A DNA stretch of 64,000 bases from a virus, in the IMG/VR virus record IMGVR_UViG_3300032293_000766, positions 62,001-126,000 of that record; one strand, given 5' to 3'. Positions 1 to 64,000 of the stretch are shown here, piece after piece. Numbering within the stretch: position 1 is the stretch's first letter; each line of letters begins with the position of its first letter. A model generated the notes under the pieces. It searched no databases, was not told the origin of the DNA, and saw only the letters and a program-made list of their open reading frames with translations. The position numbers were made by a program, and so were the translations under genes.

Positions 1-1
1 C

Positions 2-478
2 GCTGTAAATCGTGGTGATAACTTATCTTTCTTAAGAGCTATTAATAATGGTAATTATACAGCAAGCGCACAAAGATTAAACAGCAACAATACTTCTATT
101 CCTAATATTATGAAACAATTAGCTGGTAGTCCACAGGTAATACAAACTCAGGATACTCAAAGGAAAATGGTTCAAAATGAACAAAGTATATCAAATGTTA
201 ATTTTGACGTACAAAAACTTTCTAAGCAACTCGGCAAATTCATGTCAGGATTTGATGGATTTATGGAAAGTTTCTCAAATCAAGTTGGAAAGCTAGGCAA
301 TACTGAGGTTTCTCATAAGATGGGAGATGTAAATCTTAATATTAATGGAGGCCAGTTCTTACAAAGCATGGCCGATGGATTAAAGCAACAGTTAATGCAA
401 GATTTAGGACAACAATTGCAGAGTATAAAAATAAATAACGTTGGTAATATTAAACTAGGAAGAACATCTGTATTATAA
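2..478 (+). CDS. Tape-measure protein, C-terminal part (gene runs off left edge)
   Basis: The frame is open from base 2, so only the last 158 residues are present; the ATG at 110 is internal. The first residues (AVNRGDNLSFLRAINNG) resemble the end of the 'GEFVVNR...L..INNG' segment common near the C-terminus of tail tape-measure proteins. The rest is Gln/Asn-rich, probably helical, with a QSMADGLKQQLMQDL amphipathic stretch. The protein sets tail length and travels through the tail tube. It lies directly before the tail-tip genes, as usual for phage tail modules, with the next gene 9 bp downstream. Family assignment rests on the short NR motif plus position, so it is good but not certain. Confidence 0.65.
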   Translation, partial: AVNRGDNLSFLRAINNGNYTASAQRLNSNNTSIPNIMKQLAGSPQVIQTQDTQRKMVQNEQSISNVNFDVQKLSKQLGKFMSGFDGFMESFSNQVGKLGNTEVSHKMGDVNLNINGGQFLQSMADGLKQQLMQDLGQQLQSIKINNVGNIKLGRTSVL

Positions 479-487
479 GGATAATGA

Positions 488-3400
488 ATGCCCACATTTT
501 GTTTTTGCTCATCTAGATTAGACGGCGAAGGCCCAATACCTATAGTTGCATCTAGCTTCTTAGAAGCAGATTTGACTGTACAAATGTCCTACAGCCCTAA
601 GTTCGAAACATTTTCTAATTTTGGTCTATATATTAAGTCTTTAGGATTAACTAGGTTAATTGCAGAGGCTAGTATACCACAACAGAATTATAACATTACG
701 CATAGTGTTGTTTCTGCACTTTTAACCAATGCGTCTATAAGCGATAATATTAATGTTGAACTTTATTCTAAATCAAATTTTTCTACAGATTCAGAATTTA
801 TAGCTTTAGCAGATAAGATTAGTGGTAATATATTTGAAGATAATATAGAGCAACTAGATAATGACAACTTCTTCGCTGCTCCCGTTAATGGTACTCAAAA
901 GTTATATCCAGTACAAGATTTAATTACGTCGTATAATGGGCAAGTTTTAGTTAATGAAAAATTACAAACCAGCGATCTATTTAACAGTATCAACGGTGGC
1001 ATTTTCGTTGGCGATTTTAGGAGCGATGGTAGAACTATAAGTGACACACTATCTTATATTTTACCATCCTCAGTTAACATTGGTGGACATTATAGATATA
1101 AAGCTGTAGTTGAAAATCCCAGATTAACACCAAAAGAGAGTAGACTGTTTATTAGAGCAGCGGCCCCGCTTTTTGGTTCTAATGATACAGATGAAAGTAT
1201 TCCTAGATACACAATATCGAATATTAAATTTGAAGATCCAAGTGGCAACTTAATTATTCAGTATAGAGATATTGAAGTTCGCGGTGATGCAAATTTTGAT
1301 AACGCTCCAGAGAATATTAGCTACACAACATACATCACTAGACCTATTAAGAATAATGCCATATTAGCAACCCAAGATATTAATTATCCAATATTAAATT
1401 CTAATGGTGACTATACTCTCACGTTTGACATTATTATAGACAGTAATGACGCCCCATTTAATTTAGGTTTTAATGAGGGATTTGATGACGATATTCCAAA
1501 TGATAATGTTATTATTGATGAAGATGATTATTTAAGTATTGGATCGCCTTTTTCTACAATATCACAAGAAGCTATCAATCCTATAAATAGCATAAGAATA
1601 TCAGAGATTGAAATATTTAATTTTGGTGCAGCTAACATAGTTAACGACACATACTTAAATTGTTATACTGAGGTTGATTTAATAGGAGAAAGATTAGAGA
1701 GATTCTTAAGCCCACAAATTCTACTACCATATGACCATAATAATAGAATACATCCAAGCGTTAATACTATTTGGGCATCTTCTCCAGATAGTAGCGGAGT
1801 AAGATTATTTAATACTAATCAAGAATTATCAAATCAAATTGTAGGAAAAATTATTAATGATAGTGATGATGATTATATAGAATTAGTTTCTAGCTCTATA
1901 CTAGATTCTGGCAAGCTACATTTAGTTTTTACTCATAAGACATTAGAATCATTGCTAGTTTATCGCGGTGGAGCATTTAGAGAGTTGAGTAATTCTTTTA
2001 GTTTAGCCGAATTAGTTAACTTGCCTCCTATTAATGAATACTTCTTAGTAGATGAAGTTTATCTTAGAGTCAAAGCCAAAAAAGCTATAGGATCAAGAGA
2101 CTATGCCATAGACGTTGTTGGTTATAGTGATGATAAACTATTAAATGTAACATCTCAAGTCGGTGGATTCTTGCAAAATGATATAGGTGGAAGCGGATCA
2201 ATACCATATGTTTCTGGATTTGCTCCAACTAATTCACTTGGATTATCTAGCGAGTCCATATCTGATAATTATCAGTATTATCAAAGAGACGAGCGACTAA
2301 ATGTTGGTGGAGATCACTATAGATTATCACCAAATATTGTTAACTCAACTTCTTTCAGAGAATACAAAATCCCACTTAAGATATATCAAGATATTGGTAG
2401 ATTAGGTCAACCTCAAGAGTATGGATTAAGCAATTATTTTGAAAGTCTATATCTAGATATCTATCCATTACCTAGTGGAGCCTCTATATCTTCAATACAG
2501 CTTGTTGTTAAGTACAAGCCATCAAATGGTTTAAATATGCATACTATGGGTGAGCCACAGTATAACCAAAAAAATAATTTGAGATTATTCCCAAGAGATG
2601 TACTTTACCCGTCTAATAATTTGCCGCTTTCATATATAGATCTTATTCCACACGCTTATGATACGCCAACTACATTTAAGCAAAATTATTCAAGACGATG
2701 GAGGGGCGCGGAAGGTATATCTACATCATCATTCAAGCAATCAAATTTTGATGACTTTGGCTTTGAGCGATCATACCTTAATTCACCTTTTATATCTAGT
2801 AATTACGAGTTTAAGGATATAAGCAACAACTTAGTTATTCCAGATAAATATACAAGCGGTTCCGGTGTAGCAAACCATACAATCAATAAACTAGAGAATA
2901 TTGGATGGAGATTTAATAGTAATTCATTGTTCAACCAACCAACGCCTTATAGAACTATTGATTGGACTAGCATTAGTGGATATGAGACACACGCCTTACG
3001 CGGTAAGATATCTGACTCATTTGACTGTGCTATTAGAATGTCTGGATCAAATTCTATTGATTTCCAACCATTTGAATCTTCTGGCGGATTTGCGACTTAC
3101 ATAAGATTTTCACCAGACAAAGATAATAATTTTCAATCTGGAGTTTTGTTTTCACATTATAATACCAGCAACGAATTGCTGTTTCTTGTTGGATATTCTA
3201 GCGGATACTTATTTGCTCAAGCTAAAAATAGTAGTGGAAACTTTATTAGTCTATATGATAATACTATTTATAGCAATTACTCTTATCCATTAAATGTTGT
3301 TTTAACATACGACAATAACCTATCAACACTAAATCTATGTACTAAAAACGAGTTAGACAATTTACCTATCAAGATCTTCACTGCTAATAACTTCACTATC

Positions 3401-6400
3401 GCCAACGGCTCTGGCAGTCTATTGCTTGGTGGATTCAATAGTTTTATAACGGATTTTGGTTTTTCTAATCAATGTAATCTACTTACAGTAGATAGTAATA
3501 GCAATGATAAAGATGTTGGTATTTATAGATTCTTTGACGCAATTACAAACAACAAAGCGGTTAACCATAAACTTAGCACATTCATAGATGAAAGCTTAGA
3601 TAGTTGGAGCTTTGGAGAGTTTAGGCACAGAGATTTCGCATCTAGCGAATTCTCAACATTATCTAAGAGAGATGGTTATGACTTTATATACTTTGACATT
3701 AAGAATGACGGGCTTCCATATGCTCAAAAAATAAATACTCCACTAGCATCTGGTTTTTCATCTAGCAATTTGTCATACCATTCTCAAATAGAAAATGATT
3801 TTCTTAGAATTCACTTAAGTGACGCTCCAGACAATTTCTACGCTGCCGCTGTTAGATTAAGTAAGACGTTGCCACAGGGTTATGATTTTGTAGAAGATGC
3901 ACTTTTAGTTGAAACTGTTTTAGAATATACTTCTAGCGGGAACGTTATTTGGCCGAATGGTAAAACTGGCCCCAAATTAATAGTCAGTTTATATACAACA
4001 AATAAAGATCCAAGTAGTTATAGCGCAAAAAACTTTGGATTAATAAATCGCGGTGTGCATTATTTAGACAGTAAAGACGCTATAGTAATGCTACAAACAG
4101 GATTTGATTTTAATTCTTTTGTTGACGATTCAGAATCTTGGTCTATGTTTCCAGAAGAAAAAAGAATAACCGAATTTAATCACAAGTATTTTTCTAAAGA
4201 TTTAGATGATATGTTTATTCAATATGATATTGAGTATCCTTCTGGAAATCCATATTACTCTAATCTTAGAATTAATACTGTAAATGTAAGCTTAGATAGT
4301 TATATATCCAAAAAGCAAAACTTTCAAACAAGCGTTGATATCATTACTAATGGTGCGCAGTATGAGTTTAATTTTCTAAATTTTGTTGTTTCTCCCCACG
4401 AAGAAAACGTACAGAGCTTAATATTGCACGTTGATGGTTGCCCAATTTATTCATTAGATCCAGCATATTTATCTACTTATATAGCTGGCGCTTCTGGCGT
4501 TGAAGACATAAGCCTACCTCTATACATAGGCGCATTTACAGAATCTAGTTTTGGTTCTGACGGAGATTTATTTGGCTCATTGTTTCCAAACGCTATGGAC
4601 TTGTACATCTCTGGTCAATATGTGGAAAATGAATTTTTGGTAATGCGAACACAGGCTCCAGGTTTATTTGTATATAAAATGAACTACAGGTTGCCGCTTG
4701 TGACGTTTGACAAGTTTAGCTACTCCAATAACGCGCTGCCTTTATTTATTAGACCAGAAATAGCTGATGAATTAATATTTAGAGTCAATTCCACATTTAA
4801 TCTATATACAGAAGTAACACAAATAACCGTACTTAATTCTTACCTGAATTTAAATACAGCAAACTATCCCACCATTTATAGCAATGATGCATCATTAAAT
4901 TCTTATATCGAAAGTCGCTATGCTTATGACGGCTTAAAGCAAGGTAAGAAACAATTTTTATGGAATGGAATAGATACTGGGCTAGAAATAGAATTTGATG
5001 ATAATTTTTATGCTAATATACCAGTTGGGAATGAAATTCGTGGCGTAGAACTGATATGCTTTGGTGATTGCAGTAGAAGTGGCACATGCATTGAAAAGGG
5101 CATATATACACATGAAACTCAGTGGACAGAAGATAGATGCGTAGATGGTGGAATTTTTAGAGCAAAATCTACATATACAAACCCCACCGCTTCTGGATTT
5201 GGAAATACGATTGGATATAGTGGTAATTACTATGGAATTAGAAAATATACTGGACTTGTTCCTTCTGCGCCATATTTTATCTCTGCTAAATCACTCACTG
5301 GTAATGATGATTTCAATTTAGTTCCACCAAAATTTGAAGAGTGGGAATACGGCACAAATGATAATGTGGCTTTTTCTGGCACAAAAATTGTAGCACCCAA
5401 TAGGATAGAAAATGCTCAATTTGGTTATTCTATTGCTACAGCAAAAAATGTTGCAGTTGTCGGAGCGCCTAAAGAAACAGTATATGATAATGGTAGCGGA
5501 GTAGATAATGCTGGTGCGCTTTATGTATATAGAAGACTTGATGAACCAACTCTTAATAGTGGCAGTCTTAGTTCAGATAAAACTGGGTGGGGTTTTGAAG
5601 CAAAGCTCACGCTCCCTTCTGGATATATATTAGACTATCCTATTCCATATGGCACTACATCTCCTATACCGGGACTTCCTATTCCTCTTACTAAGTGGAA
5701 TGTTGGTCAAGAGGGAAGAGAGTTAGGCACTTCTGTCGCAATTGGAGTAAATAATGATATAAAATCATATGGAGAAAATAATAGGCAAATCATAGTAGCT
5801 GGTGGGCCTAAAGCAGAGTTTACGCGCACATTTGATGATATTACAACTAATAAGGTAAAGGCTTGCATAATTGTTTTTGCTGATGAGTTCAACCCTAATG
5901 ATGATGGATATTGGCAAAATATGTATGGATTTGATAGACAAATAGGTGAAAAAACAAACAGAAATAATACTCTATATAAGTACTACGCAAGGCCACCCTT
6001 GGAAATAGAAACAAAAATCTTAGTTATTCAACCAACAGGAGCGTTTTCTGAAATATATTACAGTAACTTTAGAAGAAAAAACTACTTATATCACACAACT
6101 ATCCCGCGTACTAATAATAAGCAATATCAACTAAACAAAGCTGCTATAGATAACACAATGCTAAGTGGCGTTATCAATTTATTTCTTGAGGCTTTTCAGC
6201 CTAATTCTGGAATAATACATAATAATATTCCTGTTACAATAGGTATCTTTTGCGATAATAGTAAATCACTTAGTCGCCAATCTGTACAGCCCCTAATTTC
6301 TAATTTTACTAATTGGTATAGAGAATATAGTTACGCTAGTGGCTTGAAAAACTTCTATCAAGTTCCAACTAGTGGTAATGTGTATGAATTTTTTCCTGAC

Positions 6401-9400
6401 TTCAATCTTGCGGAAGATTGGAGAGCTATGTCTAATATCATACTAGACAATTTATTAGATACCGGTAGAATTTCTAATAGCAATGAAACTTTCTTATTTG
6501 CTGAAGATTTTGGATTAGATGCTGTTAATACAAACTTGAGCGAATTTAATGTTCTACCAGACCTAGGCGGCAGAGTATATATTTTTGAAAAAGAAAGCGG
6601 TTATTGGAATGTTATACAAGAAATTTCTTCTACCAATGACGTTAAATACAATGGCTTTGGCCACTCCGTTAACATTAGTGATGATACGCTAGGTATTACT
6701 ATTGGATCACCATACACGAATGAGTCTTGTTATTCTTTACGCTATGACGATTCAGTTAAAAGCTCTATATATAGTAACCTAGGAAATTGGTTGAATTATA
6801 GAGGTAAAATATCTCTTAGATCTCAATACAATCAATTCACTGGTTCTAATTATGATCGCGGATTGAAAATTTATGATTTCTTATCAGCTAAAGAAAAGTT
6901 TGATTATCGTAGAGACTTAGAGTTCTGGGGTGGCACATTGCCAGAAGAGTATAAGGTCAACTTTATTTATAGCTACGACGATATACCTTATACTGGTGGA
7001 GATTATAAGGGCTTAGTACTTAGCCAGCTTAATACATCAAGACTTGGGTGGAGTTCTGCTCTAAATGAAGACGGCAGCATTATCGCTTTCGGTTCCCCAA
7101 CGGATAGCTTAAATAGATTTGATGATACAGACTTATGGTATGGTGGAGAAAATAATCAACTTGTATTTCAAGGTATGTATCCAGCAGAACAATATGCTGG
7201 ATCAGTCAGAGTATTTCAGTCTAGAGACTATTATAGTCATGATGGAGTTGTTTCATTTTCTAGGTTCGGCAATATTGGAGAAGAAAATGGCGACTTACAA
7301 ATACTTGGCAATATTTTTAATGGATTTGGTGGAAATCCTTTACATCGAAAGATGAATTTCTCAGAAATAGAAATACCAAAAAGTGCCGGTTTAGCATTCA
7401 TTACTACTCCTAGTTTAGATGCCGCTAGTGATGAAATAATGCAAAATATAAAAGATTGGCTAGCATTAGGAGATAGAACTTTAGTATTGGTAGGAAACGA
7501 CCCAGTATATGAAGATAATGGACTATATTCTAATTCTAATGATATAGTCAATAAAATTTTATCCAAATTAGATTCTAGAATGAGGTTACATCCCACAAAA
7601 AATAGATATGAATCATTGATTGATTCTGGAAACTGCGCGTCTGATTTAGTAAATATTCTACCTTCATATCAACCTAAAGGTATATCGCCTACATACATAA
7701 ATTTTAATAATACTTTTGTTGGACATGGAGTTTCTGATATTAGAATGCATATTCCAGAACATGCAACAATGTATATGCCAAATTGTAATTTATGGAATGA
7801 TAAATGCTCATTACCTTTAGCTCATCGTGGAGACTTAAGAGCTAACTTTAATTATCCATACGTAGGATATAGAGGAAGAACTCAAATCGGCCAATTGAAC
7901 TGGGCTAGATTATTTGATAAAGATAATAAACCAGAATACGCTAGAAACTGGAATCGCGCAATATACAACTTTCCAAAACAAGAACCTATACCACTATTAG
8001 TAGCTGGAGAGTATGTTCCTTCATATACTATACATTACCCAGCAGAACCCGCGACTTCTGGACTATTTCCTATATATAGAGATGTAACCGTTAGATTACC
8101 AGACCTTATTGCAAATGACGTACAGGAGTTTTGGTATTGGGATGTTTTAGATTCAGTAAACTACAAAGATCAAGTTGTATTTAAAATAGATTTTGAGAAC
8201 GGATCTCCAACATTTAACGGAGATTTCTTTAATCCAGAGCCAACTAATAATAGAGACGCAATTATACAAGGTAGGGCAGAAATTAGAAATTTTGACCCTG
8301 TGCTTGGGTTTGAGTTAAAATATGATAGACAAGTCATATGTTCGGAGGAAATTTATCAAACTCCTAGTGAATCTAATAATAATTCACAAGTTGTTTTATT
8401 AGCTACAGTCCTGTCGGAAAGTAAAGCCAATCTAACGTCTGGTAGTCAAGATATTAATATTCAGTTTTACACAAATCTTATTACCATCAACGGAGAGGAT
8501 TTATCTAAGCTAAGACAATCTACATATTCTTGTAATCTCCCGTCTACTATTGGTATTGTCGGTGGTTGGACAGGAAGGAAAAACTTTAAAGACGGATATA
8601 GCGAATCGTTCTTAGAAGAATTATATGGAGAATTGCCAGAAACGCAAGCAGAAATAAAAGTATTTAGCGAAACCATTCCTAATTATATCAATGTATGCTG
8701 GATACCAAATACTAAAAACGCCCAGCCCACTGACCAAGATATTACCAATCTTAAAAATTGGTTAAATCTAGGTGGTAAAAAACTCATTGTAACTTTTGAC
8801 GATTCTTATGAGTCAGCTTTAGCTGCTAGAAATTTATCTAATAAACTAGGCATAAAGATTCAACCTATATATCTTGAAAATAGGGGAAGATTTGCAAATT
8901 CTTATGATAGAACTATATCTGATAGAAACACAGTCATAGGTCAATGGATATCGCCCAATATCAGCCAATTCAATGTGCAAAGTAAGATAATTAAATCTTG
9001 CTTATATGATGTGGACAATACAACAAATTTAATAGTTAACGAGTTCTATCCACGCAACTTGTTTACTACTGGCTTTGATCCTCCCGTCTCATTTACTCCA
9101 ATATTAGGAAATTTTTATCATCAATCTTTAGATAGCATCAAGGATGTATTAGTAGCAAAATATCCAATATATGACACTGTATTCTTTGATATCCCAGCTA
9201 TATGGGAAATTGATGGGGCTGCAAGCATAAGTATACCAGTAATTCCCAATAGTGGATATACAGTATTTATCAATTATTTGTCAGAGTTTGAAAATGAAAA
9301 AATTCCAATAACTATAGACATTGATAATTTCAGAACATCGGCACGTCCTTCAAATGATCCTGATGACGAAGATGTTGTTCGGGAATTTGTAACACCCAGC

Positions 9401-11974
9401 GGAAGCATATCAGAAGTACAAACTAGTATATTTACCGGTAGAGCATCTAGTAACTCTATCAATATAAACTTTAGATCACGCAACGGCAATCTTGGCTTGC
9501 TAAATGGTACTAACTATGTTCCTCATACTAATAGAATATTGTCTGTATCTGGCATTTTACACCCAATCGGATATTATAGCACAACTACCACCAGATATAT
9601 TCCACAGTTTGCTTATTATAGAGAATTTGTTAAAGATGAATGGAGAATTACTTATGAGGGTCGCCAAGCATATGATGTAACAACGCCTCCAAGGTTTAGA
9701 GCTATAATGAATGATAATACTAGATATTGTCAAGACATATGCGATTATCATTCTGCTGCACAAATTTTACCAGAATTATATAGATCTTCGATAACAAGTC
9801 CAGAATACTATATCTTCTATTGTGATAGGTATGAGATATATAAAAATACAGTCGATGAAGATGGCGGTGGCGTATATCTAGAAGAAGATGGTGGCGAAAT
9901 GTTCAGCACTTACAGCTGCTCAAATAAAGAAATAGAAGATGGCCCAGTGGTTGCGGCGCATGAAAAGGAACATTTCTCTACATTTACTAATGGTTATAAT
10001 AGATCTAATATTGTTTTAATAGGCGATAAAAGCTTAATTCAGGGTGATTGTACAACTGATGTAAACAATTTATTAAAAACAAACGTAATAAATTTTATTA
10101 GAAGTCTTTATCCACCAAACCCACCACAGGAACTAATTGATCGCGGCGGCAAAAGATTTGAAGTTCAATCTAAGATTATGTCGCCAGAACGTGGTAGTAA
10201 TTCTAGATATTATTACGCAAGTGGCTTAAACTATCTTATTTCCTCTTACGGTAATGATAATGAAGATAGATCTAAATATAGATATAATCTTTCTAAATTT
10301 AATCCAAATGCTGTTATTAGAAGAGAAATACCAGATGATGGTCAAAATGCTGCAATAGAAGAATTTGGTAGCAATATAGCTAATCCTTGGCCAAGATGGG
10401 GAGCTTCTGGTATTGTAATAGAATATGACGCAAGTAATAATCCAAGAATAGTAGATTATTCTGAGTATTCTGACGCTATTAATGGCGGCATACCAAAGAC
10501 AGTCTCTAAGCTAGGCTATGACTTTATAGATATACATCACAACAATATTGCTATATCTGGTTTTGTAGGAGACTTGTTTGGATATTCCATTTCTCTTTAT
10601 AAAGATAGATTAGTTGTTGGATCTCCTTTTGCCGCTTTTAACAATCAAGATCAAGCTTTTAATTGGGAAAATATACAAAACAATCCATTGCGATCTGGTT
10701 TAACTATAGGAAACTTTGGTGGTGCTGGTGCGGTTTATGTATTTACAAATAGCAATAGTGGAGTTGATGAAATTGGTAATAATATGAGGTGGGAGCTAAA
10801 GCAAAAACTTAGACCAAAAACAATTAACGTTGGGCAAGACATAACTAGTGTCGCGTTATCACAAAATGAAGCAATATTAGGATCTAATATATATTCTTCT
10901 GGATTCTTAAGAGAATATAGTATGTCTCCAGATAAATTTGGATCTTCTATAGATATGGACGGCGACCTATTATTAATTGGAGCGCCGTGTCACGACTTTG
11001 ACAATTTAATACATAACATCTATAAAAGCGGGGAATTTGTTAGAAAGGAATTTGATTTCCAATTTGATATACCTCTACACAAAGTTTATGACTTAGGATC
11101 TGCTCAGAATAGGCAATTATTACCTAATAGCGGTGTACCTATTTTGAATAGGGGAGCAGTATTTAGTTATGAAAACGATATCATTAATTGGGATACTAAG
11201 GCCCAAGCTTGGACATTAAGGCAAAAATTAGTTCCACAGGGATATAGATCAAATAGTCAAAATTTCTCTGAAAATGACATGTTTGGAAACGCAGTGGCAA
11301 TCGAAAGAGTAGATAGAAAAGATGCTAAATATAACGCATTTGTTACCGCGTCAAATCATAAGTATGGTTTATCTACTAGTTCTGGTATTAATAATGCTGG
11401 GTCTATATACACTTACGACGCTATGATTAGAAATCAACCTCCAGCAATTAGTAGTAAAAATATGTGGTTAGACGCCAAAATCTTTTCTGATGGTAAAAAT
11501 AACTCTAATCTTAATATGTATATCAACAAAGAAATACACACTCAAACTAACCAAAGTATTATTTCTACAGGCTTAGTTTTCTCTAATAAAGACGGTGAAA
11601 TCTATTTAGAAGGTTCGGGTTTTGATGGAAATACATACGGTAACATCTCTAATAGACCCTATATATATAGTATTTACGGGGAAATGGTTAAAGGTACATT
11701 TATAGAAAATGGTATTAGGTTATTTAATATTGGGGCAGATGAGTTCTTACAAAAAAATGGAAGTATGACTTTACAAGTAGTGGCACCGGAAACCGCATAT
11801 GTGTATAGTACATTAGATTTATATACAGATAGCATTATTAGTAGTGGCGTAAGATCGTTGAATTTATTTAATAACGCCGGTACTGTTTCTGGAATTAATA
11901 ATTCACTCAATATTTACATTAGTGGACAAGGATTGTTGCCATCCACTTTATTACTTAGAGGACAAGGTAAATAA
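488..11974 (+). CDS. Giant tail-tip/receptor-binding-type protein with LamG, FG-GAP and vWA-like segments (3828 aa)
   Basis: One uninterrupted frame; RBS AAGGA about 7 nt before ATG 488. Seen in sequence: a LamG/concanavalin-like segment around residues 830-1000. Seven FG-GAP-like motifs (FG-S-A ... hydrophobic-GAP/GSP ... G-vYvF) lie near residues 1643, 1745, 2056, 2185, 3363, 3483 and 3598. Between blades 2 and 3 is a candidate vWA beta-strand with a MIDAS-like DxSxS (D1923, S1925, S1927). Between blades 4 and 5 are two Rossmann/GATase-like units (about 2300-2340 and 2735-2795), and a third similar strand-turn lies near 3174. FG-GAP repeats form beta-propellers in integrins and adhesins. 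Composition is Ser/Gly/Asn/Tyr-rich with few Cys. Position after the tape measure suggests a tail-tip or host-contact protein, acting outside the cell. The function is inferred; the N-terminal 800 residues are not recognised. Confidence 0.6.
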   Translation: MPTFCFCSSRLDGEGPIPIVASSFLEADLTVQMSYSPKFETFSNFGLYIKSLGLTRLIAEASIPQQNYNITHSVVSALLTNASISDNINVELYSKSNFSTDSEFIALADKISGNIFEDNIEQLDNDNFFAAPVNGTQKLYPVQDLITSYNGQVLVNEKLQTSDLFNSINGGIFVGDFRSDGRTISDTLSYILPSSVNIGGHYRYKAVVENPRLTPKESRLFIRAAAPLFGSNDTDESIPRYTISNIKFEDPSGNLIIQYRDIEVRGDANFDNAPENISYTTYITRPIKNNAILATQDINYPILNSNGDYTLTFDIIIDSNDAPFNLGFNEGFDDDIPNDNVIIDEDDYLSIGSPFSTISQEAINPINSIRISEIEIFNFGAANIVNDTYLNCYTEVDLIGERLERFLSPQILLPYDHNNRIHPSVNTIWASSPDSSGVRLFNTNQELSNQIVGKIINDSDDDYIELVSSSILDSGKLHLVFTHKTLESLLVYRGGAFRELSNSFSLAELVNLPPINEYFLVDEVYLRVKAKKAIGSRDYAIDVVGYSDDKLLNVTSQVGGFLQNDIGGSGSIPYVSGFAPTNSLGLSSESISDNYQYYQRDERLNVGGDHYRLSPNIVNSTSFREYKIPLKIYQDIGRLGQPQEYGLSNYFESLYLDIYPLPSGASISSIQLVVKYKPSNGLNMHTMGEPQYNQKNNLRLFPRDVLYPSNNLPLSYIDLIPHAYDTPTTFKQNYSRRWRGAEGISTSSFKQSNFDDFGFERSYLNSPFISSNYEFKDISNNLVIPDKYTSGSGVANHTINKLENIGWRFNSNSLFNQPTPYRTIDWTSISGYETHALRGKISDSFDCAIRMSGSNSIDFQPFESSGGFATYIRFSPDKDNNFQSGVLFSHYNTSNELLFLVGYSSGYLFAQAKNSSGNFISLYDNTIYSNYSYPLNVVLTYDNNLSTLNLCTKNELDNLPIKIFTANNFTIANGSGSLLLGGFNSFITDFGFSNQCNLLTVDSNSNDKDVGIYRFFDAITNNKAVNHKLSTFIDESLDSWSFGEFRHRDFASSEFSTLSKRDGYDFIYFDIKNDGLPYAQKINTPLASGFSSSNLSYHSQIENDFLRIHLSDAPDNFYAAAVRLSKTLPQGYDFVEDALLVETVLEYTSSGNVIWPNGKTGPKLIVSLYTTNKDPSSYSAKNFGLINRGVHYLDSKDAIVMLQTGFDFNSFVDDSESWSMFPEEKRITEFNHKYFSKDLDDMFIQYDIEYPSGNPYYSNLRINTVNVSLDSYISKKQNFQTSVDIITNGAQYEFNFLNFVVSPHEENVQSLILHVDGCPIYSLDPAYLSTYIAGASGVEDISLPLYIGAFTESSFGSDGDLFGSLFPNAMDLYISGQYVENEFLVMRTQAPGLFVYKMNYRLPLVTFDKFSYSNNALPLFIRPEIADELIFRVNSTFNLYTEVTQITVLNSYLNLNTANYPTIYSNDASLNSYIESRYAYDGLKQGKKQFLWNGIDTGLEIEFDDNFYANIPVGNEIRGVELICFGDCSRSGTCIEKGIYTHETQWTEDRCVDGGIFRAKSTYTNPTASGFGNTIGYSGNYYGIRKYTGLVPSAPYFISAKSLTGNDDFNLVPPKFEEWEYGTNDNVAFSGTKIVAPNRIENAQFGYSIATAKNVAVVGAPKETVYDNGSGVDNAGALYVYRRLDEPTLNSGSLSSDKTGWGFEAKLTLPSGYILDYPIPYGTTSPIPGLPIPLTKWNVGQEGRELGTSVAIGVNNDIKSYGENNRQIIVAGGPKAEFTRTFDDITTNKVKACIIVFADEFNPNDDGYWQNMYGFDRQIGEKTNRNNTLYKYYARPPLEIETKILVIQPTGAFSEIYYSNFRRKNYLYHTTIPRTNNKQYQLNKAAIDNTMLSGVINLFLEAFQPNSGIIHNNIPVTIGIFCDNSKSLSRQSVQPLISNFTNWYREYSYASGLKNFYQVPTSGNVYEFFPDFNLAEDWRAMSNIILDNLLDTGRISNSNETFLFAEDFGLDAVNTNLSEFNVLPDLGGRVYIFEKESGYWNVIQEISSTNDVKYNGFGHSVNISDDTLGITIGSPYTNESCYSLRYDDSVKSSIYSNLGNWLNYRGKISLRSQYNQFTGSNYDRGLKIYDFLSAKEKFDYRRDLEFWGGTLPEEYKVNFIYSYDDIPYTGGDYKGLVLSQLNTSRLGWSSALNEDGSIIAFGSPTDSLNRFDDTDLWYGGENNQLVFQGMYPAEQYAGSVRVFQSRDYYSHDGVVSFSRFGNIGEENGDLQILGNIFNGFGGNPLHRKMNFSEIEIPKSAGLAFITTPSLDAASDEIMQNIKDWLALGDRTLVLVGNDPVYEDNGLYSNSNDIVNKILSKLDSRMRLHPTKNRYESLIDSGNCASDLVNILPSYQPKGISPTYINFNNTFVGHGVSDIRMHIPEHATMYMPNCNLWNDKCSLPLAHRGDLRANFNYPYVGYRGRTQIGQLNWARLFDKDNKPEYARNWNRAIYNFPKQEPIPLLVAGEYVPSYTIHYPAEPATSGLFPIYRDVTVRLPDLIANDVQEFWYWDVLDSVNYKDQVVFKIDFENGSPTFNGDFFNPEPTNNRDAIIQGRAEIRNFDPVLGFELKYDRQVICSEEIYQTPSESNNNSQVVLLATVLSESKANLTSGSQDINIQFYTNLITINGEDLSKLRQSTYSCNLPSTIGIVGGWTGRKNFKDGYSESFLEELYGELPETQAEIKVFSETIPNYINVCWIPNTKNAQPTDQDITNLKNWLNLGGKKLIVTFDDSYESALAARNLSNKLGIKIQPIYLENRGRFANSYDRTISDRNTVIGQWISPNISQFNVQSKIIKSCLYDVDNTTNLIVNEFYPRNLFTTGFDPPVSFTPILGNFYHQSLDSIKDVLVAKYPIYDTVFFDIPAIWEIDGAASISIPVIPNSGYTVFINYLSEFENEKIPITIDIDNFRTSARPSNDPDDEDVVREFVTPSGSISEVQTSIFTGRASSNSININFRSRNGNLGLLNGTNYVPHTNRILSVSGILHPIGYYSTTTTRYIPQFAYYREFVKDEWRITYEGRQAYDVTTPPRFRAIMNDNTRYCQDICDYHSAAQILPELYRSSITSPEYYIFYCDRYEIYKNTVDEDGGGVYLEEDGGEMFSTYSCSNKEIEDGPVVAAHEKEHFSTFTNGYNRSNIVLIGDKSLIQGDCTTDVNNLLKTNVINFIRSLYPPNPPQELIDRGGKRFEVQSKIMSPERGSNSRYYYASGLNYLISSYGNDNEDRSKYRYNLSKFNPNAVIRREIPDDGQNAAIEEFGSNIANPWPRWGASGIVIEYDASNNPRIVDYSEYSDAINGGIPKTVSKLGYDFIDIHHNNIAISGFVGDLFGYSISLYKDRLVVGSPFAAFNNQDQAFNWENIQNNPLRSGLTIGNFGGAGAVYVFTNSNSGVDEIGNNMRWELKQKLRPKTINVGQDITSVALSQNEAILGSNIYSSGFLREYSMSPDKFGSSIDMDGDLLLIGAPCHDFDNLIHNIYKSGEFVRKEFDFQFDIPLHKVYDLGSAQNRQLLPNSGVPILNRGAVFSYENDIINWDTKAQAWTLRQKLVPQGYRSNSQNFSENDMFGNAVAIERVDRKDAKYNAFVTASNHKYGLSTSSGINNAGSIYTYDAMIRNQPPAISSKNMWLDAKIFSDGKNNSNLNMYINKEIHTQTNQSIISTGLVFSNKDGEIYLEGSGFDGNTYGNISNRPYIYSIYGEMVKGTFIENGIRLFNIGADEFLQKNGSMTLQVVAPETAYVYSTLDLYTDSIISSGVRSLNLFNNAGTVSGINNSLNIYISGQGLLPSTLLLRGQGK
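5558..5642 (+). repeat. Inverted repeat copy A (coding copy, inside the giant tail gene)
   Basis: This 85-bp segment encodes residues 1691-1718 of the giant protein (SGSLSSDKTGWGFEAK onward), at the junction of FG-GAP blades 1 and 2. It recurs as a reverse complement at 14564-14648 with 82 of 85 bases identical. The three differences (5587 G/A, 5611 G/A, 5614 C/T) all fall at third codon positions and are synonymous. Confidence 0.95.
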
Positions 11975-11977
11975 CAT

Positions 11978-13759
11978 ATGATATCTGTAAGTGGAGCAAA
12001 AATACCGGGTGGACAAAAATTTATAAGGCCAACGCCACTAATAACTATTACTCAACAGAATAATAGGACAGGCTCTGTTAGATTTGGCAATTCTTACAAG
12101 ATTACATTAAATGGAACTATTATTGCAGGTAGAGGAAATCCTTATAGTAGCGGCATTGGAGTAAATGAAAATCCTTCTTGGTACACTGGTTCTAATTATT
12201 CAGAATATAATAATGATGGAACGTGGACTCACAAAAAGCCTCCTGACCACTATCCACCTCCAGACAAAAGACTAGGTTCTATACTTGTTCAACAAAGAGG
12301 CTTGAGAGAGCTATTTGCTACAGATGGTTTAAACTTACGAGTGTATCACACATACGACACTGGCGGTAATCCAGCCTTTAGTTGTAATTGTGTTGTAGAC
12401 TCTATAAATTTTGAAGAGGGGATTTGGGTAGATACTTGTAAATATACTATTGAATTAACTACATATGTTATATATCATAATGAGCAAGGTCTAACAAACT
12501 ACCCGCTCAATTTACCTCCTGACCATCCAGACGCACATATCTCTGGATTATCTCCAACAAACTTTACTTTTTTGCATGGCGCTAGCGGTTTATCTACTGA
12601 TCGTGGATACGCTAGTGGTGCCTATATCGAAGATTTTTCTGAAGATTGGTCAATTGAAGAAGATGATCAATTTTTTAATGTAGATGACGGTGGGTTTATT
12701 AAAGCTCCAGCATTTAGAGTTACTAGAAACTTATCTTCCACTGGGCGTACAGCTTATTTTGATGATGCTAACATTGCGGGTTGGATTATTGCTAAAGACT
12801 TTGTGAAAAATTATCTTTTAGCATCTGGTGGCGAAAATCTTGCAAACAAAAGCTTAATAGATTTTTATGCGAATACTGGTAATTTAGGTCAGGGTTATTT
12901 TATATCAGCTGTATCTAATGGTGAGTATTTTAATCACACGGTAAGTGAAAATTTCAGCGTTACAGAAGGTACTTATTCACTTTCTGAAACATTTATTATG
13001 TGTTCTGGTGGCTCTCAAAGTGGAGCTATGGAAGCGTATACCATGCAAGTTACTAGCGATCATCAAAATCCATTCATTAATGTAGCTATTAATGGAAGCA
13101 TACAGGGATTAGCGCCTAAACCATCTGGAAATTATAAACCATTGATAGGTGCTTCTGGTAAATATGACATGGCTATAAAGCATTGGGGAAAAATATCTGG
13201 AAGTGGAATTTTTGGAGTTGTATCGCCAATTTATAAAAGAGCTAATAGTGCGGTTGGCGTTGCTCTTAATTCTCAACCCAAAAATATATCTATTGGTTTA
13301 AATAAAATACAGGGTACTATTGACTATGCTATAGAGTTTGATAATCGTCCTAGTAATTTTATTTCCGGTGTATCTCATGAAACTGTATCAATTAATGATA
13401 CATATCCTGGCGATGTTTTCGCAACAATTCCAGTTATTGGTCGAAAACAAGGCCCAATTTTTCAATCTATGGGAACTAGAACAGAATATAGAAGAGATGT
13501 ATCTCTTGAATTTATTCTAGATTATTATGATACTTATTACCCAAGTGGTAACAGTGACGCAAGTAGACTTGCGCTATTAAAAAAACCAATATTGTATCAC
13601 CCATATCGTGGACAAATTCTTGATTTTATTAGTGGGGTTTGCCCGTATAATGAACCTGGAGTAAGAAAATACTTTATGAATCCTACAACTGAAACTTGGT
13701 CGCCCAAGGAGGGCAGGTATTCATTAAATTTAAGTTGGACTTACGAATTGGATAAATAA
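11978..13759 (+). CDS. Tail/baseplate-type structural protein (593 aa), not recognised
   Basis: ATG 11978 follows the giant gene by 3 nt, with AAGG in the end of that gene as RBS. The protein is rich in Gly, Ser, Asn and aromatic residues, like its neighbours, with no signal peptide or membrane segment. The N-terminal half has ITITQQNNRTGSV and a Cys-containing stretch (FSCNCVVDSINFEEG), followed by alternating hydrophobic residues typical of beta-structure. The second half has a VSHETVSINDTYPGD segment and repeated Phe/Tyr-rich strands. No enzyme motif is visible. Its place between the giant receptor-type protein and the hub-like 1600-residue protein suggests a tail-tip or baseplate component. 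Function is inferred from position only. Confidence 0.5.
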   Translation: MISVSGAKIPGGQKFIRPTPLITITQQNNRTGSVRFGNSYKITLNGTIIAGRGNPYSSGIGVNENPSWYTGSNYSEYNNDGTWTHKKPPDHYPPPDKRLGSILVQQRGLRELFATDGLNLRVYHTYDTGGNPAFSCNCVVDSINFEEGIWVDTCKYTIELTTYVIYHNEQGLTNYPLNLPPDHPDAHISGLSPTNFTFLHGASGLSTDRGYASGAYIEDFSEDWSIEEDDQFFNVDDGGFIKAPAFRVTRNLSSTGRTAYFDDANIAGWIIAKDFVKNYLLASGGENLANKSLIDFYANTGNLGQGYFISAVSNGEYFNHTVSENFSVTEGTYSLSETFIMCSGGSQSGAMEAYTMQVTSDHQNPFINVAINGSIQGLAPKPSGNYKPLIGASGKYDMAIKHWGKISGSGIFGVVSPIYKRANSAVGVALNSQPKNISIGLNKIQGTIDYAIEFDNRPSNFISGVSHETVSINDTYPGDVFATIPVIGRKQGPIFQSMGTRTEYRRDVSLEFILDYYDTYYPSGNSDASRLALLKKPILYHPYRGQILDFISGVCPYNEPGVRKYFMNPTTETWSPKEGRYSLNLSWTYELDK

Positions 13760-13760
13760 T

Positions 13761-14576
13761 ATGGCTAATAATCCAAGTAGTAGAGCTAATAATGATGACA
13801 TGTATCCGCATAGCGGTATATATGGACGCATTTTACCAAGTGGGTATGCGCATTTTGCAGATGACCTACAAAATCAAAAAAGTAGACGCGGCTCATCTTA
13901 CATTACTACTTTTCCAAGTGGATGGGATGAAAATGTTGACGCAAAAGAGAGATATCCTAATTTAGACCCTTTACAAAATAGTAATGGGGTATATTTTCCA
14001 GTTTATACAAGTGGGATTAGTTTTACTAGTGCTTCAAGCGTCTATACTGTTACCCCCGACAGTACACCCGGCACTATGTCAAAGCTTTTTGCATCTAGTG
14101 GTGGTTTTAGTAATTCTGAAACAGTATACGATCAAGCAGCTAGTGGTAAGTTTTATTTTGATGCTAGTGGTTTTAAAAACCAAGGCAGCGTTTTAGCTAG
14201 ATCTGGTGAGAGTTTTATGTTTACTAACTCTTTTGCGGCTACCGCTGCTGGTGGTTTTAACTTAAGTGACGCAACGCCACCATTTCAATACAAAGTACAA
14301 TATTCTGGCGTATCTGATATTTTCAATTCTGTTATATATAGATATAGAACGTCCGTTAAGAGTATTGCTAGTGGCATTTATGCTTATCCACCAGCGCCAT
14401 CTCCACCAAGCTTACCGACACCACCACCATCAGAGCCACCATCAGAGCCGCCAGACGGGCCACCAGACGGGCCACCAGACGGGCCACCAGACGGGCCACC
14501 AGACGGGCCACCAGATCTACCACCGGGAGAGATTGTTTGGAATTCAACATCGCAAATATTTACTAGGATAGTCTAA
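13761..14576 (+). CDS. Tail-module protein with C-terminal PDGP repeat (271 aa)
   Basis: Starts 1 nt after the previous stop. Residues 1-205 are Ser/Gly/Tyr-rich and probably beta-structured (SGIYGRILPSGYAHFADD, FPSGWDENVD). Residues about 210-255 are a proline-rich tail: PPSEPPSEP, then five exact PDGP units encoded by a 12-bp tandem repeat. The last codons and the stop lie inside an 85-bp inverted copy of part of the giant tail gene (14564-14648), so the extreme C-terminus appears to have been rewritten by that event. The proline repeat would form an extended, flexible linker; this is typical of fibre or adhesin stalks and can vary in copy number by slippage. Function not recognised. Confidence 0.5.
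   Translation: MANNPSSRANNDDMYPHSGIYGRILPSGYAHFADDLQNQKSRRGSSYITTFPSGWDENVDAKERYPNLDPLQNSNGVYFPVYTSGISFTSASSVYTVTPDSTPGTMSKLFASSGGFSNSETVYDQAASGKFYFDASGFKNQGSVLARSGESFMFTNSFAATAAGGFNLSDATPPFQYKVQYSGVSDIFNSVIYRYRTSVKSIASGIYAYPPAPSPPSLPTPPPSEPPSEPPDGPPDGPPDGPPDGPPDGPPDLPPGEIVWNSTSQIFTRIV
14451..14510 (+). repeat. 12-bp tandem repeat, five exact copies (PDGP minisatellite)
   Basis: Unit CCAGACGGGCCA occurs five times without a mismatch at 14451, 14463, 14475, 14487 and 14499, followed by one degenerate copy (14511-14522, CCAGATCTACCA). Each unit encodes Pro-Asp-Gly-Pro. The unit is GC-rich in an AT-rich genome. Copy changes would keep the frame because 12 is a multiple of 3. Confidence 0.95.
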
Positions 14577-14648
14577 TATATATCCAGAAGGAAGTGTGAG
14601 CTTTGCTTCAAAACCCCATCCAGTTTTATCTGAACTAAGACTGCCACT
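14564..14648 (-). repeat. Inverted repeat copy B (displaced fragment of the giant tail gene)
   Basis: Reverse complement of 5558-5642, 82 of 85 bases identical. It covers the last codons and stop of the PDGP gene and the first 72 bases of the 152-base gap before the 1600-residue gene. Read on the - strand it still encodes the same peptide as the giant protein. Stops lie outside on both sides: TGA seven codons after the shared block and TAA some 20 codons before it. It therefore cannot be a working gene now. The remaining gap (14649-14728) holds the RBS (AAAGGAA) for the next gene and no other clear signal. Confidence 0.95.
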
Positions 14649-14728
14649 GTTACTGGTAATAGAGGACAAACTGGTACAGTTATAACTTAGCGATTTAGAA
14701 TCTGTTTATCTGTAAAGGAACTTAAAGA

Positions 14729-17700
14729 ATGACAAAATTTACTAGAACTGATCCATTAAAACCAAATGGACTTACATATGGATATGGTATAGTTCCAGAT
14801 TCTGGATTTTTTGGAGAACCACCACAATTTAGTGGTGCTAGAAATCTTCCACGAAATACTGCGTTTGTAAACTCTGGCTCATTTCCATCTTCATATTCTA
14901 ATGCTAGTTTTGATTCTTATGTGCAGCAGACTTTTTTAGGTGCTACTATATTAGATTTTTCTATATCTGCTGGATATGGAGATACTGCATCACAGCTATC
15001 AGTCAGTCTTGTAAATGATGAATATAACAATTCTGATGGAACGCCACTAGGCGCTGGGGCTGATATATATCACTCAGGAGTTAGCGGAGATAGATTTAAT
15101 CCACCGCCAATAGGTAGTCCAGTATTTTTTACTTTTGGCAAGGGCGGTTTAGTTACGGCTGAAAAAATATATCAGTGGCAAAGCAGTGGATTACCATATA
15201 TGGATAACTGGATGTCAGGCGTGGGATTAACATTTGATCCCCCAGATGTAAGCGGTAAATATCACTTCGCTTTTGGTGGAATATTACAGGGATGGACTCA
15301 AAATAGAAATATAAACGGGTTTACATTTAATGTTAATGTTGTTGATCCAAGACAAATTTTATCTAGCGTCAAGCTTATATTAAATAACTATGCAGAAGGT
15401 ACTTATAAGACAGAAAATATCATAAATGTATATGGATTTTTAGAACATAATCCTAGTACAACTTTATCCAGCACACTTCAAAGTAATTATACTCAGAGTG
15501 GTATATTAACTAAATACTTTGTTGCAGATTCAGCAGGAAGCTATACAGGTAAGTTTACATACATGGGATTTCCTGTAAGTGGATTATATGACAACTATCA
15601 TAAACCAGCCTACAATGCATCTGTCTCTAATGGTCTACCCAGAAATTTTCCAATAACTGGTACTGGAATGTCTAGACGTTCTCCAGTAGGTATTCCATTC
15701 TATAGAATAATAGATGCTATATCTGCACAAATGAGACTTTTTGGTGATTTGCCACAAGAGTATATAGATTACGGATTTGAAACTTTCATTAGATTTCGTG
15801 GATATAATTACATTATAGATTTTGGAAGTTTACCAACCGAGTATATACCAAGATTATATTATGTTGACTTTGAAGAAGTGTCTATGTTAGATTTTATGCA
15901 AGAGATTTGTGAAATAGTAAATCATGAGCTTTTTGTCTCGTTGTTACCTATCAATGATCACCCAAAATATCAATATATTAAGGCTTGGAACTTATCTTGT
16001 AAAAATAGCTCAGATAGAAACATAAGAAATAAAATTGTAGCTGGCATAATAAGAATTGATGCTATAGATAGAACTCCAGCACAACAGTATGGCAAAATCG
16101 CTGAATACATTCGTGATTTAGATAAAGTATATAGAGATAATGGCACGGTCATAGATTGTAAAGCTACAAATTTAAGTGAAGCTGATATTCAAAAATGCCT
16201 CGCAAAACAAACAGTAACGAGTTCTGATATTGGTTTTGAATTAACGGATGTAACAACAGAAAAATTTGTTGCCGGTGCTAATGAAGTTAATATGCATTTC
16301 TTTACCGGTAATTGTGATAGAGATACTTATCAAACTAACTCACAAAGAGAGTTATTGCAAGCAAGACAATATACTCATGACGAAATGATTACTCAACAAA
16401 TTCTTCCATATTACGGGATGTTAGGATTTGGTGAAAATGCTGGCGTTACAATACCAAGGGGATTCGGTGCATATCAACAAATTTTATTAGATACAACTTC
16501 GCTGAATGTAAATGGAGTTGGAAGTTATTATGTTGCAACTGAAATGGAATTAAGATGTGCTATGGTTTCTTTTGAAAGATGGAAAGAGTTTTTGTTAATG
16601 TACAATGATGTATATATGGAATCCGTTGAAGGAAACGATGTTATAGAGGGTAATGCGCTAGTAGCTACTCCGCAGAGAGGTCAGGTAAACCATCCAACTC
16701 TAAGTAATAATTACGCTGTGACTGTTCCGCGATGCGTTTTTGAATCTGATAGAAATTATTTAGAAGGTGATGGATTACCAGCTAGTCCATGTGCGCCACC
16801 ATACGGATATCCATTATATTATAAACGCGCGCTAAAAATAGGAATACCAGAGGGTGGTTTGGCTAAAGTCACTGCAAATCTAACTCAATCTATTACAGAT
16901 TTAGCTAAAATGAGACAAGAAGCTAAAGAAACTATTAGTAACAGTCAAATGAAAGGTAAAAATTTTAAATACTGGTCTACATGGGGAAATCTCATGTTTG
17001 ATTCATTTCGTGCATTTAAAGGTACTCTGCACCCAAGAAAAGTTGAGTTAATTGATAGTACGCAGGCGAGTTTTACTAGAGTATTTAATTTTTATAACAC
17101 TCTAAATAATAATATTAACAACAATAATTCTGATTACCGCGAATATACAGCGTTAATAGATGATGCCATGACTAATGCTTCTAAGGTCATTAGCATTATG
17201 CCAAGATTGGCTAGGAAACAAAATGAAAATGCAAAAAAGGTTTATAACTTTATCAAAAATATAGCAGAAGAATGTCTAGGCAAAAAGTTTCTTGTTAAGA
17301 TACCAAAATACGCAAATTCATTTTACCAAGACAAAGTTGAATATTCTACTACTGATAATAGTAGGCCATATACTCTTACTAAGGGGCCGTTCGGTTTTAA
17401 GCCCAAGGTATTGAATAGTGCTTTTGAAATTAGTGGTATTAGATATAATACTTTTACCGCTTTAACATCTTTATCGCAATGCCCACCAATGAAATCGTAC
17501 TTAACGTCTGGAAGCTACGATGGTATGCCTGTTAATGGACTGATAAAAGATGGGGCTTTAAAATCTAATTATCAGCCCATAACAGATACTTTTGAATTTA
17601 ATTATGTTCCATCAACTGAGGGTGGTTTTTTTGATTTTGATTTATACGCCAATGTATTTAAGTCTAATGAAATGTTATACATGATGAATAACTATGCAGA

Positions 17701-19531
17701 TAAAGTACCAAGTGGTGTTAGAAATCTTTTAGTTCCACAAGATTTAACACCATTTATTTCAGAAAATGGTAGAGTCTCAGCTTATGTTAGATTTGATTGG
17801 AGTAACTATCTAAGCCTTGAGGGTTTATCATCTAATGATTATACTCAACAGTCTATGTCGAGAAGTAGTTTATTAACAGGTATGATGCCAGACATATCTA
17901 ATACTCTAGATAATGTTGGTGAAGATTTATCTTTTGCTGAAACTAAAGGTTTAGAGAGTGGGGTTAATATAACAAACTGGAGTTGCGCATTCGTCAAGTG
18001 TGACTTAAGCGATAAATTCTACATGTCACCAAAGACATCGGGTAGAAATGTTAAAGTTTTTGCCAGCACTGTTACTGATATAGGTTCTATAGCCCCAGTT
18101 AGACAATTATTTAATGAAGAAACTTGTGAATTTGAGACTAGTTTCTCTTATTATTTAGCGCGTTATATTCCAACGCGAAACGATTCGGGAAATAACAGAA
18201 CTATGACTGAATTCAATAAGATATATGAGCCACTTTTCTCTGGTAATTTAATAGATACGAGAAAACAAGAACTAGATTATAATAATGTATACGCATTAAT
18301 TACTTTACCGGGTCGCCCAATTCCATTAAAAGATATAAGATTTAGAGATGCTGTGTATTTTAGCCAAAATCCAGTTAAAATGAAACATATTCTTACGCAA
18401 GACACAATTAAAGATCCAACTAACATTCTTGGATTTCGAAATCCATCATTTGTAAAAAAACCAACTAATATTCTTAGAGACTATTGTAGTCAATTCAGTG
18501 CGAATACTCTTACTAAATCTTTTCATATATACAAAGAAACAATGAAAGGCTTAACGTTTGGCCTACCACAAAGAATGCATGTAGCAGTTCCGTCACCAGT
18601 TTATCCAGATGTGGTATGCATATCTTTAGAATCTAAAGAGCGATGCTATGGGCCTTGGATAACCACATTGATGAATTCTGGAGATTTAACTCCAGAGTTA
18701 GCCCAAGATTATGGAATATCACAATACAGAAATATTGGTGGAAAGCTGGAATATATACGCGATGAAAACTTAGCACCTTGGAATTATTGTGGTCATGACT
18801 TAATGAATGAAGCTGGCAAACTAAAGGCTTCATATGGTAATAGTTTAATGTTACATTCTGAGCGCGGAGGGTTTGTTTACGCAGATGCCCCAAGTGGTAT
18901 TAGTATTGGTAGAGCATTAATGGAAAGTGGGGCGTATATAACTAGCATAGATGTAAGTGTATCTACAGCCGGTATACAAACTACCGTTAAATTAGATTCT
19001 TATACTGCACAGTGGGGTAAATTAGATAGACAAAAAGAAATTCAAATATCTCAGATAAGTCGTGAGCGTCAAAAATTAAGAGATACAAAAAATCAATTCA
19101 TAAGAAGAGGAATAGGAAAAAGTCAAACTTCTATTAATTATGGAGAAATTTTAGGCTCTATAGAAAAATCTGTAGATGATACGGTTAATCAAGTTAAATA
19201 TAGGGTTGGAAGCATACAAACAGAAAAACAAGATCGCTATAGAACTTCCCCAGGAAATCCTATTTCAAGCGGTGCGATGTATAGTCATAATTTTTATGTA
19301 GGTAATACTAATAATTTTGGTATAACAGATGAGCAGGGATATCATAGAGATGCACAATCTGCCGTAGTAGAACCAGAAAACAAACATGATGTTATAGCTA
19401 CTAGAAATTCGCAAGCTATAAATGGGGCAGTAAAAATGCAAATAGTAAATAATGAATATCGTATGTCACAATACACAGTAGATAGCGACCTTGCTGCGGA
19501 ACAAGGTTGGACTACTCCAGTAATATCCTAG
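14729..19531 (+). CDS. Baseplate/tail hub-like structural protein (1600 aa)
   Basis: ATG 14729 has AAAGGAA about 9 nt upstream. The N-terminal 250 residues read like a hub domain: FSISAGYGDTASQLSVSL, then GSPVFFTFG and FAFGGILQGWTQNRN followed by FNVNVVDPRQIL, a pattern reminiscent of gp27/late-control-D type proteins in which a barrel is followed by a 'definition of variables' segment. Helical, charged stretches occur near residues 720-745 and 1430-1460 (DRQKEIQISQISRERQKL), the latter probably coiled-coil near the C-terminus. No catalytic motif is seen. At 1600 residues it is much longer than a typical hub protein. The hub call is inference from pattern and from its place after the tape measure. 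Confidence 0.45.
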   Translation: MTKFTRTDPLKPNGLTYGYGIVPDSGFFGEPPQFSGARNLPRNTAFVNSGSFPSSYSNASFDSYVQQTFLGATILDFSISAGYGDTASQLSVSLVNDEYNNSDGTPLGAGADIYHSGVSGDRFNPPPIGSPVFFTFGKGGLVTAEKIYQWQSSGLPYMDNWMSGVGLTFDPPDVSGKYHFAFGGILQGWTQNRNINGFTFNVNVVDPRQILSSVKLILNNYAEGTYKTENIINVYGFLEHNPSTTLSSTLQSNYTQSGILTKYFVADSAGSYTGKFTYMGFPVSGLYDNYHKPAYNASVSNGLPRNFPITGTGMSRRSPVGIPFYRIIDAISAQMRLFGDLPQEYIDYGFETFIRFRGYNYIIDFGSLPTEYIPRLYYVDFEEVSMLDFMQEICEIVNHELFVSLLPINDHPKYQYIKAWNLSCKNSSDRNIRNKIVAGIIRIDAIDRTPAQQYGKIAEYIRDLDKVYRDNGTVIDCKATNLSEADIQKCLAKQTVTSSDIGFELTDVTTEKFVAGANEVNMHFFTGNCDRDTYQTNSQRELLQARQYTHDEMITQQILPYYGMLGFGENAGVTIPRGFGAYQQILLDTTSLNVNGVGSYYVATEMELRCAMVSFERWKEFLLMYNDVYMESVEGNDVIEGNALVATPQRGQVNHPTLSNNYAVTVPRCVFESDRNYLEGDGLPASPCAPPYGYPLYYKRALKIGIPEGGLAKVTANLTQSITDLAKMRQEAKETISNSQMKGKNFKYWSTWGNLMFDSFRAFKGTLHPRKVELIDSTQASFTRVFNFYNTLNNNINNNNSDYREYTALIDDAMTNASKVISIMPRLARKQNENAKKVYNFIKNIAEECLGKKFLVKIPKYANSFYQDKVEYSTTDNSRPYTLTKGPFGFKPKVLNSAFEISGIRYNTFTALTSLSQCPPMKSYLTSGSYDGMPVNGLIKDGALKSNYQPITDTFEFNYVPSTEGGFFDFDLYANVFKSNEMLYMMNNYADKVPSGVRNLLVPQDLTPFISENGRVSAYVRFDWSNYLSLEGLSSNDYTQQSMSRSSLLTGMMPDISNTLDNVGEDLSFAETKGLESGVNITNWSCAFVKCDLSDKFYMSPKTSGRNVKVFASTVTDIGSIAPVRQLFNEETCEFETSFSYYLARYIPTRNDSGNNRTMTEFNKIYEPLFSGNLIDTRKQELDYNNVYALITLPGRPIPLKDIRFRDAVYFSQNPVKMKHILTQDTIKDPTNILGFRNPSFVKKPTNILRDYCSQFSANTLTKSFHIYKETMKGLTFGLPQRMHVAVPSPVYPDVVCISLESKERCYGPWITTLMNSGDLTPELAQDYGISQYRNIGGKLEYIRDENLAPWNYCGHDLMNEAGKLKASYGNSLMLHSERGGFVYADAPSGISIGRALMESGAYITSIDVSVSTAGIQTTVKLDSYTAQWGKLDRQKEIQISQISRERQKLRDTKNQFIRRGIGKSQTSINYGEILGSIEKSVDDTVNQVKYRVGSIQTEKQDRYRTSPGNPISSGAMYSHNFYVGNTNNFGITDEQGYHRDAQSAVVEPENKHDVIATRNSQAINGAVKMQIVNNEYRMSQYTVDSDLAAEQGWTTPVIS

Positions 19532-19540
19532 GAAATAATA

Positions 19541-22500
19541 ATGAAAATTGGAATTCAATCTCATGGTGAGAATGGCGCTCACATATTTACAAACGATTCT
19601 CCAGAATTAGAATACGTTGGATTGTCTAGCTATAGCCTTTACCAGCTTAGTGGTATCGTTATGGCTAGCGGACTTTTAAATCTTAAAGCTACGTCTAGAG
19701 ATGTTATTTTTCAAACTTTGATGGGCGAATCAGCATATGGCACCCCTAAATATTTAAAGTTTAATAAGGATACGGGTGGGTTTTCAGAGGTTACTATACC
19801 TAACAATAGAGTAAAAAACCTTATTGAGTGGCACGAATATTTTAATGAAAATCCTAGGTATATATCTTCTCCAACTGGAGGTTTTACTAGAGCAGAGGCT
19901 AGCGGACATTTAATCGATATATCTAATAGTTTATCTGGATGTTTGACATTTTTAGTTAGTGGCACTAGTATCAAAGTTGACTATACTCTTCCAGAAAACA
20001 ATGGTGGTTGTGAAAAAGAATTTTATACTTATATCAATCTACATTTTACACAAAGAAATAATGACAATACTAATCAGATAGTACAAAAGTTTCACGCTAT
20101 GGCTGGTATACCTAATACCCCAGCTGGTACTAAATATAGTTGGACAGGAACTCAAAAAGCAACATCAAGTAAACACATCGGCGTATTAGCTCCAGTTCAA
20201 GATGGTGGCGAAGATAATACAAATAATATGATAGCTGCGCCTATCGCCAAATCTTATTGCTCTAATACTGGAAGATGGGAATTTGGAACTCAGCAAACAT
20301 TAGTAAAACTTTTAACGAACGTTGACCCAGTACAAGAAACAGCTTTAGATGCAGAGACTTTTGATAATTTATCTTTTGAAGAATTGTCCAATCCCGGCTC
20401 TGCATTTTATTTAAGCAATTACAAAACGGGTTACGCATCTCCAATATACCCGCAGAATAAAAATCCTAACCTTGCAATGCCAGCATTTGTTACTAAGTCT
20501 TGCGATGATAAAAACACAAAAGAAAAAATACAGGTTGTTAACAGAAGCACTAGACCCTATGCTATAGGAGAGACAGCAAAGGCTTCATTTATATGTGGAG
20601 AATGGTTGCTATCACCATTATCTGATCCAAAACCACAGGTATTTACCCCAGTTATTAATAGGTGGCGCTTTCAAAAATTTATAGTTGACTCCGACAGCTA
20701 TTTTAAAAATTGGGTATATTATTATTATTTAGACGATGACGGAAAATTAGAAGATGGAAATGAGAAAAAATTTAGTACATACGTTTCTCCAGCCCTGTAT
20801 GAAACAAGCATTACAAGAATGTTTTTTATGGACATGGCTGTTGATAGCACCATATTTGGTCCGACTCATTTAAATACTGTGAACAGCAAAACTAAAATCG
20901 CTAAAGCAAATTTGAATGCTACTAAGTCATTAGAAACTTTACGATCTTGGACAAATGAGGAATGGGATGCATACTCTATACCTGACTCAGCTACTGAAAT
21001 AAATTCAGGAAATATTATAGTTCCATCTGATAGATATTGGCAAAGTACTGTCGCGGATCAAATGGGAACTTGGGCGGGTGGAAATGGTCCTTATAATATT
21101 ATTGGTAGAACTAATATTGCGGTAAATAATAACTCTAGCGAAGAAGATAAAGATAATTGGGCATATAAGTTCAATCACTTTTGGGGGCCAGTTTTTAATG
21201 GTGGATATAATCCTAGTAAAATTGCTAATATAAACAATGGACAAGTAGATTTTAAAACACAAAGAAGTAATTCTACATATTTTAGTAATTCAAGCGGAAC
21301 GCCAATCAATGATAATTCTGAAGCAAAAAATATACAATACGACAGTGGTAGATATATGTTTGCTGATAGTTCAGATGGCAATTGGTCGCAATTTCCAGCA
21401 GAATTGGCTCTTTTGGGTGGCCCTAACGCTAAGAATGGTGGGCCACAGGATTGTTTTGATATAATTAAGAGTGGAATTGGTCCAGCGCTTGCTACCTCCA
21501 ATTGTTATAATGTAATGCAAAAAGTGATGGGTATAAATATAAGTGGCATTCCAGATCGTTGGGATTGGTTGTATATTGATGATGGTAATGATGATGATCC
21601 ACTTGTAAACGATCTCTATGACTTAAAACCTAATAGTTTAGAGTTAACTTTCATGCCTTTGTCAGCCGAAATGGTTGGTAGTTCAGATCAATTCTCTCGC
21701 AGTTTGTTGCAAGTTACTCTTGGCAGTAGAGGTGATTTGAATCCTAGTATTAATATCTTAAGAAGATTATATATGACAGCTAGAGGCTTTAGTGGAAATT
21801 TAGATACAATTGCTGGTCCTGAATTTGGTGCTGGTGCTTTTTATCGATCTAAGTTTCCTTTTTTGAAAGAGACGTATTGGGTAACTGGAACTACTGCTTC
21901 AACACTACCTCATGTTTGGGGAACGAAGTTTTTTCCTAGAGAAAATCTTGCTTCTACATCAATGAAATCTTACAGTGGTGGTATGGTAACTAGAGCTAAC
22001 ATAATACCATATGACTACGCAGTAAAACAAACTGCGGGTCATTCTGCTGGAAGTCCAGGCATTTGGTATGCAAGTAGTCTACTTAATCAAGATGATGATT
22101 TTAGGAGAGTTGGTGGATCTAATGGTAATGCTGACTGCGTTGGTGTTATATGCGCCAAGGTTAGTATGTCTTGGAATCAATCATCTATACCAATTAAAAT
22201 TTCAGAAAGATTTGGTTTAAACGGTGTAGGTGTTACACTTACTCCGACATCTACTAATATTATCAATGTTGGTATTTTTGGAAATACCAGCGGCCCTAGC
22301 GTTGGTCAATCAACAAGATTAACTGAGCCGCAATGGGGTAGCACAATAGATAATGCTCAAGGTTTATATAGCTTTGCAACAAATGCCTTATACGCTAGAG
22401 TTTTTACACAATGGCCTGAGAAACAAACATTATTTGACGGTAGATATTTTGGTGTGTTACATTTTCTACCGGGGGCTTTAAGTGGTCATTCAAATATAGA

Positions 22501-23494
22501 CTCAGAGATAAAAGATGATGATATTACGTATAGTGGCGCTTGGAGTCCTACCGTTGGTAGAAATAGTTCTAATGCTAACCAGAGAACAGCCACTTTACCA
22601 CAGTATGAAAGAAGTGTAGATAAGATTACATATAGTGTTGATTTTAGAATTCCAACATACGCCCATCCTAAAACTCCTGCTTCTGATAATATAATCTGTA
22701 GTGCTGGAACCGTTGTTGATAGATGTGGTCCAGATACTAGAGTATTACGTCCAGAGTCAGAGTGGAGAGTTAATCCTATTAGAAGGGGCCAGATGTTTGC
22801 TGTAGGAGCTAATACTCAGCGTGTATTTAGATATTTTAAGCGTGTAATAGGTGTTAGTAAAGATGTAGCTGATTGGAAGTATGCATATAAAGTTGACTCT
22901 AGTGGAAATGCTGTTACGGGAGCTAGTGCTGATGACGGAAGGGGAAAAGATTATTCAGTAAAAGACTTAATAGGTATAACTGGTGGGGCTGGAAGTTCTG
23001 CACAAATAGAAATTACATCTATTGGTACTAGTGGTGCAGTTACTGGCTTTAAAATTGTTGATCAAGGAGAAGGTTATGTACCAGCTAATTTTAAGGATAC
23101 TAATTGGGGCAGTCGTACTGATAGAAAAGAAGACCCATTAACAGTTCTTACTTCTATAAATATAAAAGTAAAGAATGCTAAAGCTACTGGATTAAAAGTT
23201 GGGCCTATTGTTGGTGAAGTTTATGATAGATTAATGGAAGATAAGGGGCCACTAGAAGTTGCTCCAATGACGAGATTATCAACACCAAGTGCTGCTGGAG
23301 AAAATAATATAATTCAGACAAATAGAACTACGCAAATTCTTATAAATGCTTCAAGTGGAGTCAAGCCTAATTATGATTTATTTTTCCATTATCATAATGA
23401 CATAGGGCATACTTTATCGGCTTGGAGAGAGTGGAGTGTACAAAAGGATAATACTAATGGCTTGGCTCAATATTGCACAATCAATATTGGATAA
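19541..23494 (+). CDS. Large tail/virion structural protein (1317 aa)
   Basis: Starts 9 nt after the hub-like gene. It is Asn/Ser/Gly-rich with no membrane segment. Near residues 1146-1185 is a GAGSSAQIEITSIGTSGAVTG unit followed by VDQGEGYVPANF. This matches the short 'GsGA.a...s.GaVt...v...GsGYt.aP' beta unit that recurs in T4-like and cyanophage structural proteins. The rest is not recognised: long beta-rich stretches with several Trp-rich segments (WTNEEWDAYSIPD, WQSTVADQMGTW). It may be a baseplate wedge, fibre or tail-sheath-associated protein; position between the hub-like gene and a small strongly translated gene fits a virion role. Confidence 0.45.
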   Translation: MKIGIQSHGENGAHIFTNDSPELEYVGLSSYSLYQLSGIVMASGLLNLKATSRDVIFQTLMGESAYGTPKYLKFNKDTGGFSEVTIPNNRVKNLIEWHEYFNENPRYISSPTGGFTRAEASGHLIDISNSLSGCLTFLVSGTSIKVDYTLPENNGGCEKEFYTYINLHFTQRNNDNTNQIVQKFHAMAGIPNTPAGTKYSWTGTQKATSSKHIGVLAPVQDGGEDNTNNMIAAPIAKSYCSNTGRWEFGTQQTLVKLLTNVDPVQETALDAETFDNLSFEELSNPGSAFYLSNYKTGYASPIYPQNKNPNLAMPAFVTKSCDDKNTKEKIQVVNRSTRPYAIGETAKASFICGEWLLSPLSDPKPQVFTPVINRWRFQKFIVDSDSYFKNWVYYYYLDDDGKLEDGNEKKFSTYVSPALYETSITRMFFMDMAVDSTIFGPTHLNTVNSKTKIAKANLNATKSLETLRSWTNEEWDAYSIPDSATEINSGNIIVPSDRYWQSTVADQMGTWAGGNGPYNIIGRTNIAVNNNSSEEDKDNWAYKFNHFWGPVFNGGYNPSKIANINNGQVDFKTQRSNSTYFSNSSGTPINDNSEAKNIQYDSGRYMFADSSDGNWSQFPAELALLGGPNAKNGGPQDCFDIIKSGIGPALATSNCYNVMQKVMGINISGIPDRWDWLYIDDGNDDDPLVNDLYDLKPNSLELTFMPLSAEMVGSSDQFSRSLLQVTLGSRGDLNPSINILRRLYMTARGFSGNLDTIAGPEFGAGAFYRSKFPFLKETYWVTGTTASTLPHVWGTKFFPRENLASTSMKSYSGGMVTRANIIPYDYAVKQTAGHSAGSPGIWYASSLLNQDDDFRRVGGSNGNADCVGVICAKVSMSWNQSSIPIKISERFGLNGVGVTLTPTSTNIINVGIFGNTSGPSVGQSTRLTEPQWGSTIDNAQGLYSFATNALYARVFTQWPEKQTLFDGRYFGVLHFLPGALSGHSNIDSEIKDDDITYSGAWSPTVGRNSSNANQRTATLPQYERSVDKITYSVDFRIPTYAHPKTPASDNIICSAGTVVDRCGPDTRVLRPESEWRVNPIRRGQMFAVGANTQRVFRYFKRVIGVSKDVADWKYAYKVDSSGNAVTGASADDGRGKDYSVKDLIGITGGAGSSAQIEITSIGTSGAVTGFKIVDQGEGYVPANFKDTNWGSRTDRKEDPLTVLTSINIKVKNAKATGLKVGPIVGEVYDRLMEDKGPLEVAPMTRLSTPSAAGENNIIQTNRTTQILINASSGVKPNYDLFFHYHNDIGHTLSAWREWSVQKDNTNGLAQYCTINIG

Positions 23495-23498
23495 TGTG

Positions 23499-23504
23499 TA
23501 TAAT
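23499..23504 (+). promoter_or_regulatory. Candidate -10 element for the 239-residue gene
   Basis: A perfect TATAAT lies 33 nt before ATG 23537, in the short gap after the 1317-residue gene. No convincing -35 hexamer at 16-18 nt was found (TTGCAC sits 20 nt upstream). A start near 23511 would leave a leader containing the strong AAAGGAGA RBS. Confidence 0.3.
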
Positions 23505-23536
23505 ACAATGTATTTTATGTACAAAGGAGACAAATT

Positions 23537-24256
23537 ATGGCTGAAATATTGTTTTTTGCTAACGAAGTAGGATCAAATGGAGATTACCAGATAGCCCACA
23601 CGGCTGGCTCTGGACTTGGATTCTATGGCTTGACATATGGCGCATCTGTACCAATTGGTAATCAACAGTCTACAACATTCGTTACTAATTCTAATGGTAC
23701 ATCAACAGAGAGATTAGAGCTAAACAATACCGCTAAAGTTTCTGTGGGTGATACAACTACTCCCGGTCGCGTTGTAATAAATAGATCTTCTGAAGTAGCT
23801 TTAAATAATCTGCCCAATAATAAATGTCCTCTAAACGTTAGATTTGTGCATAATGAGTCTGTTAGAGTGCAAAATTGTAAGTTAAGAATATTCGATAGAA
23901 ACAATATTAATAATCATGCTTCTGGCGTAACAACATACGTGTACGAAGCAAGACATCCATCTCCAGACCAAGGCGTTAACAATCTTGCGTATCGCGGAAG
24001 AACAGCAAATACTTGGGTTGAATTTGACCCAACTGATGGTGGATCTCCAGCAGATATGTTATGTACAGATTCTCCAGGCATGAGTGGTAAAAATACTTCT
24101 GCTCAAGATACCAATATATCATTAGGATATACAACTACTGAAGGCGCTGCCCACTCTTCACTCAGACATGATTGGTATTTAGCGTTAAGCTCTGAACCAC
24201 AAAGCATAGGAAGTAAAACAAATTACGGACTCTATTTCACCGTAGAGTATCTATAA
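23537..24256 (+). CDS. Virion-type protein of unknown function (239 aa), last gene of the tail module
   Basis: RBS AAAGGAGA sits about 7 nt before ATG 23537, one of the strongest in the window, and a TATAAT lies upstream, suggesting high expression. The protein starts MAEILFFANEVGSNGDYQ and is beta-rich, with a FVHNESVRVQNCKLRIFDR stretch and a C-terminal GLYFTVEYL strand. It has no signal peptide, membrane segment or enzyme motif. It could be a head or tail decoration protein or a fibre-associated subunit. It is followed 4 nt later by a transcription-terminator hairpin that ends the rightward unit. Confidence 0.45.
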   Translation: MAEILFFANEVGSNGDYQIAHTAGSGLGFYGLTYGASVPIGNQQSTTFVTNSNGTSTERLELNNTAKVSVGDTTTPGRVVINRSSEVALNNLPNNKCPLNVRFVHNESVRVQNCKLRIFDRNNINNHASGVTTYVYEARHPSPDQGVNNLAYRGRTANTWVEFDPTDGGSPADMLCTDSPGMSGKNTSAQDTNISLGYTTTEGAAHSSLRHDWYLALSSEPQSIGSKTNYGLYFTVEYL

Positions 24257-24260
24257 AAAT

Positions 24261-24290
24261 ACTCGTAGCAAAATTTCTTCTGCTACGAGT
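24261..24290. terminator. Hairpin terminator between convergent units
   Basis: Perfect 10-bp stem ACTCGTAGCA / TGCTACGAGT with a 10-nt loop, between the end of the rightward tail module (24256) and the end of the leftward unit (24310). On the - strand the stem is followed by ATTTTTAT, a usable U-tract. On the + strand no U-tract follows, so termination there would be weaker or Rho-aided. Confidence 0.8.
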
Positions 24291-24309
24291 ACCAAACTAA
24301 CAACAACGA

Positions 24310-24645
24310 TCACTCTGATTGTTCAGTCTTTGGGTTCCACTTCACCCATCCATTGTCAGGTAGCCACTTGCCCTCAGAATCTTTTCTCTTTGGGAAAATG
24401 CCGCCACCCTTCTTATTTACCCCAAATGACAATCTAGCTCCGCAGTCTAAACATCGTAGTTCATAGTATAGATTATCATCTACAGTCCTAACTACAAACC
24501 TTAGATTTTCAGAACCACACTTTCCGCAGACACTTTCATCAAACACTTCTTGAAACTTAGATAGTGACTCAAAAACATCTTTTTGTGATTCACCCTCAAT
24601 TTCTACCTTAAGCCTATTATTCTTTGTAGTATATGTAACTCTCAT
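24310..24645 (-). CDS. Zinc-ribbon protein (111 aa)
   Basis: Start taken at ATG 24645, because GGAG lies 6 nt upstream and the ATG overlaps the previous gene's TGA (ATGA). An earlier TTG at 24657 has no RBS. The centre holds CGKCGSENLRF...LRCLDCG, a four-Cys zinc ribbon, flanked by a charged N-terminal helix and a Lys/Trp-rich C-terminus (GKWLPDNGWVKWNP). It is the last gene of the leftward unit and translationally coupled to a possible single-strand annealing protein, which hints at a nucleic-acid role. No named family is recognised. Confidence 0.55.
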   Translation of the reverse strand: MRVTYTTKNNRLKVEIEGESQKDVFESLSKFQEVFDESVCGKCGSENLRFVVRTVDDNLYYELRCLDCGARLSFGVNKKGGGIFPKRKDSEGKWLPDNGWVKWNPKTEQSE

Positions 24646-25403
24646 GCGTTTCTCCAATCTTCGTTATAGCCTAATAAATCACTCGGAATCGTATTTTTGT
24701 CTCTCTGGTATTCATTCAATTGATCGATAATATCACTTGCTATCTTCTTTGATATTTTTCTATTATTATCCACCTTGAATACATCCTTGAATAACTTTGA
24801 TCCATTGATATTTAACTGCTTGCACTTAACGTCTATGAAATTATACTGAGCATCACTCATTCTACCTTGATCATCGTAATCTCCGCTCGTTGAAGTTTTC
24901 TGCTTAGATATATCACGGACTATTTTAGCAGTATCTTTCTTGGTTAATTCTTCTGCTGCAACACCCTTGATCTTAAGTGCTTTCCTTAATGCTCTAGCCT
25001 CTGCTCTTGTGCTTGCAATAGCAACAGCGTATGCACAAAACATATCATCCGTATTACCTTCCCAAGCATCAGCAACTTCTGAGTATGTAGACCCATTAGC
25101 AAACGTTACTGTAAAAACAACAGTAGCTCTACCATGATGGTCTGGCGTTTGAACTGGAAAGACCTGTGTAGGCCCGCTAAACACAACTTGGCCTATTACA
25201 AGCTCTGATACACGCCTTAAACCCGCAACTAGAGGATGACCATCAACCAGTTCGTCCTCACTAAAAAGTTGCATTGCAAAATCATGCCACTCCTTAGATA
25301 GCATACTTGGAGCGTCAGACAATACTACATTCTTAACGGAAGTATCTGTATTAGACGGCGTTTGTAGTTCTTCAACTTGTTCGAACAAATTTTCATCTGT
25401 CAT
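24642..25403 (-). CDS. Possible single-strand-annealing / ssDNA-binding protein
   Basis: Start placed at ATG 25403 (MTDENLFEQ), which has AAAGGG 6 nt upstream; an ATG at 25418 overlaps the upstream stop (ATGA) but has no RBS. Residues about 85-155 read ATVVFTVTFANGSTYSEVADA ... ASTRAEARALRKALKIKG..AAEEL: beta strands followed by an Arg/Ala-rich helix. This resembles the core of Rad52/Sak-type annealing proteins and of phage ssDNA-associated proteins with a TRAxARALR helix. The C-terminal third is a separate charged helical part (MSDAQYNFIDVKCKQLNING) that may bind partners. The functional call is an inference from this pattern; no catalytic residue is expected. Confidence 0.4.
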   Translation of the reverse strand: MTDENLFEQVEELQTPSNTDTSVKNVVLSDAPSMLSKEWHDFAMQLFSEDELVDGHPLVAGLRRVSELVIGQVVFSGPTQVFPVQTPDHHGRATVVFTVTFANGSTYSEVADAWEGNTDDMFCAYAVAIASTRAEARALRKALKIKGVAAEELTKKDTAKIVRDISKQKTSTSGDYDDQGRMSDAQYNFIDVKCKQLNINGSKLFKDVFKVDNNRKISKKIASDIIDQLNEYQRDKNTIPSDLLGYNEDWRNA

Positions 25404-25414
25404 TAGTTTCCCTT

Positions 25415-26182
25415 TCATAATTCAATTTCAATATAGCGATTAGATTCCTCTGGATAGTTATCCTCAATATTCTTGAGTACGCTTAATATAGATTGCTTAA
25501 GTTTATCTTTATTAGCATACGTTAGATTGTAGTTAAGGTGCTTGATCCTTATCATAACAAAACCTTTACCCAAAACAAGTCCATTTTTTTCCATGTCAGA
25601 CTTGATTTGTTTTCTTAACTTTTCTTCACCCCATATAGGCTCAAAGTGAGAAGGCCCGTCTACCTCTATTATAGCCTTGAGCGCAGGAATGTACATATCC
25701 ACTTCCAGCTTATTGCCCGTCACAAGATTATCAATATGATACAAGGCATTATAGCCATTTTGTTTTAATATTGATCTCAGATATTTTTCTAACTTCGATC
25801 CCTCTTTACTTGCACGTTGTATTTCTACTAATGCTCTTTGACGCATTTTTTCTTTATCTATATCCGACAAAGTATTCCATCTTTCACGCGCTTTATTGCA
25901 TCGTTCTTCATATTTTTCTGAAGTAATATCTTCCCAGTTTTTACTCAAACCCTTACTGATTTTTAATTTTTCTATATCAGTTCTTTTTCTGCCAAGGGTT
26001 GGTATTACAGAAATTCCCTTTTCTAATGCAATTTTTTGAGCTTCGCTTTTATCTCTAAGTTCTATACCTAGTTTCTTAAGCCTTCTCCTAACTTTATTAG
26101 GATATGTATTAAGAATTCTAGATATTTCATATGGACTATTACCTTCATTATATAGTTTAATTAAGTCACTATCTATTATCAT
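25415..26182 (-). CDS. NUMOD3-containing PD-(D/E)XK endonuclease, probable homing endonuclease
   Basis: Residues 1-45 look like a helix-turn-helix (LIKLYNEGNSPYEISRILN). Residues about 62-85 match the NUMOD3 DNA-binding motif of homing endonucleases (GRKRTDIEKLKISKGLSKNW). The C-terminal part has the nuclease pattern GNKLEVDMYIPALKAIIEVDG-PSHF ... KGFVMIRIKH, typical of Vsr/EDxHD-like PD-(D/E)XK enzymes (E/D...IxEVDGxxH). Predicted role: cutting DNA at a specific site, driving its own spread between phage genomes. It sits between the sugar cassette and the annealing-type gene, with 14-nt and 4-nt overlaps, so it is co-transcribed. The fold is well supported; the homing behaviour is inferred. 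Confidence 0.65.
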   Translation of the reverse strand: MIIDSDLIKLYNEGNSPYEISRILNTYPNKVRRRLKKLGIELRDKSEAQKIALEKGISVIPTLGRKRTDIEKLKISKGLSKNWEDITSEKYEERCNKARERWNTLSDIDKEKMRQRALVEIQRASKEGSKLEKYLRSILKQNGYNALYHIDNLVTGNKLEVDMYIPALKAIIEVDGPSHFEPIWGEEKLRKQIKSDMEKNGLVLGKGFVMIRIKHLNYNLTYANKDKLKQSILSVLKNIEDNYPEESNRYIEIEL

Positions 26183-26609
26183 AAACCACCTTTACTAGTC
26201 CAACTAGATCTTGACAAGGCTCTAAGGATTCAGAGCCAGTTAATCTATAAAACTCTTTTTTATGTTCTTCTGAGCTTGGGATGATCTTACATCCCCTATT
26301 TACAACATTAAATAGAGATAGCGTATTTCTAATATTTGCTGGCTCATAATAAAAAAATGTTTTGAACCTATTAATTATCTGGTCAGTTTTTAACCATGAT
26401 TCTTCAGAAAACACAACTAAGCTCCCAGTAAATGACCACAGTTCTGTAGAATTAAAAAGCGCAATATCATAACCAAAAGGAAATGGACCAATATTATCAT
26501 AAAATATAGATATATTTGATAGATACTTTTTATTTATTTGTGCTTCAGATACAACCTTGTTAACTAGTTCTTTATCTTGTAGGTTATTTATATAGAATCC
26601 TATGTTCAT
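26169..26609 (-). CDS. Sugar-cassette protein of unknown function (146 aa)
   Basis: RBS AAGGA lies before ATG 26609. The sequence opens with a Rossmann-like strand (MNIGFYINNL) and contains FGYDIALFNSTELWSF and SLVVFSEESWLKTDQII. It ends with CQDLVGLVKVVYDNR and has one central Cys-Lys-Ile-Ile-Pro turn. The alternating strand/helix pattern could be a half glycosyltransferase or a small accessory protein, but no motif is decisive. It follows the glycosyltransferase genes on the same strand and overlaps the endonuclease gene by 14 nt. Confidence 0.45.
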   Translation of the reverse strand: MNIGFYINNLQDKELVNKVVSEAQINKKYLSNISIFYDNIGPFPFGYDIALFNSTELWSFTGSLVVFSEESWLKTDQIINRFKTFFYYEPANIRNTLSLFNVVNRGCKIIPSSEEHKKEFYRLTGSESLEPCQDLVGLVKVVYDNR

Positions 26610-26658
26610 ATTTTCTTCCTTATTGTATTGTAAACATCACAGTAAAAACATATAATTT

Positions 26659-27357
26659 TTAATCATTTGTAATTTTTTCTCTAGGGAATCCTAATTCTTT
26701 TCTTTTATTATATACCGCCCCATCTCTTCCAGAAAAGAACAAAGTTTTTTTTGCAGCAAAGTCTAGATCTCCAGAATTTATATTACCTTCTCTAGAATAA
26801 TGTTCATGTTTTATAATGATATCTGGCAAGTATTTTACTTTGTTCAAAGCCTTGACCGCTTCCGTAAATTCATTATCACAATATAAACTTTTATAGTCTG
26901 GATGATATATATAACCAAAATAGTCATATAGCTTTTTACCTAATATAGATAGTGTAATCAAGCTATTTTCTGTATATCCATCATTAAAGTGCAAAGCGCC
27001 GTCCAGATTTGGGAAATGTTCTTGCATAGCACAACATATATACTCATCCCACTTATCAACCACTGGTATCATATCATCAGAAGCGCATAGCACAACGTCA
27101 AAATCTACATCAATTTTATCGTTAATGGCACTAATTTTGTTTGATTTTTCTAAGTAGTTAATTCTGTACTTCGCTTTATTTATTAATTTGCTGATCGTTT
27201 GTCTTGTGGACTCATTATTCATCGATCCATCATCTATATCACAGTTGATATTAAAAAATACATTATTATTATCCCCGCAAAGATTGTTGTATTTTTCTAT
27301 GCAATAAATGAATTTCTCTTTTCTGCACAATGTTGGAAATTGTACTAGTAAGTTCAT
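26659..27357 (-). CDS. GT-A-fold glycosyltransferase-like protein
   Basis: The 232-residue protein opens MNLLVQFPTLCRKEKF, then has a Rossmann-like half ending in the strand DFDVVLCASDDMIPVVDKWD. The SDD after a hydrophobic strand is placed like the DxD metal site of GT-A glycosyltransferases. Downstream are ALHFNDGY and HPDYKSLYCDNEF, which fit acceptor-site and FGYIYHPDYK-type segments known from GT2-like enzymes. The product is cytoplasmic; donor and acceptor sugars are unknown. It overlaps the upstream gene by 4 nt (ATGA). A glycosyl transfer role is likely but the family is not fixed. Confidence 0.55.
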   Translation of the reverse strand: MNLLVQFPTLCRKEKFIYCIEKYNNLCGDNNNVFFNINCDIDDGSMNNESTRQTISKLINKAKYRINYLEKSNKISAINDKIDVDFDVVLCASDDMIPVVDKWDEYICCAMQEHFPNLDGALHFNDGYTENSLITLSILGKKLYDYFGYIYHPDYKSLYCDNEFTEAVKALNKVKYLPDIIIKHEHYSREGNINSGDLDFAAKKTLFFSGRDGAVYNKRKELGFPREKITND

Positions 27358-28196
27358 AGCGCCCCCACTTTAGTTGCAATATCATGATTGAAATTTGAAA
27401 ATATCGCTTTTACTCTATTGATACCAGTATGTTTACTCTTAATATGTTCTTGTATATCTTTCCACTGGTAATCTTCTTTATTATTAATATCAAAAGTGTT
27501 TTCTGATTTAGTTATATTTTTAATAGCCTGTTTAATCTTTTCATTGCTTGTATGATAGTATGTGGGTACTCCATGATACAAGCTAGTATAAAAAGCTTGA
27601 GATACTATATTACTATCATCATAAATAACAAAGTTTCTATACTTGGTGCATAGCGTTGGTATTTCTAATATAGTACCCTTTATATCAGAGCTTTGCGATG
27701 ATCCAATAGTGTGATATGTTGAAAAATTAGAAGGAACTTTTACTTCTTTGTTTATACTATAGCAGCCAAGATCTATCTTGTATTCAGGAATTTGACTAAT
27801 AATTGGATTATATGGATCAAAACCCAGTGGTATATATTGTAGATTTATTTTTGACTTTAGAGTTTTGTTTATCTCATTAGTATATAATAGGGGGCAATTA
27901 ATATTTTGATCTTTAACAAGACTATTGATATTGTTTATGATGTCTTGATTGAGTCCAGTTACATTAAATACGCACTCTATATTTGTATTACTGGATATAT
28001 ATTCCACAGTTTCCTTTTTCAAAAATGAAGCATGCGTAAAAAATACGTCTGGCTTTACGGTATCAAAAATATCATACGCGCTTATATTATTCTTCCAGTA
28101 TGCTGCACTACACCCACTAATTCTATTTATAGTTTCTGTAATATACATAGACTCAGTACTAAATGCTGTAACATAATTTTGCACGATAGCCTTCAT
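27354..28196 (-). CDS. Probable GT-B-type glycosyltransferase (280 aa)
   Basis: Rossmann-like halves are visible: an N-terminal part with VKPDVFFTHASF and IECVFNVTG, and a C-terminal part with YIPLGFDP, LGCYS, RNFVIYDDSNIVSQAFYTSLYHGVPTYYHTSNE. The SLYHGVPT segment corresponds to the 'EALacGvPvv' donor-site region of GT-B enzymes such as the CgeB-like group, although the acidic residue is not clear. The gene is in the sugar cassette, overlapping its neighbours by ATGA and TAATG. Substrates cannot be inferred. It could be catalytically weak because the Glu of the usual E-x7-E motif is not seen. Confidence 0.5.
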   Translation of the reverse strand: MKAIVQNYVTAFSTESMYITETINRISGCSAAYWKNNISAYDIFDTVKPDVFFTHASFLKKETVEYISSNTNIECVFNVTGLNQDIINNINSLVKDQNINCPLLYTNEINKTLKSKINLQYIPLGFDPYNPIISQIPEYKIDLGCYSINKEVKVPSNFSTYHTIGSSQSSDIKGTILEIPTLCTKYRNFVIYDDSNIVSQAFYTSLYHGVPTYYHTSNEKIKQAIKNITKSENTFDINNKEDYQWKDIQEHIKSKHTGINRVKAIFSNFNHDIATKVGAL

Positions 28197-28894
28197 TAAA
28201 TTCCTCCAAAATTATTGATAAAGTGTGTGTGTAGTTTTTGTTTCTTTAATTCTATTAGATCATTGAGTGCTTCGAATATAAACTTTTTCTTATAAGCTTT
28301 ACTAGATACTATGCTTCTTAATGTATTTATGCTATGTATATTGTTTATCCAAAACACTTCCATCCATGAGTTATTTAGGCCAAATCCTAAGTGGTCTAAG
28401 TTTTGTTTCTCATTAGATATTACTCCGACTTCGAATCTTTGGTCTAGTGGCCCAATAATAATCCCAGACTTAGAAAAGTCTATTTTTGAAAGATTATGAA
28501 GTGGAAATAATGTTCCCCCTTTAATAACCACTACTCTGTCATTATTTATGTTATTTAGGCACAATCTAAGACTCTCTGAATCATTAGTATCATTAGCAGA
28601 ATAGTTTTCTACAAATCTTATATTCTTTGAGCTATGCGCTTCTTTGATATGATTCAATAAATCGTGCTGTTCGTTATTTATCGATATTATAATCTCTGTC
28701 ATCTTGAAATTTTCTAGTACATATGATAACTGTATATCAATTATAGACTTGTTCTTGACAGTAGATAAATATGAGATGTTTGTAGATTTTTTATCTCTAT
28801 TTATTTTATCTGCTAGAATAATAACACTAACAAGACGATCCTTAGTAGTATTGTCATTTTTAATGATATGTATGTGTTTTTTTGTTACACTCAT
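28196..28894 (-). CDS. Nucleotidyltransferase/GT-A-like protein
   Basis: Residues 22-75 read LVSVIILADKINRDKKSTNISYLSTVKNKSIIDIQLSYVL..TEIIISI. This is the layout of sugar-nucleotide nucleotidyltransferases (LAaGxGxR ... PKxLxxvxgkpxI), but the glycine-rich loop is replaced by ADKINRDKK, so catalysis is doubtful. Later segments VVVIKGGTLFP and SGIIIGPL fit the same fold. It may be a structural or diverged partner that makes or senses an activated sugar. Coupled upstream (ATGA) and downstream (TAATG) with other sugar-cassette genes. Confidence 0.45.
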   Translation of the reverse strand: MSVTKKHIHIIKNDNTTKDRLVSVIILADKINRDKKSTNISYLSTVKNKSIIDIQLSYVLENFKMTEIIISINNEQHDLLNHIKEAHSSKNIRFVENYSANDTNDSESLRLCLNNINNDRVVVIKGGTLFPLHNLSKIDFSKSGIIIGPLDQRFEVGVISNEKQNLDHLGFGLNNSWMEVFWINNIHSINTLRSIVSSKAYKKKFIFEALNDLIELKKQKLHTHFINNFGGI

Positions 28895-29643
28895 AGTTTT
28901 TTGTAATACCCTACGTCTTTAGATATTTGTATGAAATTATCTAAGGACATCCAATAACTTGGGCATGTATTAAGATAATCCCTAAAACCTTTTGTTAGAA
29001 CAAATACATTCTTATCTGACTCAATAGCAGAAAGTTTCTCCATTTGACTAGTAACTAAATCGTTTATAGTATGCAGGACAGACATATCAAATAGATTTAT
29101 ATCAGTGACAGTATAATAAAGAAAATTATTAGCTATATCGTGTTTCATCACTTGTCTTACAAATAATTTAAATGAATCCTCTACATAGTTCATTGTAATA
29201 GTTTTAATGGGTATACTTGTAAGCTTATGAAATAAATGCAATACATTATGTATATTCTTAGAAGTTACCGCGCTAGCTAATACTATAGTTAACTTAGACG
29301 TTTCATAATTAGATGCTATTATTCTATCAAAGATGCTATCAGCAACTTCCTTGGTCATATTGTTTGTATCTATTATAATACCAAAAGTCAATGCTACTTC
29401 TCTTAAGACTAGATTAGTATCTAATACGCCGTTATTCCATTCATGATTTCTATAACCATTACATACTCTAGTTATTATATATGATTTTTTTTCTTGTTGT
29501 TGAAGTTCATACGCTTCATTTCTTTCTAGAAAATGATCTAGTCGCTTTATTGCGCAATCAGTTTGCTTATTGTCTTTATAAATTGCACAAATGCAATCTA
29601 AGCAGTTAGTTTGATAGCGCTTTTCTTCTTGCTGAGATTTCAT
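28891..29643 (-). CDS. Sugar-cassette protein with N-terminal Cys cluster (250 aa)
   Basis: RBS AAGGA lies before ATG 29643. The N-terminus carries CLDCICAIYKDNKQTDCAIKR, four closely spaced Cys that could bind zinc or an Fe-S centre. The remainder alternates strands and helices (IITRVCNGYRNHEW, LTIVLASAVTSKN), compatible with a GT-A-like fold. The segment YRNHEWNNGVLDTNLVLREV near residue 65 is distinctive but unassigned. The gene overlaps the preceding methyltransferase-like gene by 38 nt and is coupled by ATGA to the next. Function unknown. Confidence 0.45.
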   Translation of the reverse strand: MKSQQEEKRYQTNCLDCICAIYKDNKQTDCAIKRLDHFLERNEAYELQQQEKKSYIITRVCNGYRNHEWNNGVLDTNLVLREVALTFGIIIDTNNMTKEVADSIFDRIIASNYETSKLTIVLASAVTSKNIHNVLHLFHKLTSIPIKTITMNYVEDSFKLFVRQVMKHDIANNFLYYTVTDINLFDMSVLHTINDLVTSQMEKLSAIESDKNVFVLTKGFRDYLNTCPSYWMSLDNFIQISKDVGYYKKL

Positions 29644-30034
29644 AATATATATCCTTCATAGTAATTTTTTCTACTGTGATTCCAGACGATTTAAGTATAT
29701 GTCGTATTTCTGACAAGTCAGATATAAAGACTTTATCTTCTATGATATTAGCATATTGTCCCATATTGATATTTCCACTTAGCACATACTGTGATAAAGT
29801 GTGCAAATCTATTCCACTTAACACTAGTTTGCACCCATAGCGCATCTTAGAAAATATAGAGTTAAATGCTTGCGACAAGTCAGCCAGCTTGATTTTTTCA
29901 AGCCCATCGATAAAGATAATTTCTTCACATGAATTATTAGATATATCTTCAAGATTAAACTTTCCATTATTTACTGCTATTGTTTCATAGCCACTTATAT
30001 TTTTACCTACATCGCTCGTAATATATAGTTTCAT
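29606..30034 (-). CDS. Methyltransferase-like protein lacking a clear SAM site (142 aa)
   Basis: The order EEIIFIDGLEKIKLADLSQAFNSIFSKMRYGCKLVLSGIDL followed by GITVEKITMKD resembles the C-terminal half of class I SAM-dependent methyltransferases: strand 4 acidic loop, helix, strand 5, 'L.pGG.lvis', then the strand 6-7 hairpin. The N-terminal GxGxG SAM loop is missing; the protein starts directly at MKLYITSDVGKNISGYE. It is short for the family (usually above 200), so it may be a pseudo-enzyme partner. ATGA overlap with the GT4 gene upstream. Confidence 0.4.
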   Translation of the reverse strand: MKLYITSDVGKNISGYETIAVNNGKFNLEDISNNSCEEIIFIDGLEKIKLADLSQAFNSIFSKMRYGCKLVLSGIDLHTLSQYVLSGNINMGQYANIIEDKVFISDLSEIRHILKSSGITVEKITMKDIYYEISARRKALSN

Positions 30035-31020
30035 GTTTGTTCCTCATAAGTTTCATCAAATACATTATTCCAACTGTTTACAAATGCTGATAGAGAAAAT
30101 CTATTTTCAATAGTTTGTCTAGCATTATTTCCAATGGTGCGTCTTAATTCTTTGTCTGCTAATAACTTAACGATATATGATCTTAATTCAGATTCATCGT
30201 TAGATATAAATCCATTTACGCCATTATCTACAATCTCTGGAATCATACAAGTCGCAGTAGATACAACGGCACAACCACAAGACATTGCTTCTAACAATGA
30301 CATGGGTATTGGACTTAATGTAGAAGTGTTGAGATACACCCCACACTCATTATACGCTTTGACAAGCTCTTCTGTATCCTTTGCTGGTTCGGATAAGCCC
30401 TTGGTATCTCCAACAAGTTTAGTTGATAATCCACTTGTTATTCTTTCCCACCCATAATAATTAAGACAATAGTCTCTCTTTATAAAATCATTGGCTACTG
30501 TAAGTATATTGTCCTGTTTTACAGCATTGTTATCCTTAAATGTTTCTGTGTCTAAGCCATGATGTATTATTTTTGTATTATACGTAATACCCCAAGCGTT
30601 TTTAGAATATTCAGATATGAATACATTTTTGTTGCCAATCATCTGTCTCATTTGATCAAATTGTTCTTTACTAATAGTCTGTGGTGTTGGCACAGTGTGT
30701 TCTAAAACAATAATCGGCAACTGTAGCCTCTCGTTTATTTGTTGAGCTACTTGATACTGCCAGAATTTACTTTGAACTAGTATGAAATCGAAGTCAAGAT
30801 AACTTGATACTTCATTTTCTGGTAAAATGTGATAATTGGCTGGAACCTCCACCTGTTCCTTATTCCATTTTTTACTTCCCTTAAGATGGAAGGAATAAAA
30901 CTCATGTCCAGTTTTACACAGCTGAGTCTCATATCTTTCGTGTGTAGGGAATGTTAATATCCTATACTTCTCTGGCTTTGCGCTATTAGCCAAACTAATT
31001 ATCTTGCTTAATTTACTCAT
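30031..31020 (-). CDS. GT4-family glycosyltransferase
   Basis: Start set at ATG 31020 (MSKLSKIIS): AAGGA lies about 8 nt upstream and the start overlaps the previous stop by 8 nt. A longer frame to 31116 would overlap the previous gene by about 100 nt. The 329-residue protein has the GT-B layout with FILVQSKFWQYQVAQ, NVFISEYSKNAWG, KIIHHGLDTETF, a TVANDFIKRDYCLNYYGW donor strand, and the signature SPIPMSLLEAMSCGCAVVSTA near residue 245, then PEIVDNGVNGF. This is the group-1 glycosyltransferase donor site. It transfers an activated sugar in the cytoplasm; substrate unknown. Confidence 0.75.
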   Translation of the reverse strand: MSKLSKIISLANSAKPEKYRILTFPTHERYETQLCKTGHEFYSFHLKGSKKWNKEQVEVPANYHILPENEVSSYLDFDFILVQSKFWQYQVAQQINERLQLPIIVLEHTVPTPQTISKEQFDQMRQMIGNKNVFISEYSKNAWGITYNTKIIHHGLDTETFKDNNAVKQDNILTVANDFIKRDYCLNYYGWERITSGLSTKLVGDTKGLSEPAKDTEELVKAYNECGVYLNTSTLSPIPMSLLEAMSCGCAVVSTATCMIPEIVDNGVNGFISNDESELRSYIVKLLADKELRRTIGNNARQTIENRFSLSAFVNSWNNVFDETYEEQT

Positions 31021-32125
31021 TGATATAATCCTTAATAAGTTTTCCAATATTTTCATATGAGAACTTTTTACCTTGCTCAAAACCACAATCTTTATTGATA
31101 TTATCTCTATTCTCATAGTAATATCTCATCGCAGCCTTTATTTCTCTTTCGCTAGGAACAAACCACTCTTCTTTTCCCGTAAAAATAAAATCAAAAGCAG
31201 CATCTTTTTGACAACAAACTGAATAAACGCCATTGACTAATGTGCCGCAATTTGTATCATTACTTAGGTATTCTTTTGGGCCACCCTCATTGCAAGCAAT
31301 TGGTGTATTTCCAAAACACATTGCGTCAAATGTAGGTATAGACCACGCTTCTCCATGCGATACATTTATGAAGCAATTGCATGAACTGTGAAGGCTTAAA
31401 ATTTGTTCTTCTTTAAGCGAACCGCATATGATAATTTCTTGCTTATATCTATTTAGATCTTTATGTATTCTTAAATTCTTTTTTATATCAGAACAAAAGT
31501 CATTTACATATCTAAAAAGTACTTCGTCACCAACGCCATACTTCTTTACTTTTAATACCAAGTCTACATTGTCATTTTCTTGAAACTCTGAGTGGAAAGA
31601 CTTGACTATACTCTCTAAATTCTTACGTTCATTTAGATCTAAAATGGTATAGAACTTAAATGTAGATAGGTCTGGAAATGCTATATGATTGTAGAATCCC
31701 CTATACTTTATCATATCAAATGTATGTGGAACTACTTTAACATTAACTAAACCGTCTGATATTAATCTGTTTTTTGCATCTGTGTTAGGAACCCAGACTT
31801 CATCCATTTGTTTGAGTGCGCCCAGCCACGGTATATGCTTAATTGTATTTGACTCAAAAACAAAATATGCAATATTCTTTTTGAATTTTTCAGTAGGCAC
31901 TAAGTGGTGTGGCAAAACGTGCTGAATGCAAACATCTATATCTTGAACATGTTTTTGCTCAAGTTCCAAAATGCGTTTAGGTAAATTTTCAACATTATCA
32001 TTTGTAAGTGTAATATTTCTACAAACTACATTTTCTCCCGCAGCATCTAGAGCTAGAATATAATCTATCGCTGCCTGCGACCAACCACTACTCTCTTTGT
32101 AATGTCCGATATATAATATGTTCAT
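31013..32125 (-). CDS. GT4-family glycosyltransferase
   Basis: 370 residues with a full GT-B architecture: N-terminal MNILYIGHYKESSGWSQAAIDYIL (glycine-containing first loop), YFVFESNTIKHIPWLGAL, DEVWVPNTDAKNRL and KVVPHTFD; C-terminal FKFYTILDLNERKNLESIV, IICGSLKEEQILSLHSSCNCFI, and the donor motif SHGEAWSIPTFDAMCFGNTPIACNEGG. Similar phage enzymes annotated as group-1 glycosyltransferases have the same 'VPN' and 'sHGE' segments. It overlaps its neighbours by 4 and 8 nt in the sugar cassette. Confidence 0.75.
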   Translation of the reverse strand: MNILYIGHYKESSGWSQAAIDYILALDAAGENVVCRNITLTNDNVENLPKRILELEQKHVQDIDVCIQHVLPHHLVPTEKFKKNIAYFVFESNTIKHIPWLGALKQMDEVWVPNTDAKNRLISDGLVNVKVVPHTFDMIKYRGFYNHIAFPDLSTFKFYTILDLNERKNLESIVKSFHSEFQENDNVDLVLKVKKYGVGDEVLFRYVNDFCSDIKKNLRIHKDLNRYKQEIIICGSLKEEQILSLHSSCNCFINVSHGEAWSIPTFDAMCFGNTPIACNEGGPKEYLSNDTNCGTLVNGVYSVCCQKDAAFDFIFTGKEEWFVPSEREIKAAMRYYYENRDNINKDCGFEQGKKFSYENIGKLIKDYINE

Positions 32126-32754
32126 TTGATGATATTCCTTAGTACTTCTTCTTTTAATTTAACTTGATCTTTTAAATTTCCATGAGTTGAGCTAATGTTA
32201 CACGCATGATATATAAATTTACCTTCGTGATTAAAAGCTTGTGCTGGAAATATTTCTGTATGTTCTATAATATCATGATGATTACATTTTAACATACGCT
32301 GTAATATTGGTTGCTCATATGATGAAAATCCTGTATTTTTTCCCTGCTGGATCATATCATTAATAATTTGTAAACTATAAGCACTGTTTTTGAAAATTAC
32401 AGCACCAATATTAATATTCCAATATCTTTCTCGCGGATCACAGCTGGTATGACATAGTAATATATCAGCTTTTTCCCTTGACATACTAATGATGTTTCTT
32501 AGATCGATACTTTGATCTACTATAATTGCATCAATATCAAGTAAAAAAATCCAATCGTGGGTTTTTTCTTCTAATAGTTGTTTAACTAAGAAGATTTTGT
32601 CCCAATATTTTTTACTTGTAGATTCTTCACTAGATGTCTTTACTACCTTATAGTCTATTCTATATTTATCAAAATAAACTTTATTATGTGGATATACTAT
32701 ATTGTATATGTCTTGAAAATTATCTTCATAATTAGAAATACATATCAGCTTCAT
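32122..32754 (-). CDS. GT-A galactosyltransferase-like protein (GT34/MNN10-like)
   Basis: Start at ATG 32754 (MKLICISNYEDNF), which overlaps the upstream stop as ATGA; a longer frame to 32805 lies inside the previous gene. The 210-residue protein has the order expected for GT34-type enzymes: strand with Asn-rich region, KKYWDKIFLVKQLLEEKTHDWIFLLDIDAIIVDQS with the DxD motif (LDIDA), later WNINIGAVIFKNSAYS and SSYEQPILQRML. The 'NiGaxifknsxxs' and 'EQ' steps are typical of this family. It would transfer a hexose using a metal-bound nucleotide sugar; acceptor unknown. Confidence 0.7.
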   Translation of the reverse strand: MKLICISNYEDNFQDIYNIVYPHNKVYFDKYRIDYKVVKTSSEESTSKKYWDKIFLVKQLLEEKTHDWIFLLDIDAIIVDQSIDLRNIISMSREKADILLCHTSCDPRERYWNINIGAVIFKNSAYSLQIINDMIQQGKNTGFSSYEQPILQRMLKCNHHDIIEHTEIFPAQAFNHEGKFIYHACNISSTHGNLKDQVKLKEEVLRNIIK

Positions 32755-34412
32755 ATATTCATTGCCTGTATTCTTTTTTGCTCCCAGTGATTCCTTCTTT
32801 CGCACAAAGCTGAAAAATGCTTATAGGCATCTTCAAAAGAGAATGGTGTTAAACGTTTACCATCAAACGCTGCTGAACTTTCATTATAATACATTCCACC
32901 AGTATTAGCGGTAGATGTTTTATATGTTAAATCTCTTGTTAACCTAGCCTCCATAAAAGTATTTAACTTTTCTGGTTCTCTTAAGACTTCAGCTATTAAC
33001 CACTGAGCTAATTGTTGATAATCAGATGTACCTCTTAATTGATCTTCTGTTAGCGGTGGAGCAGATTGAGCAATTCTAGGTGGAGACTTCCAAGATTTTT
33101 CATCTGGAATAATATCTATACTATCGAAATACTTCTCCCACTGCCCACCACTTATATGCCACTGGAAATTCTTTTCAAATAATTCCCTTGTTTTCTTACC
33201 AAGTTCTTCTCGCTCTTCCTTGGTTTTACTGAAGAATTCTAGAAATTTTTGGGCTGCAAAATCATTGTCTGGAACTGCTCTCATGCAACCAGTTTCTAGC
33301 TCTTTATACAAAGCTTTTGGTGTTAGCGGAGTTCCACCAAGTTGCCTTATGACGCTTTCCATAGCTGAGTAATCTGTAGACATAACTGGTATACCGCAAG
33401 CTGCCGCCTCTACTTGTGGAAGTCCAAATCCTTCACAGTTAGCATATTGAACGTATAGATCAAAAAGATTCATTATCATAGATAGATGTTCATAGCTTGC
33501 ACCATTTTTGACACTAGAAATAGTTGCTCCGTACTTTTGAGTAAATGGAGAAACTGTTATAGCACTCCTAAATAAGCTAGGAAATGGCTGTTTAGTGTCT
33601 GGGCATATGTATGTAAAATATACCTTACTAGCTAATTCATTTTCTTGAATTAATTCTGGTAAATCCCATCCTAGATCTGGATAACTTGTGTGACAATATA
33701 GAAAATAATTTTCTGGATCTGGTACTAATGATAAGAACTTCTTAAAAGCTATAAATAGGTCTGGATAAAGTTTTCTACGCTGATTTCTCATCACGGTGCC
33801 AATGATTTTAGCATTAGGGTTTAAACCCAAACTTTGTCTTAACGCTTCTTTATTTTCGATAGGCTTATATGCAGGATCAGCAGAAGGTGGAGAACTTCCT
33901 AGGTAATTAATTCTACCACCAGATTGTTCAGTTAATACCTTACCAGCCCAATCTGAATAAGTAAAGCAGGCGTCAGCGTTTGCATAAGTTGCAATCCATT
34001 GACGCGCCTGTGGAGCGGCATCTACAGTAGGCATAATTGCCCACTTAAAGAAGTTTCTAAATGGAGATCTTTCAACAAAGTCTAACATCCAAAAATCTCG
34101 TATATCGCAAACAACGTCTGGCTTAAAATCTAGACAAACGTCATTGAATATAAATTCACCAAACTGATTTGTTGCCATTGAGTTATAAGCATCGTGTTCC
34201 TCTCTTGGGCATTTATCATCTGGAGCTACGCCATAGTATTTCCAAGGTAAACTTAAACCTCTTGGATCATGCCTATGTCCATACGCAGCCATTTCTGCAA
34301 TTTCATACTTATTTGTACTATGTAAGTACTTTAGTATTTCTCTAGTATAAGTAGCGTATCCGGTATTTAAAAATGTAGCTTCACTACAAAATAATATTCT
34401 TTTTTTTCTCAT
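32751..34412 (-). CDS. Large GT4-family glycosyltransferase (553 aa)
   Basis: The N-terminal Rossmann half is seen in RILFCSEATFLNTGYATYTREIL (glycine-rich acceptor loop), DVVCDIRDFWMLDF, DACFTYSDWAGKVL. The C-terminal donor half is KIIGTVMRNQRRKLYPDLF, LYCHTSYPDLGW, and the E-x7-E signature CEGFGLPQVEAAACGIPVMSTD near residue 325, then FEKNFQWHISGG. The C-terminal 120 residues are an extra helical part absent from minimal GT4 enzymes. First gene of the glycosyltransferase cassette behind the polymerase block; the weak upstream RBS (AGAGAA) suggests modest translation. Confidence 0.75.
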   Translation of the reverse strand: MRKKRILFCSEATFLNTGYATYTREILKYLHSTNKYEIAEMAAYGHRHDPRGLSLPWKYYGVAPDDKCPREEHDAYNSMATNQFGEFIFNDVCLDFKPDVVCDIRDFWMLDFVERSPFRNFFKWAIMPTVDAAPQARQWIATYANADACFTYSDWAGKVLTEQSGGRINYLGSSPPSADPAYKPIENKEALRQSLGLNPNAKIIGTVMRNQRRKLYPDLFIAFKKFLSLVPDPENYFLYCHTSYPDLGWDLPELIQENELASKVYFTYICPDTKQPFPSLFRSAITVSPFTQKYGATISSVKNGASYEHLSMIMNLFDLYVQYANCEGFGLPQVEAAACGIPVMSTDYSAMESVIRQLGGTPLTPKALYKELETGCMRAVPDNDFAAQKFLEFFSKTKEEREELGKKTRELFEKNFQWHISGGQWEKYFDSIDIIPDEKSWKSPPRIAQSAPPLTEDQLRGTSDYQQLAQWLIAEVLREPEKLNTFMEARLTRDLTYKTSTANTGGMYYNESSAAFDGKRLTPFSFEDAYKHFSALCERRNHWEQKRIQAMNI

Positions 34413-34416
34413 AGTA

Positions 34417-34731
34417 TTATTCTCTATTTTCTATATTACAAATGTCAAATTCATTGATTCTAAATACTATTCTATCGTCGTTTTTTTCTACTTGTCTTGC
34501 GCTAGCATTTATAGTTATTTTAGTTCCTTTGTTAGCAAATTTTGCAATAGTTTCAGCGCCGGTATGCCACGCCTCGCAGTAAATATGTGTAGCCAACTTT
34601 GTTTTTTCGCCAGTACTTTTAGCTTTTCTGTAAGAATAAACTACTAATATAAACTCTGCTAAAGTGACTCCATCCATTTTACTTATGATTGGATCTTCTG
34701 TCAAGTATCCAGTAAATAAACAAGAATTCAT
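34417..34731 (-). CDS. ssb: Single-stranded DNA-binding protein (SSB-like, 104 aa)
   Basis: OB-fold SSB pattern throughout: MNSCLFTGYLTEDPI at the start (canonical 'N.v.LiGrLt.dP'), AEFILVVYSYRKA, KLATHIYCEAWHTGAETIAKFANKGTKITINASAR, matching the 'i.v.aWg..Ae.....KG..v.v.G.l' core. It is short, with no acidic C-terminal tail for partner binding. Start supported by GGAG upstream, 1 nt after the polymerase stop. This is the second SSB of the window (the other is at 63328-63675); location in the polymerase block indicates a replication role. Confidence 0.75.
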   Translation of the reverse strand: MNSCLFTGYLTEDPIISKMDGVTLAEFILVVYSYRKAKSTGEKTKLATHIYCEAWHTGAETIAKFANKGTKITINASARQVEKNDDRIVFRINEFDICNIENRE

Positions 34732-34732
34732 T

Positions 34733-36292
34733 CTATGTCTCCATTATTTTTTCAATTATTAACGAATCGTTTTTACCCTTTGTATTACAGCATAAGACTA
34801 AATTATTACCTTCATAAAGAACGTACTTATACTTTTCTTTGACTGACGGAAAAGCTACAACATTATCTAGTATGCAAGTATCATCTTCAATAGTCAAAAA
34901 TGCCATTTTTTGTCCTTTAGATTCTCCATTTTTTATGGTGTATTCTGATATTAGTTTTATATTGGCTACTATACAAATATTACCACCCTTTTTGCCATTT
35001 ACAATTTCTTTACATGTTGTATTAGCTAAAGATGTATCAGCTGTTTCTACTTTTGTTAGAGTTATGGGGCAACCTAGGAATTTGATTTCTTGATCAATAA
35101 TCCACTTAGTACTATCTTCTAGACTGTATGGTGGATTAAGGAGTAGTTGAATTTCATTTTCTACAACTTGTTGCCTTTCTTTTTTACTAGTTCCCCCACC
35201 CAGCTTCTTAGTTGGTGCTAATGATTTAAGGGCTTCTAGTAAATTAGGCCATAGCATTGTATTATACTCCTGTGATAACCATTTTTGCTCTGATGAAGTT
35301 AAAGTTCTAAAAATTTCATATTCATATAATGCCCTTGTTCTACTAATAGACCCATTAAAGTCTCTAAAAAAGCCTACAGAAGCTAAAGACTTAAATGCTG
35401 TAGAGCTTATCTTTTCTCCAAGATATAGCAATATTTCCAGCCATGTAAATTTTGTTATCTTCTTAGACTTTTCTAGTTCCACTGAATGTATTGCCGCTAT
35501 TACAGCATCCCCAGTTTTACCAGAAAGAGATTTAATATCTTTGATGCCAAAGAAAATTTTCCCGTCTTTTATGTTAAACTTTTCTTCGAAATTGTTTAGG
35601 CTAGGAGTTGCCGCTTGAATATCAAATAGTTTTGCTTCTGAGACTAATTCATATATTTCTTGATGTGGATCTTGTTTTTCTATAGCGTGATACAAATATG
35701 ATAAGAAAAATTCTTTTGTATTATGAGCTTTATAGTAGGCACTCCAATATGAACAAACCGCGTATGAAACGCTGTGAGATTTATTAAAGGCATATCTTGA
35801 TGACTTTTCGATCCATCCGAATATCTGCTCTGCCTCTTCCTTAGAAACGATCCCAACGCGCTCTGCGCCAGCTATAAATGATTTTTTGACTTCATTCATA
35901 AGATCGGCCTTCTTTTTTCCAATGGCCTTACGAAGAACGTCAGCTTCTTGTAGGTTAAATCCAGCTATTTTTTCTGCAATACGCATGGACTGTTCTTGAT
36001 AAACTAAAACTCCATATGTTGGCTTTAGTATATCTTCTAATGATGAATGTAGGTATGTAACTTCTTCTCTACCATGTTTTCTATCTACATAGTGTTGAGT
36101 CATAGACTTTCCATCTAACATAGACTTAAGAGTTCCCGGCCTTATAATTGCTATAAGTGCTGATAACTCTTCTATATTATTTGGTGCTAATTTTTTTGAC
36201 CAAGATTTACCTAGATTGCTTTCAAGCTGAAAGACGCCTTTAGTTCTTCCTTCAGCAAAAAGCTTCCAAGTTTTTTCATCATTATATTCCAT
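34733..36292 (-). CDS. dnaE: DNA polymerase III alpha, C-terminal half (fingers to OB fold), split gene
   Basis: The 519-residue protein begins MEYNDEKTWKLFAEGRTKGVFQLES, which in E. coli DnaE is internal sequence shortly after the third catalytic Asp. Conserved landmarks follow: IIRPGTL, YVDRKHGREEV, PTYGVLVYQEQ, LRKAIGKKK (121-128), YAFNKSHSVSYA (168-179), then a helix-hairpin-helix region and a C-terminal OB-like part (GQKMAFLTIEDDT). None of the three catalytic Asps is here; they are in the separate N-terminal gene. The start overlaps the endonuclease-like gene's stop as TAATG. No intein residues are present at either end. It must assemble with the N-terminal half to form a polymerase. 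Confidence 0.9.
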   Translation of the reverse strand: MEYNDEKTWKLFAEGRTKGVFQLESNLGKSWSKKLAPNNIEELSALIAIIRPGTLKSMLDGKSMTQHYVDRKHGREEVTYLHSSLEDILKPTYGVLVYQEQSMRIAEKIAGFNLQEADVLRKAIGKKKADLMNEVKKSFIAGAERVGIVSKEEAEQIFGWIEKSSRYAFNKSHSVSYAVCSYWSAYYKAHNTKEFFLSYLYHAIEKQDPHQEIYELVSEAKLFDIQAATPSLNNFEEKFNIKDGKIFFGIKDIKSLSGKTGDAVIAAIHSVELEKSKKITKFTWLEILLYLGEKISSTAFKSLASVGFFRDFNGSISRTRALYEYEIFRTLTSSEQKWLSQEYNTMLWPNLLEALKSLAPTKKLGGGTSKKERQQVVENEIQLLLNPPYSLEDSTKWIIDQEIKFLGCPITLTKVETADTSLANTTCKEIVNGKKGGNICIVANIKLISEYTIKNGESKGQKMAFLTIEDDTCILDNVVAFPSVKEKYKYVLYEGNNLVLCCNTKGKNDSLIIEKIMET

Positions 36293-36627
36293 TATATTTT
36301 TCCTAGTAAATAATTCAAAGCATTTACCACACCCTCTATATTATCTCCAAGCTTACCAAGCCCAGTATTACAACGCTCACATATCCACCCTCTAAATTTA
36401 TTAGTTTTGTGATCATGATCTAGACACCATTTAAGTGGAACTTTTTTACAACACTCGCACAATTCTGGTTTATCTGGAGCATTTTTATGCAAATCTCTCC
36501 TAATGGACGAATGTTTCTTGATACAACTTCTACATCGCATATCTAACTTATCTTTGTACATACTATGTCTAGGAAATTGATCTAAAGACTTTTTTAATTG
36601 ACAGTAAATACATACTTTATTTGACAT
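36292..36627 (-). CDS. Endonuclease VII-like (His-Me finger) protein
   Basis: Start taken at ATG 36627 (MSNKVCIYCQLKK), because the longer frame to 36657 lies inside the exonuclease gene; the chosen start overlaps it by 11 nt. CxxC pairs near the N-terminus (CIYCQ ... CRSCIKKHSS) and CECCKK are followed by WCLDHDHKTNKFRGWICERCNTGLGKLGDN, the signature of the recombination endonuclease VII family (T4 gp49), including His-Asp-His and zinc Cys. These enzymes cleave branched DNA; relatives also act as homing endonucleases. It sits between the two halves of the polymerase gene, suggesting it caused or profits from the split. Confidence 0.85.
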   Translation of the reverse strand: MSNKVCIYCQLKKSLDQFPRHSMYKDKLDMRCRSCIKKHSSIRRDLHKNAPDKPELCECCKKVPLKWCLDHDHKTNKFRGWICERCNTGLGKLGDNIEGVVNALNYLLGKI

Positions 36628-37297
36628 AAAGATTACCATTAGCAAAGGCTTTTTCAAATTCTATATTTTGATAAACGGCTCTATGAGTTTTTAGCAATTT
36701 GATGAATATATTGGCAGTGTCTTTTACGTCTTGTAGTGCGTCGTGAGCATTTTCTGAACTCAATCCCATCTTTTCTCTTAATGAATCCATGCTAATAGAT
36801 TTAACACTAGGATCTCCCTCCGTCCACATGAAAATATTGTCCATTAGATCAACTTTGTAAACTTTACTAAACAGTTTAGCGTTGTCTTTTGTTTTATCCC
36901 AAGGGCCGAATTCTTTGCAAAGTCTATTTATAATGATCAAATCAAAACCAACAATGTTGTATCCTACTGGTATTGGATTAAAAAATGGCTCACCCTTCCA
37001 ATTATATTGATCTACAAACTTGGTGAACTTTGTCCACACTGACTTTAGCAATGGGGCTTCTGCTAATTTCTCTCTCGTTTTACCAGTTATTTTTAAAGCG
37101 CCATCTTCTATAGGGTCTAATCCAGCTGCGATTGCCTCTTCATCATCTAGTAATGGTCTTATTTCACTATTAAATGATCCTTTTACAGAAAGATCTCTTC
37201 CATCTAAAGCAAGTGCTGCAATTTGTGTTGGTTGAGTCTTATGTGGATTACGTGACCCTGTTTCAAAGTCAAAGACAATAAAATCTCTATTAGCCAT
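36617..37297 (-). CDS. DnaQ-like 3'-5' exonuclease (DEDDh)
   Basis: 226 residues with the DEDDh exonuclease pattern: motif I IVFDFETGSR (D10, E12), motif II VGYNIVGFDL (D119), motif III ENAHDALQDVKDT (H185, D190). These residues bind two metals and remove mispaired 3' ends. As a separate protein it is expected to supply proofreading, replacing the epsilon subunit; the PHP domain of the partnering polymerase half has lost its metal-binding residues. The gene overlaps the polymerase N-terminal half by 8 nt and the endonuclease-like gene by 11 nt, so all four are translationally coupled. Confidence 0.85.
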   Translation of the reverse strand: MANRDFIVFDFETGSRNPHKTQPTQIAALALDGRDLSVKGSFNSEIRPLLDDEEAIAAGLDPIEDGALKITGKTREKLAEAPLLKSVWTKFTKFVDQYNWKGEPFFNPIPVGYNIVGFDLIIINRLCKEFGPWDKTKDNAKLFSKVYKVDLMDNIFMWTEGDPSVKSISMDSLREKMGLSSENAHDALQDVKDTANIFIKLLKTHRAVYQNIEFEKAFANGNLYVK

Positions 37298-38870
37298 GTA
37301 TATTTTCCTTTTTTGTAATATGTTCTACATACATTATCTTATCAAGTAAAGTCAAACCTAATACATCAAACTTTACATGACCTAGAGCTTCTAGGTCTAC
37401 CATTTCTAATCCTGCAATTTTTTCTGATGAACCCTTTTGTTTGACCATAGGACATACTTTATATAGTGGCTCTTTAGATATAACAACACCAGCAGCATGT
37501 TTACCTTGAGTTTTAAACGTACCCTCTAACTTAATTGCTTGTTCGAAGTATTCAGCATAGTCTCCATCTAATGATCCATCATCATTTATTCTACAAAAAT
37601 CTTGAAGCTCATCTGCATTATTGATCAACGCCCACCTAATAATAGACCTATCATCGTCATCCATTTCTGCTAACTGATCTGATATTTCTGCTTCATTTGG
37701 TATAATTTTTGTTATTGCGTTCATTTCAGCAAAAGAGCAAGCTTCATTTACTCTCAATACTTCTTTTATGGCACTTCTCCCCTGTAGTCTTCCAAAAGTA
37801 ATCATCTGGCTAACCTTATCGTGACCATATTTATCTTTAAGATATTTGATTACATCATCTCTATGATTAGCGGGAACGTCCATATCTATATCTGGCAAAG
37901 AAATATGATCTTCTGTATTTCTACCAGCATTATAGAATCTAGCAAACAAAAGATCAAATTCAATGGGGTCTATTTGAGTAACACCAATTAAATATGATAT
38001 TAAACAACCAGCCGCCGATCCTCTTCCCGGCCCAGACAACCAACCGTTATCATGAACGTGTTTGATTATATCTTGCACGATTAAGAAATATCCGAATAGA
38101 TTTGCGTTTTTGATTACGTCAAACTCTTCTTTGAATCTATCTAAATATTTCTGTTTGTTTACTTCGTCAGATACTTTCCCCTTATCAATTAGTAATGATT
38201 TCCAGCCTTTTCTACATAGCTCTTTCAAATACTCTTCTTCTGACAAATTATTTGGACATTTGAATTTTGGCAGAATTGGCTTATTTAGGATATCATAATC
38301 TTCGCACTGATTGTAAACATCTTCAAGCACACGGGACACTTTACCAGCTACTACATATTTATTTTCATCTGTAAAAAACTGGGATACATTAGGATCAAGC
38401 TCATTCTTGCGTATTTGCTTTGCAACACTTGGTAATGTACTCTTTAATTCTGAGCATATTAATATTCTATGCAAATTGGCTTGATCTTTGTGGCAATAGA
38501 AGCTTGTGGGTATGCCAATATCATGCTCAAGATATATAAGATTATTCTGTTTTAATAACCCCTTAATGTGTTTGATATCTATGTTATTGTCGTCATCTAT
38601 TAATGACATAATTTCAATGAGATTATTCCAGCCGTTCTTATTTTTGGCGTATAAGTTATAGCCGTCGAATGAACAGCCCAAAATAGGCTTAATCCCAACT
38701 TCTTTGCAAGCTTTATAAAAAGCCACACACCCAGATATGGTTTTATAGTCAGTAATACCACAAGCTGGATAACCATTCTCTCTACATAGCTTGGCTAGTT
38801 CTTTGGGCTTAGAAAAGCCTTTCAGCAAACTATAATGCGTATAATTATTTAATGGAAACCAATTCAACAT
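37290..38870 (-). CDS. dnaE: DNA polymerase III alpha, N-terminal half (PHP and catalytic palm), split gene
   Basis: 526 residues starting with a PHP domain (about 1-110). The usual HxH is replaced (LNNYTHYSLLKG), TDH is TDY and GCE is GCS, so PHP metal binding is probably lost. The palm has SGPGRGSAAGCLISYL (279-294), the catalytic LPDIDMD (D327, D329), KTQGKHAAGVVIS and VKFDVLGL (D502), giving all three catalytic Asps. The protein ends 24 residues after D502, in what is a loop in E. coli DnaE, just before the fingers; the missing part is a separate gene at 34733-36292. RBS GAGG before ATG 38870. It follows the Ig-like gene's terminator. Confidence 0.9.
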   Translation of the reverse strand: MLNWFPLNNYTHYSLLKGFSKPKELAKLCRENGYPACGITDYKTISGCVAFYKACKEVGIKPILGCSFDGYNLYAKNKNGWNNLIEIMSLIDDDNNIDIKHIKGLLKQNNLIYLEHDIGIPTSFYCHKDQANLHRILICSELKSTLPSVAKQIRKNELDPNVSQFFTDENKYVVAGKVSRVLEDVYNQCEDYDILNKPILPKFKCPNNLSEEEYLKELCRKGWKSLLIDKGKVSDEVNKQKYLDRFKEEFDVIKNANLFGYFLIVQDIIKHVHDNGWLSGPGRGSAAGCLISYLIGVTQIDPIEFDLLFARFYNAGRNTEDHISLPDIDMDVPANHRDDVIKYLKDKYGHDKVSQMITFGRLQGRSAIKEVLRVNEACSFAEMNAITKIIPNEAEISDQLAEMDDDDRSIIRWALINNADELQDFCRINDDGSLDGDYAEYFEQAIKLEGTFKTQGKHAAGVVISKEPLYKVCPMVKQKGSSEKIAGLEMVDLEALGHVKFDVLGLTLLDKIMYVEHITKKENIHG

Positions 38871-38883
38871 ATAACCTCAATGT

Positions 38884-38910
38884 AAAAACGGGGGGGATAT
38901 TTCACCCCCC
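38884..38910 (-). terminator. Rho-independent terminator after the Ig-like gene
   Basis: On the - strand a 6-bp all-G/C stem (GGGGGG / CCCCCC) with an 8-nt loop is followed by CGTTTTTAC. It starts 12 nt after the Ig-like gene's stop and ends 13 nt before the polymerase start. It can end most transcripts while allowing some read-through into the replication genes. Confidence 0.75.
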
Positions 38911-38922
38911 TTACGAATCAAT

Positions 38923-39213
38923 TTATACTTCACGCACCAACTTAATGTCTAGACCGGGAGCCGATGGAGCAATTGTATCATTCGCAACGAATTCTACAAC
39001 TGCTGGATCGCTCGCATTACCAACGTCATCTACGTCTACAAAAGAGAGTGAAACGCTATCGCCTTGAACGAATGTTCTCTCTCCTAAGTTAGTAACATCA
39101 CTAGCATAAACATCTGTAGCAACTGCGACACCGTTTACTGTGACTGTTAATCTACGCTCAATGACATCAGCGTCAACTGGTGGCGCGCATGTTACTTCGT
39201 ATACTAAACCCAT
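38923..39213 (-). CDS. Small Ig-like (bacterial Ig/fibronectin-type) domain protein (96 aa)
   Basis: Start set at ATG 39213 (MGLVYEVTCAPPVDADV): AAGGAG lies 7 nt upstream. Composition fits one beta-sandwich domain: RRLTVTVNGVAVATDVYA, QGDSVSLSFVDVDDVGNASDP, AVVEFVANDTIAPSAPG. The D-x-x-GNxSxP and 'DT.aP.aPg' turns are typical of Ig-like domains in virion decorating proteins. The gene is visibly richer in G+C than its neighbours, has a strong RBS and is closed by a terminator, all suggesting high expression. Upstream the frame stays open to a GTG at 39363 encoding a membrane segment, so a longer form is possible. Confidence 0.65.
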   Translation of the reverse strand: MGLVYEVTCAPPVDADVIERRLTVTVNGVAVATDVYASDVTNLGERTFVQGDSVSLSFVDVDDVGNASDPAVVEFVANDTIAPSAPGLDIKLVREV

Positions 39214-39363
39214 ATCTATCTCCTTTTTAAGAAATTTGTACTTTATGAATAGTGGGCGTAATTCTAATTTACGCTTCCATTTCATAGAGTAGTACGATAA
39301 AACAACAAAACTACATTCTAGTAGAATAAATAATACGATACAAAATAGCAAATAATTTTCCAC
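39214..39363 (-). other. In-frame N-terminal extension encoding a membrane segment
   Basis: The Ig-like frame remains open 50 codons upstream to GTG 39363, which has its own RBS (GGAAAGGG, spacing about 6) and a TATAAT at 39387-39392. It would encode MENYLLFCIVLFILLECSFVV, a clear transmembrane helix, then a basic linker. If used, the Ig domain would be membrane-anchored; the internal AAGGAG start would give the free form. Coding status is uncertain. Confidence 0.35.
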
Positions 39364-39386
39364 AGACAGCCCTTTCCTTACAAACT

Positions 39387-39392
39387 ATTATA
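39387..39392 (-). promoter_or_regulatory. Candidate -10 element upstream of the Ig-like gene
   Basis: TATAAT on the - strand, about 24 nt before the possible GTG start at 39363, just after the end of the 322-residue gene. No clear -35 hexamer is present. Placement before a strongly translated gene with its own terminator supports a separate transcript. Confidence 0.3.
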
Positions 39393-39414
39393 GCGTCTAG
39401 GTGAAGAACTTGCT

Positions 39415-40380
39415 TTACCAAGCCCTACAAGACCAATATCTTGCCTTCCATTTTGGGCCGGGGTTATCACAATTATGTCTAGCTCTAAAACTTTTTCTAC
39501 GTTCTGGAATATTTTTCTTAATGGTCATATTAGGATCACCAAAATTTACTTTAACTACATTACCCTTTTCATTTTTAACATAAACACTCATTTTCTTTGG
39601 ACCTTTTGGAGTCCTAAATGGCTTATTAAGAGTAACTTTTCTTCCTTGATACTCACTTGCCTCTCCAACGTATATTAAAGTATTGCCATCTTTTTCATAA
39701 TAGCCCTTTTTTCTATACGTATAAATTTCTCCACTATCTGGATCTCTATATTGATATTTTGCTTCTGAAGTATACTCATCTTGATATTTCCCCGGCTCAT
39801 AATATTTTACAAAGTCATAGACATTTTGAATATATATTTCGGCCTTAGAAATCATGTCTTTTGTCCACTCTTCAAACTCAATATCCATAGTCGAGTCTTT
39901 TACTTTCATAACTACTTCCATTAGCTGGTCGTGCATCTTCTGAATTTGTTCTACAGCCATTTCGCTATCTCCAGATTGAGCTTTCTTCCAAGCGTCTTTA
40001 GATGGCCTGTCTTTATCCCCCGGCTTTGCTGGCTTGTAGTTCTTACCTTCGCGTTCCTTCTTTTTTCTTATGTTTTCCCAAAGTCCCGGTTTAGCTATAG
40101 AAATGTCATAGTCTTCTGTTTCTTCGCCAAAATCCACATAATCTGCTTCTGCTGGAACTTCGAAGTTATCTTCTGTAATTTCTTCTTCGTATCCATATGC
40201 ATTGATATTAAATTCAAAATCAGCAGCTTCTATTTTATCACAGAACTCCGTCGCCTGTGCTATACAAATTGCTGTTCTTTGGTCAGCATTTGGGTATTCT
40301 TTATTCATTACGCTATCAGACATACAGCGTGACATAAAACTGTTTTTATCTTCATTTTCTTTTTTTGACGGTATCGGCAT
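39415..40380 (-). CDS. Conserved phage protein with CMSD and C-terminal Arg-rich motifs (322 aa), possible virion-assembly role
   Basis: Start set at ATG 40380 (MPIPSKKENEDKNSFMSRC), with AAGGAG upstream; a start at 40410 lies in the previous gene. The N-terminal pattern MPIP-x-ENED-x-FMSRCMSD...YP-x-x-QRTAIC is a recurring module in phage head-assembly and portal-adjacent proteins. The middle is acidic and helical. The C-terminal part (KVTLNKPFRTP ... NVVKVNFGDPNM ... RKSFRARHNCDNPGPKWKARYWSC) is a conserved block seen in many phage proteins of unknown function. The Cys and Arg content suggests compact folding or nucleic-acid contact. The role is inferred. Confidence 0.55.
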   Translation of the reverse strand: MPIPSKKENEDKNSFMSRCMSDSVMNKEYPNADQRTAICIAQATEFCDKIEAADFEFNINAYGYEEEITEDNFEVPAEADYVDFGEETEDYDISIAKPGLWENIRKKKEREGKNYKPAKPGDKDRPSKDAWKKAQSGDSEMAVEQIQKMHDQLMEVVMKVKDSTMDIEFEEWTKDMISKAEIYIQNVYDFVKYYEPGKYQDEYTSEAKYQYRDPDSGEIYTYRKKGYYEKDGNTLIYVGEASEYQGRKVTLNKPFRTPKGPKKMSVYVKNEKGNVVKVNFGDPNMTIKKNIPERRKSFRARHNCDNPGPKWKARYWSCRAW

Positions 40381-40393
40381 TGAATTCTCCTTA

Positions 40394-41419
40394 TTATCCT
40401 GGGGCTTCATAAAAGCCTATATTAAAGTTTTCTCTAGTACAATTGGCAACAGTTTGTTCCATGCCATGTTTTTTAATGTGGTTCTCTATATACATACACA
40501 TACTTTCGTCGGTATCTTTCCACTTGTTCTTGCAAAAATGGCATAGCTTAGTGCATTTCCAGTTACTTCTATCTACTGATATTGGCTTAGGCTTATTATT
40601 CTCTTGAATATCCTTAAATCTTACTCTTAGCATATCAAGAAATTTGCTACGATCTGATTTGTCAAAACACATTGAAAATGGTCCGCCATCTTTAATGAAA
40701 AATATAGACATAATAGCCTGATCATACTCAGGAAATAGTTTAGAAATGGCATAATTGTATAGTAATAATTGAGGATCTGAACATAGCTTTTCATAGTCTT
40801 TCTCTGCTCCTGTTGCCCAATCTAGTCTTCTTCCAGTTTTATAATCTACAACCTCAATTATTTTTTCATCTACTTTTGTTACCAAGTCTATAGTTCCCTT
40901 AATTGCTAATTGTCCATTAACAACTTGTCCATTTGGTAATTCGTAGGTATATTTAGCCCAATCTTCTTCAATTGGAATATCAAAATGTGGCTCTGCCGCT
41001 ACAATGTTTCTATTCCTAGGATCAAACTGCCCATTATTAAACTCTAGTGTAGTCCAAACTAAACTTTCACACATTTCTTTGTCGAGCTTGGTAAAGTCAT
41101 GATGTGAATTAGCTGAATAGTAACCAAAACTTTTATCTAATAATTCTGGAACTATCTTATCTGAGAATAGATGTTGTTTATCTATACTAATCTTACCAAT
41201 ATTATCATCAACGAACAGTAACTTTTTTGCTTTGCTGCTAGTGTCTTGATGAGTTTTTTTCAAGGATGCTAATAATTCTAAAGTCTTATGAACAATTGTG
41301 CCAATGTCTGCCTTCTTACCACTTATAGCTTGATGACCAAGCACATAGGTGATAAAATATTGCATTTGGCAATAATCGTAATTATTATAACTAGATGATC
41401 TGATATATGTTACTAGCAT
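40394..41419 (-). CDS. RecB/Cas4-like PD-(D/E)XK exonuclease with probable Fe-S cluster
   Basis: 341 residues. Nuclease residues: H44 in GTIVHKTLE, D178 in IKGTIDLV, D192 and K194 in EVVDYKTGRR, then a QLLLYNYA helix (Q217), the order of RecB-family nucleases. Four Cys, C17 near the N-terminus and C289, C293 and C296 near the C-terminus (CTKLCHFC), match the Fe-S clamp of AddB/Cas4-like enzymes. Predicted activity: DNA end processing during recombination-dependent replication. It is the last gene of the replication operon, joined to the dNMP kinase by TAATG. Confidence 0.8.
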   Translation of the reverse strand: MLVTYIRSSSYNNYDYCQMQYFITYVLGHQAISGKKADIGTIVHKTLELLASLKKTHQDTSSKAKKLLFVDDNIGKISIDKQHLFSDKIVPELLDKSFGYYSANSHHDFTKLDKEMCESLVWTTLEFNNGQFDPRNRNIVAAEPHFDIPIEEDWAKYTYELPNGQVVNGQLAIKGTIDLVTKVDEKIIEVVDYKTGRRLDWATGAEKDYEKLCSDPQLLLYNYAISKLFPEYDQAIMSIFFIKDGGPFSMCFDKSDRSKFLDMLRVRFKDIQENNKPKPISVDRSNWKCTKLCHFCKNKWKDTDESMCMYIENHIKKHGMEQTVANCTRENFNIGFYEAPG

Positions 41420-42159
41420 TATGATTTCCAGATGTGGTTAATTTTGTCTAATTCTTTACAAGTGTCTGTAATAGAAAAGTTTTCATTGTCTATTACATAG
41501 TCAAAAAGCGACCAATCAAACTTGTCTTTATCTAGTGCTGACTCACACTCTACTGTAGATTTACATACGTTCCTTGTTAATCTAATTACTATGCCGCCAT
41601 TATCTTTAATTGCCTGAACTTCATTTGGAAATCTAACATCTGGTATGATAGCTAGATTAGAGTTCTCATTAAATATTTTCGTAATGGTCGTATTAACCCA
41701 AGCATCATTTTTGATCTTTCTAACAATGCTAGTTCCAAAATATTCTAAGAATTCTCTATATGTTAGATAGCCAGACTTGTTTTCTTGTGTGGGCAAATCT
41801 TCCCACTGTATTTTAGTCTTTGCATTCTTTTGCTTATCAGTACCATAAAGGTTTTCAATCTTTAGGCCAAAAAGCGATGCGGACATATCCTTCAAAGAGT
41901 CTGCAAAATGATATACTTTAACATAAGGCCACAACTCATATTCTGCGTAGTTTGTAAATTCCTTGTCCTTTCTACAGACATCAAATATGCCCCAATCTTT
42001 TTGCATATTCTTATCAGTAGTCAAGATTTCCAAAGCTCCATCAGTGTTAATCTTGAAATCTTCCACCATGCTTCTTTCTTTTAAAACTAAGCCGTTTATG
42101 TAATTTGCTGCTGTATTTTTACCAGACTGCTTTCTTCCAGATATGCCAACAATTTTCAT
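41419..42159 (-). CDS. Deoxynucleoside monophosphate kinase
   Basis: 246 residues starting with a P-loop, GISGRKQSGKNTAANYI (8-16 core). The segment YHFADSLKDMSASLFGL matches the acceptor-nucleotide region of T4 gp1-type dNMP kinases, and YLTYREFLEYFGTSIVR and AIIPDVRFPNEVQAIKDNGGIVIRLTR are strongly diagnostic for that family. It phosphorylates dNMPs to dNDPs for the phage dNTP pool. Coupled upstream to the primase by ATGA and downstream to the nuclease by TAATG. Confidence 0.85.
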   Translation of the reverse strand: MKIVGISGRKQSGKNTAANYINGLVLKERSMVEDFKINTDGALEILTTDKNMQKDWGIFDVCRKDKEFTNYAEYELWPYVKVYHFADSLKDMSASLFGLKIENLYGTDKQKNAKTKIQWEDLPTQENKSGYLTYREFLEYFGTSIVRKIKNDAWVNTTITKIFNENSNLAIIPDVRFPNEVQAIKDNGGIVIRLTRNVCKSTVECESALDKDKFDWSLFDYVIDNENFSITDTCKELDKINHIWKS

Positions 42160-43172
42160 ATTAAATCCTTAATTTGTGGAATAAATTCTTTTCTTATTAA
42201 CTCTACACTCATCTCTCCAATATCCTTACATGATATTTGTGGAAAAATAAGATTATAGCTGCGATTAAACTTACGAAAAATTTCTATCTTGCACTCATTT
42301 CCAGCTTGATCATTATCAGTTACTACTACGATATTAATAATAGGTAGTTTGTGCAAAAGTTCTTCGTGAGATTCTATAATAGACTTGCCAAAAATACCAA
42401 CAGCATTTTCTATACCGGCCTCATAAAGTCTCCAGATATCACTTTGTCCTTCAGTAATAATGACGGTTTTGGTGCTACATATTTTATTATACGCTCTGTG
42501 GTAGTTGTATAGGTATTTGTTTTTGTTAAAACCGCTTGGGTAAAATAAAAACTTTGGGTCTTTATACTCCTTAATAGATCTTCCTAGCAATCCTACTATA
42601 CTGCTACCATCGTGATTATGTATTGGTATAATAGATCTGTCTTTTAAGTTTTCATGCTTACAACAATCGCTTACGCCAAAATGACTCAAGGTGTTTTCTA
42701 AAAATCCTCTACCTATAAAATATTTTGACGCTTTTGTATACTGATATTCTACAATGCTATCACTTTCACTTGTATTTTTATCAGTAAATATTCTTACAAT
42801 ATCAAAGAATTCGTCGTTTACAACTTTATCTTTTTTGACTGAAGTAGTGGTTGATCTATCTAATTGCTTAATATTTGTATTAACCCATTTTAACACTTCT
42901 TTGAATTCAACATTATATCCACACCTTTTAGATAAGGCTCCCCTTATTAATCCAAAAACATCATTACTAAAATCTTGCTGACAGTCTCTAGTCCAACATT
43001 TCCATATGTGCTTTTTAGTAGAAAAAGAAAACCCTCTTGGGTTGTCACTCTCTTCGTGTGCTGGACAATTAGAATAAATATTGTCAGAAAACTTTTCATA
43101 ATCCATGTCAAGTTTCTGAAGAACTAATTCTATATTTGTATTTAGTTCAGCTTTCAGGTTCTGTAAGTTCAT
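42156..43172 (-). CDS. DnaG-type primase (zinc finger and TOPRIM)
   Basis: 338 residues. A CHC2-type zinc finger is visible at C36, H39, C59 and C64 (SNCPAHEES ... WKCWTRDC). A core domain includes KYFIGRGFLENTLSHFGV and IIPIHNHDGSIVG-like strands (SIIPIHNHDGSSIVGLLGRS). The TOPRIM domain has TEGQSDIWRL (E241) and VTDNDQAGN (D286, D288), the metal-binding acids. It synthesises RNA primers at the fork. There is no C-terminal helicase-interaction domain, but the helicase gene overlaps it by 26 nt directly upstream. Confidence 0.85.
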   Translation of the reverse strand: MNLQNLKAELNTNIELVLQKLDMDYEKFSDNIYSNCPAHEESDNPRGFSFSTKKHIWKCWTRDCQQDFSNDVFGLIRGALSKRCGYNVEFKEVLKWVNTNIKQLDRSTTTSVKKDKVVNDEFFDIVRIFTDKNTSESDSIVEYQYTKASKYFIGRGFLENTLSHFGVSDCCKHENLKDRSIIPIHNHDGSSIVGLLGRSIKEYKDPKFLFYPSGFNKNKYLYNYHRAYNKICSTKTVIITEGQSDIWRLYEAGIENAVGIFGKSIIESHEELLHKLPIINIVVVTDNDQAGNECKIEIFRKFNRSYNLIFPQISCKDIGEMSVELIRKEFIPQIKDLI

Positions 43173-44607
43173 TTATTATCTTCTTCATTGTGTCTTTGTC
43201 TAATAATCCAGAATCACCAACGGGTTGATTTTTAAATTCGTTTCTAGTTTTTAATTCTGTTAGTTTTGCATGTGATCCATCCATCTGCACATTAATGTAA
43301 TCACCGTCGTTTAATCCAGCACCATGTCTAGTAACAACTGTAACTAGTTTTCTATTTCCAGCTTTCGGCCCATCTTCTGCTAATTCTTCTGGAGACTTAA
43401 TCTTAAATATACTAAAAGATGTGCATAGCCATATTAGCCTGTCTGATCCGCTCACTGCATCCGTACTCTCTTTAGTTATGCCATCACGATTTAACTGAAC
43501 GAATGATAGACATGGTATATCAAGCTTAACACATAGATTATGAAGTGACGTAATTTGAAATCCTAATGCTTGATATTCTTGCATGTTACTATTAATTGAT
43601 TCAGAAGACATGAGCTTCAAGTAGTCATATATTATTAGGCATTCATTTGTTTGTCCACTGTCGTTTGTTTTGACTTCTTGAGTTACCCACCTTTTAATCA
43701 AATTGATTATTTGCTCAAAAGGTTTTCCAGCTACGCTAATGTAGCTATAGGGTATAGATGATAATTTTTTGACAGCTTCCTGTACCTTTTCGTTCTTCTC
43801 TCTGTTATCAACAAACTTACCAGTAGCTACTTCATTGATTGGCACCCCACTCAAATTAGCTATTAATCTATTCAAATGGTCTTCTTTAGACATTTCTGTA
43901 TCTAGCATAAGCACTGGGATATTCTTAGACGAAACATTTAACGCCACATTGTCAGCAAAAACGGATTTACCCACTTTTGGTCTAGCGGATACTAAGTCTA
44001 CGCATTTTCTCCTAAGACCTCCACCAATTGCTTCGTCGTATTTTTGAAATCCAGTTGGTATTCCTATGATATCGCATTTATTTTCTGATAAGAATTGAAT
44101 GTAATCATCTATATTACTTCCTATCTTTTCTGGATGTTCGCCACCATCATCTTCTCTCAAGAAGTCAGTCACTGGATTTTCTAGTATTCCTATAATGTCT
44201 GAAATTTTTTCAGTACCATCTATCTTTTCTATATCTTGATGGATTTTTTGAGTAAGCTTATGTATCTTTCTAGCAAACTCAAACTTCTTTATCTGTGCAG
44301 CGAATGGTAGTATGTTATCTGCATTGATTGGGAATACCATTAATGACTTTATATACTTTAATTCTTGCTCTGTATTTATAGCGTCTTCTAGACCTAAATA
44401 TTTAGCTGAAGCAAAAATTGATGGTATGTCTATTTTCTGATCGTTACTTATGATATTCTCTAAGCACCTATAGATAATTTGATTGTTTGTGTGATCAAAC
44501 GTCTCAACGGATATTAGATCGGAAACTGTTACGTATCCATCAATACCATGCTGGAGTATGCCAGCTAATACTGCCCTCTCTGCCCCAATATCATTTAGTT
44601 TTACCAT
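43147..44607 (-). CDS. dnaB: Replicative DnaB-like helicase
   Basis: 486 residues with the DnaB layout. An N-terminal helical domain begins NDIGAERAVLAGIL (analogous to 'P.s.eAE..vLG.il'). A linker precedes IGIPTGFQKYDEAIGGGLRRKCVDLVSARPKVGKSVFADNVA (Walker A about 208-216). The catalytic LMLDTEMSKEDHLNRL follows, then Walker B ECLIIYDYLKLM and sensor SFVQLNRDG, and an Arg-finger-type GSDRLIW region. It unwinds DNA 5'-3' as a hexamer. It overlaps the primase by 26 nt; the two probably act as a helicase-primase pair. Confidence 0.9.
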   Translation of the reverse strand: MVKLNDIGAERAVLAGILQHGIDGYVTVSDLISVETFDHTNNQIIYRCLENIISNDQKIDIPSIFASAKYLGLEDAINTEQELKYIKSLMVFPINADNILPFAAQIKKFEFARKIHKLTQKIHQDIEKIDGTEKISDIIGILENPVTDFLREDDGGEHPEKIGSNIDDYIQFLSENKCDIIGIPTGFQKYDEAIGGGLRRKCVDLVSARPKVGKSVFADNVALNVSSKNIPVLMLDTEMSKEDHLNRLIANLSGVPINEVATGKFVDNREKNEKVQEAVKKLSSIPYSYISVAGKPFEQIINLIKRWVTQEVKTNDSGQTNECLIIYDYLKLMSSESINSNMQEYQALGFQITSLHNLCVKLDIPCLSFVQLNRDGITKESTDAVSGSDRLIWLCTSFSIFKIKSPEELAEDGPKAGNRKLVTVVTRHGAGLNDGDYINVQMDGSHAKLTELKTRNEFKNQPVGDSGLLDKDTMKKIINELTEPES

Positions 44608-44609
44608 TT

Positions 44610-44978
44610 TTACCCCGTGCAGTTATTGCATCTATAAAATTCGCCACATACGAATCTGCTATCCACTTCAGTTATTCTTCCACATATATGACACTTGATT
44701 TTTACCTTTTCTGGAGCTTCTCTAGTTCTTGGAACTGGGGTAAATTCTGGAGTAACAACATCTCTTTTTTCACCAGTATCACTCCAAGTATTTCCTTTGG
44801 CCCTAACCGCTTCTTTTCTCTTGCGATTATTATCTACAGACCTTTTCATCTGAAAACTATTTTTGTCTTCCTCTATAGGTTCTTGTTCAGCTGGAGCTTG
44901 CCGAGTATTAGTAAGTGCTAATTTAAGTGCCTCTATTTGTTCTGGACTTAATGTTTGTATAAACTTGTCTATGTTCAT
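44610..44978 (-). CDS. Zinc-ribbon protein of the replication operon (122 aa)
   Basis: The N-terminus (MNIDKFIQTLSPEQIEALKLALTN) is helical, the centre is charged and probably disordered, and the C-terminus is a four-Cys zinc ribbon with C96, C99, C117 and C120 (CHIC ... CNNC). Its position between the helicase and a coiled-coil protein, with an ATGA overlap upstream and 2 nt to the helicase, suggests a helicase loader or ssDNA-binding accessory. No homologous family is recognised. Confidence 0.5.
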   Translation of the reverse strand: MNIDKFIQTLSPEQIEALKLALTNTRQAPAEQEPIEEDKNSFQMKRSVDNNRKRKEAVRAKGNTWSDTGEKRDVVTPEFTPVPRTREAPEKVKIKCHICGRITEVDSRFVCGEFYRCNNCTG

Positions 44979-45436
44979 GATCTTTTGCCCTTCTCTAATA
45001 ATATGTCAGCCTTGCGCTTTAATTCGTATACTTTACCGTCAAGGCTTTGTAGTCTAGCGTGTGCTATGCTTCGATAATTATCTATGGATTTAGCGTACTC
45101 GTTATCATTGACTATTAACTGTATCTTTGCTTCATGCTTAGTATATTTGCTAAAATCTTCACTATGTTGTGCTACAAGTTTTTCTAGCTGATCCGTACAC
45201 AAGTCATAAACAATCTTCTGTTTATTTATTTGGTCTTGTATGTATGAAGCATAGCTATAGAGCATATACGATGCGTCAAATAACTCTTCCTTTGTTAACT
45301 TCTTTAACTTCTCTTCCGATAAGTCAGAAACTATCAAAAATTCTTCTCTAAAATGAGCAAAGTTAGTATTAGTCTGATGTATAAAATCGTCTAAGGATTT
45401 TAGAAAATGCTCAACTGTTTCTTTAGCTGTTTTCAA
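44975..45436 (-). CDS. Helical/coiled-coil protein of the replication operon (153 aa)
   Basis: Predominantly helical with heptad-like spacing (LDDFIHQTNTNFAHFREEF, LQSLDGKVYELKRKADILLEK), no membrane segment and no zinc site. The patterns EEKLKKLTKEELFDASYML and DQINKQKIVYDLCTDQLEKLV recur in small replication-adjacent phage proteins of unknown role. It overlaps the endonuclease-like gene upstream by 14 nt and the zinc-ribbon gene downstream by 4 nt. Function unknown. Confidence 0.5.
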   Translation of the reverse strand: MKTAKETVEHFLKSLDDFIHQTNTNFAHFREEFLIVSDLSEEKLKKLTKEELFDASYMLYSYASYIQDQINKQKIVYDLCTDQLEKLVAQHSEDFSKYTKHEAKIQLIVNDNEYAKSIDNYRSIAHARLQSLDGKVYELKRKADILLEKGKRS

Positions 45437-45845
45437 TTTGTTGTCTCCACTCTTCGTCAGTGTTTGAGTATTTTAATACCACTATGTCTATATTGTTCAG
45501 CTTGCACCACTCTATTTTATCTTCGTCCTTGGCTTTTGCAATAGTAAAATCCGCTAAGTTCTTATGAAAAAAATTGCAGAACTCATAGTGTTGTTGACCA
45601 TGTACTTCTACAGCTTTCATAATTTGTGGGATATAAAAATCTAAATAAAGCACACCTTTTCTATGAGTAGCTGTACTTCCCGGCAACTTAACTTCTTCTA
45701 AAATTCTGTAGCTGTGATATATTTCTTTTAATAAGCTTCTAGCTCTTAAGTGATACTTAGATCTTTTTCTGTTATCGTCAGCTTTTACGTCATAGCCAGT
45801 TAAGTTCCAAGCGTATACTTTGCCATTTAGGCCAGTAACCTTCAT
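45423..45845 (-). CDS. PD-(D/E)XK/Vsr-like endonuclease-type protein (140 aa)
   Basis: Residues 65-125 read GVLYLDFYIPQIMKAVEVHGQQHYEF ... DEDKIEWCKLNNIDIVVLKY. The strand-turn 'LDfyiP...avEvhGqqHY' matches the E/D ... E-x-hG-xxH core of Vsr-like and EDxHD nucleases; the expected Asp after Glu-Val is His here. Probable metal-dependent DNA cleavage, for example flap or mismatch processing. It sits between recA and the helicase; similar genes occur in other phage replication operons, so it may be a resident component rather than a homing element. TAATG-type overlap with recA. Confidence 0.55.
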   Translation of the reverse strand: MKVTGLNGKVYAWNLTGYDVKADDNRKRSKYHLRARSLLKEIYHSYRILEEVKLPGSTATHRKGVLYLDFYIPQIMKAVEVHGQQHYEFCNFFHKNLADFTIAKAKDEDKIEWCKLNNIDIVVLKYSNTDEEWRQQIENS

Positions 45846-46951
45846 TAGTATAATTCCTTGATTTTCTCATAAACAAAATTGGCTAAAGCATCATGCTTTG
45901 TTAAAAACTCATATAGATTGTTAGCACCTTGAAACTTGAAGAATTTTTCTATATCTTCTGGAGTATCTGGTACATTATTAGACTTTAAAATATTTTGCAC
46001 TACTTCATTGTCTTTATTATCTACTGCACACTGTATAGTATACCAAGCTCCAGAAGTTTTTATCAACCTAAATTCACAAGCTATTTGAGTTATCTCTTGA
46101 ACTTCATCTACGCCAACTCCATACCTTATCCAACTTTCTGCCGCACTGTTTGGCTTACCACCGGCACAAGATGTTTTTATATTCCAGTTAGCTATCTGAC
46201 CAACGTGTGGGCCAGTATCTTTAGGAACTTGCCACTTGCCTCTATGTGTTATTACCATATTCGTTCCAGCTTGGTACTGCAACATGTTGCCACAATCTGC
46301 CATTTTTGCTGGTGCGTATGGCGATCCACCAGTGTTTGCTATATTATGTGTTATACAAATTAATATTGTTTGGTTCTTCATAAGCGTTCCGCTAATCCTT
46401 TTGAAGAACATTGATAATAATCTAGGCAGAGCGTTTCTTACACCCGTTCTTACTTCTCCCTCTAGTTCACATGCTGGCACCATGTTTGATATTGAATCAG
46501 TAATAATAACGCAGCCGGGATCATTGTTGATATAATATTCCAAGATGTTAAGAAAGTCTTCAGCCGTCAAAACTCTATCGTCAGTTGATTCTACTATGAG
46601 GATTTTATCTGCATCTAAACCTTTTATACCTTCAAAGTTTTGCTTGGAAAGTCTACCTTCAGTATTAACATATACAACCTTTTTATTCAGCTTTTGACAT
46701 TTAGAAGCAAAATGGAGAGCAGTTGTTGTTTTTCCGCTTTTTGGATCACCCGTCATAACAACTACTGAACCTTCTCTTAGACCGCCCCCCAAGGCTATAT
46801 CTAGTGCTGGAGACAGACCAATAACTTTTAAGCTATTTATTGACTCTAATACTTCTGTGCCACTGCGTACAATATCTCCATACTTGTTTAATATTGAGCT
46901 TGTTATTGTATCTTCTGAAAATTTACTTGGGCCATCCTTTTTCTTTTTCAT
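45845..46951 (-). CDS. recA: RecA/UvsX-family recombinase
   Basis: 368 residues with the RecA core: SPALDIALGGGLREGSVVVMTGDPKSGKTTTALH (Walker A 68-75), KKVVYVNTEGRLSKQNF, VIITDSISNMVPACELEGE (Walker B and L1 region), ILICITHNIANTGGSPYAP (loop 2 with GGSP), and ITHRGKWQVPKDTGP. RecA proteins polymerise on ssDNA and drive strand exchange; phage homologues couple recombination to replication. The C-terminal part is short and acidic. Gene overlaps its neighbours by 1 and 4 nt in the operon. Confidence 0.88.
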   Translation of the reverse strand: MKKKKDGPSKFSEDTITSSILNKYGDIVRSGTEVLESINSLKVIGLSPALDIALGGGLREGSVVVMTGDPKSGKTTTALHFASKCQKLNKKVVYVNTEGRLSKQNFEGIKGLDADKILIVESTDDRVLTAEDFLNILEYYINNDPGCVIITDSISNMVPACELEGEVRTGVRNALPRLLSMFFKRISGTLMKNQTILICITHNIANTGGSPYAPAKMADCGNMLQYQAGTNMVITHRGKWQVPKDTGPHVGQIANWNIKTSCAGGKPNSAAESWIRYGVGVDEVQEITQIACEFRLIKTSGAWYTIQCAVDNKDNEVVQNILKSNNVPDTPEDIEKFFKFQGANNLYEFLTKHDALANFVYEKIKELY

Positions 46952-47481
46952 AAATCCCTCAGTTTGTTTATCATTGACTTTGTTTTAAATATGGATTGAG
47001 TGCGTCTAACTCTAGTGTCTTCTACATTTTGAACTACATCTAATTCATTTGCTTGTTTTTCTATCTCTTTAGATTTACTTAAGGCTTTTACTTCCTTCTT
47101 GTAGTTCTCTATAGCCTTGATGGCTAGCTGATTATACTTCCAACCGCGAGGGCCGTAACACTTCAAGCCAACATGATAAATTTTATCAAAATGCTTAGAC
47201 TTTACAGCTTCAAGGATTAACTTCTCTTCAAATTTATTTTTCAAACCTTTGGAGGCTTTCATATTCCTCATGAACATGTCATGATATTTATCTCCAACTG
47301 TCCAGAATTTATAAGATGGTTTGTCCATCTTAAAAGCATCTGTCCATCTCAATATCAAAAGCTCTGCTAAGTACGCTTCAAAAGTGCAATGTTCACCAGT
47401 GTGAATATGTTTATAGCTATACTCTTCAGACCACTCTTTTTGAAATTCTTTGCTAAATAGTCTCGGTTTTTTGTTTGTCAT
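46948..47481 (-). CDS. Basic protein of unknown function (177 aa), recombination-operon member
   Basis: Start taken at ATG 47481 (MTNKKPRLFSKEFQKEW); a frame to 47514 lies deeper in the previous gene. There is no obvious RBS, so translation probably depends on coupling (29-nt overlap). The protein is rich in Lys, Trp and Tyr (EWSEEYSYKHIHTGEHCTFEAYL, YKFWTVGDKYHDMF, GPRGWKYNQLAIKAIENYKKE). No named domain is recognised. Position next to recA suggests a DNA-bound mediator or loader. Confidence 0.5.
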   Translation of the reverse strand: MTNKKPRLFSKEFQKEWSEEYSYKHIHTGEHCTFEAYLAELLILRWTDAFKMDKPSYKFWTVGDKYHDMFMRNMKASKGLKNKFEEKLILEAVKSKHFDKIYHVGLKCYGPRGWKYNQLAIKAIENYKKEVKALSKSKEIEKQANELDVVQNVEDTRVRRTQSIFKTKSMINKLRDL

Positions 47482-47890
47482 TATAAATGATTGCTTCTTC
47501 AAAACAGTTTTCAATTACATCCTGATCATTTAATTGCTCAACTAACTCTGGAACAACCCACATAGTTTTGTATACTATGTTATTATACAATTTACCTATA
47601 GTGATCGTCTGCTTAGTAACTTCACCCATTGCACCAAGTGCTGATCTTACCAAGTATACTCCATCGGCATCTATAGTGTCAACATTGAATGAATTCGATT
47701 TATACTGTAGACCTATAGAAATGACGTTAAGTTTATTTGATTCGCAAATGCGCTTAATATCAGCCCAATCTGAATAATTACTAAAATAGTAATCCAGTTT
47801 ATCAGATAGAGTTACTTTAAACCAAGTCAAAGTTTTATCTTTTTTGTACTCTATCAACCAATCGTTGTGAGTATGTATAAACTGTTTCAT
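47453..47890 (-). CDS. Hypothetical protein (145 aa) of the replication operon
   Basis: A small alpha/beta protein with alternating strands (WLIEYKKDKTLTWFKVTLSD, VDTIDADGVYLVRSALGAMG, TKQTITIGKLYNNIVYKTMW) and no signal peptide, membrane segment or zinc site. It overlaps the next gene by 29 nt, with a 4-nt overlap upstream, so it is co-translated in the block between the FmdB-like protein and recA. Function unknown. Confidence 0.45.
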   Translation of the reverse strand: MKQFIHTHNDWLIEYKKDKTLTWFKVTLSDKLDYYFSNYSDWADIKRICESNKLNVISIGLQYKSNSFNVDTIDADGVYLVRSALGAMGEVTKQTITIGKLYNNIVYKTMWVVPELVEQLNDQDVIENCFEEAIIYNDKQKTETI

Positions 47891-48183
47891 TTCTTAATCT
47901 TAGTAATACAAGGGGGCTGTTTGCGATTTAGTTTTCTAGTGCTATCAGAAAGCGTAGAAGCATTTTCTGTCATTATAGTCGCACCATTTTGACTAATAAA
48001 CTGACTGCCAACATTGAATGGGTTAGTATTGCTAGGCTTATTATAGTGCTTATCAATATAGTTCTTAACTGTGCTGACATTTCTATTCAAATCTGTAGCA
48101 ATTTGATCTAAGCTTACGCCTAGCTCTACATTTTTCTCTAGATAGAATATTTCAACCTTACCAAGTGGACCTTTTTTAACCAT
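47887..48183 (-). CDS. Helix-turn-helix protein (98 aa)
   Basis: Residues 8-48 form a clear helix-turn-helix (KVEIFYLEKNVELGVSLDQIATDLNRNVSTVKNYIDKHY) of the resolvase/sigma-like type, with the recognition helix at about 32-45. The C-terminal half is basic and low-complexity (RKLNRKQPPCITKIKK). It probably binds DNA as an operon regulator or accessory protein. Overlaps neighbours by 4 and 8 nt. Confidence 0.6.
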   Translation of the reverse strand: MVKKGPLGKVEIFYLEKNVELGVSLDQIATDLNRNVSTVKNYIDKHYNKPSNTNPFNVGSQFISQNGATIMTENASTLSDSTRKLNRKQPPCITKIKK

Positions 48184-48499
48184 TTATAAAACTCCTTTGC
48201 GCTTTAGTCAAATATGTACTATTTCTGCTATTCAAATATGCTATATACAAATCAAATGTTTGCTTAGAAACATCCTTATACTGTAGATCTAAATAAGTTT
48301 CTCTATGAGAATCTATTCCATATGGATCATAAATAATATTTCTGAATGTTTGCACAAAGTATTTTTCACTACCATTTGTAAACACGGTCTTAGCAAATGA
48401 GTTCTTTTCACCCTCAATGATTTGACCTACTTTGTCGTAATGTATCTTAGTTATATCTTCCTTAAAATCGTTCTTGTTATACCCATCTATATATTTCAT
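48176..48499 (-). CDS. Hypothetical protein (107 aa)
   Basis: Charged, mixed alpha/beta, with Tyr and Asp-rich stretches (DGYNKNDFKEDITKIHYDKVG, DPYGIDSHRETYLDLQYKDVSK). No zinc site, membrane segment or enzyme motif. It is locked into the operon by a 4-nt (ATGA) overlap upstream and 8 nt downstream. Function unknown. Confidence 0.4.
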   Translation of the reverse strand: MKYIDGYNKNDFKEDITKIHYDKVGQIIEGEKNSFAKTVFTNGSEKYFVQTFRNIIYDPYGIDSHRETYLDLQYKDVSKQTFDLYIAYLNSRNSTYLTKAQRSFING

Positions 48500-48831
48500 T
48501 TGTCACCCTTAAGAATATAGTTCTTTTTTTGATCAGCGGTCATTGCATTAATCTCTCTCATCAATTTACGCTTTTTGCCGCTATCTGATGAATTAGTATT
48601 TTTAGATTCAATTTCTGAACGTTTGTAAGACCCCATGTTCTTCCAATTTCTATCAGCAAGTTGTCCAACGGTCTTTACGTCTTTTACAAACAATCCTAGC
48701 CCACCATATACTACTCTGTCTAGGCTATCTTTGCTACATGATGGGCATTTTGTCAGTGCGTCTTCTTTTATAGATTGATAAATATCTTCCATAAAATAAC
48801 CACACTCATTACACTGATAATCGTATAACAT
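48496..48831 (-). CDS. FmdB-like zinc-ribbon protein (111 aa)
   Basis: Starts MLYDYQCNECGYFMEDIY, then TKCPSCSKDSLDRVVYGG: two CxxC knuckles 19 residues apart followed by a 'rvvyggGg' strand, the FmdB/putative regulatory zinc-ribbon signature. The remainder is a charged helical tail (GKKRKLMREINAMTADQKK). These small proteins are common in phages and are thought to bind nucleic acid or partners. It shares its start position with the PhoH stop (TAATG type). Confidence 0.7.
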   Translation of the reverse strand: MLYDYQCNECGYFMEDIYQSIKEDALTKCPSCSKDSLDRVVYGGLGLFVKDVKTVGQLADRNWKNMGSYKRSEIESKNTNSSDSGKKRKLMREINAMTADQKKNYILKGDK

Positions 48832-49508
48832 TATTTCTCCAAGGCATACAAAACTGCTCCTAGTATTCCATTCCTCTGTATATCATTATAGTCTAATTTG
48901 CATATACCAACACCGGGAACTTGAGATAATCTATCTATGCAGAAGTCTAATCCACTATCTCTATATAAGTCCGTCTGTTTAATATCTCCATTAATAATAA
49001 CCTTAGAGTCTTTACCCATTCTTGTAATGAACATTTTTATTTGTTCTAATGTACAATTCTGAGCTTCGTCTAATATCATATATGCATTATGAAATGTAGA
49101 CCCTCTCATGGTTTCTAGGGGTTCGAATCTAATTCTACGTTGATTAAAATATAAGCCAAACTTATCTCGTCCTAAGAAGTATTTTAAATTTTCTTCCATA
49201 GGTTGTAAGTATGGTTTGATTTTATCTCCTAACTCTCCCGGTAATGAACCAATGTCTTTACCTGTGCATACTAATGGTCTAGTAATAATTAATGTATCTA
49301 TTTCATCTCGTAGCAATCTTTGTGATGCTAATCCAGCAGCAATGAAAGATTTACCACTTCCAGACGGACCAGAACAAAAAATAATATCATTTTCTATAGT
49401 TAGTCTTATGTATTTTTTTTGATTCTCTGTCTTGGCTTCCAGTTGGTTTTGTTTAGGTTTTTTTTCTTCTTGACGCTTTTTTCTGTTGTTATGTGCCTGT
49501 GCTGCCAA
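48831..49508 (-). CDS. phoH: PhoH-like P-loop NTPase
   Basis: 225 residues. Walker A is FCSGPSGSGKSFIAAGLA (47-54), followed by DTLIITRPLVCTGKDIGSLPGELGDKIKPYLQPMEENL (very characteristic of PhoH), then Walker B MILDEAQN (147-150) and VIINGDIKQTDL. Phage PhoH proteins bind ATP and probably act on RNA; the role is not settled. No ATG fits: the best start is TTG 49508, with CGGGAG 8 nt upstream. It lies inside the dUTPase gene end (20-nt overlap). Confidence 0.85.
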   Translation of the reverse strand: MAAQAHNNRKKRQEEKKPKQNQLEAKTENQKKYIRLTIENDIIFCSGPSGSGKSFIAAGLASQRLLRDEIDTLIITRPLVCTGKDIGSLPGELGDKIKPYLQPMEENLKYFLGRDKFGLYFNQRRIRFEPLETMRGSTFHNAYMILDEAQNCTLEQIKMFITRMGKDSKVIINGDIKQTDLYRDSGLDFCIDRLSQVPGVGICKLDYNDIQRNGILGAVLYALEK

Positions 49509-49917
49509 AGCCGTTACTCCCGCGTTGCGAGGAACCTAATGATTCATGAGCCGTCATAATTACATGAGGAACCTCTTGGAATATCATCTGTGCGATTCTA
49601 TCCCCAGTACGTATAACAACATCATTGTCTGATGTGTTGTATAAACATACCATGATCTCTCCCCTATAGCCACTATCCACTACGCCAGCCAAAACATCTA
49701 TACCTTGTTTAACAGATAGGCCAGATCTTGGCCATATTAAACCAGCTAAATTGTCTGGCATTTGTAATGCTATCCCAGTATTAACGGTCTTTCTTTGTTT
49801 TGGTTCGATTATGACATCAATTGTAGAATATAAGTCAAATCCAGCGTCATTATTATTTGCCTTTGTTGGCACTTGTGCTAATACGTCTATTAACTTTACT
49901 TGTACTCCGTATATCAT
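49489..49917 (-). CDS. dut: dUTPase
   Basis: 142 residues with all five trimeric dUTPase motifs: NDAGFDLYS (24-31), PRSGLSVKQG (63-72), GVVDSGYRGEI (78-88), GDRIAQMIF (105-113) and the C-terminal RGSNGFGSTGT (132-142). It hydrolyses dUTP to dUMP, preventing uracil incorporation and supplying dUMP. ATGA overlap with the RNR small subunit upstream. Nothing unusual in the catalytic residues. Confidence 0.92.
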   Translation of the reverse strand: MIYGVQVKLIDVLAQVPTKANNNDAGFDLYSTIDVIIEPKQRKTVNTGIALQMPDNLAGLIWPRSGLSVKQGIDVLAGVVDSGYRGEIMVCLYNTSDNDVVIRTGDRIAQMIFQEVPHVIMTAHESLGSSQRGSNGFGSTGT

Positions 49918-50993
49918 AGCTCAAATTCTCCAAGGTCAATTTGTTCAAGATCATTCGTACTTGCACCAATTTTATATGAAGTTATTTCATGTTCTTGTGG
50001 AGCCACTTGGACAGCTTCGCTATTCATCCAAGGGTCAGTCCATCCAGATATAGGATTCTTCTTACCCTTTTCGTATGGTAAGCCTATATTCTTACGTCTA
50101 CTCATACATAGCCAATCAACATATTCACATAAAACTTTTTCGTTTAATCCTATAATAGATCCATCTTTAAACAAGTATGCCGCCCAAGCTTTTTCCTCAT
50201 TAGCAGCAGAGTCAAACATTTTGCAAGCTTCTTCTTCGCATTCCTGTGCGATTTCTAGGAAGCCCTCTTCTGGAACTGTTCTTAAGATTTTAATTATTTC
50301 TTGAGTATTGTACAAATGCAAAGCCTCGTCGCGTTTGATTAACTTTATTATATCTGCATTACCTGACATTTTCTTATTTTCAGCAAAAGCAAATGAACAG
50401 ATGAATGATACATAAAATCTTATTGCCTCTAATATGTTTACACTAATCAATGTAAGATATATTTGTTTTTTAATATCACTTTCTTTACCAGAATAACCGA
50501 TATTTCTAAGGGCATTATATTCTCTGACGGCAACTTCAGATCTTTTTAAGATCTCTTTATTAGTTAGGCAACTATCCAGAACTTCTGTTGGGTTGCTATA
50601 TACGTTTTTAATGATATATGTATAACTATAGCTGTGAATTTGCTCAAAGAATTGCCACACGTTCATACACGCTTCTAATTCTGGATTAGATACGTGCTGT
50701 AGTAATGTGGGTACTCCGCGACAAATAACGCTATCTAAAGCAGTTTGATACAATAGATTAGAAGTAAAAATAAATTTCTCATTTTCACTCATTACGTCTT
50801 CATTTTTGAAGTCGTTTCTATCTTTCTTAAGCTCAATTTCTTCTGGCCTCCAAAAGAATTCAAGTTGCTTCTTGTATAGATCGAAGAAAACTGGATACTT
50901 AAATCTGTCGTATCTTTGTAATGAAAGGTCTTCGCCCATGAAGAGTGGTTGTAATGTATAATCTACATTGTTTTTATTTAATATAGTCTTCAT
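49914..50993 (-). CDS. nrdB: Ribonucleotide reductase class Ia small subunit
   Basis: Start ATG 50993 (MKTILNKNNVDYTL) is chosen because length and alignment fit T4 and E. coli NrdB; it overlaps the nrdA stop as ATGA. Another ATG at 51002 sits only 3 nt from AGGAGG. Metal ligands and radical site are conserved: LLYQTALDSV (Asp), FFEQIHSYSYTYI (Glu, His and the radical Tyr equivalent to Y122), NILEAIRFYVSF (Glu), KRDEALHLYNTQ (Glu, His). It generates the tyrosyl radical for the large subunit. The C-terminus LEQIDLGEFEL is the likely docking tail. Confidence 0.92.
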   Translation of the reverse strand: MKTILNKNNVDYTLQPLFMGEDLSLQRYDRFKYPVFFDLYKKQLEFFWRPEEIELKKDRNDFKNEDVMSENEKFIFTSNLLYQTALDSVICRGVPTLLQHVSNPELEACMNVWQFFEQIHSYSYTYIIKNVYSNPTEVLDSCLTNKEILKRSEVAVREYNALRNIGYSGKESDIKKQIYLTLISVNILEAIRFYVSFICSFAFAENKKMSGNADIIKLIKRDEALHLYNTQEIIKILRTVPEEGFLEIAQECEEEACKMFDSAANEEKAWAAYLFKDGSIIGLNEKVLCEYVDWLCMSRRKNIGLPYEKGKKNPISGWTDPWMNSEAVQVAPQEHEITSYKIGASTNDLEQIDLGEFEL

Positions 50994-53230
50994 ATAGCGC
51001 ATGAACCTCCTTCGCAAGTTTCTTTCTTGTGCATATCTTTTTCTGTATCACCATCAGAGTCTGGAGTATTACAGTAATAAAAGTTCTTTACACCATACTT
51101 ATACCCGTAAAGTTGATCTTTAATTAATATACTTAGTGGAATATTTCCGTCTGGATAATGTGAATAGTTATAATACAAGTTAACACTAATGCTCATATCT
51201 ACAAACTTTTGTAAAACAGCACATATGTTGAGGATAGCCTTATTATCTTTCATGTCCCAAGCTAAAGTGTAATAGCTTTTTCGACTAGAATAATTTGGCA
51301 CTAGTTGTTTTAATATCCCGTTCTTTGCCTTCTTGTATGACATCAAACTTCTTACTGGCTCAATTCCATTGGTGCTATTCTGAATCACGCTGGATGACTC
51401 ACAGGGCATGATCGCTGTTAAAGTGGAATGACGCAGGCCAAACTTTTTAATTCTTTCTCTAAGCCCTTCCCAATCCATAGTATACTCTGGAGACACTAGT
51501 TCGTCAACTGTTTTTTTGTACCAATCTATTGGTAACAATCCACGAGAATACTTTGTCTCTGAAAACTTGCTGCATGGTCCTAATTTTTCAGCAAGCTTGC
51601 AAGACTCATTAAGTAGATGCCATTGAATTTTTTCCATAGTTTTATGTGTCAATTTTAATGTTTCTGCATCATCATACTTAAGCTTATTTTTAGCTAGAAA
51701 AGCAGCAAAGTTGGTTATTCCAATACCTAAAGATCTACGGTTCTTAGTAAAATTTTCTCCAGCTAAAATTGGATAATCTTGATAATCAATGATGGATTCT
51801 AACATTTTTACAGCCATGCCGCAAGCATTTTCTATACTTTCGTCACTATTTAGTTCTAACAGATTGAGTGCTGATAAAATGCAGATTCCTATCTCACCCT
51901 CTTTATCGTCAATAGATGAAATAGGTTTTGTTGGATGAATAATTTCTTGACATAGATTACTCATGTATACAGGAGCGTCCCAAGACCCATGCTCGTTAGC
52001 ATTATCTATATTCATCACGTAGATACGCCCAGTTTCTAGTCTTTCTTTAGTAAATATTTCTGCTAATTTTCTAGCATTAATTTTTTTCTTCATTTTGATT
52101 TGGCGACTATTCTCATATTTTTCATATAGTTTTTTAAAGTCTTCATTATCATTCATTGAGCTATAAAGACCGCCTGTTTCTTCTGGACTAAAAAGCGTAA
52201 TGTCTTCATTTTTGATGAATCGTTCATAGAACAATTTATTAAACTGAATTGAGTAATCTAGCTTACGCACTCTATTATCGTCAGTTCCAGCATTATTTTT
52301 TAGAACGATAATGTCCTCAATTTCATAATGCCAAAATGGCACATGTACTGTAGCTGAACCGCCACGTATTCCATTCTGGCTTGTTGCCTTTACGGTAGAC
52401 TCAAAGATTTTCAGATAAGGAATTAATCCAGTGTGTATTACTTCTCCACCACGAATTTCTGAGTTGATTGGTCTAACTCTTCCAATATTTAGACCTATAC
52501 CAGCCCTACGTGCTGTGTACTTTCCAACCGCATGTACGCTAGAAAAAATAGAAGCAAGATTATCTTCTACGTCTACTAAAACACAGCTAGCAAACTGCTT
52601 GATCTTTGTTCTTACGCCAGCCATGATTGGTGTGGGTAAATTAATCTTGAATGTAGAAAAACACTCATATGCCTCTTTAACTTCGTCTACAGAACCAAAA
52701 AGAGCCATTGCTATACACACGTAAGCAAACTGTGGGGTTTCATACATCTTTCCAGTAATTCTATTCTTGACAAGATATTTGTCAATTAACTGTTGCAATC
52801 CAGCATATGTAAAAAGATAATCTCTATTGTGATCAATGCACTGTTCAATTGAGGCTATATCTTCCTTAGTCCACTTGCTTAATAAGCTATCATCATATAC
52901 TGCATAGTCAATATTTTTTTTAATATGATCATATAGCGGAGGCGGGCAATCATACTTATCCCACAAATCTTTTCTCAAAGACATGTTCAATAGTCGTGAT
53001 GCCACATATTGATAATTGGGATTTTGTGGAGATGTTAAATCGTTTGCTGATTTAATAAGAATCTGATGTATTTCTTTAGTAGTAATGCCATCTCTGATAG
53101 ATAGATTAGCATTCATCTCTATTTCTGACAAAGATACGTTATTTAAGCCGCGAATCGCCCAATCTACAACCTTGTGAATCTTTTCCACATTATATATTTC
53201 GATATTTCCATTACGCTTAGTTACATTCAT
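50990..53230 (-). CDS. nrdA: Ribonucleotide reductase class Ia large subunit
   Basis: 746 residues. An ATP-cone at the N-terminus (VTKRNGNIEIYNVEKIHKVVDWAI, about 1-90) indicates allosteric activity control. The catalytic core has ASCVLVDVEDN (C225 equivalent), NLCQEIIHPTKP (Asn437/Cys439/Glu441 equivalents) and GICILSALNL (C462 equivalent). The C-terminus ends CEGGSCAI, the redox-active Cys pair reduced by thioredoxin or glutaredoxin; no such donor gene is in this window, so a host or off-window donor is needed. Reduces NDPs to dNDPs. RBS AGGATAA before ATG 53230; it begins the nucleotide operon. Confidence 0.93.
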   Translation of the reverse strand: MNVTKRNGNIEIYNVEKIHKVVDWAIRGLNNVSLSEIEMNANLSIRDGITTKEIHQILIKSANDLTSPQNPNYQYVASRLLNMSLRKDLWDKYDCPPPLYDHIKKNIDYAVYDDSLLSKWTKEDIASIEQCIDHNRDYLFTYAGLQQLIDKYLVKNRITGKMYETPQFAYVCIAMALFGSVDEVKEAYECFSTFKINLPTPIMAGVRTKIKQFASCVLVDVEDNLASIFSSVHAVGKYTARRAGIGLNIGRVRPINSEIRGGEVIHTGLIPYLKIFESTVKATSQNGIRGGSATVHVPFWHYEIEDIIVLKNNAGTDDNRVRKLDYSIQFNKLFYERFIKNEDITLFSPEETGGLYSSMNDNEDFKKLYEKYENSRQIKMKKKINARKLAEIFTKERLETGRIYVMNIDNANEHGSWDAPVYMSNLCQEIIHPTKPISSIDDKEGEIGICILSALNLLELNSDESIENACGMAVKMLESIIDYQDYPILAGENFTKNRRSLGIGITNFAAFLAKNKLKYDDAETLKLTHKTMEKIQWHLLNESCKLAEKLGPCSKFSETKYSRGLLPIDWYKKTVDELVSPEYTMDWEGLRERIKKFGLRHSTLTAIMPCESSSVIQNSTNGIEPVRSLMSYKKAKNGILKQLVPNYSSRKSYYTLAWDMKDNKAILNICAVLQKFVDMSISVNLYYNYSHYPDGNIPLSILIKDQLYGYKYGVKNFYYCNTPDSDGDTEKDMHKKETCEGGSCAI

Positions 53231-53249
53231 TATTTATCCTATGTTCTAT

Positions 53250-53870
53250 TCAACTATATAATCTACTTAAAATTTTCGCAACAATCCACTTAATAATCAT
53301 CGGAAGTACTACATAAATAAATAGCCAAGTTAATATGACTGAGCCATACTCTTTTTCAAGTTCTTTATGTACGTTTTCTTCTACGAATGAATAGCACTCT
53401 CTTTTTAGCTTTCTTCGCGTCTTTATATCGGCGTTACTAAAATCTACACCAGACGATTGACATATTGTAGCCCACTCATTAGCAAATTGCAAGCACATCT
53501 TTGCGACTTCACGATCTTGCTTGTTGCCATACTTATTATCAATTTCTAAATACATTGGATCAAGATTTACGTATTGATCACATTCACTAAAAACTTTATC
53601 ATATGAAAATCTAATGGCTGGAAAATATTTAAACTTTATGTAACCGCCAGTATTTTCTAAGCATATTTGTTCAACATTAACAGATAGTGTGATAATCTTT
53701 TTTATAGACGCTTTAGGAGTATTGCTATTAAAGGTAATAAGAATATTATTGTCTTTGTTTTCTATTTTAGCATCTAGCGGTGTATTGCACTTAATGTTAA
53801 ATCCATTCAATATGAATCCATTTGGTGAGAATATATTATTTAAAGCAGACTTTAATTCTTCTGGCTTCAT
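53250..53870 (-). CDS. C-terminally membrane-anchored protein (206 aa)
   Basis: Residues 1-175 are soluble alpha/beta (FSPNGFILNGFNIKCNTPLD, FKYFPAIRFSYDKVF). The C-terminus has one transmembrane helix, VILTWLFIYVVLPMIIKWIVAK (about 177-198), followed by a short basic tail (LSRLYS). This is a tail-anchored topology, with the bulk facing the cytoplasm. It belongs to a group of four small membrane or exported proteins between a fibre gene and RNR. Not recognised as a family; a lysis- or membrane-remodelling role is possible. Confidence 0.5.
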   Translation of the reverse strand: MKPEELKSALNNIFSPNGFILNGFNIKCNTPLDAKIENKDNNILITFNSNTPKASIKKIITLSVNVEQICLENTGGYIKFKYFPAIRFSYDKVFSECDQYVNLDPMYLEIDNKYGNKQDREVAKMCLQFANEWATICQSSGVDFSNADIKTRRKLKRECYSFVEENVHKELEKEYGSVILTWLFIYVVLPMIIKWIVAKILSRLYS

Positions 53871-53871
53871 A

Positions 53872-54342
53872 TCATTTCCTTTGTATTAGAACCCAAGCAA
53901 CGCCATCAAAATATGCGCTGACTGTATTTTTTTCTTCTTCTGTCAATACATGATTGTCATCTGTTAATAGTTCTTTTAATAAGTCAGTAATACTTGTAGA
54001 TAACCCACTATATTTATTGACTAAAGAATCTTGAAAAAATATTTTACCAGCTAATGTATATACGTCGTTTACTTGTTGATTATTTGTTTTCCAGGTTTTT
54101 ATCCTGTTTGCAAAATCATTATTAAATATAGCTATCTTTGCTCTATCAGTTGGGTCTGTAATTAAGTTAGAGAAAACTTGTACTCTAGCTATAATACTAT
54201 CAGTTGGCCTATCTATATTTAATATTGCTACAGGCTTTGGCTCTGGTGATGGTTTTGGTATGATGTTCTTTAAAACGTCTGACAATCCACCCCCAAAAAG
54301 CGCATACAAAATAAGCACTAATGCAATGACATTCTTATACAT
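53872..54342 (-). CDS. Exported or membrane-anchored protein (156 aa)
   Basis: N-terminal hydrophobic segment (MYKNVIALVLILYALFGGGL) then a proline/lysine-rich linker (PKPSPEPKPVA) and a helical, charged domain (DRPTDSIIARVQVFSNLI, DPTDRAKIAIFNNDFANRIKTW). The helix acts as a signal anchor, with the soluble domain outside the cytoplasm. RBS GAGGAAG before ATG 54342. Overlaps its neighbour by 8 nt; no family recognised. An outer cell-envelope or spanin-like role is conceivable. Confidence 0.5.
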   Translation of the reverse strand: MYKNVIALVLILYALFGGGLSDVLKNIIPKPSPEPKPVAILNIDRPTDSIIARVQVFSNLITDPTDRAKIAIFNNDFANRIKTWKTNNQQVNDVYTLAGKIFFQDSLVNKYSGLSTSITDLLKELLTDDNHVLTEEEKNTVSAYFDGVAWVLIQRK

Positions 54343-54586
54343 TTTCTTCCTCTTTATTCAACAGTGGAAAAGTCTCATCTAGTTTTATGACTGCATCATT
54401 TAAGTTTGCTTGTTCGCACTTATCTCTTAAGATATGCCATAAATTAACAATTTCAATAAAAGTATCTGTTTTACCCTTTAGTCTTTGTGTTACAAATTGG
54501 TATGCAGAGGTTAAGTTCATGCTTGACAGCATCAATAATATAGCCGCTAAAACAGCAACAGTTCTTAAAACATTATCAATATTCAT
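54335..54586 (-). CDS. Small single-pass membrane protein (83 aa)
   Basis: A transmembrane helix at residues 8-30 (RTVAVLAAILLMLSSMNLTSA) is followed by a charged cytoplasmic or periplasmic helix (KTDTFIEIVNLWHILRDKCEQ). RBS GGAG lies before ATG 54586. It overlaps both neighbours (8 and 4 nt). Could be an accessory holin or spanin component of the membrane cassette; no family recognised. Confidence 0.5.
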   Translation of the reverse strand: MNIDNVLRTVAVLAAILLMLSSMNLTSAYQFVTQRLKGKTDTFIEIVNLWHILRDKCEQANLNDAVIKLDETFPLLNKEEENV

Positions 54587-54972
54587 TTGTTCTCCAATAT
54601 TATAAGTGGCTTAAATTTTAAATCTTTTTCCTTTAGTATTTGTTTGTTCACTCCATGATATTGACATGGGGTTTTATGACCGTCTCCATGAACTATTATA
54701 CCCGTACCCTTGCAAATACATTTTGCTGGATCTGGATCTTCCATAGGTATTACAACTACTGGTGGTTTAGGTATAGTAAATATTTTAGCTTCTGCTTCAT
54801 CGAAAGCTTTTTTGGATTGTAGCTTCCAATCTTCTACATAGTTTTTGTACATATCAGTAATATCTTTTGTTTCAAGATTATAGCAAGCGCGATCTTGCAA
54901 AGTCATATTAAAACATGAAAATATTAAGCTGATGCTTATGAGAGAAAATAGCAATATATCTTTTTTTTTCAT
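54583..54972 (-). CDS. Exported protein with CxC...GxGxxxHGDGHxTPC motif (129 aa)
   Basis: Signal peptide-like N-terminus (KKKDILLFSLISISLIFSC), possible lipobox at IFSC though the -2 Phe is poor, then a charged domain. Near residues 85-110 is CICKGTGIIVHGDGHKTPCQYHG, a Cys/His-rich turn resembling small phage proteins with a DnaJ-like zinc knuckle. The position of Cys pairs suggests metal binding or disulfides outside the cytoplasm. Coupled with its neighbours by 4-nt and 1-nt overlaps. Function unknown; possible lysis or envelope factor. Confidence 0.5.
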   Translation of the reverse strand: MKKKDILLFSLISISLIFSCFNMTLQDRACYNLETKDITDMYKNYVEDWKLQSKKAFDEAEAKIFTIPKPPVVVIPMEDPDPAKCICKGTGIIVHGDGHKTPCQYHGVNKQILKEKDLKFKPLIILENK

Positions 54973-56720
54973 TATTCTTCCTCTTCTGATTTTGCAATGA
55001 ATAAATATTGTAATTCTTGTATTCCAGAATCACTTGTTAAACCACTAAGAGCAACACCGTTTGGTAGAGTGGTATATATTGGACTAAATAGTAAACCGCC
55101 ATCAAGTCTATTAGTACCAAGAACACCACTTCTTAACGGTGTGCCACTACCTTGTTGTAATACAGAATATGTAACGTAGTCATTTTGGTTTATAGAAAAT
55201 CCATATGTAGTATTTTGAATAGCAATGACTTCTTCTTTGATTCCACTTTCAGATGATGAGAATGATGTATTTCTAAATACACCGCTTTGTTCTAAGCGAT
55301 CAAAAATAATAGAATCAAGTAAACTTGTAGTTCCAGCAAAAGTTTCTGAAGCTTGAGCTAAAGTACCACTTCCAGCAGTATTTGTTACTGTTGTATTAAA
55401 ATTTGTTTTTCTACAAGCAATTGGGCCTAAAAATCCAGAAGGAGATAATCCATCCTCACAATCTATAACATATACGTCGTCTATGAGTGTAGAATATTTT
55501 GTCGTAAATGGAGAAGTTCCATAAAATTTCATTTGCCCAAAAGCAATATTTGATAAACTTCTACTCCTTGGTATGTAATTTGTTATAACTGCATTTAGGC
55601 CGAAACCGCCATCGTCTCCATTGGGGTATGAAGTTACTATAGTATTTTTTCTTACCGGAATATTAACAGTTAAGTAATCATATCCACCACCAAGTCCACC
55701 GCCGGTACCATATGCAATATTGTTAATTATGAATCTTCCAAATCTATTATCATATGGAGCAGCTACAACTTTTATATTTCCATCCTGTAATACTGTAAAG
55801 CTTGAACCGTTAGTAGCAACAGCTGGATTAGTTAATGTCCCACTTTGAGCTACTCCAGAAACTAATGGGAGTCCAGAATTAAATGGTCCAAAAGATCCAT
55901 CTATCTTTCTGCTCGTTTCATTTCTATTGATTCTGATCTTAAATTGTTCTCTATTATTTCTTAAGTCAAATTCAATTTCTATATAATTCCAATAATTAAA
56001 ATACAATCTGTTATTTGTATTAGGCGTTACTATTAGGGGTGGTGCTAGTAAGCTAAGAGCGTTTCTTTCACTATTAGGAGTAATTGAAAACATAGTTGTA
56101 ACGCTTGCTGGGTCTATAAAATTTCCATTGCTATCAAAGTTAACCACGTTAGCATCACCAAATTGTCCACCTGTTGAGTTGAATATAGTTGCTCCATAAA
56201 TTCCATTCGATGTTGTGGTCATGTCTAATCTATTGGTTTGAAAAAGCCTAGTAGAGTTATAGTGAGATAATATAACTTGTCCACTATTGTTTAAAGAAAT
56301 AACCAAAGATGGATTATATCCACTATCTGTTATCATTGCTATGGGCGAGAAGTGCATTTCGTCACCCAATGGCCCAAAAGAGCCACCGCTTGGAAGGGAT
56401 GGGAAAATAGAAAAACCAACTATACCATGTTCGATATTTTTTCGGAATGGCACATTTGCTACTGGCAAAGTATATCTGTTATTAGTATAGAAACCGGCGG
56501 GAAATTCATTAGAACTTACTGTGTCAACTTTGAGAAATTTTAAGTTAGGAAGATCATTTTTGTTCTTAACATTATTTCCATATAATATGGTAGAATTTTC
56601 AAAAGATATAGGAGGGGTGCCAGAGCCTGGAAATAGGCTTCCAGAAGGCATATTAAGTGTTCTAGCAACATCTTTGTATGATGAATATCCCTCAAAACCT
56701 TCAAAATTTGTTAAACCCAT
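54972..56720 (-). CDS. Fibre/LamG-like structural protein (582 aa)
   Basis: Beta-rich and Ser/Gly/Asn-rich with strands alternating through a probable concanavalin/LamG fold: LFQTNRLDMTTTSNGIYG, NRLYFNYWNYIEIEFDLRNN, and near residue 415 TLIDDVYVIDCEDGLSPSGF-LGP. This is the 'fDDvyv.D..G....flG' element that marks LamG-like domains in many phage tail proteins. No catalytic motif. Likely a fibre or baseplate-associated protein binding glycan or protein outside the cell. First gene after the cysteine peptidase cluster and starts 12 nt after a small gene. Confidence 0.6.
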   Translation of the reverse strand: MGLTNFEGFEGYSSYKDVARTLNMPSGSLFPGSGTPPISFENSTILYGNNVKNKNDLPNLKFLKVDTVSSNEFPAGFYTNNRYTLPVANVPFRKNIEHGIVGFSIFPSLPSGGSFGPLGDEMHFSPIAMITDSGYNPSLVISLNNSGQVILSHYNSTRLFQTNRLDMTTTSNGIYGATIFNSTGGQFGDANVVNFDSNGNFIDPASVTTMFSITPNSERNALSLLAPPLIVTPNTNNRLYFNYWNYIEIEFDLRNNREQFKIRINRNETSRKIDGSFGPFNSGLPLVSGVAQSGTLTNPAVATNGSSFTVLQDGNIKVVAAPYDNRFGRFIINNIAYGTGGGLGGGYDYLTVNIPVRKNTIVTSYPNGDDGGFGLNAVITNYIPRSRSLSNIAFGQMKFYGTSPFTTKYSTLIDDVYVIDCEDGLSPSGFLGPIACRKTNFNTTVTNTAGSGTLAQASETFAGTTSLLDSIIFDRLEQSGVFRNTSFSSSESGIKEEVIAIQNTTYGFSINQNDYVTYSVLQQGSGTPLRSGVLGTNRLDGGLLFSPIYTTLPNGVALSGLTSDSGIQELQYLFIAKSEEEE

Positions 56721-56732
56721 TTTATCTCCTAA

Positions 56733-56936
56733 TTATGCGCCAACAATTGTTGTAACGTCATCGAACCTATTGGTTAACTTGTTTTCCAAGTTATTATATG
56801 TAATACTAGTCTCAAAAACTGAGTCAATTTTTTTATATGAACCTGTTGGTAGGCATGAAACAATAATAGTAGCATTACTACTAACTTCATTACCAGCTAC
56901 TACGTTTGTGCATACATCTGTGGTTGTAATTGCCAT
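56733..56936 (-). CDS. Small hypothetical protein (67 aa)
   Basis: An AAAGG lies about 8 nt before ATG 56936, in the gap between the peptidase stop and the fibre start, and the frame fills it. The protein (MAITTTDVCTNVVAGNEVSSN...) is Thr/Val-rich with two Cys and no membrane segment, and ends DDVTTIVGA. It may be a small virion protein or fibre chaperone. The good RBS and tight spacing support it as a real gene despite its length. Confidence 0.5.
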   Translation of the reverse strand: MAITTTDVCTNVVAGNEVSSNATIIVSCLPTGSYKKIDSVFETSITYNNLENKLTNRFDDVTTIVGA

Positions 56937-56948
56937 ATTGTGCCTTTC

Positions 56949-57875
56949 TTAAAAGACTGTATTTATAGTCCAGTTTACTTTTCGTGGTGGAAAACCATCA
57001 ACGTCGCTAAATACCCAAGAGCCATTACCGGAAAGCATTTCTGCTGCATCTTTTTCTCTAATCCAAAAGCTGCCATCTGGTTGATCATGTCTTTTAGGGC
57101 CATTATTCCAAATTCCCCATGAATTTTGCACCAAGAATAAAGTTTCTTTGTAAATCTCATGAGTATCGTCCATGCCTACCCAAGCCATCGCGTGCGCCCA
57201 AGACCCAGAGCGTGAAGCTATACCATGCTTATCTCTGCGACTAGAAAAGCCAGACATAGAACATACACTAATACCATAACCATTAGCAATAGCATCTCTT
57301 GCTTGTTCTATTGTGCTAATGAGTGAGATTGTTTTTACTGGATTCTTTTTTGCTTCATTAATTAATTCTTGTGGAATTCCAGTTCTACCCCATTTACCCC
57401 CAATGCCAGAGTATGTAGATAGGTCTATATCTCCATATTCTTTACGTATTAATAATCCGCCCACTTTATTAACAAATCGTGCGGCTACAGAACATGACAT
57501 TCCTTCTCCACCATGACCTCTAGAGCCATAAATGGCTTCTACAGCACCCCTAGCGATAAATTCTTCTCTATCCCCATCAACTATTTCGCAAGAGCGCGTT
57601 ACATCTACAGCGTTTCGTGTAGCATGGGAGACACAATCACCTTGAACTTGTTTTTCAGATGGTCCAAAATTAGGATCAAATGTTAACAAGTTTTTGAATG
57701 GTAGAGATAATTTACCCTTTCCACTTCCATAAAGATTATATGCAGCAGCACCAAATAATGGATGTGGAAGTTCTCCTAAAAGCTTATCTGTATCCTTGGG
57801 ATCACACCATGAACCCATGAACCCTTCACGATAAGCTTTTAAAAGATCGCTTGGCTTATTAAACTCATTAGACAT
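56949..57875 (-). CDS. Papain-family (C1A) cysteine peptidase
   Basis: 308 residues. The catalytic residues are all in place: the oxyanion Gln and nucleophile in KQVQGDCVSHA (Q78, C81), the His in SWAHAMAWVGMDD (H228) and the Asn in LFLVQNSWGIWNNG (N251), followed by GSFWIREKD, the usual papain-family order. There is no signal peptide and no inhibitory propeptide of normal length; the N-terminal 70 residues are unassigned. It may process virion proteins or cleave the host envelope. It overlaps the holin-like gene by 8 nt upstream and is followed by the fibre gene, so both lysis and virion roles fit. Confidence 0.85.
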   Translation of the reverse strand: MSNEFNKPSDLLKAYREGFMGSWCDPKDTDKLLGELPHPLFGAAAYNLYGSGKGKLSLPFKNLLTFDPNFGPSEKQVQGDCVSHATRNAVDVTRSCEIVDGDREEFIARGAVEAIYGSRGHGGEGMSCSVAARFVNKVGGLLIRKEYGDIDLSTYSGIGGKWGRTGIPQELINEAKKNPVKTISLISTIEQARDAIANGYGISVCSMSGFSSRRDKHGIASRSGSWAHAMAWVGMDDTHEIYKETLFLVQNSWGIWNNGPKRHDQPDGSFWIREKDAAEMLSGNGSWVFSDVDGFPPRKVNWTINTVF

Positions 57876-58095
57876 TTTTCACCGGACTTACTGGACCTAC
57901 TGGGCCTTTAATCCACTTAATAATACTATCTAAAACTAGTGTTACGATTGGAACTAGCAATACGCCAGTTGAACCCCAATCAATAGTATTAACATTTTCC
58001 ATTATGTATGTTAAAAGCGATCCTGCACCAACAAGTAGTGCATTTTTTCCTAAGTTAATTAAATCGTTTACATCTAAAGAAAATCTTTGTGACAT
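57868..58095 (-). CDS. Holin-like membrane protein (75 aa)
   Basis: Two predicted membrane segments, around 15-33 (LGKNALLVGAGSLLTYIME) and 44-62 (VLLVPIVTLVLDSIIKWIKG), with a short loop carrying TIDWG, and a polar tail (GPVGPVSPVK). The 'GKnALlvGaGslLTYi.E....iDwG' pattern is a recurring phage holin-like arrangement. It would form membrane lesions that set lysis time. Directly followed (8-nt overlap) by the papain-like peptidase, preceded by the PAS protein. Confidence 0.6.
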   Translation of the reverse strand: MSQRFSLDVNDLINLGKNALLVGAGSLLTYIMENVNTIDWGSTGVLLVPIVTLVLDSIIKWIKGPVGPVSPVKNV

Positions 58096-58106
58096 TGTAA
58101 TACCTC

Positions 58107-58688
58107 TTATGTTTCGGATACGCTGACTAAAAACCCACCATGCTCTTCATCACTAATTTTATATGGATAACCAATTAGTCTTAACTGTTTTCCATCTGAA
58201 GTACGTGTTACTTTATTAAACCTTCTATTCATTTCTATACAAGATTTAAATTCTTGTAACACACTACTTCTATCTTCTTCATTTACTATATTTATCCAAT
58301 CGTATCCCTCTAAGAATAGATTACTGTCACCTATAAACTTATGAAGATGAATATTATTCCATATTAATCTTCCTTCGTTATCTGTTTCAAACAATGCTAC
58401 TTCATTATAGTGCATAGAAGCTCTTGTTCTTTGCTCTATAATTCTCTGTCTTCTATCTATTACTTTACATATTTTTTTGAGTTCGATAATAGAATCTTTT
58501 AGACTATTACCACCATTGGTCATTAATTCTTTACGTAATTCTTTTACTGATTCCGTAAAGAGATCTTGATTGTTGACCAGTTTTAGTACAGGTCTAAGAA
58601 ATTTTATCCATAGTAAACTACCAAATGTGAATAGTCCACCTATGATACTTATAAAAATGGTTATATATTCTGGGTCAAAATGGAACAT
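58107..58688 (-). CDS. Membrane-anchored PAS-domain protein (193 aa)
   Basis: One N-terminal transmembrane helix (YITIFISIIGGLFTFGSLLWI, about 8-28), then a coiled-coil linker (VKELRKELMTN...LKKICKVIDRRQRIIEQRTRA, about 48-90) and a PAS fold in the last 100 residues (VALFETDNEGRLIWNN, GYDWINIVNEEDRSSVLQEFKSC, GGFLVSV). The motif order (ALFETDxxGxLxWxN ... hxVHPEDR-like IVNEEDR ... GxGxxx) is typical of PAS sensor domains. No kinase, GGDEF or HTH is attached. It may sense a small ligand or redox state and signal to its neighbours, of which the next gene is the holin-like protein. RBS AGGAG. Confidence 0.7.
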   Translation of the reverse strand: MFHFDPEYITIFISIIGGLFTFGSLLWIKFLRPVLKLVNNQDLFTESVKELRKELMTNGGNSLKDSIIELKKICKVIDRRQRIIEQRTRASMHYNEVALFETDNEGRLIWNNIHLHKFIGDSNLFLEGYDWINIVNEEDRSSVLQEFKSCIEMNRRFNKVTRTSDGKQLRLIGYPYKISDEEHGGFLVSVSET

Positions 58689-58705
58689 ATAGTACTCCTA
58701 AATAT

Positions 58706-58729
58706 CTTAGCCCCCCGTAGGGGGCTAGG
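58706..58729 (-). terminator. Hairpin with UACG tetraloop after the 213-residue gene
   Basis: On the - strand a 10-bp stem closes a TACG loop flanked by C and G, the unusually stable cUACGg tetraloop. It lies 12 nt after the stop of the 213-residue gene. The following U-tract is short (ATATTTA), so it may act as a partial terminator or an mRNA-stabilising end. The RBS of the PAS gene (AGGAG) begins just beyond it. Confidence 0.6.
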
Positions 58730-58741
58730 ATTTATAAGATA

Positions 58742-59383
58742 TTAAGCTTCGTAAGAATCTTGTGCCTTGTAAGTTGTACTAAATGGCTTTGCTAAACCAC
58801 CAAAATGATAAGTTAATTCACCGGGAACTGCTCTAGTTGGACTTGCAGCGTCATCCGTAGCTGCTGTAGAACCATTCTTTTGAACAAACGTTGAACTAAC
58901 ACCAGCATTTGCTCCGCGTGTTCTTCCCGGCACAACTCCACTGGAAGGTGGTGCCAAGAGATCAAACTTAGTAGTTGCATATTCACCAACTCTACTTGTC
59001 TTAACAGTCTTATGTATACTGTCACGACTTACTCCAGCGTAATGTGAACCTGGAATATTTAGTAGATTACTGTCTACATTATTAATCTTTGAAGATGCTT
59101 CGCCAGCGGTCTTTAGTAGGAAATTTCTTTCACCAGTTCTTGCGTTTGGAAAATAAGCGAATGTACCACTAGTTTTTGCCTTTGTTACACCGTCTGGATC
59201 TGAATATCCATCACTTACAGCGCTATTCTCTACTACTTTGGAACCATAATCATTTGATTGAGTTAGTTCATTTAGGTTAACATTTTTTGTAATAGGTGTG
59301 CCAGCTTCTACTGTTCCACCATTTACAACTGTACCACCATTATTTTTAACTGCGTTTGCGGACTTTGCCTTTGTTGTAGCCAT
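58742..59383 (-). CDS. Abundant-type protein of unknown function (213 aa)
   Basis: Low-complexity, Ser/Thr/Gly/Asn/Lys-rich (MATTKAKSANAVKNNGGTVV...), no hydrophobic segment or Cys. Segments such as GTFAYFPNARTGERNFLLKTAG and ELTYHFGGLAKPFSTTYKAQD suggest extended beta or disordered structure. Slightly more G+C than its neighbours, with GGAG RBS, an upstream promoter-like sequence and a stable 3' hairpin, all fitting a highly expressed structural or internal virion protein. No family recognised. Confidence 0.45.
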   Translation of the reverse strand: MATTKAKSANAVKNNGGTVVNGGTVEAGTPITKNVNLNELTQSNDYGSKVVENSAVSDGYSDPDGVTKAKTSGTFAYFPNARTGERNFLLKTAGEASSKINNVDSNLLNIPGSHYAGVSRDSIHKTVKTSRVGEYATTKFDLLAPPSSGVVPGRTRGANAGVSSTFVQKNGSTAATDDAASPTRAVPGELTYHFGGLAKPFSTTYKAQDSYEA

Positions 59384-59402
59384 ATTATTTCTCCATTATT
59401 CA

Positions 59403-59432
59403 AATATAGTTTATTCCTTATTTTCCTTGCAA
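59403..59432 (-). promoter_or_regulatory. Candidate sigma-70-like promoter for the 213-residue gene
   Basis: On the - strand TTGCAA (59427-59432) and TATATT (59403-59408) are separated by 18 nt. The predicted start near 59396 lies at the RBS, the same very short leader as the clear promoter at 63228-63255. Hexamers are imperfect, so this is tentative. Confidence 0.3.
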
Positions 59433-59458
59433 AATCCAAACTCCTAATCTTTAATACA

Positions 59459-59932
59459 CTATCCTGCTAGTTTTTCTATTATCCTATTTATCTTTTTTCT
59501 TATCTTCTCCCTATTGGTATTCTTAGATATTGCTATTTCATTTATTGTCATTCTTGATACAAATCTATCTATTAATAGGTGGAAATCTTCTTCATTTCCC
59601 ACTTCGTCTTTGAGTTCCAATATTTCTTGATTAAAGTAACTTTGGGGTATATTTTCGTGTAGTTTTCCAGCACACTTCTTGCCCTTATTGTATATCTTAA
59701 TCTCCTTCATACACTCTATAAATACCCCCTTGTATAAGAATGTAGTGAACTTCACGTTCTTAGACTCATCGAATGATTGCATGGCTTTCCATAATGCTGT
59801 AAGTTGGCATGAATAGATAATATCCTTATCTAATTGATTACTAAATCTCTGAGAAGACTTATTCATTATCCTTATATAATCCTTGTTTTTAGCAGCTTTT
59901 TCAAAATCTATATTTTCAACAGTTTTTTTCAT
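59459..59932 (-). CDS. Phage sigma-70-family factor (157 aa)
   Basis: Region 2 is recognisable at about 38-78 (KDIIYSCQLTALWKAMQSFDESKNVKFTTFLYKGVFIECMKEIK), with the 'AL.kA...FD.....kF.TF....I...i' pattern of sigma region 2.1-2.4. Region 4 is at about 125-155 (VSRMTINEIAISKNTNREKIRKKINRIIEKL), a helix-turn-helix with spacing of 4.2. There is no region 1 or 3, so it is a minimal sigma, like those that drive late transcription in some phages. It could direct RNA polymerase to phage promoters. RBS GAGGAA before ATG 59932; directly after the 135-residue gene. Confidence 0.75.
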   Translation of the reverse strand: MKKTVENIDFEKAAKNKDYIRIMNKSSQRFSNQLDKDIIYSCQLTALWKAMQSFDESKNVKFTTFLYKGVFIECMKEIKIYNKGKKCAGKLHENIPQSYFNQEILELKDEVGNEEDFHLLIDRFVSRMTINEIAISKNTNREKIRKKINRIIEKLAG

Positions 59933-59933
59933 T

Positions 59934-60341
59934 TTATTCCTCTATGAGTGTTTTTTCAATATTCTTTCTGACTTCCTTGAAATTAAACATGTGGCCTATA
60001 CCTATTAAAAACCTATATCTACTATAGATTTTTAGAAGTTCAATACCATCAATCTTATTAAGTTTATCCCTTATTGAATTAGTAATATCAAAATTTGTAT
60101 GACCAATCCAACAATCAAATGTGCTTATTACTTGTATATCATTGATAAGCTGTGGGGAAATTGGCATCATAATATTTTGATTTGCTTCATTCAGTTCTTC
60201 GCTTTCCAAATCTTCATCCTCAACCTCTTCATCTATAAATCTATTAGACATTAGTTTCATCATTATATTTTGTAAGAATGGAGAAGATATTTGTTTATCT
60301 AAGTGGTCTTCATATTTTTGCCACCCGATGTTTTTTTTCAT
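59934..60341 (-). CDS. Hypothetical protein (135 aa)
   Basis: Helical with an acidic centre (DEEVEDEDLESEELNEANQ) and a globular part, LINDIQVISTFDCWIGHTNFDITNSIRDKLNKI and LLKIYSRYRFLIGIGHMFNF. The latter pattern is seen in phage proteins of unknown role in other large phages. RBS AAGGAG before ATG 60341; 1 nt to the sigma gene. It may be a co-regulator of the sigma factor, but nothing in the sequence proves it. Confidence 0.45.
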   Translation of the reverse strand: MKKNIGWQKYEDHLDKQISSPFLQNIMMKLMSNRFIDEEVEDEDLESEELNEANQNIMMPISPQLINDIQVISTFDCWIGHTNFDITNSIRDKLNKIDGIELLKIYSRYRFLIGIGHMFNFKEVRKNIEKTLIEE

Positions 60342-60351
60342 AAGGACTCCT

Positions 60352-60735
60352 TTATTTTATCATATCTGAAGGTTTTATACAAGGTTCGTCCTTTAGTTTG
60401 TCCTTTGCATACCTTTCTAACTTTGACTGTTTTTGTTGACTAATGTGACTAAGAATTCTAACTAATTTCTCTTCTTCGCCATCTTTTAGCATAGCATTTT
60501 TGATAATATCTATTACTTGAAGGTAGCAATTTTCTCCATTCAGTACGTCTAATAGCTTACATAAAGAATTTAATGTCTTTTCATCATATTCTTCTAGGAC
60601 AATATCAACAAAAGGTACAGTATCTTTATCTACATAAAACGTAATAGCAACTATACCATTTTCTTCTTTTGCTATATTATCTATTTTTTCTTGCTCAGTT
60701 TTTTTGAGCCACTTGTCTATGAATTCTTTAAACAT
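60352..60735 (-). CDS. Hypothetical acidic/basic protein (127 aa)
   Basis: Helical, charged, without membrane segments or zinc site (MFKEFIDKWLKKTEQEKID ... LEEYDEKTLNSLCKLLDVLNGENCYL). Two Cys, no catalytic motif. Its start lies within the end of the glycosyltransferase gene (8-nt overlap). Similar short 'phage conserved' proteins occur near sigma factors in other large phages; role unknown. Confidence 0.4.
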   Translation of the reverse strand: MFKEFIDKWLKKTEQEKIDNIAKEENGIVAITFYVDKDTVPFVDIVLEEYDEKTLNSLCKLLDVLNGENCYLQVIDIIKNAMLKDGEEEKLVRILSHISQQKQSKLERYAKDKLKDEPCIKPSDMIK

Positions 60736-61789
60736 ATTTTTCTATCTTTTCAACAGAGTTATTCCACGTAAATTTCTTCGATGTATCTATTCCAGCAGTA
60801 TTTACACCTAATGAGCCATTTTTTTTCTGATCATGAATATTTCTCATGTGGTATACGCATTGTTCTATTTGATCATCACCCATATTAGCCCAATTACCTT
60901 GATTAAAAAACCACTTATTGTCAAAGGCTTTTTCTAGTGAAGTTATATTGATAAGTAAACTATTGGCATTGTTGCAGAATTCTGTATGTGCTGAATAATT
61001 TGTAACTATTACGTGTTTTCCACAAGCCATTACCTCTAACACTTCTAAGTTCCAGCCCTCTGCCCTAGATGGAAAAATGCCACAATCAATTTGAGATATA
61101 GTATTATACACTTCTTGTTGGGTATTCTTTTTTGGTATAAACCTTATCTTACTACCCAGCTTTGTGTTTATATACTTTCTTTGCCACTCTTTCGTTTCTT
61201 CGTCTGATAGAAAGGGATTGCTATTCATCATCCATAGTTCTACATTATCATTTACCTCAAATGCTTTATTAAAAATTGCTGGAAGTACGTCGTGTCCTTT
61301 TCTTATTTCCCACTTCCCGCAATTAAAAAATACAGTTTTTGGGTTATTGTTAGGTTCACATGGTTTGAAAATATGTTGATCTACTCCAAGTGGAACTACA
61401 TGTATTTCTTTATCTATGTTGTTATTAAGTAAAACATCTTTTGCCCACTGTGAGCAAACGAATATTTTATCTGGATAAGAAAGATGATGCCTTTCCAAAG
61501 CATCAAGAGTATCAAGTTCAAATATTGGAAATCCTATATGGCTACCGCGACCAACAAATTGAGCCATATCGTTTTGATGCCATATCCTAACACAAGGGGC
61601 GTTATAATCGAAAAACTTGCTGTTTTTTATACATTCAGAGATTATGTCAGCATCTTCTTGATTGGTAACTTGCGGTTGCCCTATGACAAATAATGACACT
61701 TTATTATTTTTATGCAGTGACTTTGTAATATTGAGAGCAGTAATGCCATAACCAAGTTGATTTATGGGGCCAATGATATTGAAGTTCAT
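60728..61789 (-). CDS. GT4-family glycosyltransferase
   Basis: 353 residues, GT-B layout: MNFNIIGPINQLGYGITALNIT (acceptor loop), IGFPIFELDTL, DKIFVCSQWAKDVLLNN, IHVVPLGVDQHIF, then donor domain FFNCGKWEIRKGHDVLP, VELWMMNSNPFLSDEET, and the E-x7-E signature FPSRAEGWNLEVLEVMACGKHVIVTN near residues 237-258. Sugar and acceptor unknown. It is away from the main glycosyltransferase cassette (26-34 kb) and may serve the same modification. Coupled by ATGA to the deoxyribosyltransferase-like gene upstream. Confidence 0.78.
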   Translation of the reverse strand: MNFNIIGPINQLGYGITALNITKSLHKNNKVSLFVIGQPQVTNQEDADIISECIKNSKFFDYNAPCVRIWHQNDMAQFVGRGSHIGFPIFELDTLDALERHHLSYPDKIFVCSQWAKDVLLNNNIDKEIHVVPLGVDQHIFKPCEPNNNPKTVFFNCGKWEIRKGHDVLPAIFNKAFEVNDNVELWMMNSNPFLSDEETKEWQRKYINTKLGSKIRFIPKKNTQQEVYNTISQIDCGIFPSRAEGWNLEVLEVMACGKHVIVTNYSAHTEFCNNANSLLINITSLEKAFDNKWFFNQGNWANMGDDQIEQCVYHMRNIHDQKKNGSLGVNTAGIDTSKKFTWNNSVEKIEKYV

Positions 61790-62346
61790 AGTTTACCTAT
61801 TATGTGTTGTTTAAAAAAGAACCATCTATTAAGATTAGAAGTGTCTTGTATAGTATCTATGTGCTTAAGATAGCCTAGTAGTTCTTCCATTGTACCAAAG
61901 ATGTGTTCGTGTGGCAACATAAAAAATAACCAGTTTGGGGCATGTTTTTTACCCTGTTCGCACCAAATTAAAACTGGCTTTTTTTGCCTGTTTGCAGTAA
62001 CAACTTCCTCATATGTTCCGCAGGCATGAATGGATATATCAATATGACAGACTATAAAGTCAGATATGTCTACGCACCTTAAGTCTGCGTTTCTAATGTT
62101 ACCATAGCTATGTCTTATTTTTTCATAGCTTTCTTCTGCCTTTAAGTTGTCAATAATCTGACGAGTTTCCTCATCTTCTGATACTGAATGTATAGGCTTA
62201 TTACAAGGATTAATAACTTTTACATTCATTGTCTCAAGAAGAGGGGTTATTTTTTCTCTCCACTGTATGCCACCGTCTGGCACTCTATCCATAGCACCTA
62301 CAAGATATGTCCTCATACCCTGTAGATTATTTGTCAAATCCATCAT
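61786..62346 (-). CDS. Nucleoside 2-deoxyribosyltransferase-like protein (186 aa)
   Basis: Start ATG 62346 has GGAG 5 nt upstream. A Rossmann-type fold: RTYLVGAMDRVPDGGIQWREKI, then RNADLRCVDISDFIVCHIDISIHACGTYEEVVTANRQKKPVLIWCEQ. The last part carries the conserved 'D...a...d....s.Gt..E...A....kpv' signature of the nucleoside deoxyribosyltransferase superfamily, with the Glu nucleophile in GTYEEV. These enzymes exchange nucleobases on deoxyribosides. Next to a deaminase and RNR it fits nucleotide or base modification, but sibling families bind ligands without catalysis. Confidence 0.6.
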   Translation of the reverse strand: MMDLTNNLQGMRTYLVGAMDRVPDGGIQWREKITPLLETMNVKVINPCNKPIHSVSEDEETRQIIDNLKAEESYEKIRHSYGNIRNADLRCVDISDFIVCHIDISIHACGTYEEVVTANRQKKPVLIWCEQGKKHAPNWLFFMLPHEHIFGTMEELLGYLKHIDTIQDTSNLNRWFFFKQHIIGKL

Positions 62347-62737
62347 CTATACTCCACCATACTTTGTTAATACCTAAAGACTTAATTATCTCATCACATC
62401 TTTCACACGGCTTGCTACATCGTAAAGCCCCACGCTTATTTAACCTAAGTATAACTAATTTGATTGTGTTATCTATATAGTATCTACCCCAAAGTTTAGA
62501 AATGACATCCGTTTCCGCGTGAAGATATGGATAGTCGGTTTCTTCGTTTAAGAATCTTTTAGAAAGCATCAATGCTTGAGTATGGGTTTTCTCAGGATTA
62601 TTTTGCCCTATAGCCAATAACTTGTTTTTCTTGTACGCAAATGCAAAGTGAAAAAACTTGTTTTTAGTATTTCTTGATTCTTTAGCTTTTGGAAGCAAAT
62701 CTAACGCAACATTATATGATTGTTCAATTATGTTCAT
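62327..62737 (-). CDS. CMP/dCMP deaminase-family protein (136 aa)
   Basis: Zinc deaminase motifs: YLHAETDVIS (H73 and E75, zinc ligand and proton shuttle) and SKPCERCDEII (C111, C114). This is the HxE...PCxxC order of cytidine/dCMP deaminases; the N-terminal half is short and unremarkable. Probable reaction: deamination of dCMP or a related base, feeding dUMP to thymidylate synthesis (synthase not in the window), or base modification. Overlaps the downstream deoxyribosyltransferase-like gene by 20 nt and the upstream gene by 4 nt. Confidence 0.75.
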   Translation of the reverse strand: MNIIEQSYNVALDLLPKAKESRNTKNKFFHFAFAYKKNKLLAIGQNNPEKTHTQALMLSKRFLNEETDYPYLHAETDVISKLWGRYYIDNTIKLVILRLNKRGALRCSKPCERCDEIIKSLGINKVWWSIDDGFDK

Positions 62738-63204
62738 TTTTTAGGTACTATTAGTGCAATTTGTAGAAATTCTTGTATAGTTTTAACGTCGGCCTTATTG
62801 AAAGTAGAGTTTACTACGTATGTAGCTTCTTTCTTCTTCATGCCAAGAGCAATCAGAGAATCGTAGCAGTCTTTCTGCAAAGCGTTGTAGCCCACTTTGA
62901 CTTTTTTGACTTCTTTCTTTACTTGCTCTATTTCTTTTTCCTGCTTGGCAGGCTTAACGGGCTTTGGAGTCCTTGTGGGCTTGTGTGACTGTTGCTGCTT
63001 TTGCATCTTTGGTTGGGTAGTTCGGCAAGAATGACTGACAATAGGTTGCTGTTGATTGTTGTCATAAATATATCCTAATTCATATACGTCACTGAAACCT
63101 TTAACGTTTGGATTCTGACTATATTTAACAAAGTTGTACAGCGTATACAAAATAAAAACAGAGGCTAATAACTGAGTTAGTCCCTCAAAAGGTTGTGCAT
63201 TCAT
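62734..63204 (-). CDS. Membrane-anchored protein with C-terminal UBA/RuvA-like helical domain (156 aa)
   Basis: First gene behind the strong promoter at 63228-63255, RBS AAGGAG. N-terminal membrane segment (LTQLLASVFILYTLYNFVKY), then a Gln/Pro/Lys-rich linker (QQQSHKPTRTPKPVKPAKQEKE). The C-terminal domain is YNALQKDCYDSLIALGMKKKEATYVVNSTFNK, a three-helix pattern like the DNA-binding UBA/RuvA C-terminal domain. It could tether DNA or a protein partner to the membrane. No exact family recognised. Confidence 0.5.
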   Translation of the reverse strand: MNAQPFEGLTQLLASVFILYTLYNFVKYSQNPNVKGFSDVYELGYIYDNNQQQPIVSHSCRTTQPKMQKQQQSHKPTRTPKPVKPAKQEKEIEQVKKEVKKVKVGYNALQKDCYDSLIALGMKKKEATYVVNSTFNKADVKTIQEFLQIALIVPKK

Positions 63205-63227
63205 AAAAGTCTTGTCTCCTTAGAAGC

Positions 63228-63255
63228 ATTATAACAAATTATCGTCATTTGTCAA
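63228..63255 (-). promoter_or_regulatory. Consensus sigma-70 promoter
   Basis: On the - strand a perfect TTGACA (63250-63255) and TATAAT (63228-63233) are 16 nt apart. A second TTGACA lies just upstream. Predicted start near 63221, directly at the AAGGAG RBS, giving a leader of about 17 nt before ATG 63204. It drives the deaminase, deoxyribosyltransferase, glycosyltransferase and sigma genes, probably as an early host-polymerase promoter. Confidence 0.8.
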
Positions 63256-63266
63256 GTGTCAACTTT

Positions 63267-63308
63267 AAAAAAAACAATCCACCCCCACCGATTGATAGGG
63301 ATGGATTG
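63267..63308 (-). terminator. Rho-independent terminator after ssb
   Basis: On the - strand, arms beginning CAATCCATCCC and ending GGGGTGGATTG form a strong stem with a 12-nt loop, followed by eight T (63274-63267). It closes the ssb unit 20 nt after the stop and lies just before the next promoter. Confidence 0.88.
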
Positions 63309-63327
63309 AATTGCTAAACTAAAACAA

Positions 63328-63675
63328 TCATTCTTCTACGGAACCTTCTTCGCTAGTAACTGTTGCATTATTAGCTGGACCAAGAGAAATATCATCTGCC
63401 ATTACGCAGACAGAATTTCTAGGATTACCATTCTTATCTTGATAATCCTCTACTTTGATCTTACCTTGAACGCCAACCAATCTACCCTTGGTCAGATGAG
63501 TCTTTAAAGATTCAGCCATCTTACCAAAGCATAGGACGTTTAGATATAGCGTTTCGTCGTTTCTACGATCATTAACAGCCATTCTAAACTTTGCCATAGA
63601 TGTACCCTTTTGGGTAACATTAAAATCGGCATCCTTAGTCAATCTTCCACAACCAAGCCAAGTATTAATATTCAT
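63328..63675 (-). CDS. ssb: Single-stranded DNA-binding protein (115 aa)
   Basis: Canonical OB-fold SSB: MNINTWLGCGRLTKDADF, KGTSMAKFRMAVNDRRN, ETLYLNVLCFGKMAESLKTHLTKGRLVGVQGKIKVEDYQDKNG, with the short acidic C-terminal tail (TSEEGSVEE) that recruits partners in bacterial SSBs. It coats ssDNA during replication. It has a strong terminator and lies after a small gene (start overlaps its stop as TGATG). It differs from the tail-less SSB at 34417-34731. Confidence 0.85.
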   Translation of the reverse strand: MNINTWLGCGRLTKDADFNVTQKGTSMAKFRMAVNDRRNDETLYLNVLCFGKMAESLKTHLTKGRLVGVQGKIKVEDYQDKNGNPRNSVCVMADDISLGPANNATVTSEEGSVEE

Positions 63676-63992
63676 CAGACCTCCAATGTAGAGCGAATAC
63701 GACCTCTAACTACTTGAATATTACCATGATTAAAACTGCCAAGAGTGGCACTGTAAATTGAACGCGCTTCATGACGCGACAAACCTAGCAAGCTAGCTGC
63801 AAACTCAGTACCCTCTCTTGTGTTATCAAATAATCCAAAACCAGACTTGTGAGCAAGAGCGGTGATTGGATTAAGTGTAAAACCACGTAGTGGGCCACTT
63901 TGAATTGTAGCTAATACCTTCTTGTTATTGACTGACCACTTGTATGATCCGGCAATATTATAAAGACGATCCAAAAAATCTGATGTGTTCAT
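63675..63992 (-). CDS. Conserved-type hypothetical protein (105 aa)
   Basis: MNTSDFLDRLYNIAGSYKWSVNNKKVLATIQSGP... is a compact alpha/beta sequence with GFTLNPITALAHKSGFG and SRHEARSIYSAT. The segment RGFTLNPITALAHK recurs in small phage proteins of unknown role. The gene begins 8 nt from the right edge; ATG 63992 has little upstream sequence, so the RBS cannot be checked and an earlier start is possible. It ends at the ssb start (TGATG) and is probably co-translated with it. Confidence 0.5.
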   Translation of the reverse strand: MNTSDFLDRLYNIAGSYKWSVNNKKVLATIQSGPLRGFTLNPITALAHKSGFGLFDNTREGTEFAASLLGLSRHEARSIYSATLGSFNHGNIQVVRGRIRSTLEV

Positions 63993-64000
63993 ATCTATCT

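What the first reader, a model, noticed from the sequence alone, without database searches (positions are those of the whole stretch)
34733..38870. Pol III alpha split in the palm-to-fingers loop, with DnaQ exonuclease and endonuclease VII-like genes between the halves
The N half carries PHP and all three catalytic Asps and ends 24 residues after D502. The C half resumes at KGVFQLES with essentially nothing missing. Two further genes sit between them, and all junctions overlap (8, 11 and 1 nt), so expression is coupled. No intein sequence exists at the ends, and the cut differs from the cyanobacterial DnaE split-intein site (FNKSHS is intact in the C half). T4-like phages have gene 43 split around homing endonucleases; a Pol III version with proofreading exonuclease inside the split would be a new variant.
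Basis: partly seen in the sequence, partly recalled or inferred. Interest (0 to 1): 0.82.

Follow-up and report, generated by a model that had tools for sequence, protein, structure and literature searches.

The report
Two-gene phage polymerase with inserted proofreader
A large group of uncultured phages encodes its main DNA-copying enzyme as two separate proteins, cut at one fixed place since an ancient ancestor, and in one branch the presumed proofreading exonuclease gene sits inside the cut while the enzyme's built-in editing site has decayed.

Summary
Minus-strand order: N half of Pol III alpha (526 aa), DEDDh exonuclease (226 aa), endonuclease VII-like protein (111 aa), C half (519 aa), with 8, 11 and 1 nt overlaps. 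It is no error or recent accident: about 160 distinct viral-metagenome relatives, down to ~43% identity, have the same cut with the exonuclease inside; none has both halves in one frame. On a tree the split arose once in this group (support 100), among phages with intact alpha. The exonuclease occupies the cut in one of two subclades; the other carries nothing (2 nt), macrodomain plus uracil glycosylase, or 5-11 kb of unrelated genes. So the split came first. The endonuclease VII gene is late, optional cargo (28 distinct relatives) with a discordant history, reusing the ATG that otherwise starts the C half. N, exonuclease and C co-evolve (r 0.93-0.96) under purifying selection. All nine PHP metal ligands persist in nearly all split relatives without this exonuclease but are eroded in the window's lineage. 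Best reading: non-covalent reassembly of alpha, with the exonuclease as proofreader (inferred). Similar cuts occur in phages Cuke, Fowlmouth and phiT1, and a minimal split Pol III was published, so this is a new variant of a known kind.

The parts
37290..38870 (-). N half of Pol III alpha, 526 aa: degenerate PHP domain + palm/thumb with catalytic D327, D329, D502
   Evidence: PF07733 1.6e-69, PF02811 1.2e-18; E. coli DnaE alignment; AlphaFold2 pLDDT 91.1, pTM 0.88, last helix 507-524; Foldseek to Taq/E. coli alpha, E 3e-33, TMq 0.70-0.74
36617..37297 (-). DEDDh (DnaQ/PolC-like) 3'-5' exonuclease, 226 aa, between the halves; presumed proofreading subunit
   Evidence: PF00929 6e-14; PHROG 192 'DNA polymerase exonuclease subunit' 1.1e-25; D10, E12, D119, H185, D190 conserved in 39 relatives; only RNase_T match in the 135 kb record
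37304..37310 (-). AAGGAAA, Shine-Dalgarno-like site 8 nt before the exonuclease ATG, inside the N-half gene
   Evidence: read from sequence; function inferred
36292..36627 (-). Endonuclease VII-like (HNH/His-Me fold) protein, 111 aa from ATG; optional mobile cargo
   Evidence: PF02945 4.3e-13; PHROG 2633 endonuclease VII 1.2e-22; absent from most relatives; distances to N/EXO/C correlate only r 0.30-0.35; single copy in the record
36617..36627 (-). 11-nt overlap ATGTCAAATAA: exonuclease stop and EndoVII start; in relatives without EndoVII the same ATG starts the C half
   Evidence: junction comparison
34733..36292 (-). C half of Pol III alpha, 519 aa: fingers, HhH, OB fold; no C-terminal tau-binding region seen
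   Evidence: PF17657 1.1e-47; E. coli DnaE from residue 592; NCBIfam DnaE 587-1052 of 1146; AlphaFold2 pLDDT 91.8, pTM 0.82; Foldseek to Taq alpha, E 4e-22
36301..36304 (-). AGGA, Shine-Dalgarno-like site 8 nt before the C-half ATG, inside the EndoVII gene
   Evidence: read from sequence; function inferred
34417..34731 (-). SSB-like protein directly after the C half (conserved neighbour)
   Evidence: PF00436 4.7e-8; same place in nearly all relatives
40394..44607 (-). upstream replication genes: DnaB-like helicase, DnaG-like primase, dNMP kinase, PD-(D/E)XK nuclease
   Evidence: Pfam; conserved synteny

Best explanation
This is a full-length phage Pol III alpha encoded as two polypeptides, cut once in a distant ancestor at the loop that joins the palm's last catalytic strand and following helix to the fingers. 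N half (PHP + palm/thumb, all three metal-binding Asps) and C half (fingers + HhH + OB) are translated from one overlapping operon and assemble non-covalently into the active polymerase. The intergenic point became a permissive slot. In the window's subclade a DEDDh exonuclease settled there and, by inference, serves as the proofreading subunit, after which the ancestral PHP metal site decayed. The EndoVII-like gene is a later, optional homing-type insertion between exonuclease and C half that took over the C half's old start codon. Shown: the split, its single origin in this group, its age relative to the inserts, selection, co-inheritance, PHP erosion only in this exonuclease lineage among the split clade. 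Inferred: non-covalent assembly, proofreading by this exonuclease, mobility of EndoVII.
For: Same split in about 160 distinct relatives, never fused within the clade. Tree: all split members of the group are one clade (42 rows, 100), the exonuclease carriers one subclade (28 rows, 100), the exonuclease-less ones another (14 rows, 99); fused phage alphas lie outside. N-EXO, N-C, EXO-C distance correlations 0.938, 0.925, 0.957 over 67 genomes; pN/pS 0.03-0.10 against the closest relatives. Catalytic residues of alpha invariant and of the exonuclease conserved. Each half is predicted to fold with high confidence and matches known alpha. No PolA, PolB or beta clamp in the record, so this is the only polymerase found. 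PHP ligands: HHDHEHCDH complete in nearly all fused alphas and exonuclease-less split relatives with a complete N terminus; C7->H throughout the rest of the exonuclease clade; 0-1 of 9 in the window's lineage. The exonuclease family is missing from 15 of 16 genomes of the sister subclade. E7: discordant distances (r 0.30-0.35), faster evolution, exact reuse of the C-half ATG.
Against: No complex could be modelled, so contact between the halves is not shown. The PHP/exonuclease association rests on few independent events: outside this clade, RNase_T was found in 2 of 3 long records with a lost PHP site (L223, L243; not Y1) plus L269, and in 3 of 15 with an intact one. Much of the exonuclease clade still keeps 8 of 9 PHP ligands, so exonuclease and PHP coexisted for long. 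No copy of E7 elsewhere in the record and no cleavage-site test.
Confidence: 0.75

Rival explanations
1. The exonuclease is in the split by chance of gene order and acts elsewhere (recombination, DNA degradation, RNA primer removal); alpha is edited by PHP, by a host epsilon, or not at all.
For: Other genes with no link to replication also lie in the split: FkbM and TylF methyltransferases, glycosyl- and formyltransferases, ThyX; macrodomain + UDG in L201.
Against: Of all inserts only the exonuclease is fixed in its clade; it evolves with alpha (r 0.94-0.96), is annotated by PHROG as polymerase exonuclease subunit, and the PHP site is dead in the window's lineage.
Confidence: 0.22
2. The split was made by a homing endonuclease insertion (EndoVII or an HNH), as in T4-like gene 43, and the endonuclease still drives the spread of the arrangement.
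For: Endonucleases sit at both junctions in some relatives: EndoVII, HNH in L006, L020, L023, L040, L046 (HNH read from sequence, no Pfam hit). Bacillus phage KLEB27-3 has an HNH endonuclease between two alpha pieces cut about 40 aa further downstream.
Against: Endonucleases are absent from most members; L269 has halves 2 nt apart; the sister subclade holds quite different genes. E7 phylogeny does not follow alpha. An ancient endonuclease, since lost, cannot be excluded as the first cause.
Confidence: 0.1
3. The halves are joined again: protein trans-splicing by a split intein, or an intron that carries the exonuclease.
For: Split inteins do occur in this very gene in relatives, at GPGRG|S.
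Against: No intein sequence at this break in any relative read; no Rfam intron; each half has its own start and SD-like site; the gap runs from 2 nt to over 8 kb with changing content.
Confidence: 0.03
4. The two halves are relics or have separate jobs, and the host polymerase copies the phage.
For: The PHP domain is eroded; no clamp gene was found in the record.
Against: All catalytic and fingers motifs invariant, strong purifying selection on both halves, conserved replication operon with helicase, primase and SSB.
Confidence: 0.07
5. Sequencing or assembly error in one contig.
For: None.
Against: Same layout in about 160 distinct relatives from many metagenomes.
Confidence: 0.005

Closest known systems
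Split minimal Pol III alpha of group 2.2 jumbo phages (Iyer et al. 2021, PMC7824862)
   Same: Phage Pol III alpha in two polypeptides, thought to reconstitute one enzyme.
   Different: That one is a minimal catalytic core, in distantly located genes, beside a family B polymerase. Here alpha has PHP, palm, fingers, HhH and OB, the halves share an operon with an exonuclease between them, and no PolB or PolA was found in the record. The two cut points were not compared by sequence.
Two-gene DnaE of Mycobacterium phages Cuke and Fowlmouth; Rossellomorea phage phiT1
   Same: Cut at the same palm/fingers loop, full-length halves.
   Different: Separate origin on the tree, no exonuclease inside (adjacent genes, or a 49-aa ORF), PHP ligands 9/9.
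PolC of low-GC Gram-positives
   Same: A DEDDh exonuclease is physically built into a C-family polymerase (exonuclease in the PHP domain; PMC3919608).
   Different: Here alpha is DnaE-like, and the exonuclease is a separate gene placed at the palm/fingers cut.
Bacterial DnaE + epsilon (DnaQ)
   Same: Separate DEDDh proofreader; PHP metal site degraded where epsilon serves, as in several Proteobacteria (PMC3919608).
   Different: The proofreader gene lies inside a split alpha gene; EXO resembles PolC exonuclease and ExoI only weakly.
T4-like gene 43 split by homing endonucleases; cyanobacterial split-intein DnaE; fractured genes with split inteins (Dassa et al. 2009)
   Same: Polymerase genes broken in two with endonuclease genes in or near the break.
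   Different: No intein at this break, and the endonuclease is not ancestral to it. A true split intein does break the N half again in some relatives.

Membership tests
C-family (Pol III alpha, DnaE type) polymerase | PHP, palm with three catalytic Asps, fingers, in DnaE order | tested here: met
   split over two chains
C-family (Pol III alpha, DnaE type) polymerase | intact PHP metal site (nine ligands) | tested here: not met
   0 of 9 in the window; 9 of 9 in most fused relatives. Not obligatory for the family: E. coli lacks it too
DEDDh exonuclease / epsilon-type proofreader | D-E-D-H-D catalytic residues | tested here: met
   D10, E12, D119, H185, D190
DEDDh exonuclease / epsilon-type proofreader | binds alpha and edits its errors | not testable with these tools
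   only gene position, co-inheritance and PHP decay speak for it
Cyanobacterial-type split-intein DnaE | intein N and C fragments at the break | tested here: not met
   halves end on alpha sequence; no intein at this break; TIGR01445 hits only at the other break in relatives
PolC | exonuclease inserted in PHP, OB N-terminal to PHP | tested here: not met
   exonuclease lies after the palm as its own gene, OB is C-terminal
Homing-endonuclease-split polymerase (T4 gene 43 type) | endonuclease inside the break in split members, absent with an intact gene in close relatives | tested here: not met
   no intact close relatives; most split members lack an endonuclease
Split minimal Pol III of jumbo phages (Iyer 2021) | minimal core without PHP, genes far apart, PolB present | tested here: not met
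   PHP, HhH and OB present; halves in one operon; no PolB
Endonuclease VII family (36292-36627) | PF02945 profile match | tested here: met
   49.4 bits against a cut-off of 23.6
Endonuclease VII family (36292-36627) | acts as homing endonuclease / resolves junctions | not testable with these tools
   mobility inferred from presence/absence and discordant distances

The most novel reading that the evidence does not exclude
A three-chain polymerase core (N half, exonuclease, C half) made by co-translational assembly from one overlapping operon: an ancient break in alpha opened a slot, a DEDDh exonuclease moved in, became the resident editor, and so allowed the ancestral PHP proofreading site to die. 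It would be a 'PolC in pieces' that evolved independently.
Probability: 0.45. Interest if true: 0.78.

Novelty: new variant of a known kind. Interest (0 to 1): 0.62.

Why it matters
C-family replicases are essential and rarely tolerate a break without an intein to mend it. Here is a natural, long-lived, non-intein cut that fixes where the enzyme can be divided (useful for split-polymerase design) and gives a dated series: intact gene, bare split, split with assorted genes, split with an exonuclease, PHP decay. It makes the question of how PHP editing is replaced by a DEDDh exonuclease testable in one phage group, and shows how a split gene becomes a landing slot for mobile endonucleases and other cargo.

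Tried and rejected
Sequencing error or pseudogene: rejected by conservation. Group I/II intron: no Rfam match. Intein at this break: none. Recoded stop: N half, EXO and E7 all end in TAA and the exonuclease lies between, so readthrough cannot join the halves. E7 as cause of the split: rejected as the general cause, since E7 is optional. Search of bacterial genome contigs with the C half found no relatives, so no host or prophage link. Exonuclease against isolated phages: only 28-29% matches in Bacteroides and Chryseobacterium phages, not followed up. A weak 'terminase' hit at 48993-49541 turned out to be a PhoH-type ATPase. L268's insert has an intein-like ORF (183 aa, my reading, no search done), left open. 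Papers: searches for split DnaE / split Pol III in phages gave only Iyer et al. 2021 as relevant; the library is open-access only, so earlier reports in subscription journals cannot be excluded.
Full report
OBSERVATION. The window is part of a 135,211-base virus record. Overlaps are 8, 11 and 1 nt. Upstream are DnaB-like helicase, primase, dNMP kinase and a PD-(D/E)XK nuclease. Against E. coli DnaE the N half is matched to residue 574 and the C half from 592; D327, D329, D502 are D401, D403, D555. At most about eight linker residues are missing.

THE SPLIT IS CLADE-WIDE AND OLD. Searches of viral contigs gave loci in which I located N, EXO, EndoVII and C by profile. About 160 distinct C-half sequences lie in loci with the exonuclease inside the split, and no ORF in that group carries both halves. 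Intact alphas (61 distinct) appear only as distant relatives. Trees of the joined halves (quick search, SH-aLRT support) put all split members of the group in one clade (42 rows, 100), made of an exonuclease subclade (28 rows, 100) and a second subclade (14 rows, 99). In the second subclade the distance from N to C is 2 nt in L269 (its first branch), 1.0 kb in L201 (macrodomain + uracil-DNA glycosylase), 2.0 kb in L268, about 5 kb in L253 and L262, and about 8-11 kb in most others (my arithmetic from record coordinates). Thus the split came first and its contents later.

INDEPENDENT PARALLELS. Mycobacterium phages Cuke and Fowlmouth (adjacent genes) and Rossellomorea phage phiT1 (49-aa ORF between) have alpha cut at the same loop but fall elsewhere on the tree. 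Bacillus phage KLEB27-3 is cut about 40 residues further on, with an HNH endonuclease between. So this loop is a recurrent place to divide a C-family polymerase.

SELECTION AND CO-INHERITANCE. Over 67 non-redundant genomes pairwise distances of N, EXO and C correlate at 0.93-0.96; E7 correlates with them at only 0.30-0.35 in 16 carriers. Against L005, pN/pS is 0.09 (N), 0.07 (EXO), 0.10 (C) and 0.16 (E7). Distances share ancestry, so the high values alone do not prove contact; the contrast with E7 is what tells.

THE ENDONUCLEASE VII GENE IS LATE CARGO. In relatives without it the exonuclease's last 11 bases (such as ATGTTAAATGA) hold the start codon of the C half. In the window the same place (ATGTCAAATAA) starts EndoVII, and the C half has a new ATG overlapping EndoVII's stop. 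L098's glycosyltransferase starts at the same place. The N-EXO junction likewise takes up HNH-like endonucleases, FkbM methyltransferases or unknown ORFs. Only one EndoVII match exists in the record.

A SECOND BREAK, MENDED BY AN INTEIN. In L003/L004 (98% identical to the window in the C half), L006, L048, L049, L069 the N half is broken again at GPGRG|SAAGC, with intein N and C fragments (TIGR01445 35.5 bits in L049, cut-off 24.5) and in L003, L048, L049 an endonuclease-like ORF between. This 'fractured gene' form (Dassa et al. 2009, known to me and cited in PMC10448857) shows the contrast: the break near the active site carries an intein, the palm/fingers break never does.

PROOFREADING. The exonuclease keeps all DEDDh residues and is the only RNase_T match in the record. 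The nine PHP metal ligands (HHDHEHCDH by my motif mapping; the nine positions are described in PMC3919608) are complete in nearly all fused alphas and exonuclease-less split relatives with a full N terminus. In the exonuclease subclade Cys7 is His, and in the window's lineage 0-1 of 9 remain. The exonuclease family is absent from 15 of 16 genomes of the sister subclade. Outside the clade the association of RNase_T with a lost PHP site is only suggestive (2 of 3 long records with a lost site, plus L269 with a changed one; against 3 of 15 with an intact site). I infer that the exonuclease took over editing; this was not tested.

STRUCTURE. AlphaFold2 models of the separate halves are confident (pLDDT 91.1 and 91.8) and match solved Pol III alpha. 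The N half ends with the helix after the D502 strand; the C half starts just before the next helix. A complex could not be predicted here.

COMPARISON AND NOVELTY. Iyer et al. 2021 describe a minimal Pol III alpha split into distant genes in some jumbo phages beside PolB. The present system is a different, fuller form: complete alpha, operon-linked, exonuclease in the cut, sole polymerase found. I rate it a new variant of a known kind.

Noticed in passing
L003 3576-6340; L006 4346-6311; L048, L049, L069: N half of alpha broken a second time by a split intein at GPGRG|SAAGC, in L003/L048/L049 with a PD-(D/E)XK-looking endonuclease ORF (DUF7487/TnsA-like) between the intein halves: a three-piece polymerase.
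   Followed up: partly
L201 4882-5917: In the sister subclade the split of alpha holds a macrodomain protein and a uracil-DNA glycosylase in overlapping frames, in place of the exonuclease.
   Followed up: partly
L253 1022-6001; L262 887-5977: About 5 kb of methyltransferase and glycosyltransferase genes lie between the alpha halves.
   Followed up: no
L059 4256-7896; L067 5272-7896: A 2.6-3.6 kb insert between exonuclease and C half has ThyX and a pseudopilin-like ORF ([34 protein letters not shown]) of a type I recall from Planctomycetes; a possible host hint.
   Followed up: no
window 37290-38870: The PHP domain of the window lineage is about 100 aa shorter than in sister lineages (526 against about 624 aa N half) and has lost every metal ligand.
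   Followed up: yes
L268 5410-5961: ORF with an intein-like (Hint) look just before the C half, alone, without a matching extein; unexplained.
   Followed up: no
L147 7953-9966; L044 3205-4933: N half broken by other means (insert with loss of part of the gene, or frameshift); may be decay or assembly error.
   Followed up: no
window 488-11974: A 3828-aa open reading frame on the plus strand, not examined.
   Followed up: no
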